A stretch of 64,000 nt of DNA from Candidatus Jettenia caeni (lineage in GTDB: Bacteria > Planctomycetota > Brocadiia > Brocadiales > Brocadiaceae): positions 1,302,401 to 1,366,400 of the forward strand of contig BAFH01000003.1 of NCBI GenBank assembly GCA_000296795.1, given 5' to 3'. Position 1 is the stretch's first letter, and the number at the start of each line of letters is the position of its first letter. Positions 1-64,000 of this stretch are shown here, one piece after another. The position numbers and the translations under genes were made by a program. Under the pieces are notes generated by a model. That model made no database searches, was not told where the DNA came from, and worked only from the letters and a program-made list of their open reading frames with translations.

Positions 1-687
1 CGATGGACTGGCGTAGAGAATAGTACCGTCTTGTGCTATACGGAGTAGGGGATGTGGGTTCTCATCGGGAAATTTAGCTATATTCTTTATTTCCTCTTGG
101 ATTCGTTTTTGTTCAGTAATATCTCTCCAAACGGCAACACTACCGATAATGGTACCATTGCGGTCTTGGATTGGACTGGCACTAATAAGTACGGTAATTT
201 TTTCCCCGGTAGATCTCCGGGCAATCCATTCCTCATTTATTACCACTTCACCCTTTTGGATAGCACGATAGAGGGGTAATTCTTCAGGTATAGCAGGTGT
301 GACATCATCGGAATGAAAGATATTCAATTTTTTTACAAAGTCTTTATAAGGGATACCCTCAACGTCTTCTCGTATGTGTCCTGCTAATTGTGCTCCATAT
401 TTACTAACCATACGAATGGTGATATCGGGTACATCATCGGTAGCGATAGCAATAGCAACACCTTCTGGCACACATTCCATGAGAATTTCAAGTGTCTGAT
501 GACTCTCCTGAAGTTTTCCTTCTATTTGCTTATATTGAGTAAAATCAATTTGACAGGTAGTTAACTCGTGAATAAGTTTCTTAATATTTTCAGTAACTTC
601 AGTTGAAATGGTATCAATATTTTTAGCTAGTAATTCTTGTGTCTGTTTGAGCAATCTGTTAATTTGTTCAAATTTGTCTTGAATCAT
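1..687 (-). CDS. PAS-domain sensor protein, N-terminal part (runs off the window)
   Basis: The reading frame is open from an ATG at 687 down to base 1, giving 229 codons with no stop, so the C-terminus lies outside. Residues about 1-60 are hydrophilic and probably a coiled coil. They are followed by a PAS fold (about 65-200) that ends in the typical PAC sequence GSVAVWRDITEQK. A second PAS appears to begin at the edge. Such proteins are usually sensor histidine kinases or diguanylate cyclases, but the output domain is not visible. There are no membrane segments in the visible part, so it is probably cytoplasmic. An AAAGG sequence 7-8 bases upstream supports the start. Confidence 0.8.
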   Translation of the reverse strand, partial: MIQDKFEQINRLLKQTQELLAKNIDTISTEVTENIKKLIHELTTCQIDFTQYKQIEGKLQESHQTLEILMECVPEGVAIAIATDDVPDITIRMVSKYGAQLAGHIREDVEGIPYKDFVKKLNIFHSDDVTPAIPEELPLYRAIQKGEVVINEEWIARRSTGEKITVLISASPIQDRNGTIIGSVAVWRDITEQKRIQEEIKNIAKFPDENPHPLLRIAQDGTILYASPS

Positions 688-977
688 TTAAGAACCTTTC
701 ATGATATACTTGCAATTGTTAAGGATTAAAGATCTTTCTTAACAAATAACGGCTCGAACATTCTTTTGTTATGAAAAAGAGCAAGGAAAAATACTAGAAT
801 GAGTACTTTTTAGTCGTTATTACCGTATTGGTAGCAATTGCCTCGTATTGATATGTAGGTGAGTTTTCAAACAATGTCTTATGTTTGTCGTTCTTTGGTT
901 TGATGGGGGATACTTTCATATAACAATGAATCTCCAATTCTTCTGTTAAGATTTTGGATTTAGCTGAACCAAAAAGG
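688..977. other. Intergenic stretch without a convincing gene
   Basis: About 290 AT-rich bases between two minus-strand genes. A 70-codon frame (794-1006, minus) overlaps the next gene's end but has no recognisable domain. I see no hairpin with a T-run. Confidence 0.4.
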
Positions 978-1775
978 TTAATTAGGTGTTTGTGTGGGCG
1001 GTTCAATGGCTGATTTTAGTGATAGAGTTTGCCGCATAAGTTGTAACGAACTATTAGGAAACAGTGAACTTGTAGAGGATGACGTTATTCTTAGCCGTAT
1101 GTCTTTCAACTGTGATTCTATATATGATGTGAGTGCATAAATAAAAAGTACAATACCTGTCATCTCAAGGCATTCTTCAATAGTTATTATAATGAAATAC
1201 GTTACGCTACTCTCACCATGTACCTCATAGTAACGTCCGCCAATAAGTTCAAAACCAAAAGCACCTGCTATATATATTACGCCAGAGACAACAAATAGAA
1301 ACCGTGTTTTCTCTGGAAGATGGACTATAAATTTTGTATATGCCGATAAGAAAATAATCAGAGTAATACCATACGGTATAACCCATGCAAAGTAAAGGAT
1401 ACCACTTGTATTCAGTGCATGTTGTAATGGTATGACAAAGCGTTCGTGAATGGCGGCAAATTCATCTATGGATATAAAGAGGAAAATAATTGATAAACCT
1501 AACCAGAAAAAGTATCCTTCCCCGATCTTTTTTCTAGCCAAGGCAATAATAGCAAGTAAGGCTGAACAGAATACAAGTGCTATTGTAGAGCAAAATGTCG
1601 GGATATTTTTCTCTTTATCAAGATCAAATAGGCTAATCAAATCAAAAAGTCCAACCACATGGCGATTTCCAACTAAAAATGAGGTAGATTTCACGGCTAT
1701 GTGAGCAAGAGTAACGAGTATAAAAATTAAAGCAAAAAATTTAGTTACTTTTCTGGGATTTAATATTATATCCAT
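978..1775 (-). CDS. Multi-pass membrane protein of unknown function
   Basis: 265 residues with roughly six hydrophobic segments (about 12-30, 62-80, 88-105, 125-145, 155-175, 192-213) and a polar Ser/Thr-rich C-terminal tail. Polar or charged residues lie in or next to the membrane segments: DEFAAIHE around residue 104 and EECLEMTG around residue 200. Such acidic and His residues could bind a metal or a proton, but I do not recognise the family. A decayed second copy lies immediately upstream (1792-2185), so the gene was duplicated in tandem. Inner-membrane location is inferred from the hydrophobicity. The start is the ATG at 1775, after which the first helix begins within a dozen residues. 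Confidence 0.65.
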   Translation of the reverse strand: MDIILNPRKVTKFFALIFILVTLAHIAVKSTSFLVGNRHVVGLFDLISLFDLDKEKNIPTFCSTIALVFCSALLAIIALARKKIGEGYFFWLGLSIIFLFISIDEFAAIHERFVIPLQHALNTSGILYFAWVIPYGITLIIFLSAYTKFIVHLPEKTRFLFVVSGVIYIAGAFGFELIGGRYYEVHGESSVTYFIIITIEECLEMTGIVLFIYALTSYIESQLKDIRLRITSSSTSSLFPNSSLQLMRQTLSLKSAIEPPTQTPN

Positions 1776-1791
1776 TTTTAGCTGTCCTCTC

Positions 1792-2185
1792 TTAAAAGAT
1801 ATGAATTTTGTTTAGAATTTTATTTCTGAACACAGGTAATACAGATTTTATGAATCTGCTTACATGCTCGTGTAAAGTAAAAAGCTTATCTATTGATAGA
1901 AACAAGAAAATGACTACTAAACCAAGCCAGTCGAAGCCGCTTTTCCCAATTTTTTCGAGAAATAGCAATAATCGCAAGAAAGATTGAACAGGATAACAAT
2001 GCTACTGTAGAGATGAATGATGGAACATTATGCTCTCTATCGAGATTAAACAGATAGCTCAGATAATAAAGTCCAAATCCATATGGGTGACCAAACGAAA
2101 ACTTAGAAGATTCTAGATCAGTATGAATTAAAGCGATGCATATAAAAATTGAAGCATAAGATTTCGCTATCTTCTTTAAGGCTGT
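1792..2185 (-). pseudogene. Decayed tandem copy of the neighbouring membrane protein
   Basis: Reading the minus strand from about 2185 gives a peptide that lines up with the protein at 978-1775: SFxVGNRHVVGLFDLISLFDLDKEKNIPTF in the intact gene corresponds to SFGHPYGFGLYYLSYLFNLDREHNVPSF (shown in part). Near 1945 the frame breaks in an A-run at RKNWEKR, and the match continues in another frame as FDWLGLVVIFLFLSIDKLFTLHEH. The copy then ends at a stop at 1792, so the last three membrane segments are missing. One frameshift plus the truncation make it a pseudogene. The DExxxIHE motif has become DKLFTLHE. Confidence 0.75.
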
Positions 2186-2792
2186 TTTTCTTTAAGACCC
2201 ATTACTTTGCATCTCCGGATTACTCAGGGTTTGCCTTTATCGTTACAATATCCTCTTTTACCCTTTATGTCAGAAGTTAGAATCCTAGTAGCGCAAGCTT
2301 CATACCAATAAAAATGTTTAGAAATAAACTGTCTGGGTAGAAACCAAACACTTTTCTGAAAGATAGTAAGATAGGCAGGAATGTTCCAAAAGAAGACCGC
2401 TTTATAAGATTGGATTATAAAAAAGATAACTCCAAAAACAGATAAATTTAGTTACCTTAATCAGTAATTGTGAGGAAAGAAAACCATATTAAGTACTTAC
2501 ATAAACATATAAATACGTATCTTTTTTATCTTATTATACCAAGTGTCATGTTACACCCATGTGACAATACAGCTCTGTGACATGGCACGTTCCCTGGTTC
2601 CTGTTTGAATACATCCGTTATTATTGTCATTTGTATAAATTTGCACAAGCATGCTTCCTTGGATATTCCCTGTAGAGTAACTACGCAAAAATGGTGATCT
2701 CATAACTCTTTAATTCCTTAGCTAAAAAGAACTAACGCTACGATTTGTTCTGTGAATGAGTTTTATTTAGGCAGTTTAAAAGGGAATAATGG
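2186..2792. other. Long non-coding stretch
   Basis: About 600 AT-rich bases between the decayed membrane-protein copy and mqnD. No frame with recognisable protein, tRNA or strong terminator was seen. Around 2545-2590 the text GTGTCATG...CATGTGAC...CTGTGACATGGCAC holds several partly overlapping inverted TGTCA/TGACA words that could be an operator, but nothing identifies it. Confidence 0.35.
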
Positions 2793-3626
2793 TCAGGAAG
2801 ATAAGAAAACGTCTTCGATAGTTTTTGCTATTAATTTATTTCTCTGTGCCCATTCAAAGAGTGTTTTAATAGCATTCCTACCAATTTTTCCTAAAGTAAT
2901 ACTGTAGGTATTTACATATAGTTGAATGTGCTGGTTTCTAACGTTTTCACTCATCTCCTGGGCATATTGCTTGACATACTCTTGAGAGGATGCAGGGTTT
3001 GCAATCGCATATTCCACACTTTTTCTTAAAATACGATTCACTTTTTTTGAGATTTCAGAGGGTATGCTCCTTTTTATTACAATTCCACCTAAGGGAATAG
3101 GCAGTCCTGTTTGAGCTTCCCAGTATTCTCCCAAATCAATGATGTTAACCAATCCTTTATCCTGATATGTAAATCGATTCTCATGGATAATTAAGCCTGC
3201 ATCTGTCTTATTTTGTAAAATGGCATTCTCAATATCAGAAAAAAGCATCTCCACTTTATTTATTGCCCTGGGAAATGCCAGGCTTAACAAAAAATTAGCG
3301 GTGGTATATTTTCCCGGGATAGCGATGACAAGATCTTCAACCTTTGATTTTTGATTTTCAGGTTTTGAGATTAATAATGGTCCACACTTATTACCTAAGG
3401 CACTGCCTGCATCTAATAGTATATAATCCTGCATTACATAGGCATAAGCATAATAGCTTAATTTTGTAATATCCAACGAATGTTGAAAAGCAAGTTTATT
3501 GAGTTTTTCCACATCTGCAATGGTCAATTCAAAAGATAATCCTTCCGTATCAATTTTCTTATTCACCATGGCATCAAAGATAAAGGTATCGTTAGGGCAA
3601 GGAGAAAAGCCGAGGGTTAATCTCAT
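2793..3626 (-). CDS. mqnD: 1,4-dihydroxy-6-naphthoate synthase
   Basis: 277 residues, the usual length for MqnD. This enzyme converts cyclic dehypoxanthinyl futalosine to 1,4-dihydroxy-6-naphthoate in the futalosine route to menaquinone. The family has a periplasmic-binding-protein-like fold but is cytosolic. Visible signatures are the N-terminal GFSPCPNDTFIFDAM, the DITKLSYYAY segment, and GLPIPLGGIVIKR near residue 175. It overlaps mqnB by four bases (ATGA), so the two are co-transcribed and translationally coupled. Menaquinone made this way would serve the respiratory chain. The other mqn genes are not in the window. Confidence 0.93.
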   Translation of the reverse strand: MRLTLGFSPCPNDTFIFDAMVNKKIDTEGLSFELTIADVEKLNKLAFQHSLDITKLSYYAYAYVMQDYILLDAGSALGNKCGPLLISKPENQKSKVEDLVIAIPGKYTTANFLLSLAFPRAINKVEMLFSDIENAILQNKTDAGLIIHENRFTYQDKGLVNIIDLGEYWEAQTGLPIPLGGIVIKRSIPSEISKKVNRILRKSVEYAIANPASSQEYVKQYAQEMSENVRNQHIQLYVNTYSITLGKIGRNAIKTLFEWAQRNKLIAKTIEDVFLSS

Positions 3627-4324
3627 AGGTGTACGTTACCGGATATATGATGTATAATTTTCATAGCAGTTTCATTTAAATTTTCAATAGCTAAAGGGAT
3701 ATTCCACGTACCTTTATTTCGGTTTTCGATATAATTGGAAATAGCTCTGATTTGAAGACAGGGGATATGTTCAATCAGACAGGCATACAAAAAAGCAGCT
3801 CCCTCCATGCTCTCCAGATCAGGTTGATATTTTTGAATGATTTTATCGATACTATATTGATTACCGTGAACGGTATTGACACTAATGCCTTTTACCGTTG
3901 CTCTCAAATTTGGTATTTCTTGAGCCCAATCAGGGGTTTTGTTTATTAATTTACCAGAATTGTATGGGAATCGATTAGGATTTAATAATTTTAATTCTAT
4001 AACATCCAAAAAACCCTCTTTATCTTCAGCACCTAAATCCGCAATTTGTTCCTCAGTTACATTGACGACCTCACCGATTGAAATGTTTTTATTGAAACTT
4101 CCTGCTATACCAAAATTTAATGCCAGATCATAGGTAGTGTTTACAAAAGCCTTCCCCATGAAATAGGCAGTTTGCATCAATCCTACTCCGGTAATTAGCA
4201 CATCTAAACTTAATTGATGGTATTGAAAAGTTTTCATTGAAAATTCCTCATCATCAGTCTGTCCGAAAGATAATAAGAGCGGTTTAATTTCAAAGTATGT
4301 TGCTGCAACGATGAGTACTTTCAT
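3623..4324 (-). CDS. mqnB: Futalosine hydrolase
   Basis: 233 residues of the nucleoside phosphorylase/hydrolase fold related to MTA/SAH nucleosidase. The enzyme releases hypoxanthine from futalosine to give dehypoxanthine futalosine. Signatures are the N-terminal VLIVAATYFEI, NFGIAGSF near residue 90, and the ligand-binding segment LESMEGAAFLYAC near residue 171 followed by IRAISNYIE. It is the first gene of a two-gene operon with mqnD. Pairing with mqnD makes futalosine hydrolase much more likely than the MTA/SAH nucleosidase alternative. Confidence 0.9.
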   Translation of the reverse strand: MKVLIVAATYFEIKPLLLSFGQTDDEEFSMKTFQYHQLSLDVLITGVGLMQTAYFMGKAFVNTTYDLALNFGIAGSFNKNISIGEVVNVTEEQIADLGAEDKEGFLDVIELKLLNPNRFPYNSGKLINKTPDWAQEIPNLRATVKGISVNTVHGNQYSIDKIIQKYQPDLESMEGAAFLYACLIEHIPCLQIRAISNYIENRNKGTWNIPLAIENLNETAMKIIHHISGNVHL

Positions 4325-4755
4325 ATATTTATTTGCGAGTCCAATTGTTTTCCATTCTGTAGGGTTGCTATCCCCGGTGTACGTATTCAGGCAGGGGAAG
4401 CAAGGCTAAAGCCTTGCCCTACATCTTCATAACAGATAAAAAGTGCTGAAGGCTTCATGTAATGTATAGGAATTTCAAACTACTTAATCCGCCGTCTCGA
4501 TAGAGAATTGTCAGGTGGAGGGACTACCTATTCCCATAATTCTCCCAAAACCATACATGATAAGAAATTTTTGGAATACGATAATGTATGGAATTACCGA
4601 AAACCTCATATAAAATTCCTAAGAATTGAATTTTATATAAGATATCATAAGATATCCTACTGCATAAAGATATTTTGTAAATATATAATTTTCTGTCTTG
4701 ATAGTCTCACTCTTTATAATTTCTGAGAATTATATTTGTTACATAGAGACTATTG
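4325..4755. other. Intergenic region with a dispersed palindromic repeat
   Basis: About 430 bases without a convincing gene. It holds a REP-like hairpin (listed separately) and AT-rich sequence with short inverted words such as AGATATC...AGATATC around 4640-4660. A 72-codon frame at 4508-4726 has no family resemblance and was left out. Confidence 0.4.
4400..4428 (+). repeat. REP-like palindromic repeat, copy 1
   Basis: GCAAGGC-TAAA-GCCTTGC forms a 7-bp stem with a 4-base loop, followed by CCTACATCTTC. A near-identical unit in the same orientation lies at 10516-10544, so this is a dispersed intergenic repeat. Confidence 0.6.
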
Positions 4756-5179
4756 TCAGTGTTTTCGGGTCTCTGGTGTGTAGTATGACTGGAGGTAGGC
4801 AATGATCTGCTCCGCATCGTCTTCCGGGATAGAAGCGCCAAACATATTGATCATCTTGTAAACCTCAGTTTTCCATATGGCACCTGGAAGGGGGGGGCTG
4901 CATAGTGATGTAAGTAGTACTGTGACAAAATCGACAGTAGATTTGGATAATCTCTCGACCTTTACCGGAAGGTAATTCAGGGGTAGAGAGAGGATATTCT
5001 CCCACATTATATATTGCATCGTATGAATACTGGGTCTGTTCAGGTTGAGTAATGCTACCCAGTGTTTCCTTGTGGTATTGACCACTATGAATTAAGCCAG
5101 GAAGCTTACTTTGAGCTAGAACAGCTCCGCCCAAAAGAAAGAGAAAGAGTCCAAACAAAACAAGTCTTATTTTTTTCAT
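4756..5179 (-). pseudogene. Monohaem c-type cytochrome (SorB-like), frameshifted in a G8 tract
   Basis: The ATG at 5179 has a strong GGAGG 6 bases upstream and opens a signal peptide (MKKIRLVLFGLFLFLLGG...VLAQ). A periplasmic domain follows with a single haem site CRFCH near residue 80. The frame runs into a C8 tract (G8 on the plus strand, 4890-4897) and would stop early. Removing one C restores PPLPGAIWKTEVYKMINMFGASIPEDDAEQIIAYLQSYYTPETRK, shown here only in part as the natural cytochrome C-terminus with its axial Met. It sits next to a molybdenum sulfite oxidase homologue, the arrangement of sulfite dehydrogenase SorAB, so it is probably that enzyme's electron acceptor. The tract may be a sequencing error, a true mutation or a phase-variable switch. 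Confidence 0.8.
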
Positions 5180-5311
5180 CGTATGCCTCCTTATATTGAA
5201 TTGTAAGCAACGACTTACATTACCTCCATGGCGCTCCTCTTCGTAAAACCGAATAAGATCAATACCATAGTAATTATTTGATAATCCTCTATATTTTTTC
5301 ACCAATATGCC

Positions 5312-6610
5312 TTATTGTGAAGCGCCTACAGTTACCTCTTGCCGCTCAATCTTATTCCACAAATATCCTCCAGGATTCCAGATTTCTTCATCAGGCTGGG
5401 TATTCCCTTTCTCGTCAGTTGCCCGCACTGCAAGTGTGTACTTGCCCACATGCTTTGGAGTCCATGGTGTCTTCCAGGTACGGAAGGAATAGGGACCGTA
5501 GTCTTCCCCAAGTTCAGTTTTGTGCCAAATCACACCATTGTTCTCAGAGAATTCTACCTTAATGATCTTACTATAGCCGCTGAAGGCAATGCCTTGTACC
5601 ATTATTGGCATCTCTGAGGGTACCTTGCTTGTCCCATCCGGAGTAATGATGAATGAGCGTACAGGCATGGTCTTGATAGGGATCATTCTCACGCGACCAT
5701 GCTTAACATCGTTAAAAGTAGTGTTGCCACGAGGTGTGTCGGGAACACAATAAGCCTTTGCCATCCAGAAATTGGTATCAGGTTCAGTTACTATGCGAAT
5801 CCAGGTTAGTGCCTTGATCCAATAGGTTGCGAACTTACCGGGAACGACTAAACGTACCGGGAAACCGTTAAGCATGGGAAGAGGTTCGCCATTCATTTCA
5901 TAGATTATAATGGCTTCATCAATGACCGAATCGTTTACGTTCAAGGATTTCTGAAATCTGTATGAGCCTGTATCCTTTGGTCCCCGACCGCGGTCTAACC
6001 CCTCAAATTGTATTTGCAATGAACCTGATTTGACTCGTGCAGCATTGAGCAAATCTTTAAGGTGCACCCCTGTCATAAGGGCATTACCCATAGCTCCATT
6101 ACCCCATTGACCGCCAGGCACACGGGGTTGGAAACGACTACGGCTATTTCCAGAGCATTGGTTAACAGCAGCAATAGTAACAGGTTTGAATTTGCTCATG
6201 AGATCAGTCAGGGATAAGGCTAAAGGTTTTTCAATATTTCCTTCTATGAAAAGGCGCCATTCAGAGAGATTCACCGCGTTTGGGATGTTGTCGAGATGCC
6301 ATCGTACATAAAAAGCAGCATTTGGAGTGAATGGGGTGAGAAAATAATGCCGTGGTGTCTCAAGCTGGATAGGCCGGTCAGTGAGTTGAATTAATGGAAA
6401 CTTTTGAGGGTAAACGACAAAGGGGCCTACCGATCCCCAGTAAGGGTTGGCATCAGGTCCTGTAAACTGAGGGAGTGGTTGTACCGTCTGACCTGATGCC
6501 TGTGTCCACGCTGAAGATAATAACTTACTCAAGCCAAATCCAACTGCTACTCCACCAATTGTCTTTAGTAAGAGTCTCCGTGATATTGATTTGAATTTTT
6601 CTCCTGTCAT
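5312..6610 (-). CDS. Periplasmic molybdopterin sulfite oxidase-family oxidoreductase (SorA-like)
   Basis: 432 residues. The N-terminus has a twin-arginine export signal (SRRLLLK, residues 10-16, then a hydrophobic stretch), so it is exported folded with its cofactor. The oxidoreductase molybdopterin domain follows (about 90-280). The cysteine in AAVNQCSGNSRSRF (Cys152) is expected to ligate molybdenum. A Mo-co dimerisation, Ig-like domain (about 300-430) completes the fold. There is no haem domain, so an external cytochrome is needed, and a c-type cytochrome gene lies just downstream. The most likely reaction is sulfite to sulfate, with electrons passed to cytochrome c. Related family members act on other substrates, so the substrate is inferred. 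Confidence 0.85.
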   Translation of the reverse strand: MTGEKFKSISRRLLLKTIGGVAVGFGLSKLLSSAWTQASGQTVQPLPQFTGPDANPYWGSVGPFVVYPQKFPLIQLTDRPIQLETPRHYFLTPFTPNAAFYVRWHLDNIPNAVNLSEWRLFIEGNIEKPLALSLTDLMSKFKPVTIAAVNQCSGNSRSRFQPRVPGGQWGNGAMGNALMTGVHLKDLLNAARVKSGSLQIQFEGLDRGRGPKDTGSYRFQKSLNVNDSVIDEAIIIYEMNGEPLPMLNGFPVRLVVPGKFATYWIKALTWIRIVTEPDTNFWMAKAYCVPDTPRGNTTFNDVKHGRVRMIPIKTMPVRSFIITPDGTSKVPSEMPIMVQGIAFSGYSKIIKVEFSENNGVIWHKTELGEDYGPYSFRTWKTPWTPKHVGKYTLAVRATDEKGNTQPDEEIWNPGGYLWNKIERQEVTVGASQ

Positions 6611-6702
6611 TGTATTACCGTCTTTTATGGAAGAATATTTCTCTCATTTTTATCTTCATGAAGAATCGGTAGAGAAGATGTCCGATGCTTTTATGTTTTA
6701 TT

Positions 6703-8283
6703 TCATGGTACTATTTGATTTATGATTTTATCCATTTTTTTTCTTGCTTCATCAGTATCGTGAGCATTTGCAGTTGATGTCTCATCTGCGCCATTCTTTC
6801 CTATCGTAACATCAGAAGCAGGTGTGCTTGATTCCGGTTTTGTATGGAGTGGTTTCGTGTTTGATTTAGGAACTGCTTTTGCGATACTGCTGCGACTTAA
6901 GGTAAAATTCGGTATTGATTGACGCAAGGAAGAAAGAAGATATTCGACCTGCGAATCAGATAATTTTGGACTATCTTTTAAATTATCCGGGTTTATTTCT
7001 TTTATTGTTCCATCTTCATTCAATGATTCACCAATCATACGAATAAGTTTTTCTGTACTTGACCTTCTTTCAATAACTGAAATATTTGAATTTTTAATCT
7101 TAGCCAGCAGACCTTTAGCCTTATTGAAACTGACTGTTTGGGCTCGGGGTACTGCAGCTTCACTCAAGATTTTTTGAATTGAGTGGAGATCTGCTGCTTT
7201 CTCCTTATCCTTATTCTCCAGGAATTCAAGCAATTCCTCAAAACTATTCTGACTCAAATCAATATCCAGTGAGCTAATATTCTTGTTGATTTCTACGACG
7301 AGATATGTGTTTTCTCTATATGGTTTGTATGGTTCGTCTGGTTTCTCCTTCCGATAAACAATTCCTTCATCCTCATCTAGTAATAATTCATCCCAAGGTA
7401 TCTGTTCTTTATTAGCTCTTTCGCTCCTAATAATGACATAGTTTCCAGCTTCAAGGATAAAATGATTTACGAGATTTTCTGATCCTCCGCTTGGATCCAG
7501 TATCATAGAATATCTAAACTCAGTATCATCTTGATCACTATTTATCAAAGCTTGTCCCAAGCCATTTAATAAACTTAAGATAGGAGATGCCGGAGGATAA
7601 GCCATTGATCCTGCCTGGGCAACGGTAGATAACAAGGCCTTGGCTTGTTCGGAATTGACATCTAACTCAAAGATGGTAATACGAAAAGCGAGGGGTGCGC
7701 CATTATATTTAATAGGACCGTAAATAGGCATATTGTTGAAATTCAGGTACTGTCCCTTCAAGACATCATCAGAGAAGAAAACGAGCCTTCCAGCCTTTGT
7801 ATTTATAAAGTCTAATTCTTTACCGGTATTCATCTCAAAGGCATTCGCCACGATTGCAATTTCACCATGTGCGTTATAACCTATTCTTGTTACTGCGAGT
7901 AAAGGATTTCTCATCTCAGCAAAGTCTTTGATATATGCCGTTCGAAGGTGGACAGAAATCGAGTCACCCTCAACAAATTTTCCCTCTTCAGATAAAGTGA
8001 AGTTCTTACAATGTAAAGGGAGCATTTTTTGATCTATGGTATCGGTTTTTTTATCCCTATCCTTAGTATCGCCTGCTTTTGATGTTGTTGGAGTTACTGT
8101 ACTTGCGCTGTTCTCAGATATCTTTAGTCCCTTTCCAGCAAGATTTGTTTTTCGAAAGGTCACTACTCCTTCATTGGATATTGCGCAGCCTCCGAGGATA
8201 AGAGTAAGAACTGTTAGCGTTGATTGAATAAATTTAGGGGCAAAACACCATTGAGGATAGTGGTTTCGCTCTTTATTGTCCAT
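6703..8283 (-). CDS. Large outer-membrane-type lipoprotein of unknown function
   Basis: 526 residues. After a short basic start there is a hydrophobic segment ending in a lipobox, LILGGC (Cys about 33), so the protein is probably lipid-anchored. The mature part begins with a low-complexity Thr/Lys/Asp linker, then a globular region (about 90-340) with beta-type sequence, then a charged, probably helical region (about 345-460) and a disordered Ser/Thr/Lys tail. I recognise no family. Its downstream neighbour is the sulfite oxidase-like gene about 90 bases away and its upstream neighbour is a DUF445 gene. Nothing links it to either function. Confidence 0.7.
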   Translation of the reverse strand: MDNKERNHYPQWCFAPKFIQSTLTVLTLILGGCAISNEGVVTFRKTNLAGKGLKISENSASTVTPTTSKAGDTKDRDKKTDTIDQKMLPLHCKNFTLSEEGKFVEGDSISVHLRTAYIKDFAEMRNPLLAVTRIGYNAHGEIAIVANAFEMNTGKELDFINTKAGRLVFFSDDVLKGQYLNFNNMPIYGPIKYNGAPLAFRITIFELDVNSEQAKALLSTVAQAGSMAYPPASPILSLLNGLGQALINSDQDDTEFRYSMILDPSGGSENLVNHFILEAGNYVIIRSERANKEQIPWDELLLDEDEGIVYRKEKPDEPYKPYRENTYLVVEINKNISSLDIDLSQNSFEELLEFLENKDKEKAADLHSIQKILSEAAVPRAQTVSFNKAKGLLAKIKNSNISVIERRSSTEKLIRMIGESLNEDGTIKEINPDNLKDSPKLSDSQVEYLLSSLRQSIPNFTLSRSSIAKAVPKSNTKPLHTKPESSTPASDVTIGKNGADETSTANAHDTDEARKKMDKIINQIVP

Positions 8284-8367
8284 AAGTCTCTTTTCCTTTC
8301 TTTATACAGGGTTTATGAACACTAGGGGTAAAATTGATGTAATGGTATCGTGTACTGAAAAAAGTCT

Positions 8368-9072
8368 TTAAAAAAATAGGGCGCTAACAAGGCCAATTAA
8401 TGCCCCGAAAACTCCTCCCCAAACAACAAGCCAACCCAGGTGTGTGCGGATAATCTCTTCAATAATTTCTTTTACCCGATGTGGTGTAAGCTCGTTTAAT
8501 CTGTTATCTACCATAGCGCTGATTTTGGATCTGAATATTCCAAAATCAGTCTCTTTTCGTAAAACTGAGGCTATATCAATGTTGGATAAGATATCAGCCG
8601 TTTGTCTCTCAAATTCTGTTTCAAATGGCTTACGTAACGGTTCAAGCGCTTTTTCACCGCCGAATAAGTTTAACATACCGCCCAAAGAGGAATTTTTAAT
8701 CACCTCTATGAAACCATCGAATACCTTATCAAGGTCAATAGTATCCATCACTAATTTCGGTTGTATTTCGTGGGGTAATGTATCCTGGGTAACTTTGATA
8801 AAGTTTTCTTCGGTGAAAAAGTTCTCCATAATCAGGGAGCGGATACTTTCTTTAAATTCTTTAAACCGCAAGGAAATAATACCGGAACCATAAAGTCCTG
8901 GTATTTTCTCAAACAACATGTAGACAGCTAACCAATTGGTTAATGCGCCGGATAAGGCAAAAAGGCTTGCCATGATAATAGTGCTACGGCCTGTAAATTC
9001 GTGAGTAAAATAAGCAATCCCTAAGACACCAGCAGCAATGAGGTTAGTCAATAAGCTTTTATTCATAAGCAT
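8368..9072 (-). CDS. DUF445 family membrane-anchored protein
   Basis: 234 residues, matching the DUF445 (YheB/YjiN-like) pattern. Two hydrophobic segments lie at the N-terminus (about 8-25 and 33-52), with the typical ALTNWLAVYMLFEKIPGLYGSGIIS sequence (given in part). A long soluble helical domain with FKESIRSLIMENFFTEEN follows, then a C-terminal membrane helix (about 212-234). The function of the family is not established. It is an inner-membrane protein with its helical domain probably cytoplasmic. The ATG at 9072 is preceded by AAGAAGGATGC, which also offers an ATG two codons later. Confidence 0.8.
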   Translation of the reverse strand: MLMNKSLLTNLIAAGVLGIAYFTHEFTGRSTIIMASLFALSGALTNWLAVYMLFEKIPGLYGSGIISLRFKEFKESIRSLIMENFFTEENFIKVTQDTLPHEIQPKLVMDTIDLDKVFDGFIEVIKNSSLGGMLNLFGGEKALEPLRKPFETEFERQTADILSNIDIASVLRKETDFGIFRSKISAMVDNRLNELTPHRVKEIIEEIIRTHLGWLVVWGGVFGALIGLVSALFF

Positions 9073-9139
9073 CCTTCTTCTTGTATTAAAAAATTCCTTT
9101 TAGATTTTGTATCTCAGCTTTGTATATCATATTCCCCTA

Positions 9140-10141
9140 TCATAGCCGGCCAATTGCTTTTCGAACCTTCTCCATGAGAGGTATAGCCAAAGACCGTGCT
9201 TTCTGACCACCTTCTTTAAGAAGGGTATCTAACTTTTGTTGATCTGCCATCATTTGATTGTATACTTCGCGATATTTTCCGAGGAAGGAATTTAACATTT
9301 CGAACAACTCCTGTTTAACATCTGCCCATGCTATACCTTTGAGATATTGGTTTCTCATAGATTCTCCCTGTTCCGGACTGGCAAATTCCTTATATATGAG
9401 AAAAAGGGTAGAAGTTGTTGGGTCCTTAGGTTCTGCCGGTGGGGTAGAATCTGTTTTAATCCTGAAGATGCGTTTGCGTAACTGTTCAGGTGAAACGAAC
9501 AGGGGAATGGTATTATCATAACTTTTACTCATCTTCCTCCCGTCTAATCCTGGTAATGATGCCGTTTCTTCCTGAATAAGATATTTTGGTAATTTGAATA
9601 TTTCCTGATATGTAGTATTGAAGCTTTGAGCAATGTCGTTTGTAATCTCAATATGCTGTATCTGGTCTTTTCCGACAGGAACAAAGTCCGTCTGAAAGAG
9701 CAGGATATCGGCTGCCATAAGAATAGGATAATTATACAGCCCCATATTTATACCCGAGTCGATATCAGAAATTTCACTCTCAAGATTTTGAGCAACCGCT
9801 GCTTTATAAGCATGGGCGCGGTTCATCAGACCTTTCGGAGTCAGGCATGCAAGTATCCAGGTTAACTCAAAAATCTCCGGTATATCAGATTGGCGATAAA
9901 AGATTACTTTATCAGTATTCAATCCCAAAGCGATCCAGGTAGCAGCAACCTCATAACACAGGTGGTGAAAGTATTTTGGTTCTTTTATAGCCGTTAGGGC
10001 GTGATAATCGGCTATAAAATACATTGATTGATAGTGCTCATCCTGTGCCAGAGCTAACGCCGGCTTTATAGCACCAAGGTAATTGCCAAGGTGAGGACTG
10101 CCGGTCGGTTTTATTCCTGTCAGCACAATCTTCTTTTTCAT
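9140..10141 (-). CDS. trpS: Tryptophanyl-tRNA synthetase
   Basis: 333 residues, typical for TrpRS. It attaches tryptophan to tRNA-Trp in the cytoplasm. The class I signatures are clear: the HIGH-type motif is GSPHLGNYLGA (about residue 12) and the KMSKS loop is GRKMSKSYDNTI (about residue 193). The tryptophan pocket region reads DIDSGINMGLYNYPILMAADILLF (in part). A TTG five codons upstream could extend the frame, but the ATG at 10141 fits the family start (MKKKIVLTGIKPTG) and has GAGAAG upstream. The cognate tRNA-Trp gene is at 45596. Confidence 0.95.
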   Translation of the reverse strand: MKKKIVLTGIKPTGSPHLGNYLGAIKPALALAQDEHYQSMYFIADYHALTAIKEPKYFHHLCYEVAATWIALGLNTDKVIFYRQSDIPEIFELTWILACLTPKGLMNRAHAYKAAVAQNLESEISDIDSGINMGLYNYPILMAADILLFQTDFVPVGKDQIQHIEITNDIAQSFNTTYQEIFKLPKYLIQEETASLPGLDGRKMSKSYDNTIPLFVSPEQLRKRIFRIKTDSTPPAEPKDPTTSTLFLIYKEFASPEQGESMRNQYLKGIAWADVKQELFEMLNSFLGKYREVYNQMMADQQKLDTLLKEGGQKARSLAIPLMEKVRKAIGRL

Positions 10142-10329
10142 ATTTTTTCTTCTCAAAATATTTTACTCTATTATATAGACAAAGACAGGCTAGTCAAATA
10201 CTGAAATTACTCTGCAAAAGTTATCTGGTTAACGTTGAAATCGCAATTGCTGTTTTGATATGATACTATAGTAAGCGAATGAAATATCCTGATTGTATAG
10301 GAATTTTCATTGTATGTAAGCGGGATTCA

Positions 10330-10457
10330 GGGTGGCGCGGACAAACCATGTCCCCGTATGTTTTGAGCGGGGATCTTTTGTCCGTGCGTCTTGAACGGAG
10401 ATATGGTTTACCCGTGGACGATAAAACACTGACAAACAGAGTTTGTCAGTGCCACCC
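10330..10457. repeat. MITE-like 128-bp palindromic element
   Basis: The ends are imperfect inverted repeats: AGGGTGGC-GCG-GACAAAC on the left and GTTTGTC-AGT-GCCACCCT on the right (one extra base on each side). The right end also holds a perfect 11-bp hairpin, CACTGACAAAC-AGA-GTTTGTCAGTG (10427-10451). No coding sequence lies inside. This is the look of a non-autonomous transposable repeat. Confidence 0.5.
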
Positions 10458-10515
10458 TTGACTAAAAAATAACTTGATATTTTCCTGGTGGGGCAACCCT
10501 TTCTGGTTTCTCCCG

Positions 10516-10544
10516 GCAAGGCTGAAGCCCTGCCCTACACCTAC
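10516..10544 (+). repeat. REP-like palindromic repeat, copy 2
   Basis: GCAAGGCTGAAGCCCTGCCC followed by TACACCTAC. It matches the unit at 4400-4428 at 25 of 29 positions and has the same orientation. The hairpin stem is slightly weaker than in copy 1. Confidence 0.6.
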
Positions 10545-10607
10545 TTAATTTTTAGCGTTGACTCTAGCTTACATACTTTTTTATTAAAAATGATAGGATA
10601 CAAGAGT

Positions 10608-12467
10608 ATGAAAAAGTATCATCGGTTTTTGGTGCCGTGGATCTCTTTTATTTTCTGCATTGCGTTTTCTTCTTTCGTATATGCACAAGGAGATTTATCG
10701 GTAATTATCAAACAGATTCAGTCATCTGTTGTGGTTGTTTTGGCTTATGATACAAATGGCCAACTTCTTAACCAGGGAAATGGTTTTTTTATTAATAACG
10801 ATGGTGATGTTATCACAAACATCCACATACTTCAGGGTGCAGTCAGCGCTGAAGTAAAAACGGCTTATGGGAAGGTATATACCATTACCGGTGTTTTGGC
10901 ACAGGATAAGGAAGGAGGCCTTATCCGGGTATCAGTTGATATTCCTCCGAGATTAGTACGCCCTTTAATGTTAAGCACCTCCCTTCCCAAACCGGATGAG
11001 CGCATTATTGTGGTTGGCAGTCCAACCAGTGTTGATCAAAAGGTTTCTGATGGTATAATCTCAGATATTTATGAGATTCCGGTATTTGGAATGGTTATTA
11101 GGATCACCGCATCTATACCTTCGGAATTTAGCTGCAATCCTTTAGTAAATATGCAGGGAGAAATTATTGGGTTAGCATTTTCTCAAAGCATGAAAGATCA
11201 GAACCAGAATATTGCAATTCATAATAAGAGGGTAACAAAACTCCTGGAAGACAGAAGCGACAGCCTTACCAAATGGGTTGAAGGCGAAACAAATGAATGG
11301 TTTTCTTCTGCAGAAGGACTTTGCAACAAGGGGGTCTTTTACCTTGCAGCAGAAGACTATGAGAATGCCCTTCGTTGTTTTGAAAAAGCGGGTAAAGAAA
11401 ATCCAAGATACTCTCTTGCTTATTTCTATATCGGTTATTGTATGGATAAGTTAGGGCGGTACTCAGAGGCAATTGAAGCGTACAAGCGTGCGATTCGGAT
11501 CAACGCTACTTTTCTGGAGGTGCATTATAATTTGGGAGAAGATTATGACAGGTTAGGATGTTACGGGGAAGCAATCGGGATTTACAAGCAGATTATACGC
11601 ATCCAACCCAAAAATGCAAGGATACACTATAAATTAGGCGAGGATTATCGCATACTTGAGCATTACCCTGAAGCGATTCATGCCTTTAAAAAGGCAATCG
11701 ATAGTAAGCCTGATTTTGTTGAAGCATATTCCAGTCTTGGTCTGGTCTGTTTCAATCTCGGATATTATTCGGAAGCGATAGAGGCATACCAGCAAGTGAT
11801 TACCATAAACCCTCACGATACCAAAGCTCATATCATGCTTGGCTCAGCTTATAGCAAGCAAGGATGCTATACAGAGGCAATCGATGTCTTCAAAAAAGTA
11901 ATCTATAGTAAACCCGATGATACTCATGCCTATTTCCTGCTCGGTGTGGCTTATGAGAAACTCGGAAGTTACACGGAAGCTATTGATGCTTATAAGCAGG
12001 CAATCTCCATCAAACCTGATGATGCCGGGATGTACTATAATTTAGGAATGACTTATGAGAAGCTTGAACGCTCCGGGGAAGCAATTGATGCCTATAAACA
12101 AGCAATTTATCTTAAGCCGGACGATACCAGGGCATATCGTATGCTTGGCATGGTCTATGCTAAGCTTAAAAGGCACGTGGAGGCGATCGATGTCTATAAG
12201 CTGGCAATTAATATAAGGCCAGATGATGCCGATATCTATTATCGTCTGGCTCTGATGTATAATATTCTCAACCGTTATGGGGAAGAAATAGAGGCTTATA
12301 AGCAGGCGATTCTTATTAAGCCTGATTTTGCAGAGGCATATCTCGGTTTGGGCAAGAGGTATGTAAACCAGGGAGATAGAAATTCGGCACTGGAAGTATA
12401 TAAAACTCTCAGAGATTTGAATAAGGATTCAGCCGGTGAATTATTTGATCTGATTTTCAGATCGTAA
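10608..12467 (+). CDS. Secreted trypsin-like domain with TPR repeats, protease probably inactive
   Basis: 619 residues from the ATG at 10608, chosen because it opens a clean signal peptide (MKKYHRFLVPWISF...FVYAQ). A longer GTG start at 10488 would read through a repeat. Residues about 25-215 resemble the DegP/HtrA protease fold: GNGFFINNDGDVITNIHIL holds the catalytic-His position, and NPLVNMQGEIIGLAF follows the Ser position. The usual GNSGGP reads EFSCNP, and the Asp position reads GGLIRV, so activity is doubtful. About ten TPR units of 34 residues follow (about 225-610), each with the YxEAIxAYKxAI pattern. The TPR part is a protein-binding scaffold, probably periplasmic. Confidence 0.85.
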   Translation: MKKYHRFLVPWISFIFCIAFSSFVYAQGDLSVIIKQIQSSVVVVLAYDTNGQLLNQGNGFFINNDGDVITNIHILQGAVSAEVKTAYGKVYTITGVLAQDKEGGLIRVSVDIPPRLVRPLMLSTSLPKPDERIIVVGSPTSVDQKVSDGIISDIYEIPVFGMVIRITASIPSEFSCNPLVNMQGEIIGLAFSQSMKDQNQNIAIHNKRVTKLLEDRSDSLTKWVEGETNEWFSSAEGLCNKGVFYLAAEDYENALRCFEKAGKENPRYSLAYFYIGYCMDKLGRYSEAIEAYKRAIRINATFLEVHYNLGEDYDRLGCYGEAIGIYKQIIRIQPKNARIHYKLGEDYRILEHYPEAIHAFKKAIDSKPDFVEAYSSLGLVCFNLGYYSEAIEAYQQVITINPHDTKAHIMLGSAYSKQGCYTEAIDVFKKVIYSKPDDTHAYFLLGVAYEKLGSYTEAIDAYKQAISIKPDDAGMYYNLGMTYEKLERSGEAIDAYKQAIYLKPDDTRAYRMLGMVYAKLKRHVEAIDVYKLAINIRPDDADIYYRLALMYNILNRYGEEIEAYKQAILIKPDFAEAYLGLGKRYVNQGDRNSALEVYKTLRDLNKDSAGELFDLIFRS

Positions 12468-13250
12468 CATAGCGATCATTTCCTTTGCGTTGATGACGGA
12501 TTTTCCGTTATGACAGTTGTTGAACATGATGATAGTGTTCCTGGCAGAGTTGGCTATGTTTTTTATATCCGGCACAAAGGACTGCAACTCCTCTTTTGTA
12601 TAAAGATAATCATATCTTTCTGCTACCGATGCCCGGAACCAATGCGGATTTCTGCCATGGAATCTGAAGTATCCAAGGTCGGTTGTTGTCGTTGGATTAT
12701 AAGGCATGAGGCTTTTGAGTTTTGGTTCATCTACAACACAGTATCCAATATGGTGTTGTTGAAGAAATATGATACTTTTTTGACTATGCCATCTGGCATT
12801 TCTGAATTCTACTACGAGAGGAATGTCCTTTACCTCCTCCTTAAAGGTCTTGATATAGTCATAGTTTTCCTTTGTTGTATGAAAACTATAGGGGAACTGT
12901 GCCAGGATTGCCGTTAGCCTGTTCTCTTTTCTTAAAGGTTCCAGAGAGTAGAGGAATCGCTTGAATGTTTCATTAGTATCGATACGTTTTCCTGTATCTT
13001 TATCTTTTATCTCATGAGTCAGTGACTTATGTGCTTTGACGGTAAATTCAAAATCAGGGGAGGTCTTTCTCATCATACCCTCGAAAGATCTTTGAGAAGG
13101 TATGGTATAATAGGTAAAATTTATCTCGGTTATTTTAAAACCAAGGTGCTTTTCATAGTAAGGCAGCATGTCTCCTTTTTTCATATCAAAAGGGTAGATA
13201 GTGCCCACCCAATCCGGGAATGAGAAACCTGATGTGCCAACTTTGATCAT
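12441..13250 (-). CDS. DUF72 (YecE-like) protein
   Basis: 269 residues with the DUF72 pattern: N-terminal VGTSGFSFPDWVGTIYP, then YYEKHLGFKITEINFTYYTIP (in part), ILAQFPYSF, LVVEFRNARW and YFRFHGRNPHW, ending with FNNCHNGKSVINA. The family has a TIM-barrel-like fold. Its biochemical role is not settled. Cytoplasmic, with no signal peptide. Its 3' end overlaps the convergent TPR gene by 27 bases. Confidence 0.88.
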   Translation of the reverse strand: MIKVGTSGFSFPDWVGTIYPFDMKKGDMLPYYEKHLGFKITEINFTYYTIPSQRSFEGMMRKTSPDFEFTVKAHKSLTHEIKDKDTGKRIDTNETFKRFLYSLEPLRKENRLTAILAQFPYSFHTTKENYDYIKTFKEEVKDIPLVVEFRNARWHSQKSIIFLQQHHIGYCVVDEPKLKSLMPYNPTTTTDLGYFRFHGRNPHWFRASVAERYDYLYTKEELQSFVPDIKNIANSARNTIIMFNNCHNGKSVINAKEMIAMLRSENQIK

Positions 13251-13370
13251 AGTTTTATAATAATTCAGCCGCGAATGAACATGAATTTACATGAGTAAGA
13301 AAAAATCGTTACATAAAAAACAGCAAAAAGTTATTTCTTTTTTTGCAGGGTATGCGTTTTCATGCAATAC

Positions 13371-14186
13371 CTATAACTGCTCGCCCAATTTTTTCGATTT
13401 TACGGTAGCGGCTTCAACAGCGTTTATAAGGGATGCCCTGAATCTACCCTCTTCTAATTTACTAATTCCTTCAATAGTTGTCCCACCGGGTGAGGTTACA
13501 TCGTCTTTTAGTTTTGCCGGATGTTGACTGGTTTCTAATACCATCTTTGCTGCGCCGAGAACCGTTTGCGCTGCAAGGATAGTGGATACATCTCTGGGTA
13601 AACCCATTTTAACACCGCCATCTGATAATGCCTCAATAAACATATATACATATGCAGGGCCGCTTCCGCTTAGTCCTGTTACAGCGTCCAGATACTTTTC
13701 GTCTAGTTGAAATACCTTTCCAACGGCGTTAAATATCCTGGATACTAATTGTGCATCTGCCTCTGTAGCGTATTTGCCCGGGGAAAAGGCTGTTGCTGAG
13801 GTAGCAACCAAACATGGAGTATTGGGCATTACCCGGATTACCCGAACACCTGTTTGTAACCGTGATTCAATAAATCGTATCGGTATACCCGCTGCTATCG
13901 AAATTACTAAATGCTGTGGGGTAATATCAGTTTTCAAGTCACGAAGCACTTCGTTCATCATTTGTGGCTTTATGGCTAATACAATAACATTAGCAAAGGC
14001 AGTAATATCTTTATTGTTTTGTGTGGTATGTATACCGATTTCTTTATGTAAAAATGCGCATCGCTCTGCAACAACATCGCTCATCATGATGTTTTTTATT
14101 TCGCTCAGTTGAGCATGAATAATGCCCTTGCAAAGGGCTTCTCCCATCTTCCCGCTGCCAATAAATCCTATAGTTTCTTTTAACAT
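13371..14186 (-). CDS. proC: Pyrroline-5-carboxylate reductase
   Basis: 271 residues, the normal ProC length. It catalyses the last step of proline synthesis, NAD(P)H-dependent reduction of 1-pyrroline-5-carboxylate. The N-terminal Rossmann motif is IGFIGSGKMGEALCKG. The C-terminal dimerisation domain shows GLSGSGPAYVYMFIEAL and the family signature DVTSPGGTTIEGI. Cytoplasmic. It appears to be a single-gene unit; the preceding 210 bases hold no gene. Confidence 0.96.
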   Translation of the reverse strand: MLKETIGFIGSGKMGEALCKGIIHAQLSEIKNIMMSDVVAERCAFLHKEIGIHTTQNNKDITAFANVIVLAIKPQMMNEVLRDLKTDITPQHLVISIAAGIPIRFIESRLQTGVRVIRVMPNTPCLVATSATAFSPGKYATEADAQLVSRIFNAVGKVFQLDEKYLDAVTGLSGSGPAYVYMFIEALSDGGVKMGLPRDVSTILAAQTVLGAAKMVLETSQHPAKLKDDVTSPGGTTIEGISKLEEGRFRASLINAVEAATVKSKKLGEQL

Positions 14187-14451
14187 AATACACAGTTCCT
14201 CTTAAAGGATATAATTACTCTGGTAAAAATTATAAAAAGTTGATATGTTCTTGTAAGATAATTTAGTTGCGACGATATTACCCTGTGTTTTATAGTATGT
14301 GTTACACAGAGAAAAAATTTTTTTCCGATTCCTACTTTTTGTGTCATTGGGAGTAAACCGTTTCTGTTTGTGATCTCTCTGTATTATTGTCCATTATATG
14401 GCTAATTTTATAATATTTTCAAGGATTCTTTTGCTTTATCGGCGAATAAAA

Positions 14452-15054
14452 ATGAGAAAAAGGTTTATCTTTTTATGGATACTCTTTTTGCTTTTTGCAT
14501 TTTCCAATGATTCTTATGCTGTATATTATACTCTATCAGGCGAACAGATCAGACAAGCTATTGAGTATGGTGAGAAAAATAAGGATGCTGATTCTATCTC
14601 ATTCCTGGATGAATGGATACGTGTGTCGGATTCGGATAATGTATATGAATGGGCAGGTTTACATACAAAATTTAGCACATTGGCTTCCGAGGCAAAAAAA
14701 GCATCCCGGGTATCGAAAAACTTAACAGAAGAACAGATATCTCAGCTTCTTTCAGAGAAGGAAGATATTTTGTCATTTATTGTTATTTTGTATGGTAATT
14801 CATATGACTTTGCTCAGGATTATCATGCGGTATTATTATACAAGAATAAGCCTATCCAACCGGTCCTGGAACAAAATGATAGTCGTGGTACGGTTAGTAA
14901 CCTTGAATTCAGGAGATCTATTGCCTATCGTGTTGAATGCCGCTATGACTTCCCTAATTATTGTGTAGAACCGGATGCAGAGGTTACCCTTGTAATTCTG
15001 AATCCACTGAATAATGAGAAGAGATTCCTGTTTCGTTTAGGAGAAATGAGATGA
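14452..15054 (+). CDS. Secreted protein of unknown function
   Basis: 200 residues from the ATG at 14452, chosen because it gives a proper signal peptide (MRKRFIFLWILFLLFAFSNDSYA). An upstream ATG at 14398 would add a hydrophobic extension with a charged break. The mature protein (about 177 residues) is mixed alpha/beta with a Cys pair, VECRYDFPNYCVEP, that could form a disulfide. I do not recognise the family. The stop overlaps the start of the next gene (ATGA type), so the two are translated together. Confidence 0.7.
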   Translation: MRKRFIFLWILFLLFAFSNDSYAVYYTLSGEQIRQAIEYGEKNKDADSISFLDEWIRVSDSDNVYEWAGLHTKFSTLASEAKKASRVSKNLTEEQISQLLSEKEDILSFIVILYGNSYDFAQDYHAVLLYKNKPIQPVLEQNDSRGTVSNLEFRRSIAYRVECRYDFPNYCVEPDAEVTLVILNPLNNEKRFLFRLGEMR

Positions 15055-15833
15055 GGGTGGGGTTTTTACAAACATTTCCCCTGTTTGGAAAGAAGGATGA
15101 GAATTTAGATAATGCAGTGGCAGGGATAAAACGGACAGATGCTGATTTAGTAGTCTTACCTGAATTATTTAATACTGGTTATCAGTTTACATCAAGGAAA
15201 GAGGTTTTTGGCCTTGCGGAAACAATCCCTGAAGGACAAACGACACAGGCATTGATTAAGCTATCAAAAGAAAAACACAGGTATATCGTGGCTGGTTTGT
15301 CGGAACGGGAAGGTAACTATAGTTACAACTCTGCTATATTGGTAGGCCCAAGTGGCTTTATAGGTTGCTATAGGAAGCTGCATCTTTTTCATCATGAAAA
15401 ACTGTGGTTTGAGCCAGGAAATGGTGCGTTGAATATTTATGATATTGGTCAGGCAAGGATTGGTATTATGATCTGTTTTGATTGGTTCTTTCCGGAGGTT
15501 GCAAGGTCTCTGGCATTAAAAGGTGCGGATATTATCTGTCACCCTGCTAATCTTGTGCTGCCATACTGTCCGCAAGCTATGATTACACGCTGTGTGGAAA
15601 ACAGGGTCTTTGCTATTACGGCTAATCGTATTGGGGCCGAGAAACGTTCAGAAGAGATGCTTACCTTTATTGGTTCCAGTCAGATTTTAGGGATAAAAGG
15701 GGAGATATTATACCGCGCCTCATCAGATAGGGAAGAATCAATGGTTGTTGAGATAAATCCAAAAAATGCCCGTGATAAGCAAATAACCCCTGCGAATCAT
15801 CTCTTTCATGACCGGCGGGTTGAGTTTCTGTAA
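15051..15833 (+). CDS. Carbon-nitrogen hydrolase (nitrilase superfamily)
   Basis: 260 residues. The catalytic Glu-Lys-Cys triad is visible: Glu in VVLPELFNTGY (about residue 43), Lys in CYRKLHLF (about 111) and Cys in IGIMICFDWFFPE (about 143). The superfamily hydrolyses amides or nitriles in the cytoplasm. Members of this size include omega-amidase and N-carbamoyl amidohydrolases. The substrate cannot be read from the sequence. It overlaps the upstream secreted-protein gene by four bases. Confidence 0.9.
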   Translation: MRVGFLQTFPLFGKKDENLDNAVAGIKRTDADLVVLPELFNTGYQFTSRKEVFGLAETIPEGQTTQALIKLSKEKHRYIVAGLSEREGNYSYNSAILVGPSGFIGCYRKLHLFHHEKLWFEPGNGALNIYDIGQARIGIMICFDWFFPEVARSLALKGADIICHPANLVLPYCPQAMITRCVENRVFAITANRIGAEKRSEEMLTFIGSSQILGIKGEILYRASSDREESMVVEINPKNARDKQITPANHLFHDRRVEFL

Positions 15834-15881
15834 ATACTTAAGATTACGTTTTTAAACTTTATATGATTCCGGGATTTTACC

Positions 15882-16517
15882 ATGAGTATCGTTATAGATA
15901 TCGATTACCGTGAAAGAGATTCCGGGATTGCAGGGATACTACGGGCTAAAGAGAATTTTATTGTGGAAGAAAAGAAGTTATCAATTGGAGATTTTCTCAT
16001 CAATAAGCATATCGCTGTTGAGAGAAAGACAACGAAGGACTTTGTTATTTCCCTTATTGATGGACGGTTATTTTCTCAGGCATCCCGATTAAGAAGACAT
16101 GCTGAAGCGCAATTTATGGTAATAGAAGGTACTGACTTATTTCAAACCGGTTATAAGGTTGACCCACAGGCAATCAAAGGAGCCCTTATTTCGTTGTCTG
16201 TTTCATGGCAAGTTCCTTTGATCTTTTCAAAATCTGCTCCTGGTACTGCTGAGATATTGATTATGGCGGGAGAGCAGGATGTTAAATACTGCGATGAGAT
16301 ATTAAAGAGAATGGGGAGAAAACCAAAGCGTGTTCAGGCACAAAAATTCTATTTTCTTCAAGGACTGCCTGGCATTGGACCAAGAATGGCAAAAAGGATA
16401 TTAGAATATTTTGGGAGTGTAGAGAGGGTTATTACTGCAAATGAGCAGGAACTTGCTTGTGTGAGAGGAATTGGCAGGAAGAAGGCATCCATGATCTGTA
16501 AGATTATTAAGGAATAA
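15882..16517 (+). CDS. XPF/ERCC4-type nuclease with helix-hairpin-helix domain
   Basis: 211 residues. The N-terminal ERCC4 nuclease domain (about 1-140) starts IVIDIDYRERDSG and has the metal-binding core AVERKTTKDFVISLIDGRLFSQ (in part), matching the ERKxxxD signature of XPF/Mus81 nucleases. The C-terminus (about 158-211) has two helix-hairpin-helix units, LPGIGPRMAKRILEYFG and VRGIGRKKASMI, which bind DNA. This is the helicase-less layout best known from archaea and eukaryotes, where it cuts 3' flaps and branched DNA during repair. It is less common in bacteria. The gene ends 3 bases before the tRNA-Pro fragment that marks the island edge. Confidence 0.88.
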   Translation: MSIVIDIDYRERDSGIAGILRAKENFIVEEKKLSIGDFLINKHIAVERKTTKDFVISLIDGRLFSQASRLRRHAEAQFMVIEGTDLFQTGYKVDPQAIKGALISLSVSWQVPLIFSKSAPGTAEILIMAGEQDVKYCDEILKRMGRKPKRVQAQKFYFLQGLPGIGPRMAKRILEYFGSVERVITANEQELACVRGIGRKKASMICKIIKE

Positions 16518-16520
16518 ACC

Positions 16521-16573
16521 GAACTTGAATGGGGTTCAAGAGGTCGTGGGTTCAAATCCCGCCACCCCGACCA
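16521..16573 (+). tRNA. 3' fragment of tRNA-Pro(GGG), probable attachment-site scar
   Basis: The anticodon arm CTTGA-ATGGGGT-TCAAG gives anticodon GGG. It is followed by AGGTC, a T-arm GTGGGTTCAAATCCCGC, the 3' acceptor strand CACCCCGA and CCA. The whole 5' half (acceptor 5' strand and D-arm) is missing; the XPF gene lies there instead. A 3' tRNA piece next to an integrase gene is the classic left-over of site-specific integration into a tRNA gene. Confidence 0.8.
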
Positions 16574-16579
16574 ATAAAT

Positions 16580-16952
16580 TTAAGGGTTTCTCGAATTTGC
16601 CATATCTCGTTTTTCCTCAACTGTAGTCAGATTGTAGCCAGCCTCAAGCCCCATCTCTTAAATTATCAGGGCAATGTGGTGTGCATACCGTTGAGTCATT
16701 CTAATATCCTGATGCCCTAATAGTTTTGATATTTTGTAACTACTCCTTTTTGTGCTAATCTCGTAGCAAAGGTATGTCTGAGGTCGTGGAAATAAAAACC
16801 TTGAGTGTCAGCCTTACCTCTAAAGCGACATTAAAAGCCCTTCTCAGATTATGCCTGTCAATCTTGGTTGCCTGTACTACTGAAAAAAGGATTATATTCT
16901 TAAGCCATGCTAGAGAATTCTCAAGGAATCTCTTTTCTTCATCCCCTGTTAA
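16580..16952 (-). pseudogene. Tyrosine recombinase (integrase) remnant
   Basis: On the minus strand, pieces of a phage-type integrase appear in shifting frames: LTGDEEKRFLENSLAWLKNI (start of the catalytic domain), then after an internal deletion DRHNLRRAFNVAL, then FHDLRHTFATRLAQKG with the catalytic His-x-x-Arg motif, then SKLLGHQDIRMTQRYAHH with the GH and the catalytic Tyr, and a tail NLTTVEEKRDMANS. There are at least two frameshifts and one in-frame stop, and the N-terminal half is missing. It ends 6 bases from the tRNA-Pro fragment, the normal place for an island integrase. Confidence 0.82.
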
Positions 16953-16974
16953 TTAACGGTCTCTTTCATTTATC

Positions 16975-17278
16975 TTCCTTTTTGAATTTGGATTGTATTC
17001 TGCAACAATTTTTTATTCTTTTTATGAGTACAATAATTGTCTAAAATAACATGAACTTCTTGCTCAGGAGAATACTCGGCAGCGATTTCATCCATTAAAG
17101 GCTTGAAAGCCTTCTCATTTTTTTTGTCTCAGTAACTTTTCCGTGTATTTGTCAGGTTGAAACCTTCAGTGCAGCAAAAAGATTCAAGGTCTGGTACTAA
17201 TACGCCATTTTTAGACCATTATAATAAAGTCATTTTGTCTTCTGGCAATATTTCTGTTTTTGGTGTTTTTCTTGGCAT
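16975..17278 (-). pseudogene. IS630-family transposase remnant
   Basis: Minus-strand pieces: an N-terminus MPRKTPKTEILPEDKMTLL from the ATG at 17278, then LNLFAALKVST, then EKAFKPLMDEIAAEYSPEQ and EVHVILDNYCTHKKN. The last part is the second-Asp motif (VHLILDNYxTHK) of IS630 DDE transposases. Most of the protein between the first two pieces is gone, and stops interrupt the rest. Truncated at both ends and inactive. Confidence 0.75.
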
Positions 17279-17312
17279 AATGCCAAGAATATACATAAAT
17301 ATAGATTATTTT

Positions 17313-18708
17313 CACATAAGTTGCGCATAAACCAGACAAAAATTGTGCTAACCAGCCATAGATAAGGGAAAGATGGCAGTCATGGCTGAGAGAGCCTGAA
17401 AAATCTTGTTCTTAACGATTCTATTGCCGTGAAATTTTGTTAAGTCATGCTTCAGTTCGTACAAAAATACTGCTTGGGAAGACTGACTTACCTGTTTTTT
17501 CGCTTCAGCAATTGAAAATTTTGGATACAGAGACTTCAGAATGTTATATGCCAGAATCACCAAAAGAATATGGTTCATATAAGCTTCAAAATCTCTGCAA
17601 TGATACGAGCCAAAATGCAGATACTGTTTGAGTTCCTTAAAGAGAATCTCTATTCTCCATCGCAAGAGATAGGCATAACAGATTGCTCTGAGAGAAAGTC
17701 TTTTACCAACACCTATAAGGGCAAGGGTTTGACGATCACGCTGAGAGAGCACTACGGTGGCAGGGCCAACCTTTGATACTTCAGCGCTGATTGACATAAC
17801 TTTTAAAGTATTTTTTCGTCCATTACAAGAAATGGATATTTTTTTAAGGGCTGGTAAGTATTCTTTCTTAAAATCAGCAGTATGCCGGGTGTATCCCTTG
17901 ATGGTAATCTTTCGATTGGAGTCTAAAGAACTGACAAATGACCATTGGGGATGAGTGGTAATTTCTGATACGATAAAGTGCGCTACAAAGGCAGAGTCGG
18001 CAACCACGATGACATGGGTTTCTAACGGAAGAGAGACCTCCTGTAAGATCTCTACGGCTAATTGGTTTTGGGTCTTAAACTCTTGGTTGGTTCTTCTACA
18101 AAATGCTTTGGTAAGATAGGGTTTTACGGCTATAATCCATGATGAATTGTCTTCACAGATAAGCAGGGCAAAGACAAAACAGTGGCCAATAATGAATCCA
18201 CGGGAAGTCTTGAACTTCTGAAGATTGCAGAGCTTTTTCCCTCTTTTGGCCTTCATTGTAGAATCGATAATCAGATGTGCCTTTTTCCCAATTCTTCCGG
18301 AGAGTTCTTTGGGAAGCATTTTCTGAGAGAGATTATCTAAGAATAGATTGTTCTTCATGTGTCTGGATACTTGTGCTTTATGTCGTTTGAGATATTGGGC
18401 AACTAAGCTGATACTGAAATGACCCCAATAAGTCATTAGTGTCCACAGATAAACAGCAATAAGTTTTTCCTGAACGGATTTAGGGGTACGGTGAAACAGC
18501 ATCTGTGAAAGCAAAGGGATTGAGAATGGTTTCTTCATGGTGGCTTCTCCTTATGAAAAATACTTGAACTATTCTTTCATAAAGAATGCCATACGTTGGG
18601 ACTGTTCTCAACCCTTATTTTTCAGGCTTTTTCAGCCATACGGTCCTTAATTTCCTGGTATTTGGCTACTCTTGGACAAATTTATCCTATTTCTGCGCAA
18701 CTTATGTG
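17313..18708 (-). mobile_element. IS4-family insertion sequence, left copy
   Basis: A 1396-bp element bounded by the inverted repeat CACATAAGTTGCGCA at 17313 and its complement ending at 18708. It encodes one transposase. A copy of identical length and almost identical sequence lies inverted at 26259-27654. I see no clear target duplication at the flanks. Confidence 0.9.
17348..18538 (-). CDS. IS4-family DDE transposase (left copy)
   Basis: 396 residues. The DDE residues are visible: Asp in HLIIDSTMKAKRGKK (about residue 90), Asp in VIVVADSAFVAHF (about 180), and Glu in YLLRWRIEILFKELK, which is a perfect Y-(2)-R-(3)-E-(6)-K signature of the IS4 family. It cuts and pastes the element by acting on the terminal repeats. 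The gene is full length. A single codon near the C-terminus differs from the right copy (Ala here, Gly there). An AGGAG sequence precedes the start. Confidence 0.95.
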   Translation of the reverse strand: MKKPFSIPLLSQMLFHRTPKSVQEKLIAVYLWTLMTYWGHFSISLVAQYLKRHKAQVSRHMKNNLFLDNLSQKMLPKELSGRIGKKAHLIIDSTMKAKRGKKLCNLQKFKTSRGFIIGHCFVFALLICEDNSSWIIAVKPYLTKAFCRRTNQEFKTQNQLAVEILQEVSLPLETHVIVVADSAFVAHFIVSEITTHPQWSFVSSLDSNRKITIKGYTRHTADFKKEYLPALKKISISCNGRKNTLKVMSISAEVSKVGPATVVLSQRDRQTLALIGVGKRLSLRAICYAYLLRWRIEILFKELKQYLHFGSYHCRDFEAYMNHILLVILAYNILKSLYPKFSIAEAKKQVSQSSQAVFLYELKHDLTKFHGNRIVKNKIFQALSAMTAIFPLSMAG

Positions 18709-18711
18709 GTC

Positions 18712-18885
18712 AAAATTGTGCATTTCCTAAAAAAAGAAATTATCCGCCCAGAATTCAACGAAAAGAACGCAGCAGATGAATTCCTTTCTATATGTGGTAC
18801 ATGGGATGATGACAGGACTATTGATGAACAGCTAAAAGGTATTTATTCAAGCAGAAAATTAACGACAGATACGGAGAACGTATGA
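18712..18885 (+). pseudogene. C-terminal piece of a VapB/RelB-like antitoxin cut by the IS
   Basis: Immediately after the IS end an open frame gives about 57 residues: VKIVHFLKKEIIRPEFN, then AADEFLSICGTWDDDRTIDE and QLKGIYSSRK. The FLSICGTWDDDR-x-IYSSR pattern is common at the C-terminus of antitoxins in VapBC-like pairs. The N-terminal DNA-binding part is lost to the IS insertion. Its TGA overlaps the ATG of the next small gene, so it belonged to an operon. Confidence 0.55.
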
Positions 18886-19015
18886 AAACGGAAAAAATTC
18901 TTAACCAGTTAATTAAGCCTTTAGTACTTTCTGGGGCATATAAGGATGAAACTGTTGCGCTGAAAGACATTGTAGCTACTCAGATAGAGAAGAAAATAAA
19001 GTCCTACAATAGAAC

Positions 19016-20166
19016 GGCTTTGTTGCACAAAGCCGGATAAATATCTGATATACTAAGAGAATAAGGGAAAGAGTACCATAAATTATTTTGTAGGATAAGT
19101 ATATCAGTATGAAGCAACAGAAACGGGACGTAAAGAAACTAGCAGGAACAGATAAAAGGCCGCTCCAAGAACAGAAAAAGAAGAAATCAAAGAAGGACTA
19201 CCGGGTAAGAAACTGGTCAGAGTATACAGAGGCATTAAGACAAAGAGGGTCTCTTGATGTATGGATAGATGAGGGGGTACAAGAGAAATGGAATGCAGAG
19301 CCAACGGGCCAAAGAGGGTCTCCCCCTACGTATAGTGATCTGGCCATAACATCAACGCTTCAGTTGGGTATCGTATTTCATCAAAGACTTCGTCAAACAG
19401 AAGGATTAGTCAAATCACTGTTTCGGCTCATGAATATCCCTCTGAAGGTTCCTGATTATTCAACCCTGTCTCGAAGAGGTGAAACAGTGGGAATTTCTTT
19501 AGCGAAAGAGAAGAAAGAGAATCTGGTATTAGTCCTTGATAGCAGTGGGTTAAAGGTCTATGGGGAAGGGGAATGGAAGGTAAGACAGCATGGATATACC
19601 AAGAGAAGAACATGGAGAAAGATTCATTTGTCCATTACTCCTGATGGAGAGATAAGAGCACAAGAGCTTACCGAGAATAGTACTGGTGATTCAGAGGTAG
19701 TAGATAAGCTTCTAAGCCAGGAAGAGTCAAGGATTGATACCTTTGCCGGTGATGGCTCCTATGATAAGAGGAAGGTCTATGAGAGTTGTAAGAGAAGAGG
19801 GATTCTCAGAATACTTATTCCTCCGAGGAAGGATGCAAAGATATGGCAGCATGGCAACTGCAGTACAGAGCCACATGTCCGAGATGAGACGATAAGGCAT
19901 ATCAGAAGAACTTCCCTAAGACAGTGGAAAGAGCGTGTTGGTTACCACGTCCGCTCTCTGGTTGAGAATGCGATATTTCGATTCAAAACCATCTTTGGCG
20001 ATAGGCTTTATGCCAGAAATCTTGCTCAACAAAGAACAGAAGTAGGTATCAAGGCATCTGTTTTAAACCGTATGATGAAATTAGGAATGCCGGAAAGTTA
20101 TGCGATCTCATAAATTGCATACTACAGGGAAAAACTGCTTTTTTATCGGATTTGTGCAACAAAGCC
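19016..20166 (+). mobile_element. IS5-family insertion sequence
   Basis: A 1151-bp element with terminal inverted repeats of about 24 bases: GGCTTTGTTGCACAAAGCCG on the left, and the complement of GGCTTTGTTGCACAAATCCG on the right. It carries one transposase gene. The flanks (CAATAGAAC and CCAGGAATA) show no target duplication, which suggests a deletion next to the insertion. Confidence 0.88.
19109..20113 (+). CDS. IS5-family (IS903-like) DDE transposase
   Basis: 334 residues, apparently intact. The order is typical of IS903-type IS5 transposases: RNWSEYTEALRQRGSLDVW, LRQTEG, VPDYSTLSRR, the first Asp in LVLDSSGLKVYGEGEW, the second in FAGDGSYDKRKVYE, and the Glu in RSLVENAIFRFKTIFGDRLYAR (in part). 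It mobilises its own element. The Lys/Arg-rich N-terminus is a likely DNA-binding region. The ATG at 19109 lies about 90 bases inside the left repeat. Confidence 0.93.
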   Translation: MKQQKRDVKKLAGTDKRPLQEQKKKKSKKDYRVRNWSEYTEALRQRGSLDVWIDEGVQEKWNAEPTGQRGSPPTYSDLAITSTLQLGIVFHQRLRQTEGLVKSLFRLMNIPLKVPDYSTLSRRGETVGISLAKEKKENLVLVLDSSGLKVYGEGEWKVRQHGYTKRRTWRKIHLSITPDGEIRAQELTENSTGDSEVVDKLLSQEESRIDTFAGDGSYDKRKVYESCKRRGILRILIPPRKDAKIWQHGNCSTEPHVRDETIRHIRRTSLRQWKERVGYHVRSLVENAIFRFKTIFGDRLYARNLAQQRTEVGIKASVLNRMMKLGMPESYAIS

Positions 20167-20255
20167 CCAGGAATATATAGAGTGGGCAGGCGAATTAAAG
20201 ATCAGGGAAAAGATAACGGAAGACCTGAGAAAACTCAAAGAAAAAGAAATAGAAT

Positions 20256-20452
20256 ATGTTGCTCACTGAATATTTCGCCAGACTTGTAAAGGGTATTGAG
20301 GAATATTCAGGTATGATAATGCTGACCATAAACCTCGGTTAAGCTTCAATTCTCATAAGCATCTCTCATCGGGTGAAATGATCCAATCTGGTATACCTGA
20401 ATTAAGCGATATTTTAGAAGAAATAATGGATTATATTTTACGGATTAAATAA
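20256..20452 (+). pseudogene. TumE/DUF6516-like toxin remnant
   Basis: The start overlaps the previous gene's end: MLLTEYFARLVKGIEEYSG. The frame then shifts and a different frame gives YDNADHKPRLSFNSHKHLSS and GIPELSDILEEIMDYIL. N-terminal YFxxL.xxIEEY and C-terminal YDNAxHxP.......HKHL motifs fit the DUF6516 (TumE-type) toxin family, whose members have about 100 residues. The middle of the protein is deleted and the frame is broken. It is the dead partner of the gene split by the IS5 element. Confidence 0.6.
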
Positions 20453-20583
20453 CGATACACAATTCCTAATTCTTTAGAGTGTTCAGAGTCTGTAATCTGA
20501 TAAAGATAAAATAGACAAACGATTCAGGGAAATTTATAATAGAACAAAGTGTATCTAACAGATTTATATCAGGAGAATAAGAT

Positions 20584-20871
20584 ATGCAATTAGAAATGAA
20601 AGAATTAGATGCCTTAGCTAAGAATCTCAATCTTTCAAAGGAAGAGATGCTGAAGGAAAGTCTAAAGGTTTTCCTGGAAAGAAAATTGAGGGAAATAAAG
20701 ACTGAGATGTTTAAGATACGAACAAAATATGGCGTTTCCTCTGTTAAAGAGTTTGAGGAGTTATATAGAAAAGGTGAGGTTGAAGAGAAGGATACGTGGC
20801 AGGATCTCCAAAGGCTTGATCATCTTGAGTTCAAAAAAGACGAGCTTGAGAAAGCCTTGAGGACTCTTTGA
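20584..20871 (+). CDS. Antitoxin-like small protein (orphan)
   Basis: 95 residues, charged and mostly helical. The first half has a ribbon/helix-like pattern LAKNLNLSKEEMLKESLKVF. The second half reads YGVSSVKEFEELYRKGEVEE followed by TWQDLQRLDHLEFKKDEL, a layout seen in small antitoxins encoded before toxin genes. An AGGAG lies 9 bases before the ATG. The stop overlaps a following ATG (TGATG), as in toxin-antitoxin pairs. However, the next frame (MIVDTCVVW...) stops after 22 codons. It could be the first residues of a PIN toxin, MIVDTxVW, but the remainder is absent. Confidence 0.6.
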   Translation: MQLEMKELDALAKNLNLSKEEMLKESLKVFLERKLREIKTEMFKIRTKYGVSSVKEFEELYRKGEVEEKDTWQDLQRLDHLEFKKDELEKALRTL

Positions 20872-20939
20872 TGATAGTTGATACTTGTGTAGTGTGGATT
20901 AAGCGGATGCGAATCCACCCTTTTGGAAATCGTTTCTGA
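20871..20939 (+). pseudogene. Possible start of a PIN-domain toxin, truncated
   Basis: The frame MIVDTCVVWIKRMRIHPF stops at 20937-20939. MIVDTxVWI is the usual N-terminus of VapC-type PIN toxins, in which the Asp is catalytic. Only about the first ten residues fit, and no continuation is visible in other frames. Very tentative. Confidence 0.25.
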
Positions 20940-21036
20940 AGAAACCTTCACCGATTGCTACTCTGTAAGAAGAAAAGGCAGATAATACCAACCAAATATT
21001 ATCATCCTCATGCATATAATGAATGAAAATAAGTAA

Positions 21037-21912
21037 ATGATCATCCATACCCTGAAAGAACAAGGCAAAATACACCCGCCGCACTGGCTAATAAATAACG
21101 TTCAGTATCTCACCATAATCGGTAGCGAGGCGTACGGAGTAACAAAAGATGAATCCGACCATGATATCTATGGTTTTGTCATACCTCCAAAGGAGGAAAT
21201 ATTTCCGCATTTAAAAGGCGAAATACCAGGCTTTGGAAAGCATTTCCGAAGATTCGAACAATGGGAGGAACACCACATACTGCATAATGGAAAGCAATAT
21301 GATTTTACGGTGTATTCCATTGTGAAATATTTCCAATTATGCATGGAAAATAATCCAAACATAATCGACTCCCTTTCCACTCCCCAAAACTGCGTGATTC
21401 ATATTACTCAAATAGGTCAAATGGTTAGGGAAAACCGTAAAATGTTTCTGCATAAAGGTGTCTGGCACAAGTTTAAGGGTTATGCCTACAGCCAGATGCA
21501 TAAGATGAAATCGAAAGAACGTGATGGCAAACGAAAAGAAATGGTAGATAAGTATGGCTATGATGTGAAATTTGCCTATCATATAGTTAGATTATTAAAT
21601 GAAGTGGAACAGATACTGATCGAAGGTGACCTTGACTTACAGAGAAATAACGAGCAATTAAAGTCTATCCGCAGGGGAGAATGGTCAGAGCAGCAGATTA
21701 TTGATTATTTCAATGCTAAAGAAAAACACCTTGAAGAACTTTATACAAAGTCAACACTTCCCAATTTACCTGATGAACAAAGGATTAAGGCATTGTTACT
21801 GCAATGTCTTGAGCAGCATTACGGATCACTGGATAAGGTAGTCATTACCACTGATAAATACGAACAGGCGTTACGCCAAATATCTGAAATTTGCAAAAGC
21901 CTTGGAATGTAA
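21037..21912 (+). CDS. RlaP/YcgL-like predicted nucleotidyltransferase
   Basis: 291 residues of the DNA polymerase beta superfamily (PF10127 type). The nucleotidyltransferase core is near the N-terminus: IIGSEAYGVTKDESDHDIYGFVI (in part), where GS and the DxD pair (SDHDIYG) bind nucleotide and metal. The rest is helical with KFKGYAYSQMHKM and AYHIVRLLNEVEQIL, typical of this family. Related proteins are named for association with RNA ligases, but no ligase is nearby. Probable substrates are RNA or nucleotides, and this is inference. It lies inside the IS-bounded segment, upstream of the rpoB-like pseudogene. Confidence 0.8.
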   Translation: MIIHTLKEQGKIHPPHWLINNVQYLTIIGSEAYGVTKDESDHDIYGFVIPPKEEIFPHLKGEIPGFGKHFRRFEQWEEHHILHNGKQYDFTVYSIVKYFQLCMENNPNIIDSLSTPQNCVIHITQIGQMVRENRKMFLHKGVWHKFKGYAYSQMHKMKSKERDGKRKEMVDKYGYDVKFAYHIVRLLNEVEQILIEGDLDLQRNNEQLKSIRRGEWSEQQIIDYFNAKEKHLEELYTKSTLPNLPDEQRIKALLLQCLEQHYGSLDKVVITTDKYEQALRQISEICKSLGM

Positions 21913-22370
21913 CTCAAACCTTTAGGTTTAAAAACATAGTTTAAAAATTCGAAAATCAAATTTCCGTTCCTAGCCATTCCAAATTTATTCTAGGATCTTA
22001 TTTTCTATACAGCTAATCACAACAACACATTTATCAACATATTGTTTATTCTTAACGATCCTCACAAATCTATATCCGCAGAATCGCTGTTAGAAGACAT
22101 AAGATGATTTGAGCACAATTGGATCATTGATTAAAAATATGTCAACCTAACAATTTATAGTTGCCTGAATATTCTCTTAGTGTTAAAATATCCGCCCTAT
22201 TTAAATAAATATTACACCAATAATATAGCAAATATCATTGCATGCCTTATCTTCAAGATAAATACAGAATCTTTATGCAGTAACAATAGCAAAATGGAAA
22301 TAAAGTTGCTTATAAGGAATTGATCCTTAATTTAATCCAGTTTGTAAATACCTTATACGGAGGTCTTTAC
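21913..22370. other. Intergenic, AT-rich
   Basis: About 450 bases with no coding frame. A short hairpin AAACC-TTTA-GGTTT just after the nucleotidyltransferase stop (about 21915-21930) could be a weak terminator. The end of the stretch carries the ribosome-binding site of the rpoB-like gene. Confidence 0.35.
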
Positions 22371-24594
22371 ATGGCTAATGTTGAAGTTGACAGATGTATT
22401 GAATTATCACCTCATTTAGACTCATACGCAAAATTTGTTAGACCCATCCCCAATAAAGATACTACCCTCCACACCATACTTTGCAGCCTCTTTCCTATTA
22501 AGATTCCAGGAAACGTTCAACCAGAAATGATCAATTTTGAAGAGATAGACAATACAACTGAAAGGGACGAGATATGCCAAAAATTACGTGGGATCAAAGA
22601 GAGTAAAGGGGATATTGATATATCGTTTTTGAAAAAGGAGATATTAACAGAAGTTAACTATAATGAATATGAAGTAAAAAATAGCTCAAAGTCCGAAGAG
22701 CGTTGTTTCCTTTATTCTGAAACTTTGAATACTACCATCCTGCTTAAACTTAAAATGAGTACGTATACCCGATGGTCTTATGACGGCGTTGATATTTACC
22801 ACAGGCAGGATGATGAAAAGGAGATACATCAGGTTTTAGGTTCTATACCGGCATTTACTGAGCGGGCAAGCTTTATAGTCAATGGATTGGAGCGGGTTCC
22901 TATAGCGCAAATTATTCCTGCATATGGGCTTCTTGTTGAAAGTAATATGGGTACAACATACACGGCATGGATAAGGCCCAAAAGGGGGTTGCAGGTAAGA
23001 TTTACCGTACAAAATAGTGGGGAAAATAGAGGAATTATAAAGGTAGATATTGCCAATATTTGCAGGCAATTAGACCTGGCCTGTTTTTTAAAGATATTTA
23101 GTTTCCAGGAAGAGGCTGATAACTTATTTCTAAATAAAGATGTATATAAAAAGAATTATTCAGAGGTTCAAAACGTTAGAAATCCTTTAAGCCAAGAGCA
23201 AATGAACTTTGTCACCCATCATCTCTTTCATTCCAGTCATTATGATCTCTCTTCGAAAGGCAGGAAAAGGCTCAATAACAAACTTGCGAAATCTTTAAAC
23301 GACCTGCATATAATTTCCTCTGACGATAGTATCATAAATCTGACAAAGCAAGATATCCTTGGAATAATAAACTACCTTCTCAATCTTGTTGAAGGTCTTG
23401 AAGGTTATGGTCGGATGATATTGATAATCTGGCAAATCAAGAGGTCTTGCTTATCGGAGATCAACTTGAAAAGATAACGATCGACGCCTTAAGTGAAATA
23501 AAGCAAAAACGAGAAGAAGAAATGAGTGGAAGATGGTTTAACTACGAAGATTCTTTAAAAAATATGCCTGCTACATTCGACAGATATGTACAAAGGTATA
23601 TAAATGGGGAGCTATGTCAATTGCTCGATCAGAATAACTCCCTCTCTGAGATATCTCACAAACGAAAAATTACATTCTACGGCCCTAAAGGTCTTAGCAA
23701 AGATTACCGGGGGTTCGGTAAAAGGGATGTCCACTATAGCCACTACGGCCGTATCTGTCTTGTAGAAACCCCGGAATCGGAGAAGATAGGGTTGACCCTT
23801 CATTTTGCTACCCATGCCAGGATTGAAGGTGGGCAAATTAAGACTCTCTATGTTCCCACGGATCAAACAAACGCCAAACTTTGTTATCTTAATCCATCCG
23901 AAGAAGAAAATACTGCCATCCTCCCTTATTCCGATGATAATGAGGTAAATAAAAATCAGTATTTTGCCAGAAGGGGTAAAGATGGAATGATACGATTATA
24001 TAATAAAAGCAAAGCTCACTATCAGGATGCTTATCCATCACAATGTATCGGACTTGCAGCAGCATTAGTACCGTTTATTCAACATGACGATGCTAATAGG
24101 GTCTTATGGGTGCAAAAAACCTTAAACAGTCTCTTCCCCTTTTATATCCTGAAAGGCCTCTGGTCAAGACAGGATTTGAAAAAGAAATAGCGCATCTCAG
24201 TGGACGGTGTATAAAAGCCAAATCGGATGGGGAAGTAATCGCAGTTGCTCCCAAGGAGATTGTTATTCAACGTGACGATGATTTGGAAAAGGAATCCTAT
24301 CCGCTTATGACAGAAACCCCTACAATCCATGAAACAATCATATACCACAAACCTTGTGTCAAACGGGGAGAAAAAGTTACAGCCGGGCAGATTATTGCCG
24401 ATAGTGCTGATACGAAAGACGGTGAGCTTGCGCTCGGAACGAATCTTCTTGTGGCATATATGACATGGTACGGACACAATTTTGAAGATGGGATTGTAAT
24501 CAGCGATAGACAAGTTGATGTGTATTGGATGGAATTTAAAAAAGATGCTGAAAATGGGAATAAGGCTCGCCACGGTATAAGCGGTATAAGGTAA
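22371..24594 (+). pseudogene. Divergent second RNA polymerase beta-subunit gene, frameshifted and truncated
   Basis: A GGAGG 8 bases before the ATG at 22371 marks the original start. Across three frames the protein follows RpoB: FIVNGLERVPIAQI (fork region), then DDIDNLANQEV, then LLDQNNSLSEISHKRKITFYGPKGL, then KRDVHYSHYGRICLVETPES (the rifampicin-site region), then LPLLYPERPLVKTGFE and AYMTWYGHNFEDGIVIS. Frames change near 23408 and 24103; a missing T at each would restore the reading frame. The start lacks the large lobe found in the housekeeping gene (49124), and the C-terminal third is lost. Identity to the resident rpoB is visibly low, so it is not a recent duplicate. No rpoC-like partner is present. 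It was probably a working gene before the island decayed. Confidence 0.85.
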
Positions 24595-24760
24595 TACAAG
24601 GAAAATAAGCCCTCATGGTAGTAGTTTTATGTCCTTTTTATGCTTCCGAGATACAAGGATGATTTGGATGGGAATATTTTAACCTTTTCCTGACTTGTTT
24701 ATCGATCGTATTTTAATTTACCCACAATTTCCTTTGTCTTTTACTCTTATTTATTAACCA

Positions 24761-25000
24761 CATTCTCGGATAGCCTATAATTACTAACCGTCATCAGTGG
24801 AAGAGCGAGGAGGCTATCTCTGCTTATTGGGGACAACAGAAGGTGGAATATATCTTTTAAAATCTGAAAAACCCTTTTTACTTGGCAGTACGGCCCCAGT
24901 ATCACTGGACAGACCAGAAGATTCACGTTCACGGATTTATTTGTGTCCTTGCATTTCTTCTGGGTATGGTTGTTTACAAAAGAGCCAAAGAACAAGTCCA
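24761..25000 (+). pseudogene. IS1634/IS4-type transposase C-terminal remnant
   Basis: In one plus frame with two in-frame stops: HILG*PIITNRHQWKSEEAI, then AYWGQQKVEYIF*NLKNPFY, then PQYHWTDQKIHVHGFICVLAFLL. This is the C-terminal Glu motif region of IS1634-like transposases (YxxxxxVExxFRxLKxP....RPxYHWTxxxIxxHxF). The 5' part and the ends of the element are not recognisable. It follows the rpoB-like pseudogene and adds to the IS graveyard. Confidence 0.7.
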
Positions 25001-25116
25001 TTTCCAGGGTTCATTCCATACCCTAAATGTATAGTCTAGCGTGGTTTGTCAGATATTACACGGTAACTTATTATTAAGAATCACACATTGATGATGACAC
25101 ATGTTCTGAAGAGGTA

Positions 25117-26181
25117 CTAACCTTTCGTTTGGTTTCTTCTCGTGCTAACCCTTTGTTTCCAGTCTCTCTTAACTCTTCCATCGTCATCTTCGTCATAAAT
25201 TTCACCTAAGACTTCTTCTACAATATCCTCCAATGTTACAATGCCCATAACTTGATTGTCTTGACGTACAATGGCCATATGAATCCGATTTCCCTGAAAA
25301 TCCTTAAGCATTTTGAGAATGGATTCATTCAGATTCACAAAGTAAGGTTTACGGAGTAGGCTGGTTAAAGAGAATTCTGTTTTGGTATCCATCATAGCGA
25401 TAAATTCCTTTGTGTGAAGAATACCAATTACCTGGGGCTCGATTTCGTCTGATATGACGGGCAGTCTTGTGTGTCCGCAATCAATAATAATTTTTAATAT
25501 TTCTTCCTTGCCCATAGAGTTTCGAATCGTTGTTACCCGGGAAAAGGGAACCATGGCCTCTGATGCTTTCTTAAAGCGTAAAGTAAATAAATTCAAAATG
25601 TAATCTCTGTGAAATGAGTGCAGAGATCTTAAAGAAAGCTCTGATACCCCCGCTCCTTCTTCCGAAGAAAGGAACGAGTTAATACCTACGAGCGAAAGAA
25701 ATTTTACTGTTGATTGCTCCAGGATATGGACAACAGGTGTTGCAATCTTTGTCATAATCGTTAAGAGCCGGCTAGAAGCCAAAGATACCTCTTCGGGGTA
25801 ACGGATTGCGATCGCTTTCGGTATCAACTCGCCGATAATAACGGAAAAAAAGGTGAATGGGATAACGAAAAGTACAATTCCAACAAATTCAGCCGTTGTT
25901 CCGGAAATCCCTAAAAAGCCCTTCATATATGGCAGAATAGATTTTATTACTTTGCCACCTCCAAGCGCTGCAGATAAAGCCCCAATCAGCGTAATACCTA
26001 TCTGGATAACGGCAAAGGTCCTTTCCGGGCGTGCTCGTAAATCAAGGAATATTTTGGCAGTTTTATTGCCTTTAAAAGCCATATCTCTTAAAAGCGGGAC
26101 ATTGGTAGAAGCAAATGCCATTTCTATACATGAAAGTACACCATTAAAAAAAAGCAATATAATTACTATTATCCATTCCAT
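25117..26181 (-). CDS. CNNM/DUF21 and CBS-pair membrane protein
   Basis: 354 residues. The N-terminal DUF21 (CNNM) domain has about four membrane segments (3-20, 55-75, 95-120, 130-150) and the typical IEMAFASTNVPLLRDMA, IGITLIGALSAALGGG and IIGELIPKAIAIRYPE. Two CBS domains follow (about 205-330), ending in GIVTLEDIVEEVLGEIYDEDD. The family is linked to magnesium/cobalt export or haemolysin-like proteins. The C-terminal CorC/HlyC domain is absent, giving a short form. It lies 77 bases inside the right IS4 copy and looks intact. Confidence 0.88.
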   Translation of the reverse strand: MEWIIVIILLFFNGVLSCIEMAFASTNVPLLRDMAFKGNKTAKIFLDLRARPERTFAVIQIGITLIGALSAALGGGKVIKSILPYMKGFLGISGTTAEFVGIVLFVIPFTFFSVIIGELIPKAIAIRYPEEVSLASSRLLTIMTKIATPVVHILEQSTVKFLSLVGINSFLSSEEGAGVSELSLRSLHSFHRDYILNLFTLRFKKASEAMVPFSRVTTIRNSMGKEEILKIIIDCGHTRLPVISDEIEPQVIGILHTKEFIAMMDTKTEFSLTSLLRKPYFVNLNESILKMLKDFQGNRIHMAIVRQDNQVMGIVTLEDIVEEVLGEIYDEDDDGRVKRDWKQRVSTRRNQTKG

Positions 26182-26258
26182 AATTTAGATTTAGATGACT
26201 ACTTAATTCAAAAACTTTATAGCTTATACAATTGAGCAAACAGATATTTTAATAATAA

Positions 26259-27654
26259 CACATAAGTTGCGCAGAAATAGGATAAATTTGTCCAAGAGTA
26301 GCCAAATACCAGGAAATTAAGGACCGTATGGCTGAAAAAGCCTGAAAAATAAGGGTTGAGAACAGTCCCAACGTATGGCATTCTTTATGAAAGAATAGTT
26401 CAAGTATTTTTCATAAGGAGAAGCCACCATGAAGAAACCATTCTCAATCCCTTTGCTTTCACAGATGCTGTTTCACCGTACCCCTAAATCCGTTCAGGAA
26501 AAACTTATTGCTGTTTATCTGTGGACACTAATGACTTATTGGGGTCATTTCAGTATCAGCTTAGTTGCCCAATATCTCAAACGACATAAAGCACAAGTAT
26601 CCAGACACATGAAGAACAATCTATTCTTAGATAATCTCTCTCAGAAAATGCTTCCCAAAGAACTCTCCGGAAGAATTGGGAAAAAGGCACATCTGATTAT
26701 CGATTCTACAATGAAGGCCAAAAGAGGGAAAAAGCTCTGCAATCTTCAGAAGTTCAAGACTTCCCGTGGATTCATTATTGGCCACTGTTTTGTCTTTGCC
26801 CTGCTTATCTGTGAAGACAATTCATCATGGATTATAGCCGTAAAACCCTATCTTACCAAAGCATTTTGTAGAAGAACCAACCAAGAGTTTAAGACCCAAA
26901 ACCAATTAGCCGTAGAGATCTTACAGGAGGTCTCTCTTCCGTTAGAAACCCATGTCATCGTGGTTGCCGACTCTGCCTTTGTAGCGCACTTTATCGTATC
27001 AGAAATTACCACTCATCCCCAATGGTCATTTGTCAGTTCTTTAGACTCCAATCGAAAGATTACCATCAAGGGATACACCCGGCATACTGCTGATTTTAAG
27101 AAAGAATACTTACCAGCCCTTAAAAAAATATCCATTTCTTGTAATGGACGAAAAAATACTTTAAAAGTTATGTCAATCAGCGCTGAAGTATCAAAGGTTG
27201 GCCCTGCCACCGTAGTGCTCTCTCAGCGTGATCGTCAAACCCTTGCCCTTATAGGTGTTGGTAAAAGACTTTCTCTCAGAGCAATCTGTTATGCCTATCT
27301 CTTGCGATGGAGAATAGAGATTCTCTTTAAGGAACTCAAACAGTATCTGCATTTTGGCTCGTATCATTGCAGAGATTTTGAAGCTTATATGAACCATATT
27401 CTTTTGGTGATTCTGGCATATAACATTCTGAAGTCTCTGTATCCAAAATTTTCAATTGCTGAAGCGAAAAAACAGGTAAGTCAGTCTTCCCAAGCAGTAT
27501 TTTTGTACGAACTGAAGCATGACTTAACAAAATTTCACGGCAATAGAATCGTTAAGAACAAGATTTTTCAGGCTCTCTCAGCCATGACTGGCATCTTTCC
27601 CTTATCTATGGCTGGTTAGCACAATTTTTGTCTGGTTTATGCGCAACTTATGTG
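26259..27654 (+). mobile_element. IS4-family insertion sequence, right copy
   Basis: A 1396-bp element with the same terminal repeats (CACATAAGTTGCGCA) as the left copy, in inverted orientation. AATAA lies before the left end and again just after the right end (one G between), a possible short target duplication. Confidence 0.9.
26429..27619 (+). CDS. IS4-family DDE transposase (right copy)
   Basis: 396 residues, identical to the left copy (17348-18538) except for Gly instead of Ala about eight residues from the end. It has the same DDE residues and YREK signature. Both copies look intact, and near identity implies recent transposition or ongoing gene conversion. Confidence 0.95.
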   Translation: MKKPFSIPLLSQMLFHRTPKSVQEKLIAVYLWTLMTYWGHFSISLVAQYLKRHKAQVSRHMKNNLFLDNLSQKMLPKELSGRIGKKAHLIIDSTMKAKRGKKLCNLQKFKTSRGFIIGHCFVFALLICEDNSSWIIAVKPYLTKAFCRRTNQEFKTQNQLAVEILQEVSLPLETHVIVVADSAFVAHFIVSEITTHPQWSFVSSLDSNRKITIKGYTRHTADFKKEYLPALKKISISCNGRKNTLKVMSISAEVSKVGPATVVLSQRDRQTLALIGVGKRLSLRAICYAYLLRWRIEILFKELKQYLHFGSYHCRDFEAYMNHILLVILAYNILKSLYPKFSIAEAKKQVSQSSQAVFLYELKHDLTKFHGNRIVKNKIFQALSAMTGIFPLSMAG

Positions 27655-27743
27655 GAATAACAGAAAATATTTTCAAATACCATTAAAGTATATGACAAAC
27701 CAAAGGAGCCATATTTGCCAGTAAATTTGTTCTTACCTTCTTT

Positions 27744-28439
27744 CTACAAATGTTTGCTCTTAAGAGATAATGAGTATTGAATGAGTTGTGTTTTAAAGGA
27801 GCGTGTTGTCTGCACAATAGTATCACTGCAAATAATTGCAGAACAAATTGCAAGGCATGATCCCCCGGCGTTTAATATATCATTGATATTTTCAAGATTA
27901 ATACCGCCAATAGCAACAAAGGGGATAGTAATTTCTCGTTTTACCTGTTTTAAATAATCCAGACCTACAGGAGGTTCATAATCTTTTGTTCCTGTGTAAA
28001 AAATAGGCCCAACGCTTATATAATCTGCACCTTCTCTTTGTGCCTCTCGTGCCTGAACGATAGTATGGGTAGAGATCCCTACTATTTTGCTATACCCAAT
28101 AATCTTGCGTGCAGCAGAGATGTTTATATCAGATTGGCCAATATGCAATCCATCTGCATCTGCTTTTTTTGCAATCTCCGCTCGATCATTTACAATAAAA
28201 AGAGTTTTCGATTGAAAGGTTATTTTCTTAAACTCCTTGGCTAAAGTAAGAAATGTACTGTCAGGCATTGTCTTTTCCCGTAATTGTACAATATCTGCGC
28301 CGCCTTGAATAACATCCTCCAACGTTGTTAACACAGGTTTCTTTACAAGGTTAGAACTTATTATGACATAGAGTTTTATGTCTGAAAAATCTCTCAAAAA
28401 ATCTTGTTTGATTGTCGTTTTTATTAGCTGTTGGTTCAT
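27744..28439 (-). CDS. thiE: Thiamine-phosphate synthase
   Basis: 231 residues, a TIM-barrel enzyme joining the pyrimidine and thiazole halves of thiamine. Signatures: GGADIVQLREK (pyrimidine and diphosphate binding), FIVNDRAEIA, ADGLHIGQSD, ADYISVGPIFYTGTKDY and FVAIGGINLENI. Cytoplasmic. It stands alone here with no other thi gene nearby and sits just outside the right IS copy. I see no TPP riboswitch upstream. Confidence 0.95.
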   Translation of the reverse strand: MNQQLIKTTIKQDFLRDFSDIKLYVIISSNLVKKPVLTTLEDVIQGGADIVQLREKTMPDSTFLTLAKEFKKITFQSKTLFIVNDRAEIAKKADADGLHIGQSDINISAARKIIGYSKIVGISTHTIVQAREAQREGADYISVGPIFYTGTKDYEPPVGLDYLKQVKREITIPFVAIGGINLENINDILNAGGSCLAICSAIICSDTIVQTTRSFKTQLIQYSLSLKSKHL

Positions 28440-28450
28440 TGATTATTGTA

Positions 28451-28478
28451 TTGACTCTCATTTAATGTTTGATATAAT
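28451..28478 (+). promoter_or_regulatory. Strong sigma-70-type promoter upstream of purF
   Basis: TTGACT (28451-28456), a 16-base spacer and a perfect TATAAT (28473-28478). Transcription would start about 365 bases before the purF ATG, giving a long leader. Confidence 0.6.
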
Positions 28479-28852
28479 TGTTGTAGTTATTTTTCCTGCC
28501 AAATATTATTAAAACAAATCTTATATGAGCCTGTAAATCACAAAAGGGCATAAAAATGTGATGCCGAACTTTATAGTTGGTATGAAGCAGGTGATAAATT
28601 TCCACACGATGGGTTTTTTCGTCTCAAATAATCTTGTAAGAAAAATATATATGTTTTAGTAATCGTTCTATAAATAGGTCGGAAACTATCCCTCTTTACA
28701 CTATAAGGGGATGGAGGGATAGTGATAAGTTCATAGATCCTGCTGGATATTGGGTAATTATCCTCTTTTTATTGTAGTTTTATACGAAAATAGATACAAG
28801 GATTATCACATAATTCTTAAATATTTATTAAAGAAGGATAGGTTATAGAGAA
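28479..28852 (+). promoter_or_regulatory. Long purF 5' leader with a 10-bp hairpin
   Basis: No coding frame is seen in this stretch. It holds the inverted repeat ACTATCCCTC (28685-28694) and GAGGGATAGT (28714-28723), a perfect 10-bp stem with a 19-base loop. The loop itself contains ATAAGGGG, which could pair with the CCCTC side, so two folds compete. I do not recognise a known riboswitch class. Confidence 0.4.
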
Positions 28853-30271
28853 ATGTCAGACGCAAAAGATCATTGCGGTTTAATTGGAGTTTATGGATGT
28901 GAAGATGCTGCTGAGAGAGTTTATTATGGTTTGTATTCCCTGCAACATCGTGGAGAAGAAAGCGCTGGAATTGCTTCAACAAATGGAAAAGATATTATTT
29001 GTCATAAAGGGATGGGTTTGGTAAGTGAAGCTATCAAGCCAGATATGCTCAAGTCCTTAAAAAATCCTGTTGCTATAGGTCATGTTCGATATTCAACAAT
29101 TGGTTCTAATAACATTGGTAACGCACAACCATTATTAGTTGATTACTACAAAGGAAAAGTTGCCGTTGCCCACAATGGACAATTAACCAATGCAAAAAGA
29201 TTACGCGAAGAATTTGAGGCCAATGGTTCCATATTCCATACAACCTCTGATACAGAAGTAATTGTTCATCTTATGGCAAAACCGTTACATATGATGCAAA
29301 AGAGCTTATCGCCGGTGTTAAGCCAATTGCATGGTTCTTTTTCACTTCTGTTTTTAACGCCGGATGAGATGGTAGGGGTTCGCGATCCTCACGGTTTTAA
29401 GCCTTTAGCCCTCGGAAAATTAAATCATGGTTATGTAATGGCCTCTGAGACTTGCGCCCTGGATCAGGTAGGCGCCGAATATATTCGTGATATTAACCCC
29501 GGGGAAGCGGTCTATGTTAGCAAGAATGGAATCCAGAGTGAATATTATTGTCCCCAAAGACAAATTAAGCCTGCCTTTTGTATTTTTGAACTTATATACT
29601 TTTCCAGACCTGATAGTAAGATCTATGGAGAGAGTGTACATTTATTCCGTAAAAGATTAGGAGCTAAACTTGCGGAAGAGTCCCCGGTAGATGCTGATGT
29701 AGTAATTTCTGTCCCTGAAGGAGGAAATTCTGCTGCAATCGGGTATTCTCATGCCTCAGGGATACCTATCGATCGTGGGTTTATCCGTAATCATTACGTA
29801 GGCAGGACGTTCATATTGCCGGAACAGGAACGAAGACACCGTGTCGTAGAACTCAAGTTAAATCCTTTAAGAGAGACTGTAGAAGGGAAACGGGTCATCG
29901 TTATTGATGATTCCATTGTAAGAGGAACGACATCGAAATCCAGAATCGGGTTGTTGCGAAGGGCGGGAGCGAAGGAAATTCACTTGAAGATTAGCTGCCC
30001 TCCTCATCGTTATCCCTGTTATTACGGGATTGATTTCCAACATAAAGGTGAGCTTATTGCTGCACATCATACTATAGAGGAGATACGGAAGTTTTTAAAT
30101 GTGGAGAGCTTGAGCTATTTGAGTATAGATGCGATGATGAGCTGTACAACACAATCTCAAGAGCGTTTCTGTAATGCTTGTTTTACGAGCAGATATCCCA
30201 CTCCTATAGAAGAGAATACGAAGAAACTCGTCGAAAGGGAAGTTGTAAGAGAGATTAGTAAAGTTAATTGA
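28853..30271 (+). CDS. purF: Amidophosphoribosyltransferase
   Basis: 472 residues. It catalyses the first committed step of purine synthesis, making phosphoribosylamine from PRPP and glutamine. A short leader (MSDAKDH) precedes the glutaminase nucleophile Cys in HCGLIGVYG, and is presumably cleaved. The glutaminase half has SLQHRGEESAGI and GHVRYST. The PRPP loop is VIVIDDSIVRGTTSK (about residue 345). C-terminal cysteines RFCNACFTSRYP match the Bacillus-type enzyme, which binds a 4Fe-4S cluster. The next gene starts one base after its stop, so they are co-transcribed. Confidence 0.95.
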   Translation: MSDAKDHCGLIGVYGCEDAAERVYYGLYSLQHRGEESAGIASTNGKDIICHKGMGLVSEAIKPDMLKSLKNPVAIGHVRYSTIGSNNIGNAQPLLVDYYKGKVAVAHNGQLTNAKRLREEFEANGSIFHTTSDTEVIVHLMAKPLHMMQKSLSPVLSQLHGSFSLLFLTPDEMVGVRDPHGFKPLALGKLNHGYVMASETCALDQVGAEYIRDINPGEAVYVSKNGIQSEYYCPQRQIKPAFCIFELIYFSRPDSKIYGESVHLFRKRLGAKLAEESPVDADVVISVPEGGNSAAIGYSHASGIPIDRGFIRNHYVGRTFILPEQERRHRVVELKLNPLRETVEGKRVIVIDDSIVRGTTSKSRIGLLRRAGAKEIHLKISCPPHRYPCYYGIDFQHKGELIAAHHTIEEIRKFLNVESLSYLSIDAMMSCTTQSQERFCNACFTSRYPTPIEENTKKLVEREVVREISKVN

Positions 30272-30272
30272 T

Positions 30273-31274
30273 ATGTTTGCAAACAGCTTCTACCTCATAA
30301 AAGGCATCTTAGGCAGAATTTTTTATAGTATTCCTCAAAAACCAGAACGTATCCAGATTGAGATTACCAATCGATGTAATTACACGTGTGGTATGTGCCC
30401 CAGAGAATCCTTCCATCTGCCAGAAAAAGACATTTCATTTAACCTCTTTACAAAAATTATTGATCATTTAACGCAAAATAATTTTTACCATTACAACCTT
30501 ACTCTTACTGGATGGGGTGAGCCCTTACTACATCCGGAGTTGATAAATATGATTATTTATACGAAAGGTAAAGGACATAGCGTTGGTGTGACAACGAATG
30601 GTTTGCTGCTGGCCTCCTTTGTAGAAAAATTTATCGAGATATCGCTGGACAAATTAACTATCTCCTTAGATAGTGTGGAGGAATATAATGAAACAGGAGA
30701 ATGCCATCCCTATAATAAGATTGTGCAAAAGAATCTAGAGTTACTTGTCCGATTACGGAATACCAGAAAAAAACCGCTTGTCACGGTGCAAATAACTATG
30801 CATAATAAACAACAATGCCTGAAGACGGTTAGATTTGCTGCGGAGATAGGAGTTGATCGTGTATTTCTGGTACGATTACATATACCTTTTGGTATGCAAA
30901 GCTTCAAAAGGCCTCATTTAAAAGAGGAATTAGAAATCTATGAAGAGGTTGATGAGATAGCCAGAAAATATGGATTACAGATCGATAACAACTATGCAGC
31001 TTTCAGCAATGGTTTGCTTCGGTTGCTCTATAAGCAATTACGTCCCATAATGTATCGGTTTGATAAGTACTGTCCAAAACCGTATGACTACTTGTATATT
31101 ACTATTGATGGTAAGATAACCCCGTGCTGTGATCTGCCGCGATATGAAGTAGGTAATATAGTAAAACAAAATATTAACGAGATATGGCATAGTGAGAATA
31201 TGCAATACTTTCGCAAGCATCAGGATGAAGTATGTGGTAAGTGCGATGCATTGAGGTTGAGGCATTTAAATTAA
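30273..31274 (+). CDS. Radical SAM protein with SPASM-like C-terminus
   Basis: 333 residues. The radical SAM cluster site is CNYTCGMC (Cx3Cx2C, near residue 34), in EITNRCNYTCGMCPRES. SAM-binding LTGWGEPLLHPEL follows at about 80. The C-terminus has extra cysteines: YCPKPYDYLYITIDGKITPCC (in part) and CGKCDAL, which match a SPASM-type domain binding an additional Fe-S cluster. Such enzymes modify peptides or other substrates by radical chemistry; the substrate is unknown. It is the second gene of the purF-led cluster, one base after purF. Confidence 0.85.
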   Translation: MFANSFYLIKGILGRIFYSIPQKPERIQIEITNRCNYTCGMCPRESFHLPEKDISFNLFTKIIDHLTQNNFYHYNLTLTGWGEPLLHPELINMIIYTKGKGHSVGVTTNGLLLASFVEKFIEISLDKLTISLDSVEEYNETGECHPYNKIVQKNLELLVRLRNTRKKPLVTVQITMHNKQQCLKTVRFAAEIGVDRVFLVRLHIPFGMQSFKRPHLKEELEIYEEVDEIARKYGLQIDNNYAAFSNGLLRLLYKQLRPIMYRFDKYCPKPYDYLYITIDGKITPCCDLPRYEVGNIVKQNINEIWHSENMQYFRKHQDEVCGKCDALRLRHLN

Positions 31275-31359
31275 AACCATTCATAATTGATATGGATGAA
31301 CAGCTAAGCGATTAGATGGTTGTTGGTTTGTTATGGAGAAACATTTTTACGATTAGACC

Positions 31360-32781
31360 ATGAGGATTACTTTTCTCATACCACCTCCTATTGATGGAAA
31401 GATTCCTGAACGGGTTTCGGGATGTGCCTATCTGCTCTATTACGTTCCGAATATTTTCCTTCTCAGTGCTGCTGCTGTATTGGAAAAGGAAGGTTATAAG
31501 ATCAGATATGTTGAGAGTACTGTTAAGAAATGGGATCGAAAATATTTCCTGAATTTTTTGAAGGAAGATTTAAGCGATATATATTGCTTCTATGCTGTCA
31601 ATCTATCTCAAAAAACGGATATTCAGGCGCTAAGGGATATTCGTGATATACGAAGAGATATACCGGTTATTTTTTTTGGTCCTGCACCCTCTGATAGACC
31701 TGCAGAATTTGTCGTAGATACAAACACCTATACAGTTAGGGGTGAGCCTGAACATACAATGCTTGAACTGGCAAGAGCACTTGAGACCAAATCGAGTATT
31801 GAGGGTATACAAAGTATATCCTTCAAAAACAATAACGAAATTGTTCATAATACAAATAGAGAACCGATAGAAGATTTGGATGTATTACCTTTCCCAGCCA
31901 GACATCTCCTGGAAGAGAGGGATATTTACTATAATCCTAAATTAGGGGAGCGTCCATTTACGGCTGTTTGTACCTCAAGGGGTTGCTCGTATCGATGTAT
32001 TTACTGTGTTCCATCTTCCCTGAGTTTCTCAAGGGAACTCGAATATAAACACCATGTAGCCAGGAAGCCACCGGTAAGAAAGAGATCCCCTGAACATATT
32101 ATCGAGGAGTTTAAGCTGCTAAAATCACAAGGTTACAAGGCTGTGAATGTCCAGGATGATCAGTTCGTGTGGGGTGAAGAGCGGACAATTAAGATTTGTG
32201 AAGGGATACAAGATTTGGGTATTGTGTGGGGCTGTTCTGCGAGATCTGATCATCTGAATGAGGCGATTGTGAGTGCCATGGCATCAGCTCATTGCAAATT
32301 TATCGATCTTGGTGTTGAATCCTTTAATCAGGAAATATTAGACTATATAAAGAAAGATATCGATGTGAGAAAGAATGAAGAGGCTATTAAACTGGTAAAA
32401 AGATATGGTATATCGGCCAAAATCAATATCATGTTTGGTGCATCGCCAATGGAGACATCGGCTACTATTCAAAAGAATATGGAAGAAGTGAAGCGATTGA
32501 AGGTAGATCAGGTGATGTATAACATTGCAAATCCGTTTCCTGGTACAGAATTTTATCAAATTGCCAAAGAGAATAAATTATTTGTGTATGGTGATTATAG
32601 ACCTGTTAATGTGGCAAAAGAAGCTAATATTACCTATTCTCATCTTAGTAAGACAGACCTTGAAAAGGCTGTACGTCGTGCTAACTTCAAATTTTTTCTG
32701 ACACCGCGCTTTATGTTAAAAAATGTACGGCGGTTAGGTTCTCTCGATTCTTTGAAAGCTATGCTTAAAAAGCTTTTTTAG
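31360..32781 (+). CDS. B12-binding radical SAM protein
   Basis: 473 residues. The N-terminal part (about 1-150) resembles the cobalamin-binding domain (IPPPIDGKIPERVSG, then PNIFLLSAAAVLEKEGY). The radical SAM domain begins near residue 195 with SRGCSYRCIYCVPSS, the Cx3Cx2C cluster site. Further parts are VNVQDDQFVWGEERT, IDLGVESFNQEIL and INIMFGASPMET. Members of this class methylate or rearrange lipids, antibiotics and cofactors. The product here is unknown. It lies between the SPASM protein and a glycosyltransferase and is likely in the same pathway. Confidence 0.85.
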   Translation: MRITFLIPPPIDGKIPERVSGCAYLLYYVPNIFLLSAAAVLEKEGYKIRYVESTVKKWDRKYFLNFLKEDLSDIYCFYAVNLSQKTDIQALRDIRDIRRDIPVIFFGPAPSDRPAEFVVDTNTYTVRGEPEHTMLELARALETKSSIEGIQSISFKNNNEIVHNTNREPIEDLDVLPFPARHLLEERDIYYNPKLGERPFTAVCTSRGCSYRCIYCVPSSLSFSRELEYKHHVARKPPVRKRSPEHIIEEFKLLKSQGYKAVNVQDDQFVWGEERTIKICEGIQDLGIVWGCSARSDHLNEAIVSAMASAHCKFIDLGVESFNQEILDYIKKDIDVRKNEEAIKLVKRYGISAKINIMFGASPMETSATIQKNMEEVKRLKVDQVMYNIANPFPGTEFYQIAKENKLFVYGDYRPVNVAKEANITYSHLSKTDLEKAVRRANFKFFLTPRFMLKNVRRLGSLDSLKAMLKKLF

Positions 32782-32798
32782 AGACAAAAAGTTATCTC

Positions 32799-33851
32799 AT
32801 GAAATTTTCTATCCTCGTTCCTGCTTACAATGAGGAGCAATCTATCGCTTCTTGTTTAAACTCCCTTATTGTACTTCCTGATAATAAGGAGATTATTGTT
32901 ATTGATGATGCCTCAACTGATCTTACCGTTCAGACTATTGAGAGATTTTTAAACAGGGGTATTATTTTAGTACGAAGGGAAAGAAATGGCGGGAGGGCTG
33001 CTGCCCTAAATTCAGGATTACAAAGGTCTACAGGTGATATTGTTGTTACAACAGATGCAGATACTGTTGTACCTCCTAACTGGTTACAAAGGTTTGAATC
33101 ATATTTTAAACAGCAAGGCGTCGTTGCGGTAGGGGGAGCTTATCAAGCCCGTAATAAGGAGAAACCGTTAGCGAATGCAGTGAGTATCTTGGACCAAATA
33201 CTGAATGGGATGTTTAAAAAATCAGTTATTCCTAATAAATTATCCGGTGTAAATTCAGCTATCCACAGAAGCACCCTACTCAATTCAGGCGGTTTTAATG
33301 AGAGTTCCTGGTGGAATGAGGATTCCGAATTGGGCTGGAAATTGAAAGAGATAGGCAAGGTTATGTATGATCCTGATAATATGGTAAATACCACATATCC
33401 CGATACATGGACAGATATTTGGAAAAGGAAGTTTTATTGGGGATATGCAATGGGTCTTAAATTTAAAAAGCAAGTTCCCTATAATATAAGATTATGGCTG
33501 CGCCCTTTGCTATTTATGGCGCTTTTTATGAGTCTTCTGGCGTTTTGGGTAACGATACCTTGCGGAATAAATGTGTATTTGGTGCCTGGCTCAATTTTTT
33601 TTATTTTATTAAGTACATTAACTGTCTTTTTCATTCCACTTGGTATGATTGTGATGTTAAGAAATGGTGATCGTGAATTTTTTAAAACACTATCTTTACT
33701 AGCAATCCTGCCTGTATTTCGCGAGTTTGCTTATACCTATGGAATGTATTGGGGATTTTGTAACGGCCATAGAGAAATGATAAAGTCGACATGGAAAGAT
33801 GAATTACATTGCCGAGGTACAAAGGACAGAGAGAAGAACATCAGTGTATAG
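32799..33851 (+). CDS. Family 2 glycosyltransferase with membrane C-terminus
   Basis: 350 residues. The GT-A fold is clear: FSILVPAYNEEQSIASCLNSL (in part) at the N-terminus, IVIDDASTDLTVQ (nucleotide binding), VVTTDADTVVPPNW (the DxD metal site, about residue 90) and ESSWWNEDSELGWKL (the ED catalytic-base region, about 170). Three hydrophobic segments (about 235-258, 265-285 and a weaker one near 300) place the C-terminus in the membrane. It transfers a sugar from a nucleotide donor; the acceptor is unknown. It follows the two radical SAM genes closely, so glycosylation of their product is a reasonable inference. Confidence 0.88.
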   Translation: MKFSILVPAYNEEQSIASCLNSLIVLPDNKEIIVIDDASTDLTVQTIERFLNRGIILVRRERNGGRAAALNSGLQRSTGDIVVTTDADTVVPPNWLQRFESYFKQQGVVAVGGAYQARNKEKPLANAVSILDQILNGMFKKSVIPNKLSGVNSAIHRSTLLNSGGFNESSWWNEDSELGWKLKEIGKVMYDPDNMVNTTYPDTWTDIWKRKFYWGYAMGLKFKKQVPYNIRLWLRPLLFMALFMSLLAFWVTIPCGINVYLVPGSIFFILLSTLTVFFIPLGMIVMLRNGDREFFKTLSLLAILPVFREFAYTYGMYWGFCNGHREMIKSTWKDELHCRGTKDREKNISV

Positions 33852-34029
33852 AGGGAATGCTTGTACCGGGAAGTTTTGGGAATTTAAAGGATGTATTTGG
33901 ATTGTAGATTATCTCGCCAGTTTTCTGTAACTTTCAATTTACTATTACGACATAAAACTTTTTAACTTACTATAAAATAGAGGATTTTGAGCAAGAAATC
34001 GTTTAAGATTTCATGCGCTATGGATATTT

Positions 34030-35097
34030 ATGGCAAAAAAAATAAAAGGACTTACCTATAAAGATGCAGGTGTTGATATTGATACAAAAGGTCAATTTAC
34101 GACAGATATCTATACGAAAATGCGAACAACCTTCCGTTCACAGGTAATTGAGAATCCTGATGGGTTTGGTGGTTTGTTTGCTTTAAATTCACGCACCAAA
34201 AAATATCGTCAGCCGGTGCTTGTTTCCTCGACAGACGGCGTAGGCACGAAACTAAAAATTGCCTTTATGATGAAGAAACACAGTACCATTGGAATTGACC
34301 TTGTTGCTATGTGTGTTAATGATATTGTGGTTTTAGGGGCGGAACCGCTCTTTTTGCTAGACTATTTGGCTAGCAGCAGGATTGTACCGAAGGTTTTCCA
34401 TGAGGTATTAGATGGTATTGTAGAGGGGTGTCGTCAGGCAGGTTGTGCACTTATCGGTGGTGAAACCCCGGAAATGCCAGGGTTCTATCATGAGGGAGAA
34501 TATGATATTGCAGGCTTTGTAGTAGGCGTTGTTGAAAAGGATCGAATTATCGATGGTAAAACAATAAAACCGGGAGATGTAGTTATTGGTTTGAGCTCAA
34601 GTGGTGTCCATAGTAATGGATTCTCTCTTGCAAGAAAAGTTTTTTTTGATAAAGCGAAGATGAAGATAACCCAAAGGCTTACTAAATATGGATTAAAGAC
34701 AACGTTGGGAGAAGAATTGCTGACGCCGACCAGAATTTATGTGGAGCCTATTCTAAAGATTCTAGATAAGCATAAGACAAAAAAGATTATAAAAGGAATG
34801 GCGCATATTACCGGTGGTGGACTTTTGGAGAACATACCTCGTATCTTGCCTGATGGTTGTGCTGTTAAGTTGGAAAGAGCTAAATGGAGTGTTCCAAAGA
34901 TATTTAGCATCATACAAGATTTAGGTAAGATTAAAGACGAAGAAATGTTTCATGTATTTAATATGGGTATTGGTATGGTGCTAATTGTATCCAAATCAGA
35001 AGTGGAATCTGTCTTACGTGATTTTAATATTTCAAAAGAAACGGGAACAATTATCGGTGAGATTGTGAAAGGAGATAAAATTATACATATCATATGA
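34030..35097 (+). CDS. purM: Phosphoribosylformylglycinamidine cyclo-ligase
   Basis: 355 residues. It closes the imidazole ring of the purine precursor (FGAM to AIR, using ATP). Signatures: GLTYKDAGVDID at the start, STDGVGTKLKIAF, MCVNDIVVLGAEPLF, GGETPEMPGFYHEGEYD and GMAHITGGGLLENIPRILP (in part). It lies about 180 bases after the glycosyltransferase on the same strand, in the purF cluster, so purine genes bracket the radical SAM block. Cytoplasmic. Confidence 0.96.
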   Translation: MAKKIKGLTYKDAGVDIDTKGQFTTDIYTKMRTTFRSQVIENPDGFGGLFALNSRTKKYRQPVLVSSTDGVGTKLKIAFMMKKHSTIGIDLVAMCVNDIVVLGAEPLFLLDYLASSRIVPKVFHEVLDGIVEGCRQAGCALIGGETPEMPGFYHEGEYDIAGFVVGVVEKDRIIDGKTIKPGDVVIGLSSSGVHSNGFSLARKVFFDKAKMKITQRLTKYGLKTTLGEELLTPTRIYVEPILKILDKHKTKKIIKGMAHITGGGLLENIPRILPDGCAVKLERAKWSVPKIFSIIQDLGKIKDEEMFHVFNMGIGMVLIVSKSEVESVLRDFNISKETGTIIGEIVKGDKIIHII

Positions 35098-35158
35098 GAG
35101 AATTTTGTTTATAATTATTAATTTCTGACTACTGTATATATCATTGAATAATGGACCG

Positions 35159-35893
35159 CTACGTTGTTGAGTATTCATTTCTTCTGAGTTGTTTGCCTTT
35201 TACCACGCCATACATTGCACAAATTATTAAATAGCAGCTCAATGTCGTAGATAATGCTAGTTCAGGAGTAATCACGAAAAATAAGATTGCTGCAGAAAAT
35301 TCTAATACCATAGCCAAAATACCCTGTTTAATGCCAATCTTACCCGTGATATTGAAAAAGGGAATTTTACTAACCATAAATATACCAAGTGCAAAAGTTA
35401 CAAAGGGTAAAAGTGTTATAACAATATCTGTTCCAAATCTCGTTTGTATAAAATGATCCAGAATAATAAGTTGTGCAACCGTTCCCCCTGAAAGTGTACT
35501 GGGCAATCCAGTGAAGAAATGCCTCGGTATATTTGCTCCTTCATCTTTTTGAGCGTTAAATCTTGCTAATCGGAAAGCGGCACACATCATAAAAAATAAT
35601 CCAATACTCCATAGTATGATATGAGTGTAATCAATGCATATTTGTATCATAAGTATGGCAGGTGCAATACCAAAAGTTACTAAATCTGCCATAGAATCTA
35701 ACTGGGCGCCTGTCTTGCTCGTACTTTTCATCATACGCGCTAATCTTCCATCGAAGGCGTCTAATGCCATAGCTGCTATAATCAACCATGCTGCTATTTC
35801 AAATCTCTGGTTCAAAATGCACAAGATTGAAATAAATCCACATATTATATTTCCCATAGTTACTAAAGTAGGTAGTATTTCTTTTATTTTCAC
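35159..35893 (-). CDS. pssA: CDP-diacylglycerol-serine phosphatidyltransferase
   Basis: 244 residues from a GTG at 35893, chosen because AGGAG lies 7 bases before it; an upstream ATG adds twelve residues that do not fit the family. The CDP-alcohol phosphotransferase motif is present as DAFDGRLARMMKSTSKTGAQLDSMAD (in part), matching D-G-x2-A-R-x8-G-x3-D-x3-D. Six to eight hydrophobic segments place it in the inner membrane. It makes phosphatidylserine from CDP-diacylglycerol and serine, the precursor of phosphatidylethanolamine. Sequence alone does not fully exclude other CDP-alcohol acceptors. Confidence 0.85.
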   Translation of the reverse strand: MKIKEILPTLVTMGNIICGFISILCILNQRFEIAAWLIIAAMALDAFDGRLARMMKSTSKTGAQLDSMADLVTFGIAPAILMIQICIDYTHIILWSIGLFFMMCAAFRLARFNAQKDEGANIPRHFFTGLPSTLSGGTVAQLIILDHFIQTRFGTDIVITLLPFVTFALGIFMVSKIPFFNITGKIGIKQGILAMVLEFSAAILFFVITPELALSTTLSCYLIICAMYGVVKGKQLRRNEYSTT

Positions 35894-36582
35894 TACAAAT
35901 CTCCTGGAGAAGTCAGAAAAATAATACATAGTGCAGTAAACAAAATGGCGAAAAAATTCTTTCTATAAACTTTGTGATCTTTCCCGCAGACTACTTAACA
36001 AAAACAGTGCCTTGCTGTGATAATAAACCTAATTTATAATTAATTCTTTAAATACTTGGTATAATTATATTTATAAAAAAGATAAAATCAGACAAAATAT
36101 TGATAGATTACTATAATCTCTATAAATTGCAGTATATTTACTGCACTTATCAAATATAATTACTGCGGTAAAGAAATGCTTATAAGTGATTAGGTAGTGT
36201 AATTTGGTTAAAATAAAAGTATGTAATAAATAGTCTACAGTTAACAAAATTAAGGAGTATATCGTATTTAAAAAATACTGCATTTGGTACTAAAAATAAC
36301 CTTGACTTTTAGAGCCTTTTTACTTGACAGTGTTATTTGATTGTGTTAGCTTGTTACAAATTTATATCTTCTTTATGGTTAAGTAAACTTGTAAATTTCT
36401 GGGAAGAGACACTTTAAAAGATATTGAAGATATATTTTAAAAAAGGATTAGGCAATTCCAGATCGAATAGTATATGATATTTTGTGAATAAGATCTTGAG
36501 TAGGTGTAAATAATTTCAATAAATTATCATGTTCTTGCTAAGTCTGAAAAGAAACTTTAGTTAAATATACGGGAGAAAAAGA
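35894..36582. other. Long AT-rich intergenic region
   Basis: About 690 bases between divergent pssA and the aquaporin gene, with no convincing coding frame. One TTGACA (36324-36329) with a poor -10 (TAGCTT, 17 bases on) could start aquaporin transcription, with a leader over 200 bases. Nothing else is recognisable. Confidence 0.35.
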
Positions 36583-37272
36583 ATGAATGCGTACAAAAAG
36601 TATATAGCCGAGCTAGTTGGAACATTTGCATTGGTATTTATTGCGGCTGGTTCTGTATGCGCCGATTTTTATTTAAGGCAGGCAGGTGGGCAAGGACTGG
36701 GTCTTTTAGGTATTTCTATAGCATTTGGTGTAGTAGTAACTGCCGTTATTTATGCCACGAGTTATGTTTCTGGTTCTCATGTTAATCCTGCTGTTACTAT
36801 ATCCTTCTGGATTACGAAAAGGATGGATCCTAATACTGCAATCATGTATATAATTTCCCAAATAGCTGGCGCAACATTAGCAGGACTTGCACTAAAAACC
36901 CTTTTTCCCGATGCAGTTAAAACCGTATATTTAGGAACATGTATGTTAGCGCCAGGAGTTTCTATCGCGCGTGGGATACTCATGGAATTCATTATCAGTT
37001 TCCTTTTGATATTTACTATTTATGGGACACTTGTGGACAAAAGGGCTTCTGCTGGATTTGCAGGAGTAGCCATAGGATTGGTAATACTCTTCGGAGCAAT
37101 GATTGGTGGTATAATTAGTGGCGGTGCAATGAATCCCGCTCGTGTCTTTGGTCCGGCTATTGCCTCAGGTCAGTTTACTCATCATTATGTATGGTGGATC
37201 GGTCCAATATTAGGAGGGATTGTGGCAGGTTTTGTCTACGATAAACTCTTTGCTGACAGCAAAAAATCATAA
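36583..37272 (+). CDS. Aquaporin (MIP family channel)
   Basis: 229 residues with six membrane segments and the two half-helix NPA motifs: SGSHVNPAVT (about residue 65) and SGGAMNPARVFGPA (about 185). The Arg just after the second NPA is the usual selectivity-filter residue. The size and the second motif favour a water-type aquaporin over a glycerol facilitator, though other small solutes are possible. Inner membrane. A GGGAGA ribosome site precedes the ATG and a hairpin terminator follows the gene. Confidence 0.92.
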   Translation: MNAYKKYIAELVGTFALVFIAAGSVCADFYLRQAGGQGLGLLGISIAFGVVVTAVIYATSYVSGSHVNPAVTISFWITKRMDPNTAIMYIISQIAGATLAGLALKTLFPDAVKTVYLGTCMLAPGVSIARGILMEFIISFLLIFTIYGTLVDKRASAGFAGVAIGLVILFGAMIGGIISGGAMNPARVFGPAIASGQFTHHYVWWIGPILGGIVAGFVYDKLFADSKKS

Positions 37273-37352
37273 TTGCAATTAAAGCAGGATACAATTTATT
37301 CATAGCTGATAAAGTTATGTGAAAACACACCCTGTTAGCTTAAAAAATTAAG

Positions 37353-37391
37353 CGGCAACGTGTAAGATGTACCTTACATGTTGCCGTTTTT
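37353..37391 (+). terminator. Rho-independent terminator after the aquaporin gene
   Basis: A 14-bp stem with one G-T mismatch, CGGCAACGTGTAAG and CTTACATGTTGCCG, encloses a 6-base loop and is followed by TTTTT. It ends the aquaporin transcript. Confidence 0.85.
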
Positions 37392-37407
37392 ATTGAGAGT
37401 TCGATTT

Positions 37408-38055
37408 ATGTTTGATATTGATACTGTGCTGAAGCTTATTGAGCGGGAAAATAAAAAGTTTAACGTACCGGTTGTTACAGTCATTTCTAAAGAACGAACT
37501 CCATTTCATGTCTTGATCTCATGTATTTTAAGCCTTAGGACAAAGGACAAGACTACTCATGAGGCCTCTCATCGGCTCTTTGCTGTGGTTAATACCCCTA
37601 AAGATATGGCAGAAATTCCCACGGAGAAACTAGAGAAGCTTATCTATCCCGTAGGGTTCTATCGGGTAAAGGCAAAGAATATTAAAGAGATTTGCAAGGA
37701 GTTGGTAAAAACATACAGGGGTAAAGTGCCAGACGAAATTGATGAGTTATTGAAATTGAGTGGAGTGGGACGTAAGACTGCGAATTTAGTAGTAACCTTG
37801 GGGTATAAAAAACCTGGTATTTGTGTGGATACCCATGTTCATCGGATTACTAACCGATGGGGGTATGTTAAAACAAAAAATCCGAAGGAAACCGAATTTG
37901 CGCTTCGTGAAAAACTTCCAAAAGAATATTGGCTTATCATCAATGATCTTCTTGTTACATTTGGCCAAAACATCTGCGTACCAATCTCTCCCAAATGCAG
38001 CTTTTGTCCTGTTAATATGTATTGCCAAAAAGTAGGTGTGACAAGGCATCGTTAA
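37408..38055 (+). CDS. nth: Endonuclease III
   Basis: 215 residues. It is a DNA glycosylase and AP lyase that removes oxidised pyrimidines. The helix-hairpin-helix LSGVGRKTANLV contains the catalytic Lys, and VDTHVHRI holds the catalytic Asp. The C-terminal 4Fe-4S cluster ligands are complete: CVPISPKCSFCPVNMYC is exactly Cx6Cx2Cx5C. The ATG at 37408 was chosen because an upstream ATG (37378) lies inside the terminator hairpin. Confidence 0.95.
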   Translation: MFDIDTVLKLIERENKKFNVPVVTVISKERTPFHVLISCILSLRTKDKTTHEASHRLFAVVNTPKDMAEIPTEKLEKLIYPVGFYRVKAKNIKEICKELVKTYRGKVPDEIDELLKLSGVGRKTANLVVTLGYKKPGICVDTHVHRITNRWGYVKTKNPKETEFALREKLPKEYWLIINDLLVTFGQNICVPISPKCSFCPVNMYCQKVGVTRHR

Positions 38056-38176
38056 CGGTTATTGTACTATCCCTGCTATGAGATGGTACCTGAGAATGTT
38101 TAATTCTTCAAGACACGAATCAATTCCCGTTCTTGCTGATTAGATAGTAAGGGAACAATGATCTTATGAAAATGGT

Positions 38177-38995
38177 TTATGAATTCTTAAAGGTTTTTTG
38201 GATAATCTTTAGCATATCATCGTGAACACCTTTATTAGCAGCGATGATGTTACCAGTTTTCAGATACTGGTTACTCCCATTAAAGTCTGTAACCATACCA
38301 CCTGCCTCTTCGACCAAAAGGGCTCCTGCTGCCATGTCCCATGGTGATAAAGCACATTCGAAGAAACCACCAAAGATGCCTTCTGCTGTGTATGCAAGAT
38401 CAAGACAAGCAGAACCGCCTCTTCTGATGCCGGAAGCATGCATAAATAACTCTCTAAACGATTTAAGGTAAGCATCTATAAAATCCTTTATCCGAAAAGG
38501 AAAACCCGTTGCAATCAGGGAATTATGTAAGATTTTGGGATGGGAGATATTCATACGTCTGTTATTTTTAAATGCCCCCCGTTTTTTAATGGCAGAATAG
38601 ATAATTTCTCTCAGGGGTTCGTAAATAAGCCCAACCGTTAATTCTCCTTCAATTTCCAGAGCAATAGAGACGGCGAAACTCGGAAGGCCATGGATATAGT
38701 TTGAAGTGCCATCTAGTGGATCTATAATCCATAAGAAAGGGGAGGAACGGGAGTGTCCTTCTGCTGATGATTCTTCTGCAAGAAAGTCATGATTGTTAAA
38801 ATGAGATTTAATAATAGTTTTGATAAGTTCTTCAGATCTCTTATCTACATCAGTTACAAAATCATTCTTGGCTTTTTCATCAATCATGGAGGGGCACAGC
38901 TTCCCAAAGTGTTCCTTTAAAATAATACCAGCCTGGAGAGCAGCCTCTCTTGCAATATCGAGATAGTTATCTACATCATTTGGATTTTGTATCAT
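38177..38995 (-). CDS. suhB: Inositol-1-monophosphatase family protein
   Basis: 272 residues. Metal-binding motifs are present: LAEESS (about 84), WIIDPLDGTSNYIHGLPSF (about 97) and SPWDMAAGALLVEEAGG (about 225). The family dephosphorylates inositol phosphate; bacterial SuhB also takes part in rRNA transcription. It precedes purC on the same strand with about 30 bases between. The C-terminus is a normal length. Confidence 0.9.
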   Translation of the reverse strand: MIQNPNDVDNYLDIAREAALQAGIILKEHFGKLCPSMIDEKAKNDFVTDVDKRSEELIKTIIKSHFNNHDFLAEESSAEGHSRSSPFLWIIDPLDGTSNYIHGLPSFAVSIALEIEGELTVGLIYEPLREIIYSAIKKRGAFKNNRRMNISHPKILHNSLIATGFPFRIKDFIDAYLKSFRELFMHASGIRRGGSACLDLAYTAEGIFGGFFECALSPWDMAAGALLVEEAGGMVTDFNGSNQYLKTGNIIAANKGVHDDMLKIIQKTFKNS

Positions 38996-39022
38996 TTTTG
39001 CTGTCTTTATGACGAAGGTGTT

Positions 39023-39922
39023 TTAAGTAAGAACTTTACCCGTAAGTGCCTTATAAGCACTGAGATATTTTTCTGAAGTTTTTTGGATAATATCCGGAGG
39101 AAGTGTTGGCGCTGGTGGTTTCTTGTTCCATTGGAGGTTTTCGAGATAATCCCGGATAAATTGTTTATCATAGGATGGTTGTGGTTTCCCAGGTTTATAG
39201 CCTTCTAGTGGCCAAAAGCGCGAAGAATCAGGTGTGAGTACCTCATCAATAAGTATTGTCCTGTTATTCTGAGTAATACCCCATTCAAACTTGGTATCGC
39301 AGATGATAATACCTCTGCCTGTTGCATAGCGGTTTGCCTTAAGATAAACCTCCATGCTTTTATCCTTCAATTCTTCGGCTTGCTTTTTACCAATCAAATC
39401 TACAACCCTTGAAAAAGGGATATTTTCATCATGTCCTGTTGTTGCTTTGCTTGAAGGGGTAAAGATGGGTTCCGGGAGCTTATCCGACTCTTTAAGTCCC
39501 GGAGGCAATTTTATTCCGCAAATTGATTGGGTGCTTTGATACTCCTTCCAGCCAGAACCTGCTAAATAGCCGCGAATTATACATTCTACCGGAAAGACCT
39601 TGACTTTCTTTACCAACATGGAGCGACCTTGCAGAATATTTTTATGTTGTGCGATGATGTTGCTGCCCATTTTCTCGATTTGGGTAGTTATAAGGTGGTT
39701 CTCAATGCAATCAGAAGTATAGTTAAACCAGAATTCAGAAAGGCCTGTGAGTACCTTTCCTTTGAATGGGATACCATCTGAAAGAACTACATCAAAGGCC
39801 GAGATGCGATCTGTGGTGACGATTAACAAATAGTCATTAATTTCGTAAATATCACGTACTTTACCACGGCTGTGTAATTTGAGTTCTGAGATTTGAGTAG
39901 TAAGCAGAGGATGGTTATTCAT
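39023..39922 (-). CDS. purC: SAICAR synthase
   Basis: 299 residues, the longer type of PurC. It joins aspartate to CAIR with ATP to give SAICAR in purine synthesis. Signatures: KVRDIYEI at the start, [20 protein letters not shown] (in part) and [16 protein letters not shown] near residue 110, plus [11 protein letters not shown] near 205 and [14 protein letters not shown] near 225. It is six bases downstream of the DnaJ-TPR gene, so these two and suhB form one minus-strand unit. Confidence 0.96.
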
Positions 39923-39928
39923 AATATA

Positions 39929-40753
39929 TTACATAGCAAAGTTTGGGTTATGTTGTTTCAGTTTTGTTTTAAGTTTATTTGCACCTTGAAGGTTAGGTTT
40001 TAACGACAGGGCAATATTAAGATATTTTAAAGCATTTTCATATTCTTTTAATTTGATATAGCATTCAGCCATTTTTTTGTAAATAAAGGCATTCTCGTTC
40101 TTGTATAGCTTGAGTTTTAGCACCTTTTCGTAAATAATCAATGCTTTTTCTGGAGGTGCACATTTTGCGAGTTTACGACAATAGATATTCCTGATTCGCT
40201 CTTTAATTTCAGCAAGTAAATGATGACGATGCGTGCTGTCTCTTCCTCGTTCAAGTATAAATTCGTAAAATTCAATACAGATTTCATACTTTCCTAATTT
40301 CTCATAAGCTTCAGCTAATAAGAATTTGCAATCAACATAATCCCGATGATTTAAATGCAAAAGAAAATCAATATTTACATATTCTTCTGAGAGATGTTCA
40401 TATCTTTCAACTGCATTCCGCATACGGCCGTTTAAAAGGTCGATAAAGATAGTGTGCGCCTGTGTCCGGATACTTGTATCAGTTTTTGAATTTTTTTCCT
40501 CTTTTTTATAGATTCGTGTTGTCTTGTAGGTTTGCAGGTGATGCTTATACAGCCTGTCATATTGTTCTCGAGCCGTTGAATCAGACAGAATTTTATACGC
40601 CTGGATAATAGTCTTCGTCTTTGATTCTGCCCACAGTTTGTTTTGACCATGAATATCCGGATGATATTTTTTGATAAGTGTTCGAAATGAGCGTTTAATC
40701 TCTTCTTCACTTACTTCATGGTGTACTTCAAGAATATCGTAATAATTTACCAC
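39929..40753 (-). CDS. DnaJ-domain protein with TPR repeats
   Basis: 274 residues. A J-domain lies at the N-terminus (YYDILEVHHEVSEEEIKRSFR, in part) with the HPD motif in KYHPDIHG, so it should stimulate a DnaK chaperone. The C-terminal half has at least three TPR-like units, the last being YIKLKEYENALKYLNIALSLKPN (in part). No zinc-finger or C-terminal peptide-binding domain is present, so it is not DnaJ itself. It is the first gene of the purC/suhB unit. Function in this context is unknown. Confidence 0.85.
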   Translation of the reverse strand: MVNYYDILEVHHEVSEEEIKRSFRTLIKKYHPDIHGQNKLWAESKTKTIIQAYKILSDSTAREQYDRLYKHHLQTYKTTRIYKKEEKNSKTDTSIRTQAHTIFIDLLNGRMRNAVERYEHLSEEYVNIDFLLHLNHRDYVDCKFLLAEAYEKLGKYEICIEFYEFILERGRDSTHRHHLLAEIKERIRNIYCRKLAKCAPPEKALIIYEKVLKLKLYKNENAFIYKKMAECYIKLKEYENALKYLNIALSLKPNLQGANKLKTKLKQHNPNFAM

Positions 40754-41001
40754 GGTTGTAATTCTTAATAAAATAAGATAAGTGTTTTACAGTAAAAATA
40801 TCTGCCGGTAACTAGGTAATAGCGAATTACCACATTTACCAAGGGTAATCATTGTAAGAAAATTAGTTATACCTTTTCTATTTTGCAAGGCAATTCCTCA
40901 CAGGTATTTCTACAAGATAAAAATGATATTGAACAGAAAATTAATGCTAACAGCCATTTTGTAGGCTGTCAATAGATTTCGTGAAAATCGATGCTAAGAG
41001 A
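40754..41001. other. Intergenic, no feature seen
   Basis: About 250 AT-rich bases between two minus-strand genes. No coding frame or clear terminator. The DnaJ-TPR gene's promoter should lie here, but no strong -35/-10 pair is visible on the minus strand. Confidence 0.3.
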
Positions 41002-42270
41002 TTACTCATAGCGTAGTGTCTCCACCGGGTCAAGCCGTGCAGCTCGTAAAGCAGGATAAATACTAAATATTACACCACTCAATATAGCAATACCTGCAAT
41101 GAGTACTATACTAAGGGCATTTACTTCCGTGGGTATCTGGTTAAAATAATATACCTCTGGTGGAAACGGTCTCCAACCAGAGATAGTATATAAGAATTTT
41201 TCTAACCAATTTATTCTAAAGATGACAAATAAGCCAATAGCAACACCAATACTGGTACCGATACTACTAATGAGTAATCCATTTAAAAGAAATATAGACA
41301 TAATACCTTGCGTAGTTGCTCCTAAAGCTTTCAAGATACCAATATCTTTAGATTTTTCAAGGACAATCATTGTTAGGATGGCAAGAATATTAAATCCAGC
41401 TACCACAACAATAAAAAATAAAATAAATGCCATTACACGTCTTTCCATCATTACGGCTGTTAAAAAGGTTTTTCTTGCATCTTCCCAGGTTTGGACATAA
41501 TACTCAAAACCTAATACCATTTGTAGTTTATCCCGTATTTCGTTAGCGTAGCGATAATTATCTAATTTTACACTAATTCCAGTGACGGCATTTTCTTCTT
41601 TTGAGCCTACAAGTTCTTGAGCTGTGGCGAGGGGAATATATATATAATTTTTATCAAAATCATACATCCCTGATTTAAATTTTCCTGTAATAATAAATGG
41701 TTTTACGCTGATTTTGTCCCATTCTTTAAGGGTAACTAATACGATTTGTTCTCCATTTTGAATAAAGCTTTGAGGGAATTTTTCGGGCTCTCCCGATCCT
41801 GTCCTTAAAAGTTCAGTACCCCCAAAGGCGCTTGCAGTGTTCTTTTCTCCATGTGTCTTTAATAAATCGCCAGGTTGATTTCCAAAGGGGGCAATATACG
41901 ACTCAAAATCACTTACACAAGCCTCTGCGTTTGGGTCTATTCCTTTGAAATAGACAAATTCCTTTCTCCCTCTCAACTTAATAAGTGCCGGACCCTCGAT
42001 GTAGGGTGCACAGGCGATGACATGGTCAAAAGCTTTTATTTTTTCAACGACTTGTTTATAATTCTCAAGTCCATACATGCCACCTTTCGAAACAATAATA
42101 TGTGCTAGAGTTCCTCTTATTCTATTACGGAGTTCCCGATCGAATCCATTCATTACCGAAAGAACAACGATCAATGTCATTACTCCTACAGCAACTCCAG
42201 CTACAGCAAAAAATGATATCTTTCTATTACGTAAATAGCGTAAACTAATAAAAAGTTTATACATAAGCAT
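41002..42270 (-). CDS. LolC/LolE-type lipoprotein-release permease
   Basis: 422 residues. The typical start YKLFISLRYLRNRKISFFAVAGVAVGV (in part) is followed by one membrane helix (about 18-42), a large periplasmic domain, and three C-terminal helices (about 275-305, 320-350, 375-405). The end reads YPALRAARLDPVETLRYE, the MacB/FtsX-type signature. With an ATPase (LolD), which is not in this window, it would extract lipoproteins from the inner membrane for the outer one. LolC and LolE cannot be told apart here. An in-frame ATG two codons later (MYKLF) may be the true start. Confidence 0.85.
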   Translation of the reverse strand: MLMYKLFISLRYLRNRKISFFAVAGVAVGVMTLIVVLSVMNGFDRELRNRIRGTLAHIIVSKGGMYGLENYKQVVEKIKAFDHVIACAPYIEGPALIKLRGRKEFVYFKGIDPNAEACVSDFESYIAPFGNQPGDLLKTHGEKNTASAFGGTELLRTGSGEPEKFPQSFIQNGEQIVLVTLKEWDKISVKPFIITGKFKSGMYDFDKNYIYIPLATAQELVGSKEENAVTGISVKLDNYRYANEIRDKLQMVLGFEYYVQTWEDARKTFLTAVMMERRVMAFILFFIVVVAGFNILAILTMIVLEKSKDIGILKALGATTQGIMSIFLLNGLLISSIGTSIGVAIGLFVIFRINWLEKFLYTISGWRPFPPEVYYFNQIPTEVNALSIVLIAGIAILSGVIFSIYPALRAARLDPVETLRYE

Positions 42271-42381
42271 TCAATTTTACATTGTTATTTTACGGTGTTA
42301 AATATATAATTCTACGATTCTAGCACAACTAAATTATTTTAGGCAATTAAATAATAAACTTGTCAATTTAGGAGATGAGGA

Positions 42382-43518
42382 ATGCTTTATTTTAAAACTG
42401 CAGGGGAATCTCATGGAAAATGTCTAATCACAATTATCGAGGGATTTCCCGCTGGTGTATTGATTGATGAAGCATTTCTAAATAAAGAAATGAAGCGAAG
42501 GCAAGGTGGGTTGGGTAGAGGCGGGAGGATGCAGATAGAGGAAGACCGTGTAGAAATTCTTTCCGGTATTAGAAATAACAGATCTCTGGGAAGCCCCATT
42601 TGTTTAATGATAAAAAATAGTGATTATAAAATTGATGAGCTCCCAGCCGTTACGAAACCCCGTCCCGGCCATGCTGACCTGGCGGGCGCTATAAAATACA
42701 ATCAAAAAGATGCGCGAGATATATTAGAACGAGCTAGTGCTCGGGAAACGGCTGCAAGGGTAGCGGCTGGTGCACTGATAAAGATTTTGCTTTCCCAATT
42801 CGGAATAGAAGTGTTTGGTTATGTGAAAGGAATTGGTGGTATTAACTCAGATAAAATTCTTAAAGATTTAGATGTTGGAAAGAAAAATCGTGAAAAGAGT
42901 AAATTATATTGCATTGATCAGGATATTGAAGCAAGAATTATTGAAAAGATTAAACAAACATCAGAAAAAGGAGATTCTCTGGGGGGTATTATTGAAGTAA
43001 TTGTATATGGATTACCAATAGGATTGGGTAACCATACCCAATGGGATTTAAAATTAGATGCAAGGCTTGCTTATGCTTTAATGTCAATTCAAGCAATTAA
43101 GGGCGTTGAATTTGGTCTCGGATATAATGCGTCTAATAAATACGGCTCAGAGGTGCACGATGAGATTTTTTATAAAAAGTCTACAAAAAGGAGCCTATTA
43201 ACAGGTGGATTTAAGAGGCATACAAATAATGCGGGAGGAATAGAAGGCGGTATTAGCAATGGGGAACCGATTGTGGCAAGAGCATATATGAAACCTATTC
43301 CAACATTGAAAAAACCCTTGAGATCTGTGGATTTAATAACAAAAGAACCTATAGAGGCTTCATATGAAAGGTCAGATGTATGTGCAGTACCTGCTGCATC
43401 TGTTGTTTGTGAGGGGATGGTTACTTTTGAAATTGCAAGGGCATTCTTAGAAAAGTTTGGCGGAGATAGTTTAGATGAGGTTAAGCGTAATTATGAAGGG
43501 TATCTTTTTAATATGTGA
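42382..43518 (+). CDS. aroC: Chorismate synthase
   Basis: 378 residues. It makes chorismate from EPSP with reduced FMN, the last step of the shikimate pathway. Signatures: [18 protein letters not shown] (about residue 6), [30 protein letters not shown] (in part) and [13 protein letters not shown] near residue 295. GGAGATGAGG precedes the ATG. Cytoplasmic. It lies just upstream of the tRNA-tuf cluster, with no clear terminator between. Confidence 0.96.
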
Positions 43519-43549
43519 CATTTAATTTACAATAGGTTGCAAATTTTAC

Positions 43550-43577
43550 TTGAATAATTTTTATGTTTTGATAATAT
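43550..43577 (+). promoter_or_regulatory. Putative promoter of the tRNA cluster
   Basis: TTGAAT (43550-43555), 16 bases, TAATAT (43572-43577), 27 bases before the first tRNA. This is the expected position, with moderate matches. Confidence 0.45.
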
Positions 43578-43604
43578 AAATTTTTCTGCAATTTTTATGT
43601 TGAT

Positions 43605-43679
43605 GCTAGCGTAGCTCAATGGCGGAGCAGCGGTTTTGTAAACCGCAGGTTGTGGGTTCGAGTCCCACCGCTAGCTCCA
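43605..43679 (+). tRNA. tRNA-Thr(TGT)
   Basis: Cloverleaf with acceptor GCTAGCG/CGCTAGC and anticodon arm GCGGT-TTTGTAA-ACCGC, anticodon TGT. T-arm GTGGGTTCGAGTCCCAC, encoded CCA. First tRNA of the cluster. Confidence 0.95.
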
Positions 43680-43720
43680 GGAATTAGTTTATAGGCGAAG
43701 AGATAAGTAAAAGAAATTAT

Positions 43721-43805
43721 GGGTGGATTCCCGAGTGGCCAAAGGGGACAGACTGTAAATCTGTTGGCATAGCCTTCGGAGGTTCGAATCCTCCTCCACC
43801 CACCA
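43721..43805 (+). tRNA. tRNA-Tyr(GTA)
   Basis: Acceptor GGGTGGA/TCCACCC, anticodon GTA in CAGACTGTAAATCTG, a long variable arm as expected for tRNA-Tyr, T-arm GGAGGTTCGAATCCTCC, and encoded CCA. Confidence 0.95.
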
Positions 43806-43848
43806 TTCATGCCTGTTTTAATTATTGAAAAATAGTATTGATTTTAAT

Positions 43849-43919
43849 GCGGGCGTAGCTCAATGGTAGAGCTCTAGCCTTCCAAGCTAGCCATGTGGGT
43901 TCGATTCCCATCGCCCGCT
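43849..43919 (+). tRNA. tRNA-Gly(TCC)
   Basis: Acceptor GCGGGCG/CGCCCGC and anticodon arm CTAGC-CTTCCAA-GCTAG, anticodon TCC. No CCA is encoded (the genomic text after the discriminator is CTT), unlike the two tRNAs before it. Confidence 0.95.
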
Positions 43920-43951
43920 CTTGTTAAAGATAAATAAATATATATTAATAT

Positions 43952-43979
43952 TTGACATTTGTGTTTTTTGTGCTACAAT
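43952..43979 (+). promoter_or_regulatory. Strong promoter for tRNA-Thr/tuf
   Basis: Perfect TTGACA (43952-43957), a 16-base spacer, and TACAAT (43974-43979). It lies between tRNA-Gly and the second tRNA-Thr, so it drives tRNA-Thr(GGT), tuf and genes beyond. Confidence 0.65.
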
Positions 43980-44035
43980 AAACGGATTGGAAAAATTTAG
44001 TTAATTGTCGGCATATTCTTACGATGTTATGTTTT

Positions 44036-44111
44036 TGCTGCTGTAGCTCAGTGGTGGAGCACGTCCTTGGTAAGGACGAGGTCATGGGTTCAAATCCCAT
44101 CAGCAGCTCCA
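44036..44111 (+). tRNA. tRNA-Thr(GGT)
   Basis: Acceptor GCTGCTG/CAGCAGC and anticodon arm CGTCC-TTGGTAA-GGACG, anticodon GGT. T-arm ATGGGTTCAAATCCCAT and encoded CCA. The order Thr-Tyr-Gly-Thr-tuf, with the same anticodons, matches the E. coli thrU-tyrU-glyT-thrT-tufB operon. Confidence 0.95.
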
Positions 44112-44187
44112 GAAAATTATCAGAGTTTCGAAAGTATATACACGATAGCAAATGTATAATGGTATGAATAAGAGGAGTGGGGGTTAA

Positions 44188-45390
44188 ATGGGGAAGGAAG
44201 TATTTAAGCGGACGAAGCCGCATGTGAATGTAGGTACGATAGGGCATGTTGATCATGGTAAGACGACGTTGACGTCGGTAATTACGCATGTATTGGCGAA
44301 GCAGGGGTTGGCGAAGGAGAGGCCGTACGATTCGATTGATAAGGCGCCGGAGGAGCGGGAGCGTGGGATCACGATTGCGATATCGCATGTGGAGTATGAG
44401 ACCCAGAAGAGGCATTATGCACACGTGGATTGTCCTGGGCATGCAGACTATGTAAAGAACATGATAACAGGAGCGGCGCAGATGGATGGGGCGATTTTGG
44501 TGGTAAGTGCGCCTGACGGTCCTATGCCTCAGACGAGAGAGCATATTCTTTTGGCAAGGCAGGTAGGAGTGCCGAGGATAGCAGTATTTATGAATAAGGT
44601 GGATATGTTAGAGGATCCGGAGTTATTGGATCTTGTCGAGATGGAAATTAGGGAGTTATTGAGTAAGTATAATTTTCCTGGAGATGAAATTCCGGTAATT
44701 AGAGGGTCTGCGTTAAAGGCACAGGAGTGTGGATGCGGTTCTGCTACATGTGCGAGTTGTGGGCCTGTTTTGAAGTTAATGGATGCGGTGGATACGTACA
44801 TACCGGATCCGGTACGCGAGATAGATAAGCCATTTTTGATGTCAGTGGAAGATGTGTTTAGTATAAAGGGGAGAGGGACGGTAGCGACCGGGAGGGTAGA
44901 GAGGGGCAGGGTTAAGGTAGGAGATGAGATAGAGATAGTAGGGATAAAGCCTGATGTTAAGAAGTCGGTGGTGACGGGAGTTGAGATGTTTAATAAGACA
45001 TTGGACGAAGGACAGGCAGGCGATAATCTTGGTGTGTTGCTAAGGGGTGTGGAGAAGGATGATATAGAGAGAGGTCAGGTGTTGGCAAAGCCAGGGAGTA
45101 TAACGCCGCATAAGAAGTATGAGGCCGAGGCATATATTTTAACGAAAGAGGAAGGTGGAAGGCATACACCGTTTTTTAATGGGTATAGGCCACAGTTTTA
45201 TTTTAGGACGACAGATGTGACGGGTGTGGTAAGTTTGACGGGAGGAGCTGAGATGGTAATGCCGGGGGATAATGTAAAGGTCAATGTCGAGCTTTTAACA
45301 GCCGTAGCGATGGATGAAGGATTAAGATTCGCTATCAGAGAAGGTGGAAAAACAGTCGGCGCTGGCGTCGTTACAAAAATTATTGAATAA
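44188..45390 (+). CDS. tuf: Elongation factor Tu, copy 1
   Basis: 400 residues. It carries aminoacyl-tRNA to the ribosome with GTP. G-motifs: GHVDHGKT (P-loop), DCPGH (G3), and NKVD (G4). The switch I region around RGITI is normal. After RGSALKAQ a loop holds four cysteines ([14 protein letters not shown]), where most EF-Tu have none. The gene is identical base for base to copy 2 (59956-61158), while the flanks differ. Its codons mostly end in G (AAG, GGG, ACG, GCG) unlike the neighbouring AT-ending genes, except in the last 90 bases or so. GAGTGGGGG precedes the ATG. In the tRNA-tuf-secE-nusG operon. Confidence 0.97.
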
Positions 45391-45412
45391 ATAAATACTT
45401 AGGAAGATTTGC

Positions 45413-45562
45413 ATGCATGAATATATAACTATGGTTTGTAAAGAGTGTTCAAATAGAAATTATAGAACACCAAAAAAAACACAGCAGACTGAGAAGCTGG
45501 AATTAAGAAAGTTTTGTAGGTTTTGCAGAAAGCATACTGAACATAAAGAGTATAAAAAATAG
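45413..45562 (+). CDS. rpmG: Ribosomal protein L33
   Basis: 49 residues. The zinc-ribbon type is kept: VCKECSNRNYRTPK and FCRFCRKH hold two CxxC pairs that bind zinc. The ATG at 45413 follows AGGAAG. It sits between tuf and tRNA-Trp, the common position in many bacteria. Large-subunit component. Confidence 0.9.
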   Translation: MHEYITMVCKECSNRNYRTPKKTQQTEKLELRKFCRFCRKHTEHKEYKK

Positions 45563-45595
45563 ATTTATTTTAAATTCAGATGATCGATAAAATTA

Positions 45596-45672
45596 AGGTC
45601 TGTAGCTCTAATTGGTAGAGCACCGGACTCCAAATCCGGTCGTTGGGGGTTCAAGTCCCTCCAGACCTGCCA
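45596..45672 (+). tRNA. tRNA-Trp(CCA)
   Basis: Acceptor AGGTCTG/CAGACCT, anticodon arm CCGGA-CTCCAAA-TCCGG with anticodon CCA, T-arm GGGGGTTCAAGTCCCTC, encoded CCA. Between rpmG and secE. Confidence 0.95.
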
Positions 45673-45704
45673 TATACTTTATTTATAGAAGAGAGATATT
45701 AAGA

Positions 45705-46166
45705 ATGTCGTTGTTTGAAACATATAGAAAAGGGCAAGGTTTGTATAGCAGAATTGCCGTTGGTATAGCTTTGGGTATGCTTAGTTTGTTTGCTTCTGTT
45801 TCCTTGTATAATTTGCTTATCAACTTGCCGAATATTGCAGAAAATGCTAAAATTCCACTCATTGATATTAATTTGACATGGGGTTTGATTTGTGCATTTG
45901 TGCTTTTTGTTTTTCTTGGTTTTTTTATTTGTGTTTTTATTGCTGGGCTTGAGACAGGAATTAAACCGTTAGATGCTGGCAGTAAGAAAACTGTAGAGTT
46001 TTTAATTGATACTCAAGGTGAACTCCAGAAGGTCTCGTGGCCTACAAGGTATGAATTGGTCGGTTCGACCGCTGTTGTTATTGTGTCAGTTGTTGTCATA
46101 GGAATATTTATATTAGGTGTTGATTGGTTTGTGTCGGTAGTTATGGAATATATAGGTGTGCTTTAA
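45705..46166 (+). CDS. secE: Preprotein translocase subunit SecE
   Basis: 153 residues from the ATG at 45705; a longer frame would run through the tRNA. The conserved SecE region is QGELQKVSWPTRYELVGST (about residue 105), followed by the essential C-terminal membrane helix. Two further N-terminal helices (about 20-42 and 65-88) precede it, as in three-helix E. coli SecE. It is part of the SecYEG channel. nusG follows. Confidence 0.93.
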   Translation: MSLFETYRKGQGLYSRIAVGIALGMLSLFASVSLYNLLINLPNIAENAKIPLIDINLTWGLICAFVLFVFLGFFICVFIAGLETGIKPLDAGSKKTVEFLIDTQGELQKVSWPTRYELVGSTAVVIVSVVVIGIFILGVDWFVSVVMEYIGVL

Positions 46167-46348
46167 GATGTATGAGATACCGACAATTAATCTACATAAT
46201 GATGCTAACGATTAAATTAAAGGAAACTCCTCAGAGCTATCAATTCTTTTAGTTCCTTCCGAGTGGTTGATTTAAATAGGCACAGAAAGATTCTGATGTA
46301 TTGCAATTTATAAAGGCTTTTAAAAATTTTTTTTATTGGTTTAGTTAG

Positions 46349-46897
46349 ATGCCCAAAGAATGGTTTGTGTTGCGCGTTCAGAGCAATAAAGAAGATAAGG
46401 TTAGAAGCAGCTTGGTTGAGCGGATTAAGATCCGGGGCCTAGAGAATTTAATTTCAAAAGTACTACTTCCTAGTGAAAAAGTTTCTGAGATTAAAGGTGG
46501 TAAGAAAAAGGTAACGGAAAGAAAAATATATCCGGGTTATTTAATGGCTGAGGTTGAAGTTGATGAGAAGGGACAGATACCGAAAGAGGTTTGGTTTTTA
46601 ATCAGAGAAACACCTGGCGCTGGCGATTTTATTGGCGGACAGAATAAGCCTGTGCCGATGACTGGTTATGAAGTGGAAAAATTATTGTCGGATGTAGAGC
46701 ATAAAGAGGAAAAACCACGTGCAAAAATAGAATTTCACGAAGGTGAAAAGGTCAGAGTCAAAGAAGGCCCGTTTGAAAACTATGATGGGATTGTTGAAGA
46801 AGTATTACCAGCGAGTGGTCGTGTTAAAGTAATGCTTACGGTATTTGGCAGGGCAACGCCTGTTGAGTTAGAATATTGGCAAGTAGAAGCAATTTGA
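46349..46897 (+). CDS. nusG: Transcription termination/antitermination factor NusG
   Basis: 182 residues. The N-terminal NGN domain reads WFVLRVQSNKEDKVRSSL with the family segment KIYPGYLMAEVEVDE. The C-terminal KOW domain contains GEKVRVKEGPFENYDGIVEEV (in part), which binds NusE or Rho. It controls RNA polymerase pausing and links it to the ribosome. It follows secE after 180 bases and precedes rplK by 15. Confidence 0.95.
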   Translation: MPKEWFVLRVQSNKEDKVRSSLVERIKIRGLENLISKVLLPSEKVSEIKGGKKKVTERKIYPGYLMAEVEVDEKGQIPKEVWFLIRETPGAGDFIGGQNKPVPMTGYEVEKLLSDVEHKEEKPRAKIEFHEGEKVRVKEGPFENYDGIVEEVLPASGRVKVMLTVFGRATPVELEYWQVEAI

Positions 46898-46912
46898 GAG
46901 TAGGAGCGTAAA

Positions 46913-47338
46913 ATGGCAAAAGAGGTCTTAACAAAGATTAAATTACAATGCCCAGGAGGGCAAGCAACACCCGCGCCGCCGGTAGGGCCTGCATTAGGTC
47001 AGCATGGGGTTAATATAGGGCAATTTGTTAAGCAATTTAATGATAAAACGAAAGATTTGCAAGGCATTGTGACACCTGTGGAGATTACTGTTTTTAAAGA
47101 TAAAACATTTACCTTTGTTATAAAATCACCTCCTGCATCTGTGCTTTTAAAACAGATAGCTGGGGTTGTGAAAGGATCATCAGAGCCAAATAAACAGAAG
47201 GTTGGGCAGGTGGCTCGGCAACAGCTAAAAGAGATTGCAAGTAAAAAGTTAGCAGATTTGAATGTCGATAATTTGGATGCTGCGGTTAAAATGATAGAAG
47301 GAACTGCCCGTAATATGGGAATTAAAGTGGTAGATTAA
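46913..47338 (+). CDS. rplK: Ribosomal protein L11
   Basis: 141 residues. N-terminal [28 protein letters not shown] (in part) and C-terminal [11 protein letters not shown] are typical L11 sequences. It binds 23S rRNA at the GTPase centre. Its start is preceded by GAGTAGGAG. It begins the rplKAJL-rpoBC series. Confidence 0.96.
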
Positions 47339-47391
47339 CTTCTGTAGATATGAAAAGTATATGTTCGTGGCGTTGAAAGGAAAGTAATCAG

Positions 47392-48072
47392 ATGGCAAAA
47401 AGAGGTAAAAGATATGTAGAATCAGCAAAGCTTGTAGATTCTGAAAAAAGGTATGGATTAAAAGAGGCTGTTGTGCTGCTTAAGTCCTTTAAGTCAGCAA
47501 AATTTGATGAGAGTGTCGAAGTATCGATGAAGCTAGGTATCGATCCAAAGCAGTCGGATCAGCTTATCAGAGGATCTATTTCATTGCCTAAAGGAATTGG
47601 TAAAAGCCTTAAGGTTGTTGTTTTTGCCAGCGGTGAAAAAGCTGAAATAGCGAAAAAAGCTGGCGCAGATGAGGTTGGTGCTGAAGAGCTTGTGAAAAAG
47701 GTAGAAGGCGGATGGACGGATTTTGATGTAGCAGTTGCCACATCAGACATGATGAGGCTTGTAGGTAAGTTGGGTAGAGTTCTCGGACCACAAGGTAAGA
47801 TGCCTTCACCAAAATCAGGTACCGTGACGGACGATGTTGAAACAGCCGTTAGAGAATTTAAAGCAGGGAAAATCGAATATAGAACAGATGCTGGCGGCAA
47901 TGTGCATGCTCTTGTTGGAAGGGTATCGTTTTCACCTGTAGACTTAGAAGAGAATATCAATACATTCGTTAAACATATTACTAATTCACGTCCGGCATCG
48001 GCAAAGGGTGTGTTTGTAGAAAATATATCGATATCTTCAACGATGAGTCCCGGAATAACGTTACAAGTTTAA
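47392..48072 (+). CDS. rplA: Ribosomal protein L1
   Basis: 226 residues. Signatures: the N-terminal KRGKRYVES and the L1 motif around MRLVGKLGRVLGPQGKMPSPKSGT (in part). It forms the L1 stalk and is a translational repressor of its own operon in many bacteria. GAAAGGAAAG precedes the ATG. Confidence 0.96.
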   Translation: MAKRGKRYVESAKLVDSEKRYGLKEAVVLLKSFKSAKFDESVEVSMKLGIDPKQSDQLIRGSISLPKGIGKSLKVVVFASGEKAEIAKKAGADEVGAEELVKKVEGGWTDFDVAVATSDMMRLVGKLGRVLGPQGKMPSPKSGTVTDDVETAVREFKAGKIEYRTDAGGNVHALVGRVSFSPVDLEENINTFVKHITNSRPASAKGVFVENISISSTMSPGITLQV

Positions 48073-48106
48073 GTTATACATGATTTGAAGGGAAGTATAT
48101 AAAGCA

Positions 48107-48634
48107 ATGGCAAATGAATTAAAACAACTTATTGTAAAAGAAATGATCTCTAGGTATCGTAATTCGAATAATTACTTGGTGGTTGGTTATCAAGGAATAA
48201 AAGCGCTAGAATTCGACCAGCTAAGAAAGGATTTACACAAGAAAAAGATATTCCTGGAAATAGTTAAAAATTCGCTTATGGCTATTGCATTTAAGGAGAT
48301 AGGGTTTTCAGAGATTAATAGTCTATTCATTGGGCCAACAGCTATCATATCTGGAAGTGATGACCCGGTTGTTATAGCAAAAGAAACAGTCGAGTGGACA
48401 AAGAAAATACCTGCTTTGAATTTACGAGGTGGATTTGTTGATAGAACGGTGCTTTCGGCAGATCATGTAAGTCAATTAGCGAAACTTCCGACAATATCGG
48501 TCCTTCATACGCAAATAATTACGAGTATTAATGCTCCAATTGCTGGAGTTGCAAGTGCTTTTGGTTCTGTTTCACGTAGTTTGGCTATTGTGTTGCAAGC
48601 GGTAAAAGACGAAAAAGAAAAAAATAGCAAATAA
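48107..48634 (+). CDS. rplJ: Ribosomal protein L10
   Basis: 175 residues. It anchors the L7/L12 stalk. Signatures: YLVVGYQGIKALEFDQLRK in the N-terminal domain, then LFIGPTAIISGSDDPV, and a helical C-terminus that binds L12 dimers (LAIVLQAVKDEKEK). Short spacing to rplA and rplL shows the usual operon. Confidence 0.94.
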   Translation: MANELKQLIVKEMISRYRNSNNYLVVGYQGIKALEFDQLRKDLHKKKIFLEIVKNSLMAIAFKEIGFSEINSLFIGPTAIISGSDDPVVIAKETVEWTKKIPALNLRGGFVDRTVLSADHVSQLAKLPTISVLHTQIITSINAPIAGVASAFGSVSRSLAIVLQAVKDEKEKNSK

Positions 48635-48670
48635 TTTTTAGAGATTTCCTGAAAAGGTAGGAGGATTAAA

Positions 48671-49090
48671 ATGGTTGAGGTTAGTGAAGAAAAAACAGTT
48701 GAGTCTTCTGGTAAAATTAACCAGGTGCTCGATTTGGTGGCAGGGATGACATTGCTTGAGGCTTCACAGCTTGTAAAGGCTTTTGAGCAGAAATTTGGTG
48801 TTTCTGCGGCTGCGGTTGCCGCAATGCCTGCGGGTATGCCAATGGCTGGAGAGAGTAAAGCGGCCGCTGCGGAAGAAAAGACAACTTTTGATATTATTTT
48901 GAAAGATGCCGGAGCAAATAAGATTCAGGTAATTAAAGCTGTTCGTGCAGAAACAAATCTAGGATTAAAAGAAGCTAAGGATCTTGTCGAAGGCGCTCCT
49001 AAGAAAGTTAAAGAGGGAGTTACGAAAGAAGAAGCTGATAAGATTAAAAAATCGCTTGAAGCTGCTGGCGCAGTGGTAGAAGTAAAATAA
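48671..49090 (+). CDS. rplL: Ribosomal protein L7/L12
   Basis: 139 residues, a little longer than E. coli L12 because of a longer N-terminus. The N-terminal dimerisation helices are followed by an Ala-rich hinge ([19 protein letters not shown]). The C-terminal globular domain reads [23 protein letters not shown] (in part) and contacts elongation factors. A GTAGGAGG sequence gives a strong start, fitting its high stoichiometry. Confidence 0.96.
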
Positions 49091-49123
49091 TAAATTTTTT
49101 AACGTAAGAACACTAGGAAACCT

Positions 49124-52100
49124 ATGGAAATTCGTAATTATGGTAAGGTTGAGGATGTTGTAGAGGTCCGAAATCTTGTACAAATCCAAACGAAAGCATA
49201 TCGTGATTTTTTACAAGCAGATATACCTGCTTCTAAAAGAAAAAATTACGGGATTGAAGCGATCTTGAGGGAAATATTCCCTATAAGTAATTATGATGGT
49301 ACGATGTCGCTAGATTATATTAAATATGAACTTGGTAAACCACGATATACTCAGGATGAATGCAGACAATTACGCTTGACTTATGGTCGCCCGTTCCGCG
49401 TTTGGTTAAGACTTAATAAAGCTGAACCAATAGAGGAAGAAGTCTATTTAGGCGAGATACCGGTGATGATTGGCGGTGGTGAGTTTATCATTAATGGCAC
49501 AGAAAGAGTGATTGTGACTCAGTTACATCGCTCACCCGGTATAGATTTTATTGAAGAATTTCATGCTGAAAAGAGATTGCATTCATGCCGGATAATTCCA
49601 GAGAGAGGAAGCTGGATTGAATTAGAAGTAGGGAAGAAGGATATTCTTACGGTGCGGATAGATCAGAGCGGAAAACTGCCGGCTACGTGTTTTCTTAGAG
49701 CACTTTCAGAAGAATATACAAATGATGAAGATATTATTCGGTTATTCTATGATACGGAAGTAATCAAAATCAGTGATTATGCTTCGATTACCAAATTAAG
49801 AGGCAGGTATACTGTTGACAAGATCATCAATCCTGAAACAGGAGAAATTGTACTGGAGGCAGGCCGTCAGATTTCAGATACAACGGTAAAAGCAATTGCT
49901 GATTTTGAGATTAAGAAGATAGAAGTAATTAAAAAAGCGGATGATCTTCTGGTGTTGAATTCATTAGATTCCGATTTTACGAAATCTCATGAAGATGCAT
50001 TGTTAAAAATTTATGCTAGATTTCGTCCTGGAAATCCCCAGCAAGTAGAAAAGGCCAAGCAGTTATTTTATGATAAATTTTTTGATGTAAAGAGATACAG
50101 ACTGGGGTCTGTCGGCAGATTTAGGTTAAATAGAAAATTAGGACACAATATTAATGAAGCCGAGATGACGTTGCAAAAGGAAGATTATGTTGAAGCCATA
50201 CGGTATATAATGAAATTACGTAAAGGTCAACCTGGTGTATCTGTAGATGACATTGATAATTTAGGCAACCGAAGACTTCGAACGATTGACGAGTTAGCTG
50301 GAGAAGAGCTCCGTAAAGGTTTTCTTAAATTGAGAAGGACAGTCCAGGAGAGGTTAAGTGTAAAGGATTCTGATCAGTTAACCCCACGCTCTTTGGTAAA
50401 CTCTAAAACTATTTTTTCTGCGATTGATTATTTCTTTAGCAGAAGTGAATTATCTCAAGTGCTGGATCAAACAAATCCTTTAGCACAATTAACCCACGAG
50501 AGAAGATTAAGTGCCTTAGGTCCTGGTGGATTAAATAGAAAAAGAGCGGGATTTGAAGTGAGGGACGTTCATGTATCTCATTATGGCAGGGTTTGTCCGA
50601 TAGAAACTCCTGAAGGTACAAATATTGGTTTAATTGCATCTTTAAGTATTTATGCAACAACTGACGAATATGGTTTTTTAATTACACCATATCGGATAAT
50701 TGATAAAGGAAAAATTACCGAAAAATTAACGTATCTTCGCGCGGATGAAGAAGAAAATAAATTGATAGCCCCGGCAGATGTGTTAATGAAAGATAAAGTG
50801 GAAAGTGTATTATGCAGATACAATGGTGATTTTCATCAGGTGAATTTTAAAGATGTTAATTATATGGATGTATCTCCAAAGCAATTGGTCGGAGTATCAG
50901 CCAGTTTAATACCATTTCTTGAACATAGCGATGCTAATAGGGCACTAATGGGCTCTAATATGCAGAGACAGGCAGTTCCTCTTTTGAGAACTGAACCGCC
51001 TATTGTATCCACAGGTATGGAAAAAGTTGTAGCTCAAAACTCAAGTATGACTATTCAGGCAGAAAATGCGGGAACCGTTACAAAAGTAACAGCGAGCGAA
51101 ATTATTATCGATGATAGAGATGTCTATAAGCTGAGGAAGTTTGTTGGCTTGAACGAAGGTACTTGCCTGAATCAAAAGCCGATAGTTGCTGAAGGTCAAA
51201 AGGTAAAAAAGGGGGAGGTTATTACGGATGGAGCTGCAACGTGCAATGGAGAGCTAAGCCTTGGGAGAAATGTGTTGGTTGCCTTTATGACTTGGGATGG
51301 ATATAATTTTGAGGACGCGATAGTCATTAGTGAAGCTTTACTGAAAGATGATCGTTTTACTTCCATTCATAGAGAAGAATTTGAAGTGGAAATAAGAGAG
51401 ACGAAGTTAGGAAGAGAAGAGTTTACTCGTGATATACCTAATGTTTCAGAAAAAGCATTAAGAAATCTCGATGAAAACGGTGTGATACGGGTAGGGACAA
51501 AGGTAAAACCAGGAGATATCCTGGTTGGTAAGGTTGCCCCTAAGAGCCGGAGTGAATTATCGCCTGAAGAAAAATTATTACATGCTATCTTTGGTCGTGC
51601 AGGAGAAGATGTAAAAAATGAATCACTCGAAGTACCATCTGGCATGGAAGGCATTGTTATAAACACTCAGATATTTTCTAGAAAATCTTATCTCTCTGAT
51701 GATAAGAGACAAAAAATTTTACAAGAAATAAATGATATAGAAGCAAAATACGATGAGAATATTGTGAAAGAATTCGGCAAGATGTTGAAGGCAATAGATG
51801 GTGAGGTTAACGAGCCGTTGGTAGATATACAGACTGGACAGATATATACAATTGAGCGTGGTCTTCCAGCGAAATCTGTTCTCTTGTTAGAGGAACGTTT
51901 TGATATCGAGAATATTGAGTTTAGCAATAAAAAGAAAAAAGAAAAAGCTATTGAAATTAGCAAAGAATTTCTTGAGAAAATAGAATATTTAAAAGATGAA
52001 AAAGATAGAAAGATTAATCATTTAAAACGCGGGGATGAACTACCTACGGGAGTTTTGGAATTGGCTAAGATCTCAATTGCTACAAAGAGAAAACTATCAG

Positions 52101-52807
52101 TAGGTGATAAAATGGCCGGCCGTCATGGTAATAAAGGCGTTATATCTAAAATTCTTCCTGAAGAGGATATGCCATTTTTACCTGATGGAACTCGGGTTGA
52201 AATGCTGTTGAATCCATTGGGTGTGCCATCAAGAATGAATGTAGGGCAAATTCTGGAAACTCATCTTGGATGGGCTGCAAACAAATTAGGATTCCGTTCG
52301 ATAACACCGATTTTCGAGGGTGCGTCTGAAGAAGAAATAAGAGCAACTCTTAAAGAAGCTGGCTTACCGGAAGATGGGAAAACTGTTCTCTATGATGGCA
52401 GGACGGGGGAAGCTTTCGAACAAAAGGTAACGGCAGGTTATATGTATATGTTAAAGCTTCATCACTTGGTAGACGAGAAAGTACATGCACGGGCAACAGG
52501 TCCGTATTCCTTAATTACCCAACAACCACTAGGCGGAAAGGCGCGGTTTGGTGGACAGAGATTTGGTGAAATGGAAGTTTGGGCCCTTGAAGCATATGGC
52601 GCAGCTCATAACTTGCAGGAATTGCTTACAGTAAAAAGTGATGACGTAGAGGGAAGGACAAAAATCTACGAATCGATGGTAAAAGGTGAAAATACATTAG
52701 AAGCTGGTACTCCTGCCTCCTTCGAGGTACTAGCGAATGAAATTGCCGGACTTGGGTTAAGTTTAAAATTAGAAAAGAAAAAAATGGAAGTTTTAAAAGA
52801 GTCGTAA
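49124..52807 (+). CDS. rpoB: RNA polymerase beta subunit
   Basis: 1227 residues, full length. The catalytic core is canonical: [24 protein letters not shown] (rifampicin region, in part), [24 protein letters not shown] (in part), [34 protein letters not shown] and [19 protein letters not shown]. The rifampicin-contact residues match sensitive bacteria (Gln, Asp, His, Arg, Ser at the usual sites). Its divergent, decayed relative lies at 22371. rpoC follows after 12 bases. Confidence 0.98.
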
Positions 52808-52819
52808 AGGGGTTTATAA

Positions 52820-55800
52820 ATGACAGATATAGTGTACGATAAAATTAATGAATATAGTTCCGTAAAAATATCACTTGCATCAGCAGATGATATACGAAGT
52901 TGGTCTTACGGTGAAGTAAAAAAGCCGGAAACAATTAATTATCGTACTTACAGAGCTGAAAAAGATGGATTGTTTTGCGAGCGTATATTTGGTCCTGAGC
53001 GTAATTGGGAATGCTTTTGCGGGAAATATAAAGGGATAAAACATAAAGGGATCATTTGTGACCGATGTGGTGTGAAGATCACTCATTCGCGGGTAAGAAG
53101 GAAGCGTATGGGACATATTAATTTGGCAGCACCAATTGTTCATATATGGTTCTTTAAAGCAATGCCATCGCGATTAGGGACCCTCTTGGGAATGAAGACT
53201 ACATCTTTAGAAAGAATTATTTATTTCCAAGATTATGTGGTAATTGACCCGGGAAGCACGCCACTTAAAGAATACCAGATGCTCAGTGAAGAAGAATATA
53301 AAGTAAATAAAGAGAAGTATGGGGAACAATCCTTTAAGGCAGGGATGGGGGCTGAGTCGATACGGACGCTATTGCAAAATCTTGATTTGGTAACATTATC
53401 AAGTCAATTACGCGAGGAACTTAACCAGACGAAATCCAAGCAGCGTGCCAAAGAAATAATTAAGAGATTGGAAATAGTAGAGGCGTTTAGAGATTCTGGA
53501 AATAGACCGGAATGGATGGTATTAAGCGTTATACCTGTTATTCCACCCGATCTAAGACCGCTCGTTTTATTGGAAAGTGGAAATTTTGCTACCTCCGATC
53601 TTAATGATCTTTACAGAAGGATTATTAATAGGAACAACCGTTTAAAAAAGTTAATTGATTTAAACGCACCTGAAGTAATCATAAGAAACGAAAAAAGGAT
53701 GCTGCAGCAAGCTGTTGATGCTTTATTTGATAATACCAGAGGCAAGCGCCCTGTGCTTGGTAGCAATAATAGGCCTTTAAAATCATTGACCGATATGATA
53801 AAGGGCAAACAAGGGCGCTTTAGAGAAAACTTACTTGGAAAAAGGGTTGACTATTCTGCACGTTCTGTGATTGTGGTAGGACCCGAACTAAAATTACATC
53901 AATGTGGTTTGCCAAAGAAGATAGCTTTGGAATTGTTTCAACCATTCATTATACGAAGATTAAAAGAACTAGGCCTTGCAGATACGATTAAAAGCGCTAA
54001 GAAGATGTTGGGCAGAAAGGATAAAGAAGTATGGGATATATTAGAAGAAGTAGTTAAAAGGCATCCTGTATTACTTAATAGAGCGCCAACACTGCATAGA
54101 ATGGGTATTCAGGCTTTTGAACCTATCTTGGTAGAAGGTAATGCTATTAAGTTGCATCCTTTAGTTTGTCGTGGGTTTAACGCTGATTTTGATGGTGATC
54201 AGATGGCAGTTCATATACCGCTTTCAATAGAAGCACAGTCTGAGGCAGTTACCTTAATGTTATCTACGAATAATATTTTCTCGCCAGCTTCCGGCGACCC
54301 TATTATAACCCCGAGCCAGGATATCGTTTTGGGCTGTTATTATCTTACCGTAAATTTACAGGATGAACAGGATGTAAAGTATCCAAAGTTTATTGGATTT
54401 GAAGAAGTTCTTTATGCTCTGGCTGTTAAGAAGGTACATTTGCATACAAAGATTGAGATAAGATTACATCATGAAAAAATCATTAAGGATAGATTGGGTA
54501 CTGAAGAGCCGAAAAATGGTTTGTGTAAAACTACGGTTGGGCGTGTTGTTTTCAATAAAATATTGCCACATGGGATGCCATTTTACAATTATACCTTAGA
54601 TCAGAAAGGTATTAGCAGAATAATACAGGATTGCTATAAAATTTTGGGTAGAGAAAAGACGATTGGTCTATTGGATGATATAAAAGAGATAGGTTTTAAG
54701 GAGTGTACAAAGGCAGGGTTGTCATTTGCAATAACTGATGTAAAAATGCCTGTTAAAAAGCAGGATATCTTAGATAAAACGCAAGAGGAAATAGAGAAAA
54801 TACAAAAACTATATAGGAAGGGTATAATTACAGAGGGTGAGAGGTATAACCAAATTATCGATACATGGACTTATGCCGGTGAAAGAGTTGCCGAGGAGAT
54901 GTTGAACGAACTTAAAAATGACACGAGAAACGGAAGTCCCTATTTGAACCCTGTGTATTTAATGTCTGCATCCGGAGCAAGAGGTAGTTCTCAGCAATTA
55001 AGACAGCTTGCCGGTATGCGTGGTTTGATGGCGAAACCTTCAGGTAGAATTATAGAAACACCTATAAAGGCCAATTTTAGAGAAGGATTAGGGGTATTGG
55101 AGTATTTCAGTTCTACCCATGGAGCTAGAAAAGGGTTGGCTGATACAGCGTTAAAAACAGCAGATTCTGGTTATTTAACTCGAAAGCTAGCTGATGTTGC
55201 TCAGAATGTAGTTATAACTGCTCAAGACTGTGGTACTACGAATGGTATTACCAAGAGTGTAGTCTACCGCGGTGAGAAAGTCGAGGTGCCTTTAAGTAAG
55301 GTAATTGTCGGCCGTGTAGCTAGGAATAATATTGTAGACTTGGTCAAAGATGAGGTAATTATCAGAGAAAACGAGTTAATTACTGAAGAAAAAGCCAAAA
55401 GAATAGAATCAATGGGGTATGAGAAAATCAAAGTTAGATCACCTCTAACTTGTGAAATGTCTTTAGGACTCTGTGCCAAATGTTATGGGATGGATTTATC
55501 AAGAGGGCAATTTGTAGAAGAGGGAATGGCCGTAGGAATTATTGCAGCTCAGTCAATTGGTGAACCTGGTACACAGCTTACTATGAAGACATTCCATATC
55601 GGAGGTACTGCTACACGTTCAGTAGAAGAATCTGAGGTGAGAGCGAAACGCGCTGGTGTTGTAAAATACAGTAATTTGAATGTAGTAAAAAATCCGCAAG
55701 GGAAGAATGTTGCTATCAATACAAATGGAGAAATATTGCTTATAGATTCAAAGGGAAGGCAGATTGATAAGCATACCGTTGTATTAGGAGCAGAAGTATT

Positions 55801-56929
55801 GGTAAAGGAAAATGAAAGCGTTGTTGCGCATCAGGTACTAACAAGATGGGATCCCCATATGATCCCGATATTAACAGAAATGTCTGGCAAAATACGTTTT
55901 GAAGATATCGTGATTGGTAAAACTATGAGACAAGAGTCTGATGTATCGACCGGCGTTAAGCGTAAAGTAATTATGGAACATAAGGGAGATTTACATCCCC
56001 AAATTATCATAGAAGATGAAACAGGCAAAATATTAGGTCTATACCCGATTCCAGAAAAAGCACATATTGAGGTTGAAGAAGGTGAATTTGTTACTGCTGG
56101 AACATTGCTTGCGAAAACGCCAAGAGAGATTTCCAGGACAGAAGATATTACGGGAGGTTTACCTCGGGTTGCTGAAATTTTTGAAGCAAGAAAACCGAAA
56201 GATCCGGCAGTGATGAGTGAAATTGATGGTGTTGTAGAGGTAGGTGAAAAACGCCGTGGAAAACGCACTATCATGGTTAGGAGTGAAGCTGCTATGGAAA
56301 TAGAGCACCTCGTACCGAGAGGAAAACATTTGAAGGTGCATAGAGGGGACCGTATTAAGGCTGGTAGTCCTTTGGTGGAAGGACCTCTTATCTTACAGGA
56401 CATCTTAAGAATAAGTGGCGAAGAAGAGCTGCAGACTTATATGCTAAAGGAAGTTCAAAACGTTTATCGCTCTCAAAATGTACCGATTGATGATAAGCAC
56501 ATTGAAATTATTATTGGTCAGATGTTGAGAAAAGTGAAAGTGGATGATGTAGGCGATACAATTTTCTTACCTGGGCAGATTGTTGATAGGTTTAAATTTA
56601 AAAATGAGAATAAGAAAATAATCGAAAAGGGTGGAAAGCCTGCAACTGCAAAATCTTTGTTGATGGGTATAACAAAGGCCTCTTTGCAATCGGATAGTTT
56701 TATATCTGCTGCCTCTTTCCAGGAAACAACAAAAGTTTTGACAAGAGCGGCACTAGAGGGTAAAACGGATGGGTTAGTTGGACTGAAAGAAAATGTTATT
56801 CTTGGGCATCTTGTGCCAGCTGGCACAGGATATAAGACCTATTTGTCGCTTTCTGCTATACCAACGGAAACTGTTATCTCAAAAGAACTTGAAAAATCTA
56901 AAGATAAAGAATTAGTAATGTTAAGTTAA
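52820..56929 (+). CDS. rpoC: RNA polymerase beta' subunit
   Basis: 1369 residues, the general length for a Gram-negative RpoC. The N-terminal zinc site is [20 protein letters not shown] (four cysteines). The active-site motif [14 protein letters not shown] (about residue 454) carries the three Asp that bind magnesium. The second zinc site has CGTTNGI and [10 protein letters not shown] near 890. It has the bridge and trigger-helix region [21 protein letters not shown] (in part). No inteins or splits are seen. Translation starts shortly after the rpoB stop. Confidence 0.98.
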
Positions 56930-56947
56930 TAAGGAGTGGAAAAATAT

Positions 56948-57319
56948 ATGCCGACAATAAATCAGTTAATTCGAAAAGGCAGAAAGATGGTTAAAAACAA
57001 AAGCAAGAGTCCTGATCTTGATAAGTGTGCTCAAAAAAAAGGAGTTTGTCTTCAGGTTATGACAAGAACACCAAAAAAGCCTAACTCTGCCTTAAGGAAA
57101 GTAGCTAGAGTAAGGTTATCTAATGGAAGAGAAGTGACTGCTTATATTCCAGGAGAAGGTCATAATTTACAGGAACATTCTATTGTTTTGGTGAGAGGGG
57201 GTCGTGTGAGAGACCTTCCTGGTATTAAATATCATATTGTTCGCGGGACGTTAGATTGTGCAGGTGTTGATGGTAGAAGGCGTTCTCGCTCTAAATATGG
57301 GACAAAGGTTCCCAAATAG
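56948..57319 (+). CDS. rpsL: Ribosomal protein S12, with Arg88
   Basis: 123 residues from the ATG at 56948, supported by AAGGAGTGG. S12 sits at the decoding centre. Signatures: [17 protein letters not shown] with Lys43 unchanged, and [24 protein letters not shown] (in part). The residue normally Lys at position 88 (GRVKDLPG) is Arg here (codon AGA, 57209-57211). Lys-to-Arg at this site is a known cause of streptomycin resistance in other bacteria, so natural tolerance is possible. It starts the str operon (rpsL-rpsG-fusA-tuf). Confidence 0.96.
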
Positions 57320-57344
57320 GTTTCGTTGAAGGAGAATGTAGTTT

Positions 57345-57827
57345 ATGGCGCTTGCATATAGGAGCACGGCAATATTTTTACAACCAGATATAAAATATAA
57401 AAGTAAGTTAGTCTCAAAAATTATAAATTGCCTTATGAGAAAAGGCAAAAAAAGTGTAGCAGAGAAGGTGTTTTATGATGCAATGGAAGCTATAGGAAAA
57501 AAGATGCCAGATATTGAATCTTTGGAAGTGTTTGAGATTGCGGTGAATAATGTAAAACCTTTGGTAGAAATTAAATCGAAACGTGTAGGCGGTGCAACAT
57601 ATCAGGTGCCGGTGGAGGTGCCAAAACAAAGACAGCAATCGTTAGCATTTCGTTGGATAATAGATGCTGCGAAAGGTAAAAAAGGACGTCCCATGTATCA
57701 ACGGTTAGCTGATGAGTTGATAGATGCATATAAAAAGCAGGGCGCAGCTATAACGCAAAGAGAAAATACCCATAAGATGGCTGAGGCTAACAAGGCATTT
57801 GCACATTTTGCATGGTCGAAATTTTAA
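57345..57827 (+). CDS. rpsG: Ribosomal protein S7
   Basis: 160 residues. Family sequence includes FLQPDIKYKSKLVSKIINCLMRKGKKSVAEKV (in part), VKPLVEIKSKRVGGATYQVPVEV (in part) and NKAFAHFAWSKF at the end. It nucleates assembly of the 30S head and, in E. coli, represses translation of the str operon. GAAGGAG lies before the ATG. Confidence 0.96.
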   Translation: MALAYRSTAIFLQPDIKYKSKLVSKIINCLMRKGKKSVAEKVFYDAMEAIGKKMPDIESLEVFEIAVNNVKPLVEIKSKRVGGATYQVPVEVPKQRQQSLAFRWIIDAAKGKKGRPMYQRLADELIDAYKKQGAAITQRENTHKMAEANKAFAHFAWSKF

Positions 57828-57866
57828 TATTGATAGAGAAGTTTAATAATATAGGAAGTTTATAAT

Positions 57867-59921
57867 ATGAGTTTAGAAAAGATGAGAAATATTGGAATTG
57901 CAGCGCATATTGATGCCGGTAAAACAACAACTTCAGAACGCATACTATATTATACAGGCAGATCGTATAAAATGGGTGAGGTTCATGAAGGAACTTGTGT
58001 GATGGACTGGATGGAAGAGGAACAAAAACGTGGAATTACTATAACGGCTGCTGCAACGACATGTTTTTGGAATGATTATCAAATCAATCTTATTGATACC
58101 CCAGGTCACGTGGATTTTACTGTAGAAGTGGAACGCTCACTTCGAGTTCTTGATGGTGCCGTTTGCGTTTTTTGTGGTGTTGGTGGTGTTGAGGCACAAT
58201 CAGAGACGGTGTGGCGTCAAGCTGATAGGTATAATGTGCCGAGAATCTGTTTTGTAAATAAGATGGACCGTACAGGGGCTGATTTTTTAAAGGTTGTGAA
58301 TGAGATTAACGAAAGATTAGGAATTAAGGCGATTCCTATTCAATTACCTATTGGTAAAGAACAAGGGTTTAAAGGTGTTATTGATCTTGTAAAGATGAAA
58401 GCTATGGTATATTCGGATGATGTAGATAAATTAGGGGTTAATTTCTCAATAGAAGAAATTCCTGAAGAGTATAAGAAAGATGCCGAAATTTACCGTGAGA
58501 AGATGATTGAGGGGTTAGCTGAGCAGATTGATTGGTTGACTGAGAAGTTTCTCAATAATGAAAAAATAACGAATGAAGAAATACAAAAAGCTATCCGTGA
58601 AGGAACGATTGATTTAAAATTCGTACCGGTAATGTGCGGTTCTGCATTTAAAAAGAAAGGGATACAGCTAGTTCTTGATGCAGTATGTGATTACTTACCT
58701 TCCCCGCTTGATAAGAAAGCGGTTGTCGGTACAAATCCTGATAACAATGAAGAGGTATCAAGAAAGCCGTTATCAACAGAACCTTTTAGTGCTTTGGCTT
58801 TTAAAATTGCATCCGATAAACATGGTGACCTTACTTTCATAAGGGTCTATTCCGGGAAAGTAACAGCAGGGTCAAGGGTTATAAATTCTGGTAAAGATAA
58901 AAAAGAGCTGATAAGTCGTATTTATAAAATGCATGCTAATACTAGAGAACAAATTGAGGAACTTTCCGCTGGTGATATAGGCGCTGTAATTGGTTTAAAG
59001 TATACGGTAACAGGAGATACTCTCTGTGATCAAGATCAACCTATAGTACTTGAGAAAATGGAATTTCCTGAGACTGTTATATCGATGGCAATCGAACCGA
59101 AGACGGATGCAGAGAAAGAAAAACTCGGGACAGTTTTGTCCAAATTAGCTAAAGAAGACCCCACCTTCAGAACACATATGGATAAAGAAACTGGGCAGTT
59201 AATTATTTCTGGTATGGGCGAACTTCACCTGGAAGTAATTAAAAATAGAATGTTGAGTGAGTATAAGGTTGATGCCAATGTTGGTGCCCCAAAAGTATCT
59301 TATAGGGAAACCATAGGCAAAAAGGTTGAGGTTGAAGGTAAATTTATTCAACAAACCGGTGGTCACGGACAATACGGGCATGTCTGGATTACATTAGAAC
59401 CATTTAAAGGTGAAGAACCAGTAACTTTTGAAGATGCAATTGTTGGAGGTAAGATTCCCAAACAATATATAAGATCCGTGGAAAAAGGAATCAGGGAAAC
59501 TGCTGCTACCGGTGTAGCAGGTGGATATTCACTCATTGATATAAAAGTTACTTTAACGGACGGTTCAACGCATCCTGTAGACTCATCCGACTTGGCTTTT
59601 TATACTGCCGCCAGCATTGCGCTGAGGAAAGGTGTTGAAATGGCAAAGTCAATACTTTTGGAGCCAATAATGTCTTTTGAAATTGCTGTGCCAGAGCAGT
59701 ATATGGGTGATGTAATTAGCGAAATTCATAGTCGCAGAGCTAATATCATTGAAATGGGCACGAGAGGTAACCTTAGGATAATTAAGGGTAACGTACCACT
59801 TGCTGAGATGTTTGGATATGCAACAGTATTACGATCTATTACTCAAGGAAGAGGTACGTATACAATGGAACCGTTGGAATATAGACCTGCACCTGCAAAG
59901 GTGTTCAGTAGTGTTGCATAA
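57867..59921 (+). CDS. fusA: Elongation factor G
   Basis: 684 residues. It drives ribosomal translocation. G-motifs: AHIDAGKTT (P-loop), RGITI (switch), DTPGHVDF (G3) and [10 protein letters not shown] (G4). Domain IV contains [12 protein letters not shown] and the region [17 protein letters not shown]. Normal length, no inserts. AGGAAG precedes the ATG. Codons are A/T-ending like the ribosomal genes, in contrast to the tuf gene 34 bases downstream. Confidence 0.97.
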
Positions 59922-59955
59922 GATAATTTAAAAATAAAAATCGGAGGTTTCATCG

Positions 59956-61158
59956 ATGGGGAAGGAAGTATTTAAGCGGACGAAGCCGCATGTGAATGTA
60001 GGTACGATAGGGCATGTTGATCATGGTAAGACGACGTTGACGTCGGTAATTACGCATGTATTGGCGAAGCAGGGGTTGGCGAAGGAGAGGCCGTACGATT
60101 CGATTGATAAGGCGCCGGAGGAGCGGGAGCGTGGGATCACGATTGCGATATCGCATGTGGAGTATGAGACCCAGAAGAGGCATTATGCACACGTGGATTG
60201 TCCTGGGCATGCAGACTATGTAAAGAACATGATAACAGGAGCGGCGCAGATGGATGGGGCGATTTTGGTGGTAAGTGCGCCTGACGGTCCTATGCCTCAG
60301 ACGAGAGAGCATATTCTTTTGGCAAGGCAGGTAGGAGTGCCGAGGATAGCAGTATTTATGAATAAGGTGGATATGTTAGAGGATCCGGAGTTATTGGATC
60401 TTGTCGAGATGGAAATTAGGGAGTTATTGAGTAAGTATAATTTTCCTGGAGATGAAATTCCGGTAATTAGAGGGTCTGCGTTAAAGGCACAGGAGTGTGG
60501 ATGCGGTTCTGCTACATGTGCGAGTTGTGGGCCTGTTTTGAAGTTAATGGATGCGGTGGATACGTACATACCGGATCCGGTACGCGAGATAGATAAGCCA
60601 TTTTTGATGTCAGTGGAAGATGTGTTTAGTATAAAGGGGAGAGGGACGGTAGCGACCGGGAGGGTAGAGAGGGGCAGGGTTAAGGTAGGAGATGAGATAG
60701 AGATAGTAGGGATAAAGCCTGATGTTAAGAAGTCGGTGGTGACGGGAGTTGAGATGTTTAATAAGACATTGGACGAAGGACAGGCAGGCGATAATCTTGG
60801 TGTGTTGCTAAGGGGTGTGGAGAAGGATGATATAGAGAGAGGTCAGGTGTTGGCAAAGCCAGGGAGTATAACGCCGCATAAGAAGTATGAGGCCGAGGCA
60901 TATATTTTAACGAAAGAGGAAGGTGGAAGGCATACACCGTTTTTTAATGGGTATAGGCCACAGTTTTATTTTAGGACGACAGATGTGACGGGTGTGGTAA
61001 GTTTGACGGGAGGAGCTGAGATGGTAATGCCGGGGGATAATGTAAAGGTCAATGTCGAGCTTTTAACAGCCGTAGCGATGGATGAAGGATTAAGATTCGC
61101 TATCAGAGAAGGTGGAAAAACAGTCGGCGCTGGCGTCGTTACAAAAATTATTGAATAA
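59956..61158 (+). CDS. tuf: Elongation factor Tu, copy 2
   Basis: 400 residues, identical in nucleotide sequence to copy 1 (44188-45390) from the ATG to the stop. The start has its own GGAGG (GGAGGTTTCATCG) rather than the GAGTGGGGG of copy 1, so only the coding region is shared. It contains the same four-cysteine loop at 60496-60528. It closes the str operon, in the E. coli tufA position. Total identity implies gene conversion between the copies. Confidence 0.97.
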
Positions 61159-61248
61159 ATTGATTTTGTTCTTGTTTATTTTTGAATATATGGTAAACTA
61201 AGCCCTTTTGCTATTAGAGTTTACTGGTTTCTTTATTGGAGTATTATA

Positions 61249-61557
61249 GTGCTGGATCAAATTATAAGAATACGAATGGAGGCTTATGATCATAGAATAT
61301 TAGATCAATCAGCTTTGGAAGTTGTTGAAACGGCAAAGCGTACCGGAGCAAAGGTATTTGGCCCTGTTCCTTTGCCAACCCGCATTGAGAGATATACTGT
61401 GTTAAGGTCTCCGCATGTTGATAAAAAATCTCGGGAACAATTTGAGATTAGAACACATAAAAGATTGATTGATATTGTTGAGCCTACAGCAAAAACTATG
61501 GATGCACTAAATAAAATAAATATGCCTGCAGGTATAGAGATTAAGATAAAAGCATAA
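61249..61557 (+). CDS. rpsJ: Ribosomal protein S10
   Basis: 102 residues starting at a GTG at 61249. The sequence [22 protein letters not shown] (in part) and [39 protein letters not shown] (in part) are typical. It also acts as NusE in transcription complexes. It begins the S10 operon. GGAGTATTATA lies before the GTG. Confidence 0.95.
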
Positions 61558-61600
61558 GTTTAGAAATATTAATATTTCTTAAGATCGAGGTGAAGGTAGG

Positions 61601-62239
61601 ATGTTAAATGGTTTTCTTGGAAAAAAAATAGGAATGACACAGGTATACTCGGAAGATGGTGTGCTTATTCCAGTAACGGTGATTCAAGCTGGACCTTGCA
61701 ATGTAATGCAAATAAAAACTATAGAAAACGACGGTTATTCTGCAGTTCAGCTGGCATTTGATAATAAAAAAAAGAAGAATGCCAAGAAGCCGGAAATCGG
61801 CCATGCAGCAAAGGCCTCTTTGGAACCTAAAAGATTCATCAGAGAGGTGATACCTGAAGATAACACGGACATTAAGTTAGGCCAAACCATTTCTATTGAT
61901 ATGTTGGATGGGGTAAAGATGTTAGATATTGTTGGTTTAACCAAGGGAAAAGGATATGCAGGTGTTATGAAAAGGTGGAACTTTAAGGGCGGTCTTAATA
62001 CTCATGGTTCAACTCGGCACAGACCGCCTGGTTCTATTGGTTCCAATACAGATCCTGGGCGGGTAATTCGTGGTAAAAAGATGGCTGGAAGGCTCGGTAA
62101 CGAGCGTGTGACAATAAAAAATATCAGTGTTGTTAAGATAGACAGGGATAGAAATCTGTTATTAGTCAAAGGTGCTATTCCTGGGCATAAAGGAAGTTAC
62201 CTTATATTAAAAAAGAGTAAAACAAATAAGATAGGTTAA
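61601..62239 (+). CDS. rplC: Ribosomal protein L3
   Basis: 212 residues. N-terminal GFLGKKIGMTQVY and the L3 core KGKGYAGVMKRWNFKGGLNTHGSTRHRPPGSIGSNTDPGRVIRGKKMAGRLGNERVT (in part) are clear. It lies near the peptidyl transferase centre. GAGGTGAAGG precedes the ATG. Confidence 0.96.
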   Translation: MLNGFLGKKIGMTQVYSEDGVLIPVTVIQAGPCNVMQIKTIENDGYSAVQLAFDNKKKKNAKKPEIGHAAKASLEPKRFIREVIPEDNTDIKLGQTISIDMLDGVKMLDIVGLTKGKGYAGVMKRWNFKGGLNTHGSTRHRPPGSIGSNTDPGRVIRGKKMAGRLGNERVTIKNISVVKIDRDRNLLLVKGAIPGHKGSYLILKKSKTNKIG

Positions 62240-62247
62240 TAAAAAGT

Positions 62248-62859
62248 ATGGAAATACTTGTATACAATAAATTAGGCGAAAAAGTAAATAACATACAATT
62301 AAATGAAAAGAAGTATGGGGGACCTGTCCGTACTAAGCTATTGCGAGATGCTGTTATTATGTATGAGGCAAACAAGAGGCAGGGAACAGCTTGCACAAAA
62401 ACAAGAGGAGAGGTTGCTGGTGGTGGTAAAAAGCCATGGGTGCAGAAACATACAGGGAGAGCTAGAGCCGGTAGTATTCGCTCACCAATTTGGAAAGGTG
62501 GAGGTGTATCGTTTGGACCCAGGCCTAGAGATTACTCATATTCGATACCAAAGAAAGCGAGAAAATTAGCTCTCTATTCTGCATTAACAGCAAAAATTCG
62601 CGATAACGAGCTACTTGTATTAGAAAGTTTGGAATTTGATACTCCAAAGACCAAGCAAATGGTTGGAATACTGAAAGCCCTTGGTATAAATGGGGGTAGT
62701 TGCTTGATAGTTTTACCAGAGGCAAATGAAATAGTTTGGAAATCAGCCAGAAATATTCCTTCTGTAAAAGTTATGACAAGTGCGGAGTTGAATGCGTATG
62801 ATGTTCTTAAGCCGAAAAAGATTTTAATAACGAGGGAAGCTTTAAATAGTATAAATTAG
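62248..62859 (+). CDS. rplD: Ribosomal protein L4
   Basis: 203 residues. The extended loop that reaches the exit tunnel reads GGGKKPWVQKHTGRARAGSIRSPIWKGGGVSFGP (in part). L4 autoregulates the S10 operon in E. coli; whether it does so here is unknown. Eight bases after rplC. Confidence 0.95.
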   Translation: MEILVYNKLGEKVNNIQLNEKKYGGPVRTKLLRDAVIMYEANKRQGTACTKTRGEVAGGGKKPWVQKHTGRARAGSIRSPIWKGGGVSFGPRPRDYSYSIPKKARKLALYSALTAKIRDNELLVLESLEFDTPKTKQMVGILKALGINGGSCLIVLPEANEIVWKSARNIPSVKVMTSAELNAYDVLKPKKILITREALNSIN

Positions 62860-62873
62860 GAGCTATACACCTT

Positions 62874-63155
62874 ATGAATAGTTACCACGTAATAAAGAAA
62901 CCTTTACGAACAGAAAAAAGCGTCGCTGATGGTGAAGCAACAAACTCTTATCATTTTGAAGTCGATCTAAAGGCGAATAAGATTCAAATAAAAGAAGCGG
63001 TAGAGAAGTTTTTTAATGTGAAGGTTGATGGAGTCAGGACGTTAGTCAGAAAAGGGAAGACTAAAAGAGTTAGGTTCAGGTTGGGTAGGACCAAGGACTG
63101 GAAAAAGGCTATTGTGACACTGAAAGAAGGAAATACAATTGATCTTGGCTATTAG
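62874..63155 (+). CDS. rplW: Ribosomal protein L23
   Basis: 93 residues. Motifs: VIKKPLRTEKS at the start and FEVDLKANKIQIKEAVEKFFNVKVDGVRTL (in part). It sits at the tunnel exit and docks trigger factor and SRP. Fourteen bases after rplD. Confidence 0.95.
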   Translation: MNSYHVIKKPLRTEKSVADGEATNSYHFEVDLKANKIQIKEAVEKFFNVKVDGVRTLVRKGKTKRVRFRLGRTKDWKKAIVTLKEGNTIDLGY

Positions 63156-63192
63156 TTTTAATGGATAAATCAAGAGGTATAGTATAAATATT

Positions 63193-64000
63193 ATGGGTAT
63201 TAAATATTATAAGCCTGTAACTGCGGGAAGAAGATTTGCAAGTGTTTCAGATTTTTCAGAAATTACCAAAAAAAAGCCTGAAAAATCCTTATTGAAACCA
63301 TTGAAAAAAACAGGTGGTAGGAACACAGAAGGTAAAATAACTGCTGAACATATAGGTGGTGGAAGCAGAAGGCATTATAGAGTTGTTGATTTCAAAAGAA
63401 ACAAAGATAATATTCCGGCGAAAGTGGCTAGTATTGAATACGATCCTAATCGTTCAGCACGTATTGCGTTATTACATTATGCTGATGGTGAAAAAAGATA
63501 TATACTTGCCCCGGATAAGTTAAATATCGGCCAAATGTTAATGTCCGGTGATAAAGTAGAGCCAGAAAAGGGAAATTGTATGCCCCTCAGAAGTATTCCT
63601 TTAGGTTTGGAAATTCATAATATTGAATTACGTGTCGGGCAGGGTGGACAGTTGGTGCGTTCTGCGGGAGGCACTGCTAAATTGTTAGCTAAAGAGGGGA
63701 ATTATGCGCATATTGTGCTTCCTTCTGGAGAAGTGAGGAAGGTGTTTGATGGGTGTAGAGCAACGATAGGTACGCTTGGAAACGTTGATCATATGAATAT
63801 AAGATTAGGAAAAGCAGGAAGGAAACGCTGGAAGGGAATTAGACCTCATGTAAGAGGTGTAGCTCAAAATCCTGTAGCGCATCCATTGGGTGGTGGTGAA
63901 GGAAGAAGTGGTGGTGGCAGACATCCTTGTTCCAGGACAGGTTTATTGGCGAAGGGTGGTAAAACCAGGAAAAAGAAGTCGTTAAGCAATAAATTCATTC
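63193..64000 (+). CDS. rplB: Ribosomal protein L2, N-terminal part (cut by window end)
   Basis: The ATG at 63193 opens a frame that runs to the window edge (about 269 codons). It reads [17 protein letters not shown] and then [19 protein letters not shown] (in part), typical of L2. The catalytic-region histidine motif is in [19 protein letters not shown]. The last residues expected for L2 are beyond base 64000. It continues the S10 operon after rplW. Confidence 0.95.

Follow-up and report, generated by a model that had tools for sequence, protein, structure and literature searches.

Gene content of the purF–purM interval

The window, a 64,000-nucleotide stretch of the Candidatus Jettenia caeni genome, carries five genes in sequence on its plus strand: purF, two radical SAM genes (P0001 and P0002), a GT2 glycosyltransferase gene (P0003) and purM. 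This series had been proposed in a sequence-only reading, and both the ORF list and Pfam bear it out. A putative purF (28853..30271) and purM (34030..35097) are the first and last genes of the apparent host operon, and P0001 starts one base past the purF end. By pattern matching alone, no terminator-like site was found on the plus strand between the five genes, and promoter-like sites were about as frequent as in shuffled sequence (28 vs 26.6). No Rfam family reached gathering score in 24000–40000, where a riboswitch or other RNA control was sought. The host is a freshwater-type anammox bacterium of the genus Jettenia, family Brocadiaceae, and its genome contains hydrazine synthase.

P0001 (30273..31274, plus strand) is a radical SAM protein that scores above the Pfam cut-offs for both Radical_SAM (52.7 bits, cut-off 29.5) and SPASM (56.5 bits, cut-off 21.5). 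The cluster motif CNYTCGMC lies at 30375..30398 (residues 35–42), and its CxxxCxxC cysteines, together with C267, C285, C286, C321 and C324, are invariant in 23/23 sequences, nine of which come from distant Planctomycetota. In SPASM enzymes, seven auxiliary cysteines are needed for two clusters. The five conserved cysteines of the P0001 C-terminus are too few for two clusters and would instead form one four-Cys site, as in BtrN. The earlier label of SPASM radical SAM therefore holds at the level of the Pfam family, but the cysteines fit a twitch-type domain with a single auxiliary cluster rather than a full SPASM domain. The best NCBIfam match, tungsten-enzyme maturase TIGR04317, scores 138.7 bits, well below its cut-off of 380.

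P0002 (31360..32781, plus strand) contains a radical SAM domain (Pfam 62.6 bits, cut-off 29.5) with the cluster motif CSYRCIYC at 31984..32007 (residues 209–216), whose three cysteines never vary across 29 sequences. The N-terminal domain resembles a B12-binding domain, with PF02310 scoring 28.9 bits, below the cut-off of 32.1. The sequence-only name of B12 radical SAM is thus secure in its second half, while cobalamin binding is putative; in a structure search with the P0002 model (pLDDT 92.7), the fold also matched the cobalamin enzymes TsrM, OxsB (Z 27.7) and CysS. The top structural match is AprD4 (6fd2), at Z 35.3 and 2.6 Å over 416 of 473 residues, with the next entry at 29.7, and AprD4 is also the top PDB sequence match (122.7 bits). 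AprD4, which serves apramycin synthesis as a radical SAM diol dehydratase, acts on a sugar (PMC5461906), and the 6fd2 structure was solved with the sugar substrate paromamine. Among NCBIfam models, HpnJ is the best for P0002 (169.4 bits, cut-off 577.6) and also for its relatives. P0002 is only the third-best HpnJ-like protein in its own genome, where another gene reaches 305.2 bits, and because two other proteins score higher, a specific relation to HpnJ appears less likely.

P0003 (32799..33851, plus strand) is a GT2 glycosyltransferase (Pfam Glycos_transf_2, 118.6 bits, cut-off 23.3) and a predicted membrane protein. Hydrophobic segments are predicted at residues 237–255 and 266–284, and the structure model places C-terminal helices at residues 231–255, 257–289 and 294–322. 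DAD (DxD) and ED motifs are found in 15/15 orthologs, and QxxRW, the motif of processive synthases, is absent from the same 15. The best NCBIfam match is MftF of mycofactocin, at 103.3 bits with a cut-off of 280.

Conservation in Brocadiaceae and the empty site

Each of the three genes has an ortholog in 31/33 Brocadiaceae genomes. P0002 is 77–98% identical across the family and 77–84% between genera; the tree has long outgroup branches, and only the forks within Brocadiaceae were used. The GT2 gene lies directly 3' of P0002 in all 28 Brocadiaceae loci that show both, from 30 fetched, which upholds the predicted adjacency in relatives, and purM lies directly 3' of the GT2 gene in 26 of the 27 loci with a long enough contig. 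On the other side, purF orthologs (76–98% identical) adjoin P0001 in 24/25 loci showing the upstream gene. The junction between P0001 and P0002 is more variable, with 1–4.3 kb of extra sequence in 10/17 other Brocadiaceae loci holding both. A conserved fourth gene was considered here and rejected: most ORFs there bear no relation to one another across genomes, so the junction appears to be insertion-prone. The smallest gaps inside the cassette are about 25 and 3 bases (L053), too little space for a precursor-peptide gene to fit. In Brocadia the cassette is split, with P0001 and P0002 separated by 15 to 650 kb in the five genomes that hold both on one contig; the halves are still found with purF and with purM in 11/11 species.

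A search of 26 genomes from the order's other families, 19 of them with hydrazine synthase, returned no ortholog of the trio. The best P0002 matches in these families (11 from 10 genomes) all fit a paralog of the window's genome better, and by the same orthology test P0002 is by far the best match for 9/9 of its outside relatives. The site itself is visible in its empty form, since purF and purM are directly adjacent without the trio in 21/24 other-family genomes with purM. The order purM-pssA-nth is also kept across families, so gene order here changes slowly.

Pairs outside Brocadiaceae

Relatives of P0002 recur with the same kinds of partners in distant lineages. A P0001-type gene lies upstream of the P0002 homolog in 9/15 non-Brocadiaceae Planctomycetota (8 adjacent, one 1.1 kb off), and in a profile search of 17 genomes it was the best P0001 match of its own genome in 9/9 cases. 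A GT2 gene lies directly 3' of the P0002 homolog in five loci: L092, L115, L116 (Bacteroidales), L094 and L104. The control was a set of 15 further radical SAM paralogs from the genome that contains the window: a GT2-like stretch comes directly after one of them, and a weak (21%) P0001-like stretch directly before one. No adjacent P0001-type gene was found in the Bacteroidales loci or L094, and the P0001 profile returned nothing in G415 (L092) and only a weak match (62.5 bits) in G416 (L094). Conversely, no glycosyltransferase was recognised beside the pair in the six f25 loci, which were judged by eye from ORF starts, with few ORFs Pfam-scanned; one of the f25 loci, L100, ends 165 bases past the P0002 homolog. 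The Brocadiaceae GT2 and the other paired GT2 genes belong to different subfamilies (29–31% identity over about 100 residues), so the GT2 partner may have been replaced.

In the loci fetched, the non-Brocadiaceae pairs had no visible pur neighbour. Pairs free of pur genes thus occur far from Brocadiaceae, even in another phylum, as the suggested neighbourhood check had asked. Together with the orthologs in 31/33 genomes and the constant GT2 adjacency, this argues that the order of the trio is not due to chance. Reading the proposed purine tie as a metabolic link finds no support: with purF and purM adjacent in other families and the distant pairs pur-free, the pur genes look like a host operon rather than metabolic partners. 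Envelope genes are found near several P0002 homologs, including a WaaP kinase and GT2 (L098), WbqC (L096), DegT and O-antigen ligase (L095), and GT1/GT4 (L099, L104). Polysaccharide clusters often contain radical SAM genes, which weakens any argument from this neighbourhood.

Possible function and known systems

The reading that we favour, and hold tentatively, is that the trio transfers and radically remodels the sugar of a lipid-linked envelope glycan, as a laterally gained cassette in a purine operon. Lateral assembly would have been followed by insertion between purF and purM in the ancestor of Brocadiaceae, and the cassette would now share the transcription of the purine operon. P0003 would transfer a sugar to a membrane-bound acceptor, either a lipid or a polyprenyl carrier. 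P0002, as an AprD4/HpnJ-type enzyme, could then abstract a hydrogen from the transferred sugar, leading to dehydration, deoxygenation or ring contraction, and P0001 may perform or complete an oxidation on the same sugar unit via its BtrN-like auxiliary cluster. The outcome would be a rare sugar or a cyclitol in the cell envelope. The sequence-only reading had suggested an undescribed three-enzyme route to a lipid, cofactor or envelope glycan; the conserved unit stands, and such a route, ending in an envelope sugar or a lipid-linked product, fits best, while a cofactor is now a rival.

According to that rival, P0001 and P0002 mature a peptide or metal cofactor whose product is glycosylated by the GT2, in a manner similar to mycofactocin. 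The best NCBIfam matches of P0001 and P0003 both point this way, but their scores are far below cut-off, and L053 has no space inside the cassette for a precursor-peptide gene. Peptide-modifying SPASM enzymes also have a two-cluster pattern, in contrast to the one-cluster twitch of P0001. We consider this account unlikely, and assign a similarly low probability to the three genes being neighbours by inheritance only, with separate unrelated roles and an order that persisted by drift. The wide separation of P0001 and P0002 in Brocadia and the slow change of gene order around the locus would agree with drift, but the same pairings turn up in distant lineages and even in another phylum, set against a frequency of 1/15 for each among the paralogs. 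A role on purine-pathway nucleotides would explain the position in the purine operon, which is kept in most Brocadiaceae and by both halves of the split Brocadia cassette. One of the structural matches of P0002, OxsB, contracts the sugar ring of 2'-deoxyadenosine monophosphate (PMC13142503). This role is nevertheless very improbable given the empty sites in other families and the pur-free pairs in the loci fetched elsewhere, and it is hard to see what a membrane GT2 would do with free nucleotides.

Two lipid products were also weighed. In the hopanoid case, the trio would make a head group much as HpnI and HpnJ make a cyclitol ether; among NCBIfam models P0002 matches HpnJ best, a GT2 gene beside a radical SAM gene is the HpnI/HpnJ layout (PMC12583986), and the window's genome and 4/5 other Brocadiaceae tested contain hopene cyclase. 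However, P0002 scores far below the HpnJ cut-off, and hopene cyclase was not found in G011, a complete Brocadiaceae genome with the trio, nor in the GT2-paired genomes G415, G446, G555, G416 and G124 (G124 is a draft; the completeness of the others is unstated). Families f2, f4 and f5, with one genome tested from each, have hopene cyclase without the trio. The hopene cyclase search therefore lowers the case for a hopanoid substrate, which we regard as improbable. In the ladderane case, or for another fatty-acyl anammox lipid, the radical SAM enzymes would close the rings and the GT2 would add the head group. Scalindua-type families make ladderanes, and the trio orthologs were not found in the other families bearing hydrazine synthase. 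Proposals for ladderane synthesis include radical SAM enzymes, one of which has a B12 domain (PMC2649909, PMC13142503), the organism carries hydrazine synthase, and a ladderane-named gene (G000:C3:1582803) has the weak (21%) P0001-like stretch directly upstream, a tandem that looks similar. P0002 also resembles the ladderane B12 radical SAM (TIGR04072) in combining a B12-like domain with a radical SAM domain in the same genome. It differs in scoring only 65.5 bits against that model's cut-off of 360, and the role is filled by another gene of the window's genome, which passes at 417.6 bits. P0002 relatives paired with GT2 also occur in Bacteroidales, and in the passages of PMC2649909 that present them, the ladderane candidates sit in fatty-acid gene clusters, not at the trio locus. 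Family score, gene identity and distribution speak against the ladderane link, raised in the sequence-only reading, as the main explanation and leave it extremely improbable. If the envelope-glycan reading is right, one candidate drops out of the search for ladderane genes.

For the envelope-glycan reading, a fuller and more doubtful version is that a membrane glycosyltransferase and two different radical SAM enzymes constitute an envelope pathway not described before, whose product is a lipid-linked sugar radically remodelled into a deoxy, keto or carbocyclic form. It may have been assembled from a Planctomycetota twitch radical SAM/AprD4-like pair and a Bacteroidales AprD4-like/GT2 pair, then locked into the purine operon. 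No description of the cassette was seen in searches of the open-access PMC literature. If the envelope-glycan reading is right, anammox bacteria of wastewater plants would share a near-universal, strongly conserved surface chemistry that did not turn up in the order's other families, and radical SAM systems that remodel sugars, few of which are known, would gain a sugar-acting pair. The locus would also illustrate how a cassette becomes fixed once inserted into a housekeeping operon, with the empty site visible.

Each protein has partial counterparts in known systems. P0003 shares the GT2 fold, the DxD and ED motifs and the C-terminal membrane helices with hyaluronan synthase, PcManGT and dolichyl-phosphate mannose synthase, but its orthologs differ from the processive membrane GT2 synthases in lacking QxxRW. 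P0001 is longer than BtrN, and its C-terminal part aligns with BtrN weakly (two stretches of about 20 bits each), though both combine a radical SAM core with one auxiliary cluster site, and C267, C285, C321 and C324 align. BtrN serves butirosin synthesis as a twitch radical SAM dehydrogenase, and the group that it oxidises is a cyclitol alcohol (PMC9012708). P0002 shares the whole-length fold of AprD4 but is only 20% identical to it and scores 99.3 bits against NF033070 (cut-off 500). There is no aminoglycoside context visible around P0002, and the ORFs and Pfam matches of the cassette include no AprD3-like partner reductase. At the level of the whole cassette, a parallel is offered by HpnI-HpnK-HpnJ, the hopanoid cyclitol ether route. 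The trio differs in having no HpnK-type deacetylase and in being carried by genomes without a detected hopene cyclase, but in both systems a glycosyltransferase gene adjoins a radical SAM gene, and in HpnI/HpnJ the radical SAM enzyme acts on the transferred sugar, with HpnJ converting the glucosamine installed by HpnI (PMC12583986).

The block between purF and purM

In this 4.09-Mb genome (window at G000:C3:1302401-1366400), the cassette is real, near-universal in the Brocadiaceae and inserted in a purine operon, and its parts pair elsewhere. ORF calls and Pfam bear out the order read from sequence alone: purF (28853-30271), the 333-aa P0001 (30273-31274; radical SAM plus SPASM), the 473-aa P0002 (31360-32781; radical SAM), the 350-aa glycosyltransferase P0003 (32799-33851; GT2) and purM (34030-35097), all on the + strand. 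P0002 had also been labelled a B12 radical SAM enzyme; Pfam supports the radical SAM assignment, but B12-binding reached only 28.9 bits, below the cut-off of 32.1. For each protein of the trio, the 25 best NCBIfam models listed all fell short of their cut-offs. Upstream, between thiE and a 354-aa ORF labelled hlyC, lies an ORF (26429-27619) that we read as IS transposase-like. It has no same-place counterpart in two congeners (L031, L032), so this insertion is probably recent.

Conservation and gene order in the Brocadiaceae

Orthologs were surveyed in 59 genomes of the order, 33 from Brocadiaceae and 26 from other families. Within the family, P0001, P0002 and P0003 each have orthologs in 31 of 33 genomes; those in which one was not found (G007 and G027 for P0001, G018 and G027 for P0002, G008 and G027 for P0003) are drafts listed as 58-85% complete. 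In other genera, P0002 is 77-84% identical to the window's protein (full-length matches), P0001 67-75% and P0003 60-79%, with partial matches giving the top P0003 values; the congener G002 has P0002. At 1e-40, the 26 other-family genomes yielded no match to P0003 and a single match to P0001 (G056, 30% identity), and P0002 matched at about 30% only. All 11 of these P0002 matches that were fetched fit another paralog of the window's genome better and were rejected as orthologs. The trio is thus no general feature of anammox bacteria: hydrazine synthase was detected in 19 of the 26 other-family genomes, as well as in 19 of the 33 from the family.

We inspected gene order at another 30 loci of the family. 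GT2 comes directly after P0002 wherever both are visible (28/28), purM follows GT2 in 26 of 27 loci with sufficient contig (exception L050), and purF lies upstream of P0001 in 24 of 25 with the upstream gene visible (exception L055, from G004). P0001 and P0002 share a locus in 17 of the 30, and in 10 of these (L036, L037, L039, L044, L045, L047, L048, L052, L056 and L057) 1-4.3 kb of mostly unrelated ORFs lie between them. This junction is an insertion-prone site, and it is also the break point of the split block in genus g11, taken as Brocadia. There purF and P0001 are joined in 11/11 species; in the 11 matching loci P0002 and GT2 are likewise together, and purM comes after them.

Several local variants were seen. 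Judged by eye, the interval ORFs include one resembling a transposase (L037) and others resembling toxin-antitoxin genes. The P0002 orthologs of G025, G031 and G022 (L057, L058 and L059; 500-505 aa) carry about 27-32 additional residues near residue 160. G020 has, some 7 kb past its full P0001, a second, partial copy (L119, 14186-14716) that spans residues 157-333 at 73% identity. In G001 (L031, 10439-11505) and G029 (L049), purM appears as two overlapping ORFs, reflecting a frameshift or an assembly error.

Pairings elsewhere and the history of the site

A profile of P0002 orthologs, run on 392 genomes of the phylum at 1e-60, matched 23 family genomes and 15 others. A P0001-type gene lies upstream of the P0002 homolog in 9 of the 15, directly adjacent in 8; at L101 a 228-aa ORF separates the two. 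When the P0001 profile was searched genome-wide in 17 genomes, the P0002-neighbouring gene ranked first in all nine paired genomes; in the remaining eight, the top match lay elsewhere in six, and there was no match at 1e-12 in G415 or in G076, where the contig begins at the gene. A scan of genome contigs added two P0002 relatives, L092 from a Bacteroidota MAG (44%) and L094 from an unclassified bacterium (52%); among 198 genomes scanned, the order of L092 has three carriers, L092's own included. GT2 lies directly 3' of the P0002 homolog in L092, L094, L115, L116 and the planctomycete L104. As a base rate, a GT2-like stretch comes directly after just one of the 15 other radical SAM paralogs in the window's genome, and a weak P0001-like stretch comes directly before just one.

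Two further loci of this genome were noted. L183 (3658-5759, G000:C4) encodes the radical SAM protein of this genome that has the highest HpnJ score (305 bits), with a GT2-like stretch directly after it and a further GT2 nearby (42% identity to P0003 across some 95 residues); this is perhaps a second radical SAM/GT2 unit. L187 (3343-5668, G000:C3), with a P0001-like stretch (weak, 21%) directly upstream of the ladderane-family radical SAM gene (TIGR04072, over cut-off), is a second radical SAM tandem. In distant Planctomycetota (families f25 and f58), a conserved RNase Z-like gene, identified by eye, sits upstream of the P0001/P0002-type pair in divergent orientation (L097, L098, L100, L102, L103 and L106; 55-57% identity to the L098 copy).

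In a 41-row maximum-likelihood tree, P0002 and all its relatives outside Brocadiaceae group together (support 100/100). The first main clade holds Brocadiaceae, L094, three Bacteroidales and L095, with GT2 next in every non-Brocadiaceae member except L095. The second consists of Planctomycetota, with a P0001-type partner in 9 of 11 rows; L104 has GT2 in its place and L099 has neither. Brocadiaceae, in which both partners are present, have L094 as their sister (99/93) rather than other Planctomycetota. This topology fits the lateral gain of both pairs and their assembly, in whichever direction.

The sequence-only reading had tied the three enzymes to the purine operon and looked to their adjacency without pur genes. 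Such adjacency does recur in distant lineages, in the form of pairs. Searches found none of the window's pur genes in L092, L094 or L095-L109, and none appear in the inspected ORF lists of non-Brocadiaceae P0002-homolog loci. In the 26 other-family genomes we located purM in 24; a gap of about 10-230 bases separates it from the end of purF in 21 of them. The three exceptions are G051, where the contig ends, and the two f5 genomes, which have no purF within 1.5 kb. In f4 genomes, pssA and nth follow purM, like in the window. Such an empty site between purF and purM is most simply explained by insertion of the trio there in the ancestor of Brocadiaceae, and the purine genes then become its host operon, not its partners. 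The three genes may be co-transcribed and serve a common pathway.

Envelope context and likeness to known enzymes

Envelope-glycan genes lie near P0002 relatives: a WaaP-family kinase and GT2 (L098), WbqC (L096), a DegT aminotransferase and O-antigen ligase (L095), and GT1/GT4 and polysaccharide deacetylase (L099, L104). As evidence to the contrary, no such genes were recognised by eye from ORF starts in the six f25 loci. The earlier guess of envelope-glycan modification survives as the best mechanism, tentatively and at somewhat under even confidence: the cassette would transfer a sugar onto a lipid-linked envelope glycan and remodel that sugar by radical chemistry, with substrate, chemistry and location all putative. 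Separately, hopene cyclase was found in five of six Brocadiaceae tested. The complete genome G011 (g10, taken as Kuenenia) gave no match at 1e-20, which is unexpected because hopanoids have been reported from Kuenenia.

The P0003 model (pLDDT 76.7) matches membrane GT2 enzymes and has hydrophobic helices at its end; unlike processive synthases, P0003 lacks the QxxRW motif (15/15 sequences). In P0001, the radical SAM motif and C267, C285, C286, C321 and C324 are invariant in 23/23 sequences. C267, C285, C321 and C324 align with cysteines in the C-terminal domain of BtrN, an enzyme that oxidises the alcohol group of a cyclitol and has a single, four-cysteine auxiliary cluster (PMC9012708). The predicted layout of P0001 is twitch rather than two-cluster SPASM. 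The P0002 model (pLDDT 92.7) has AprD4 as its top structural match (Z 35.3, 2.6 Å, 416 residues), followed by CysS (29.7); AprD4 leads the PDB sequence matches as well. In PMC5461906, AprD4 is described as working with a reductase partner to remove the hydroxyl at C3 of paromamine. The best named family for P0002 is HpnJ, whose substrate is described, in PMC12583986, as a glucosamine added by HpnI.
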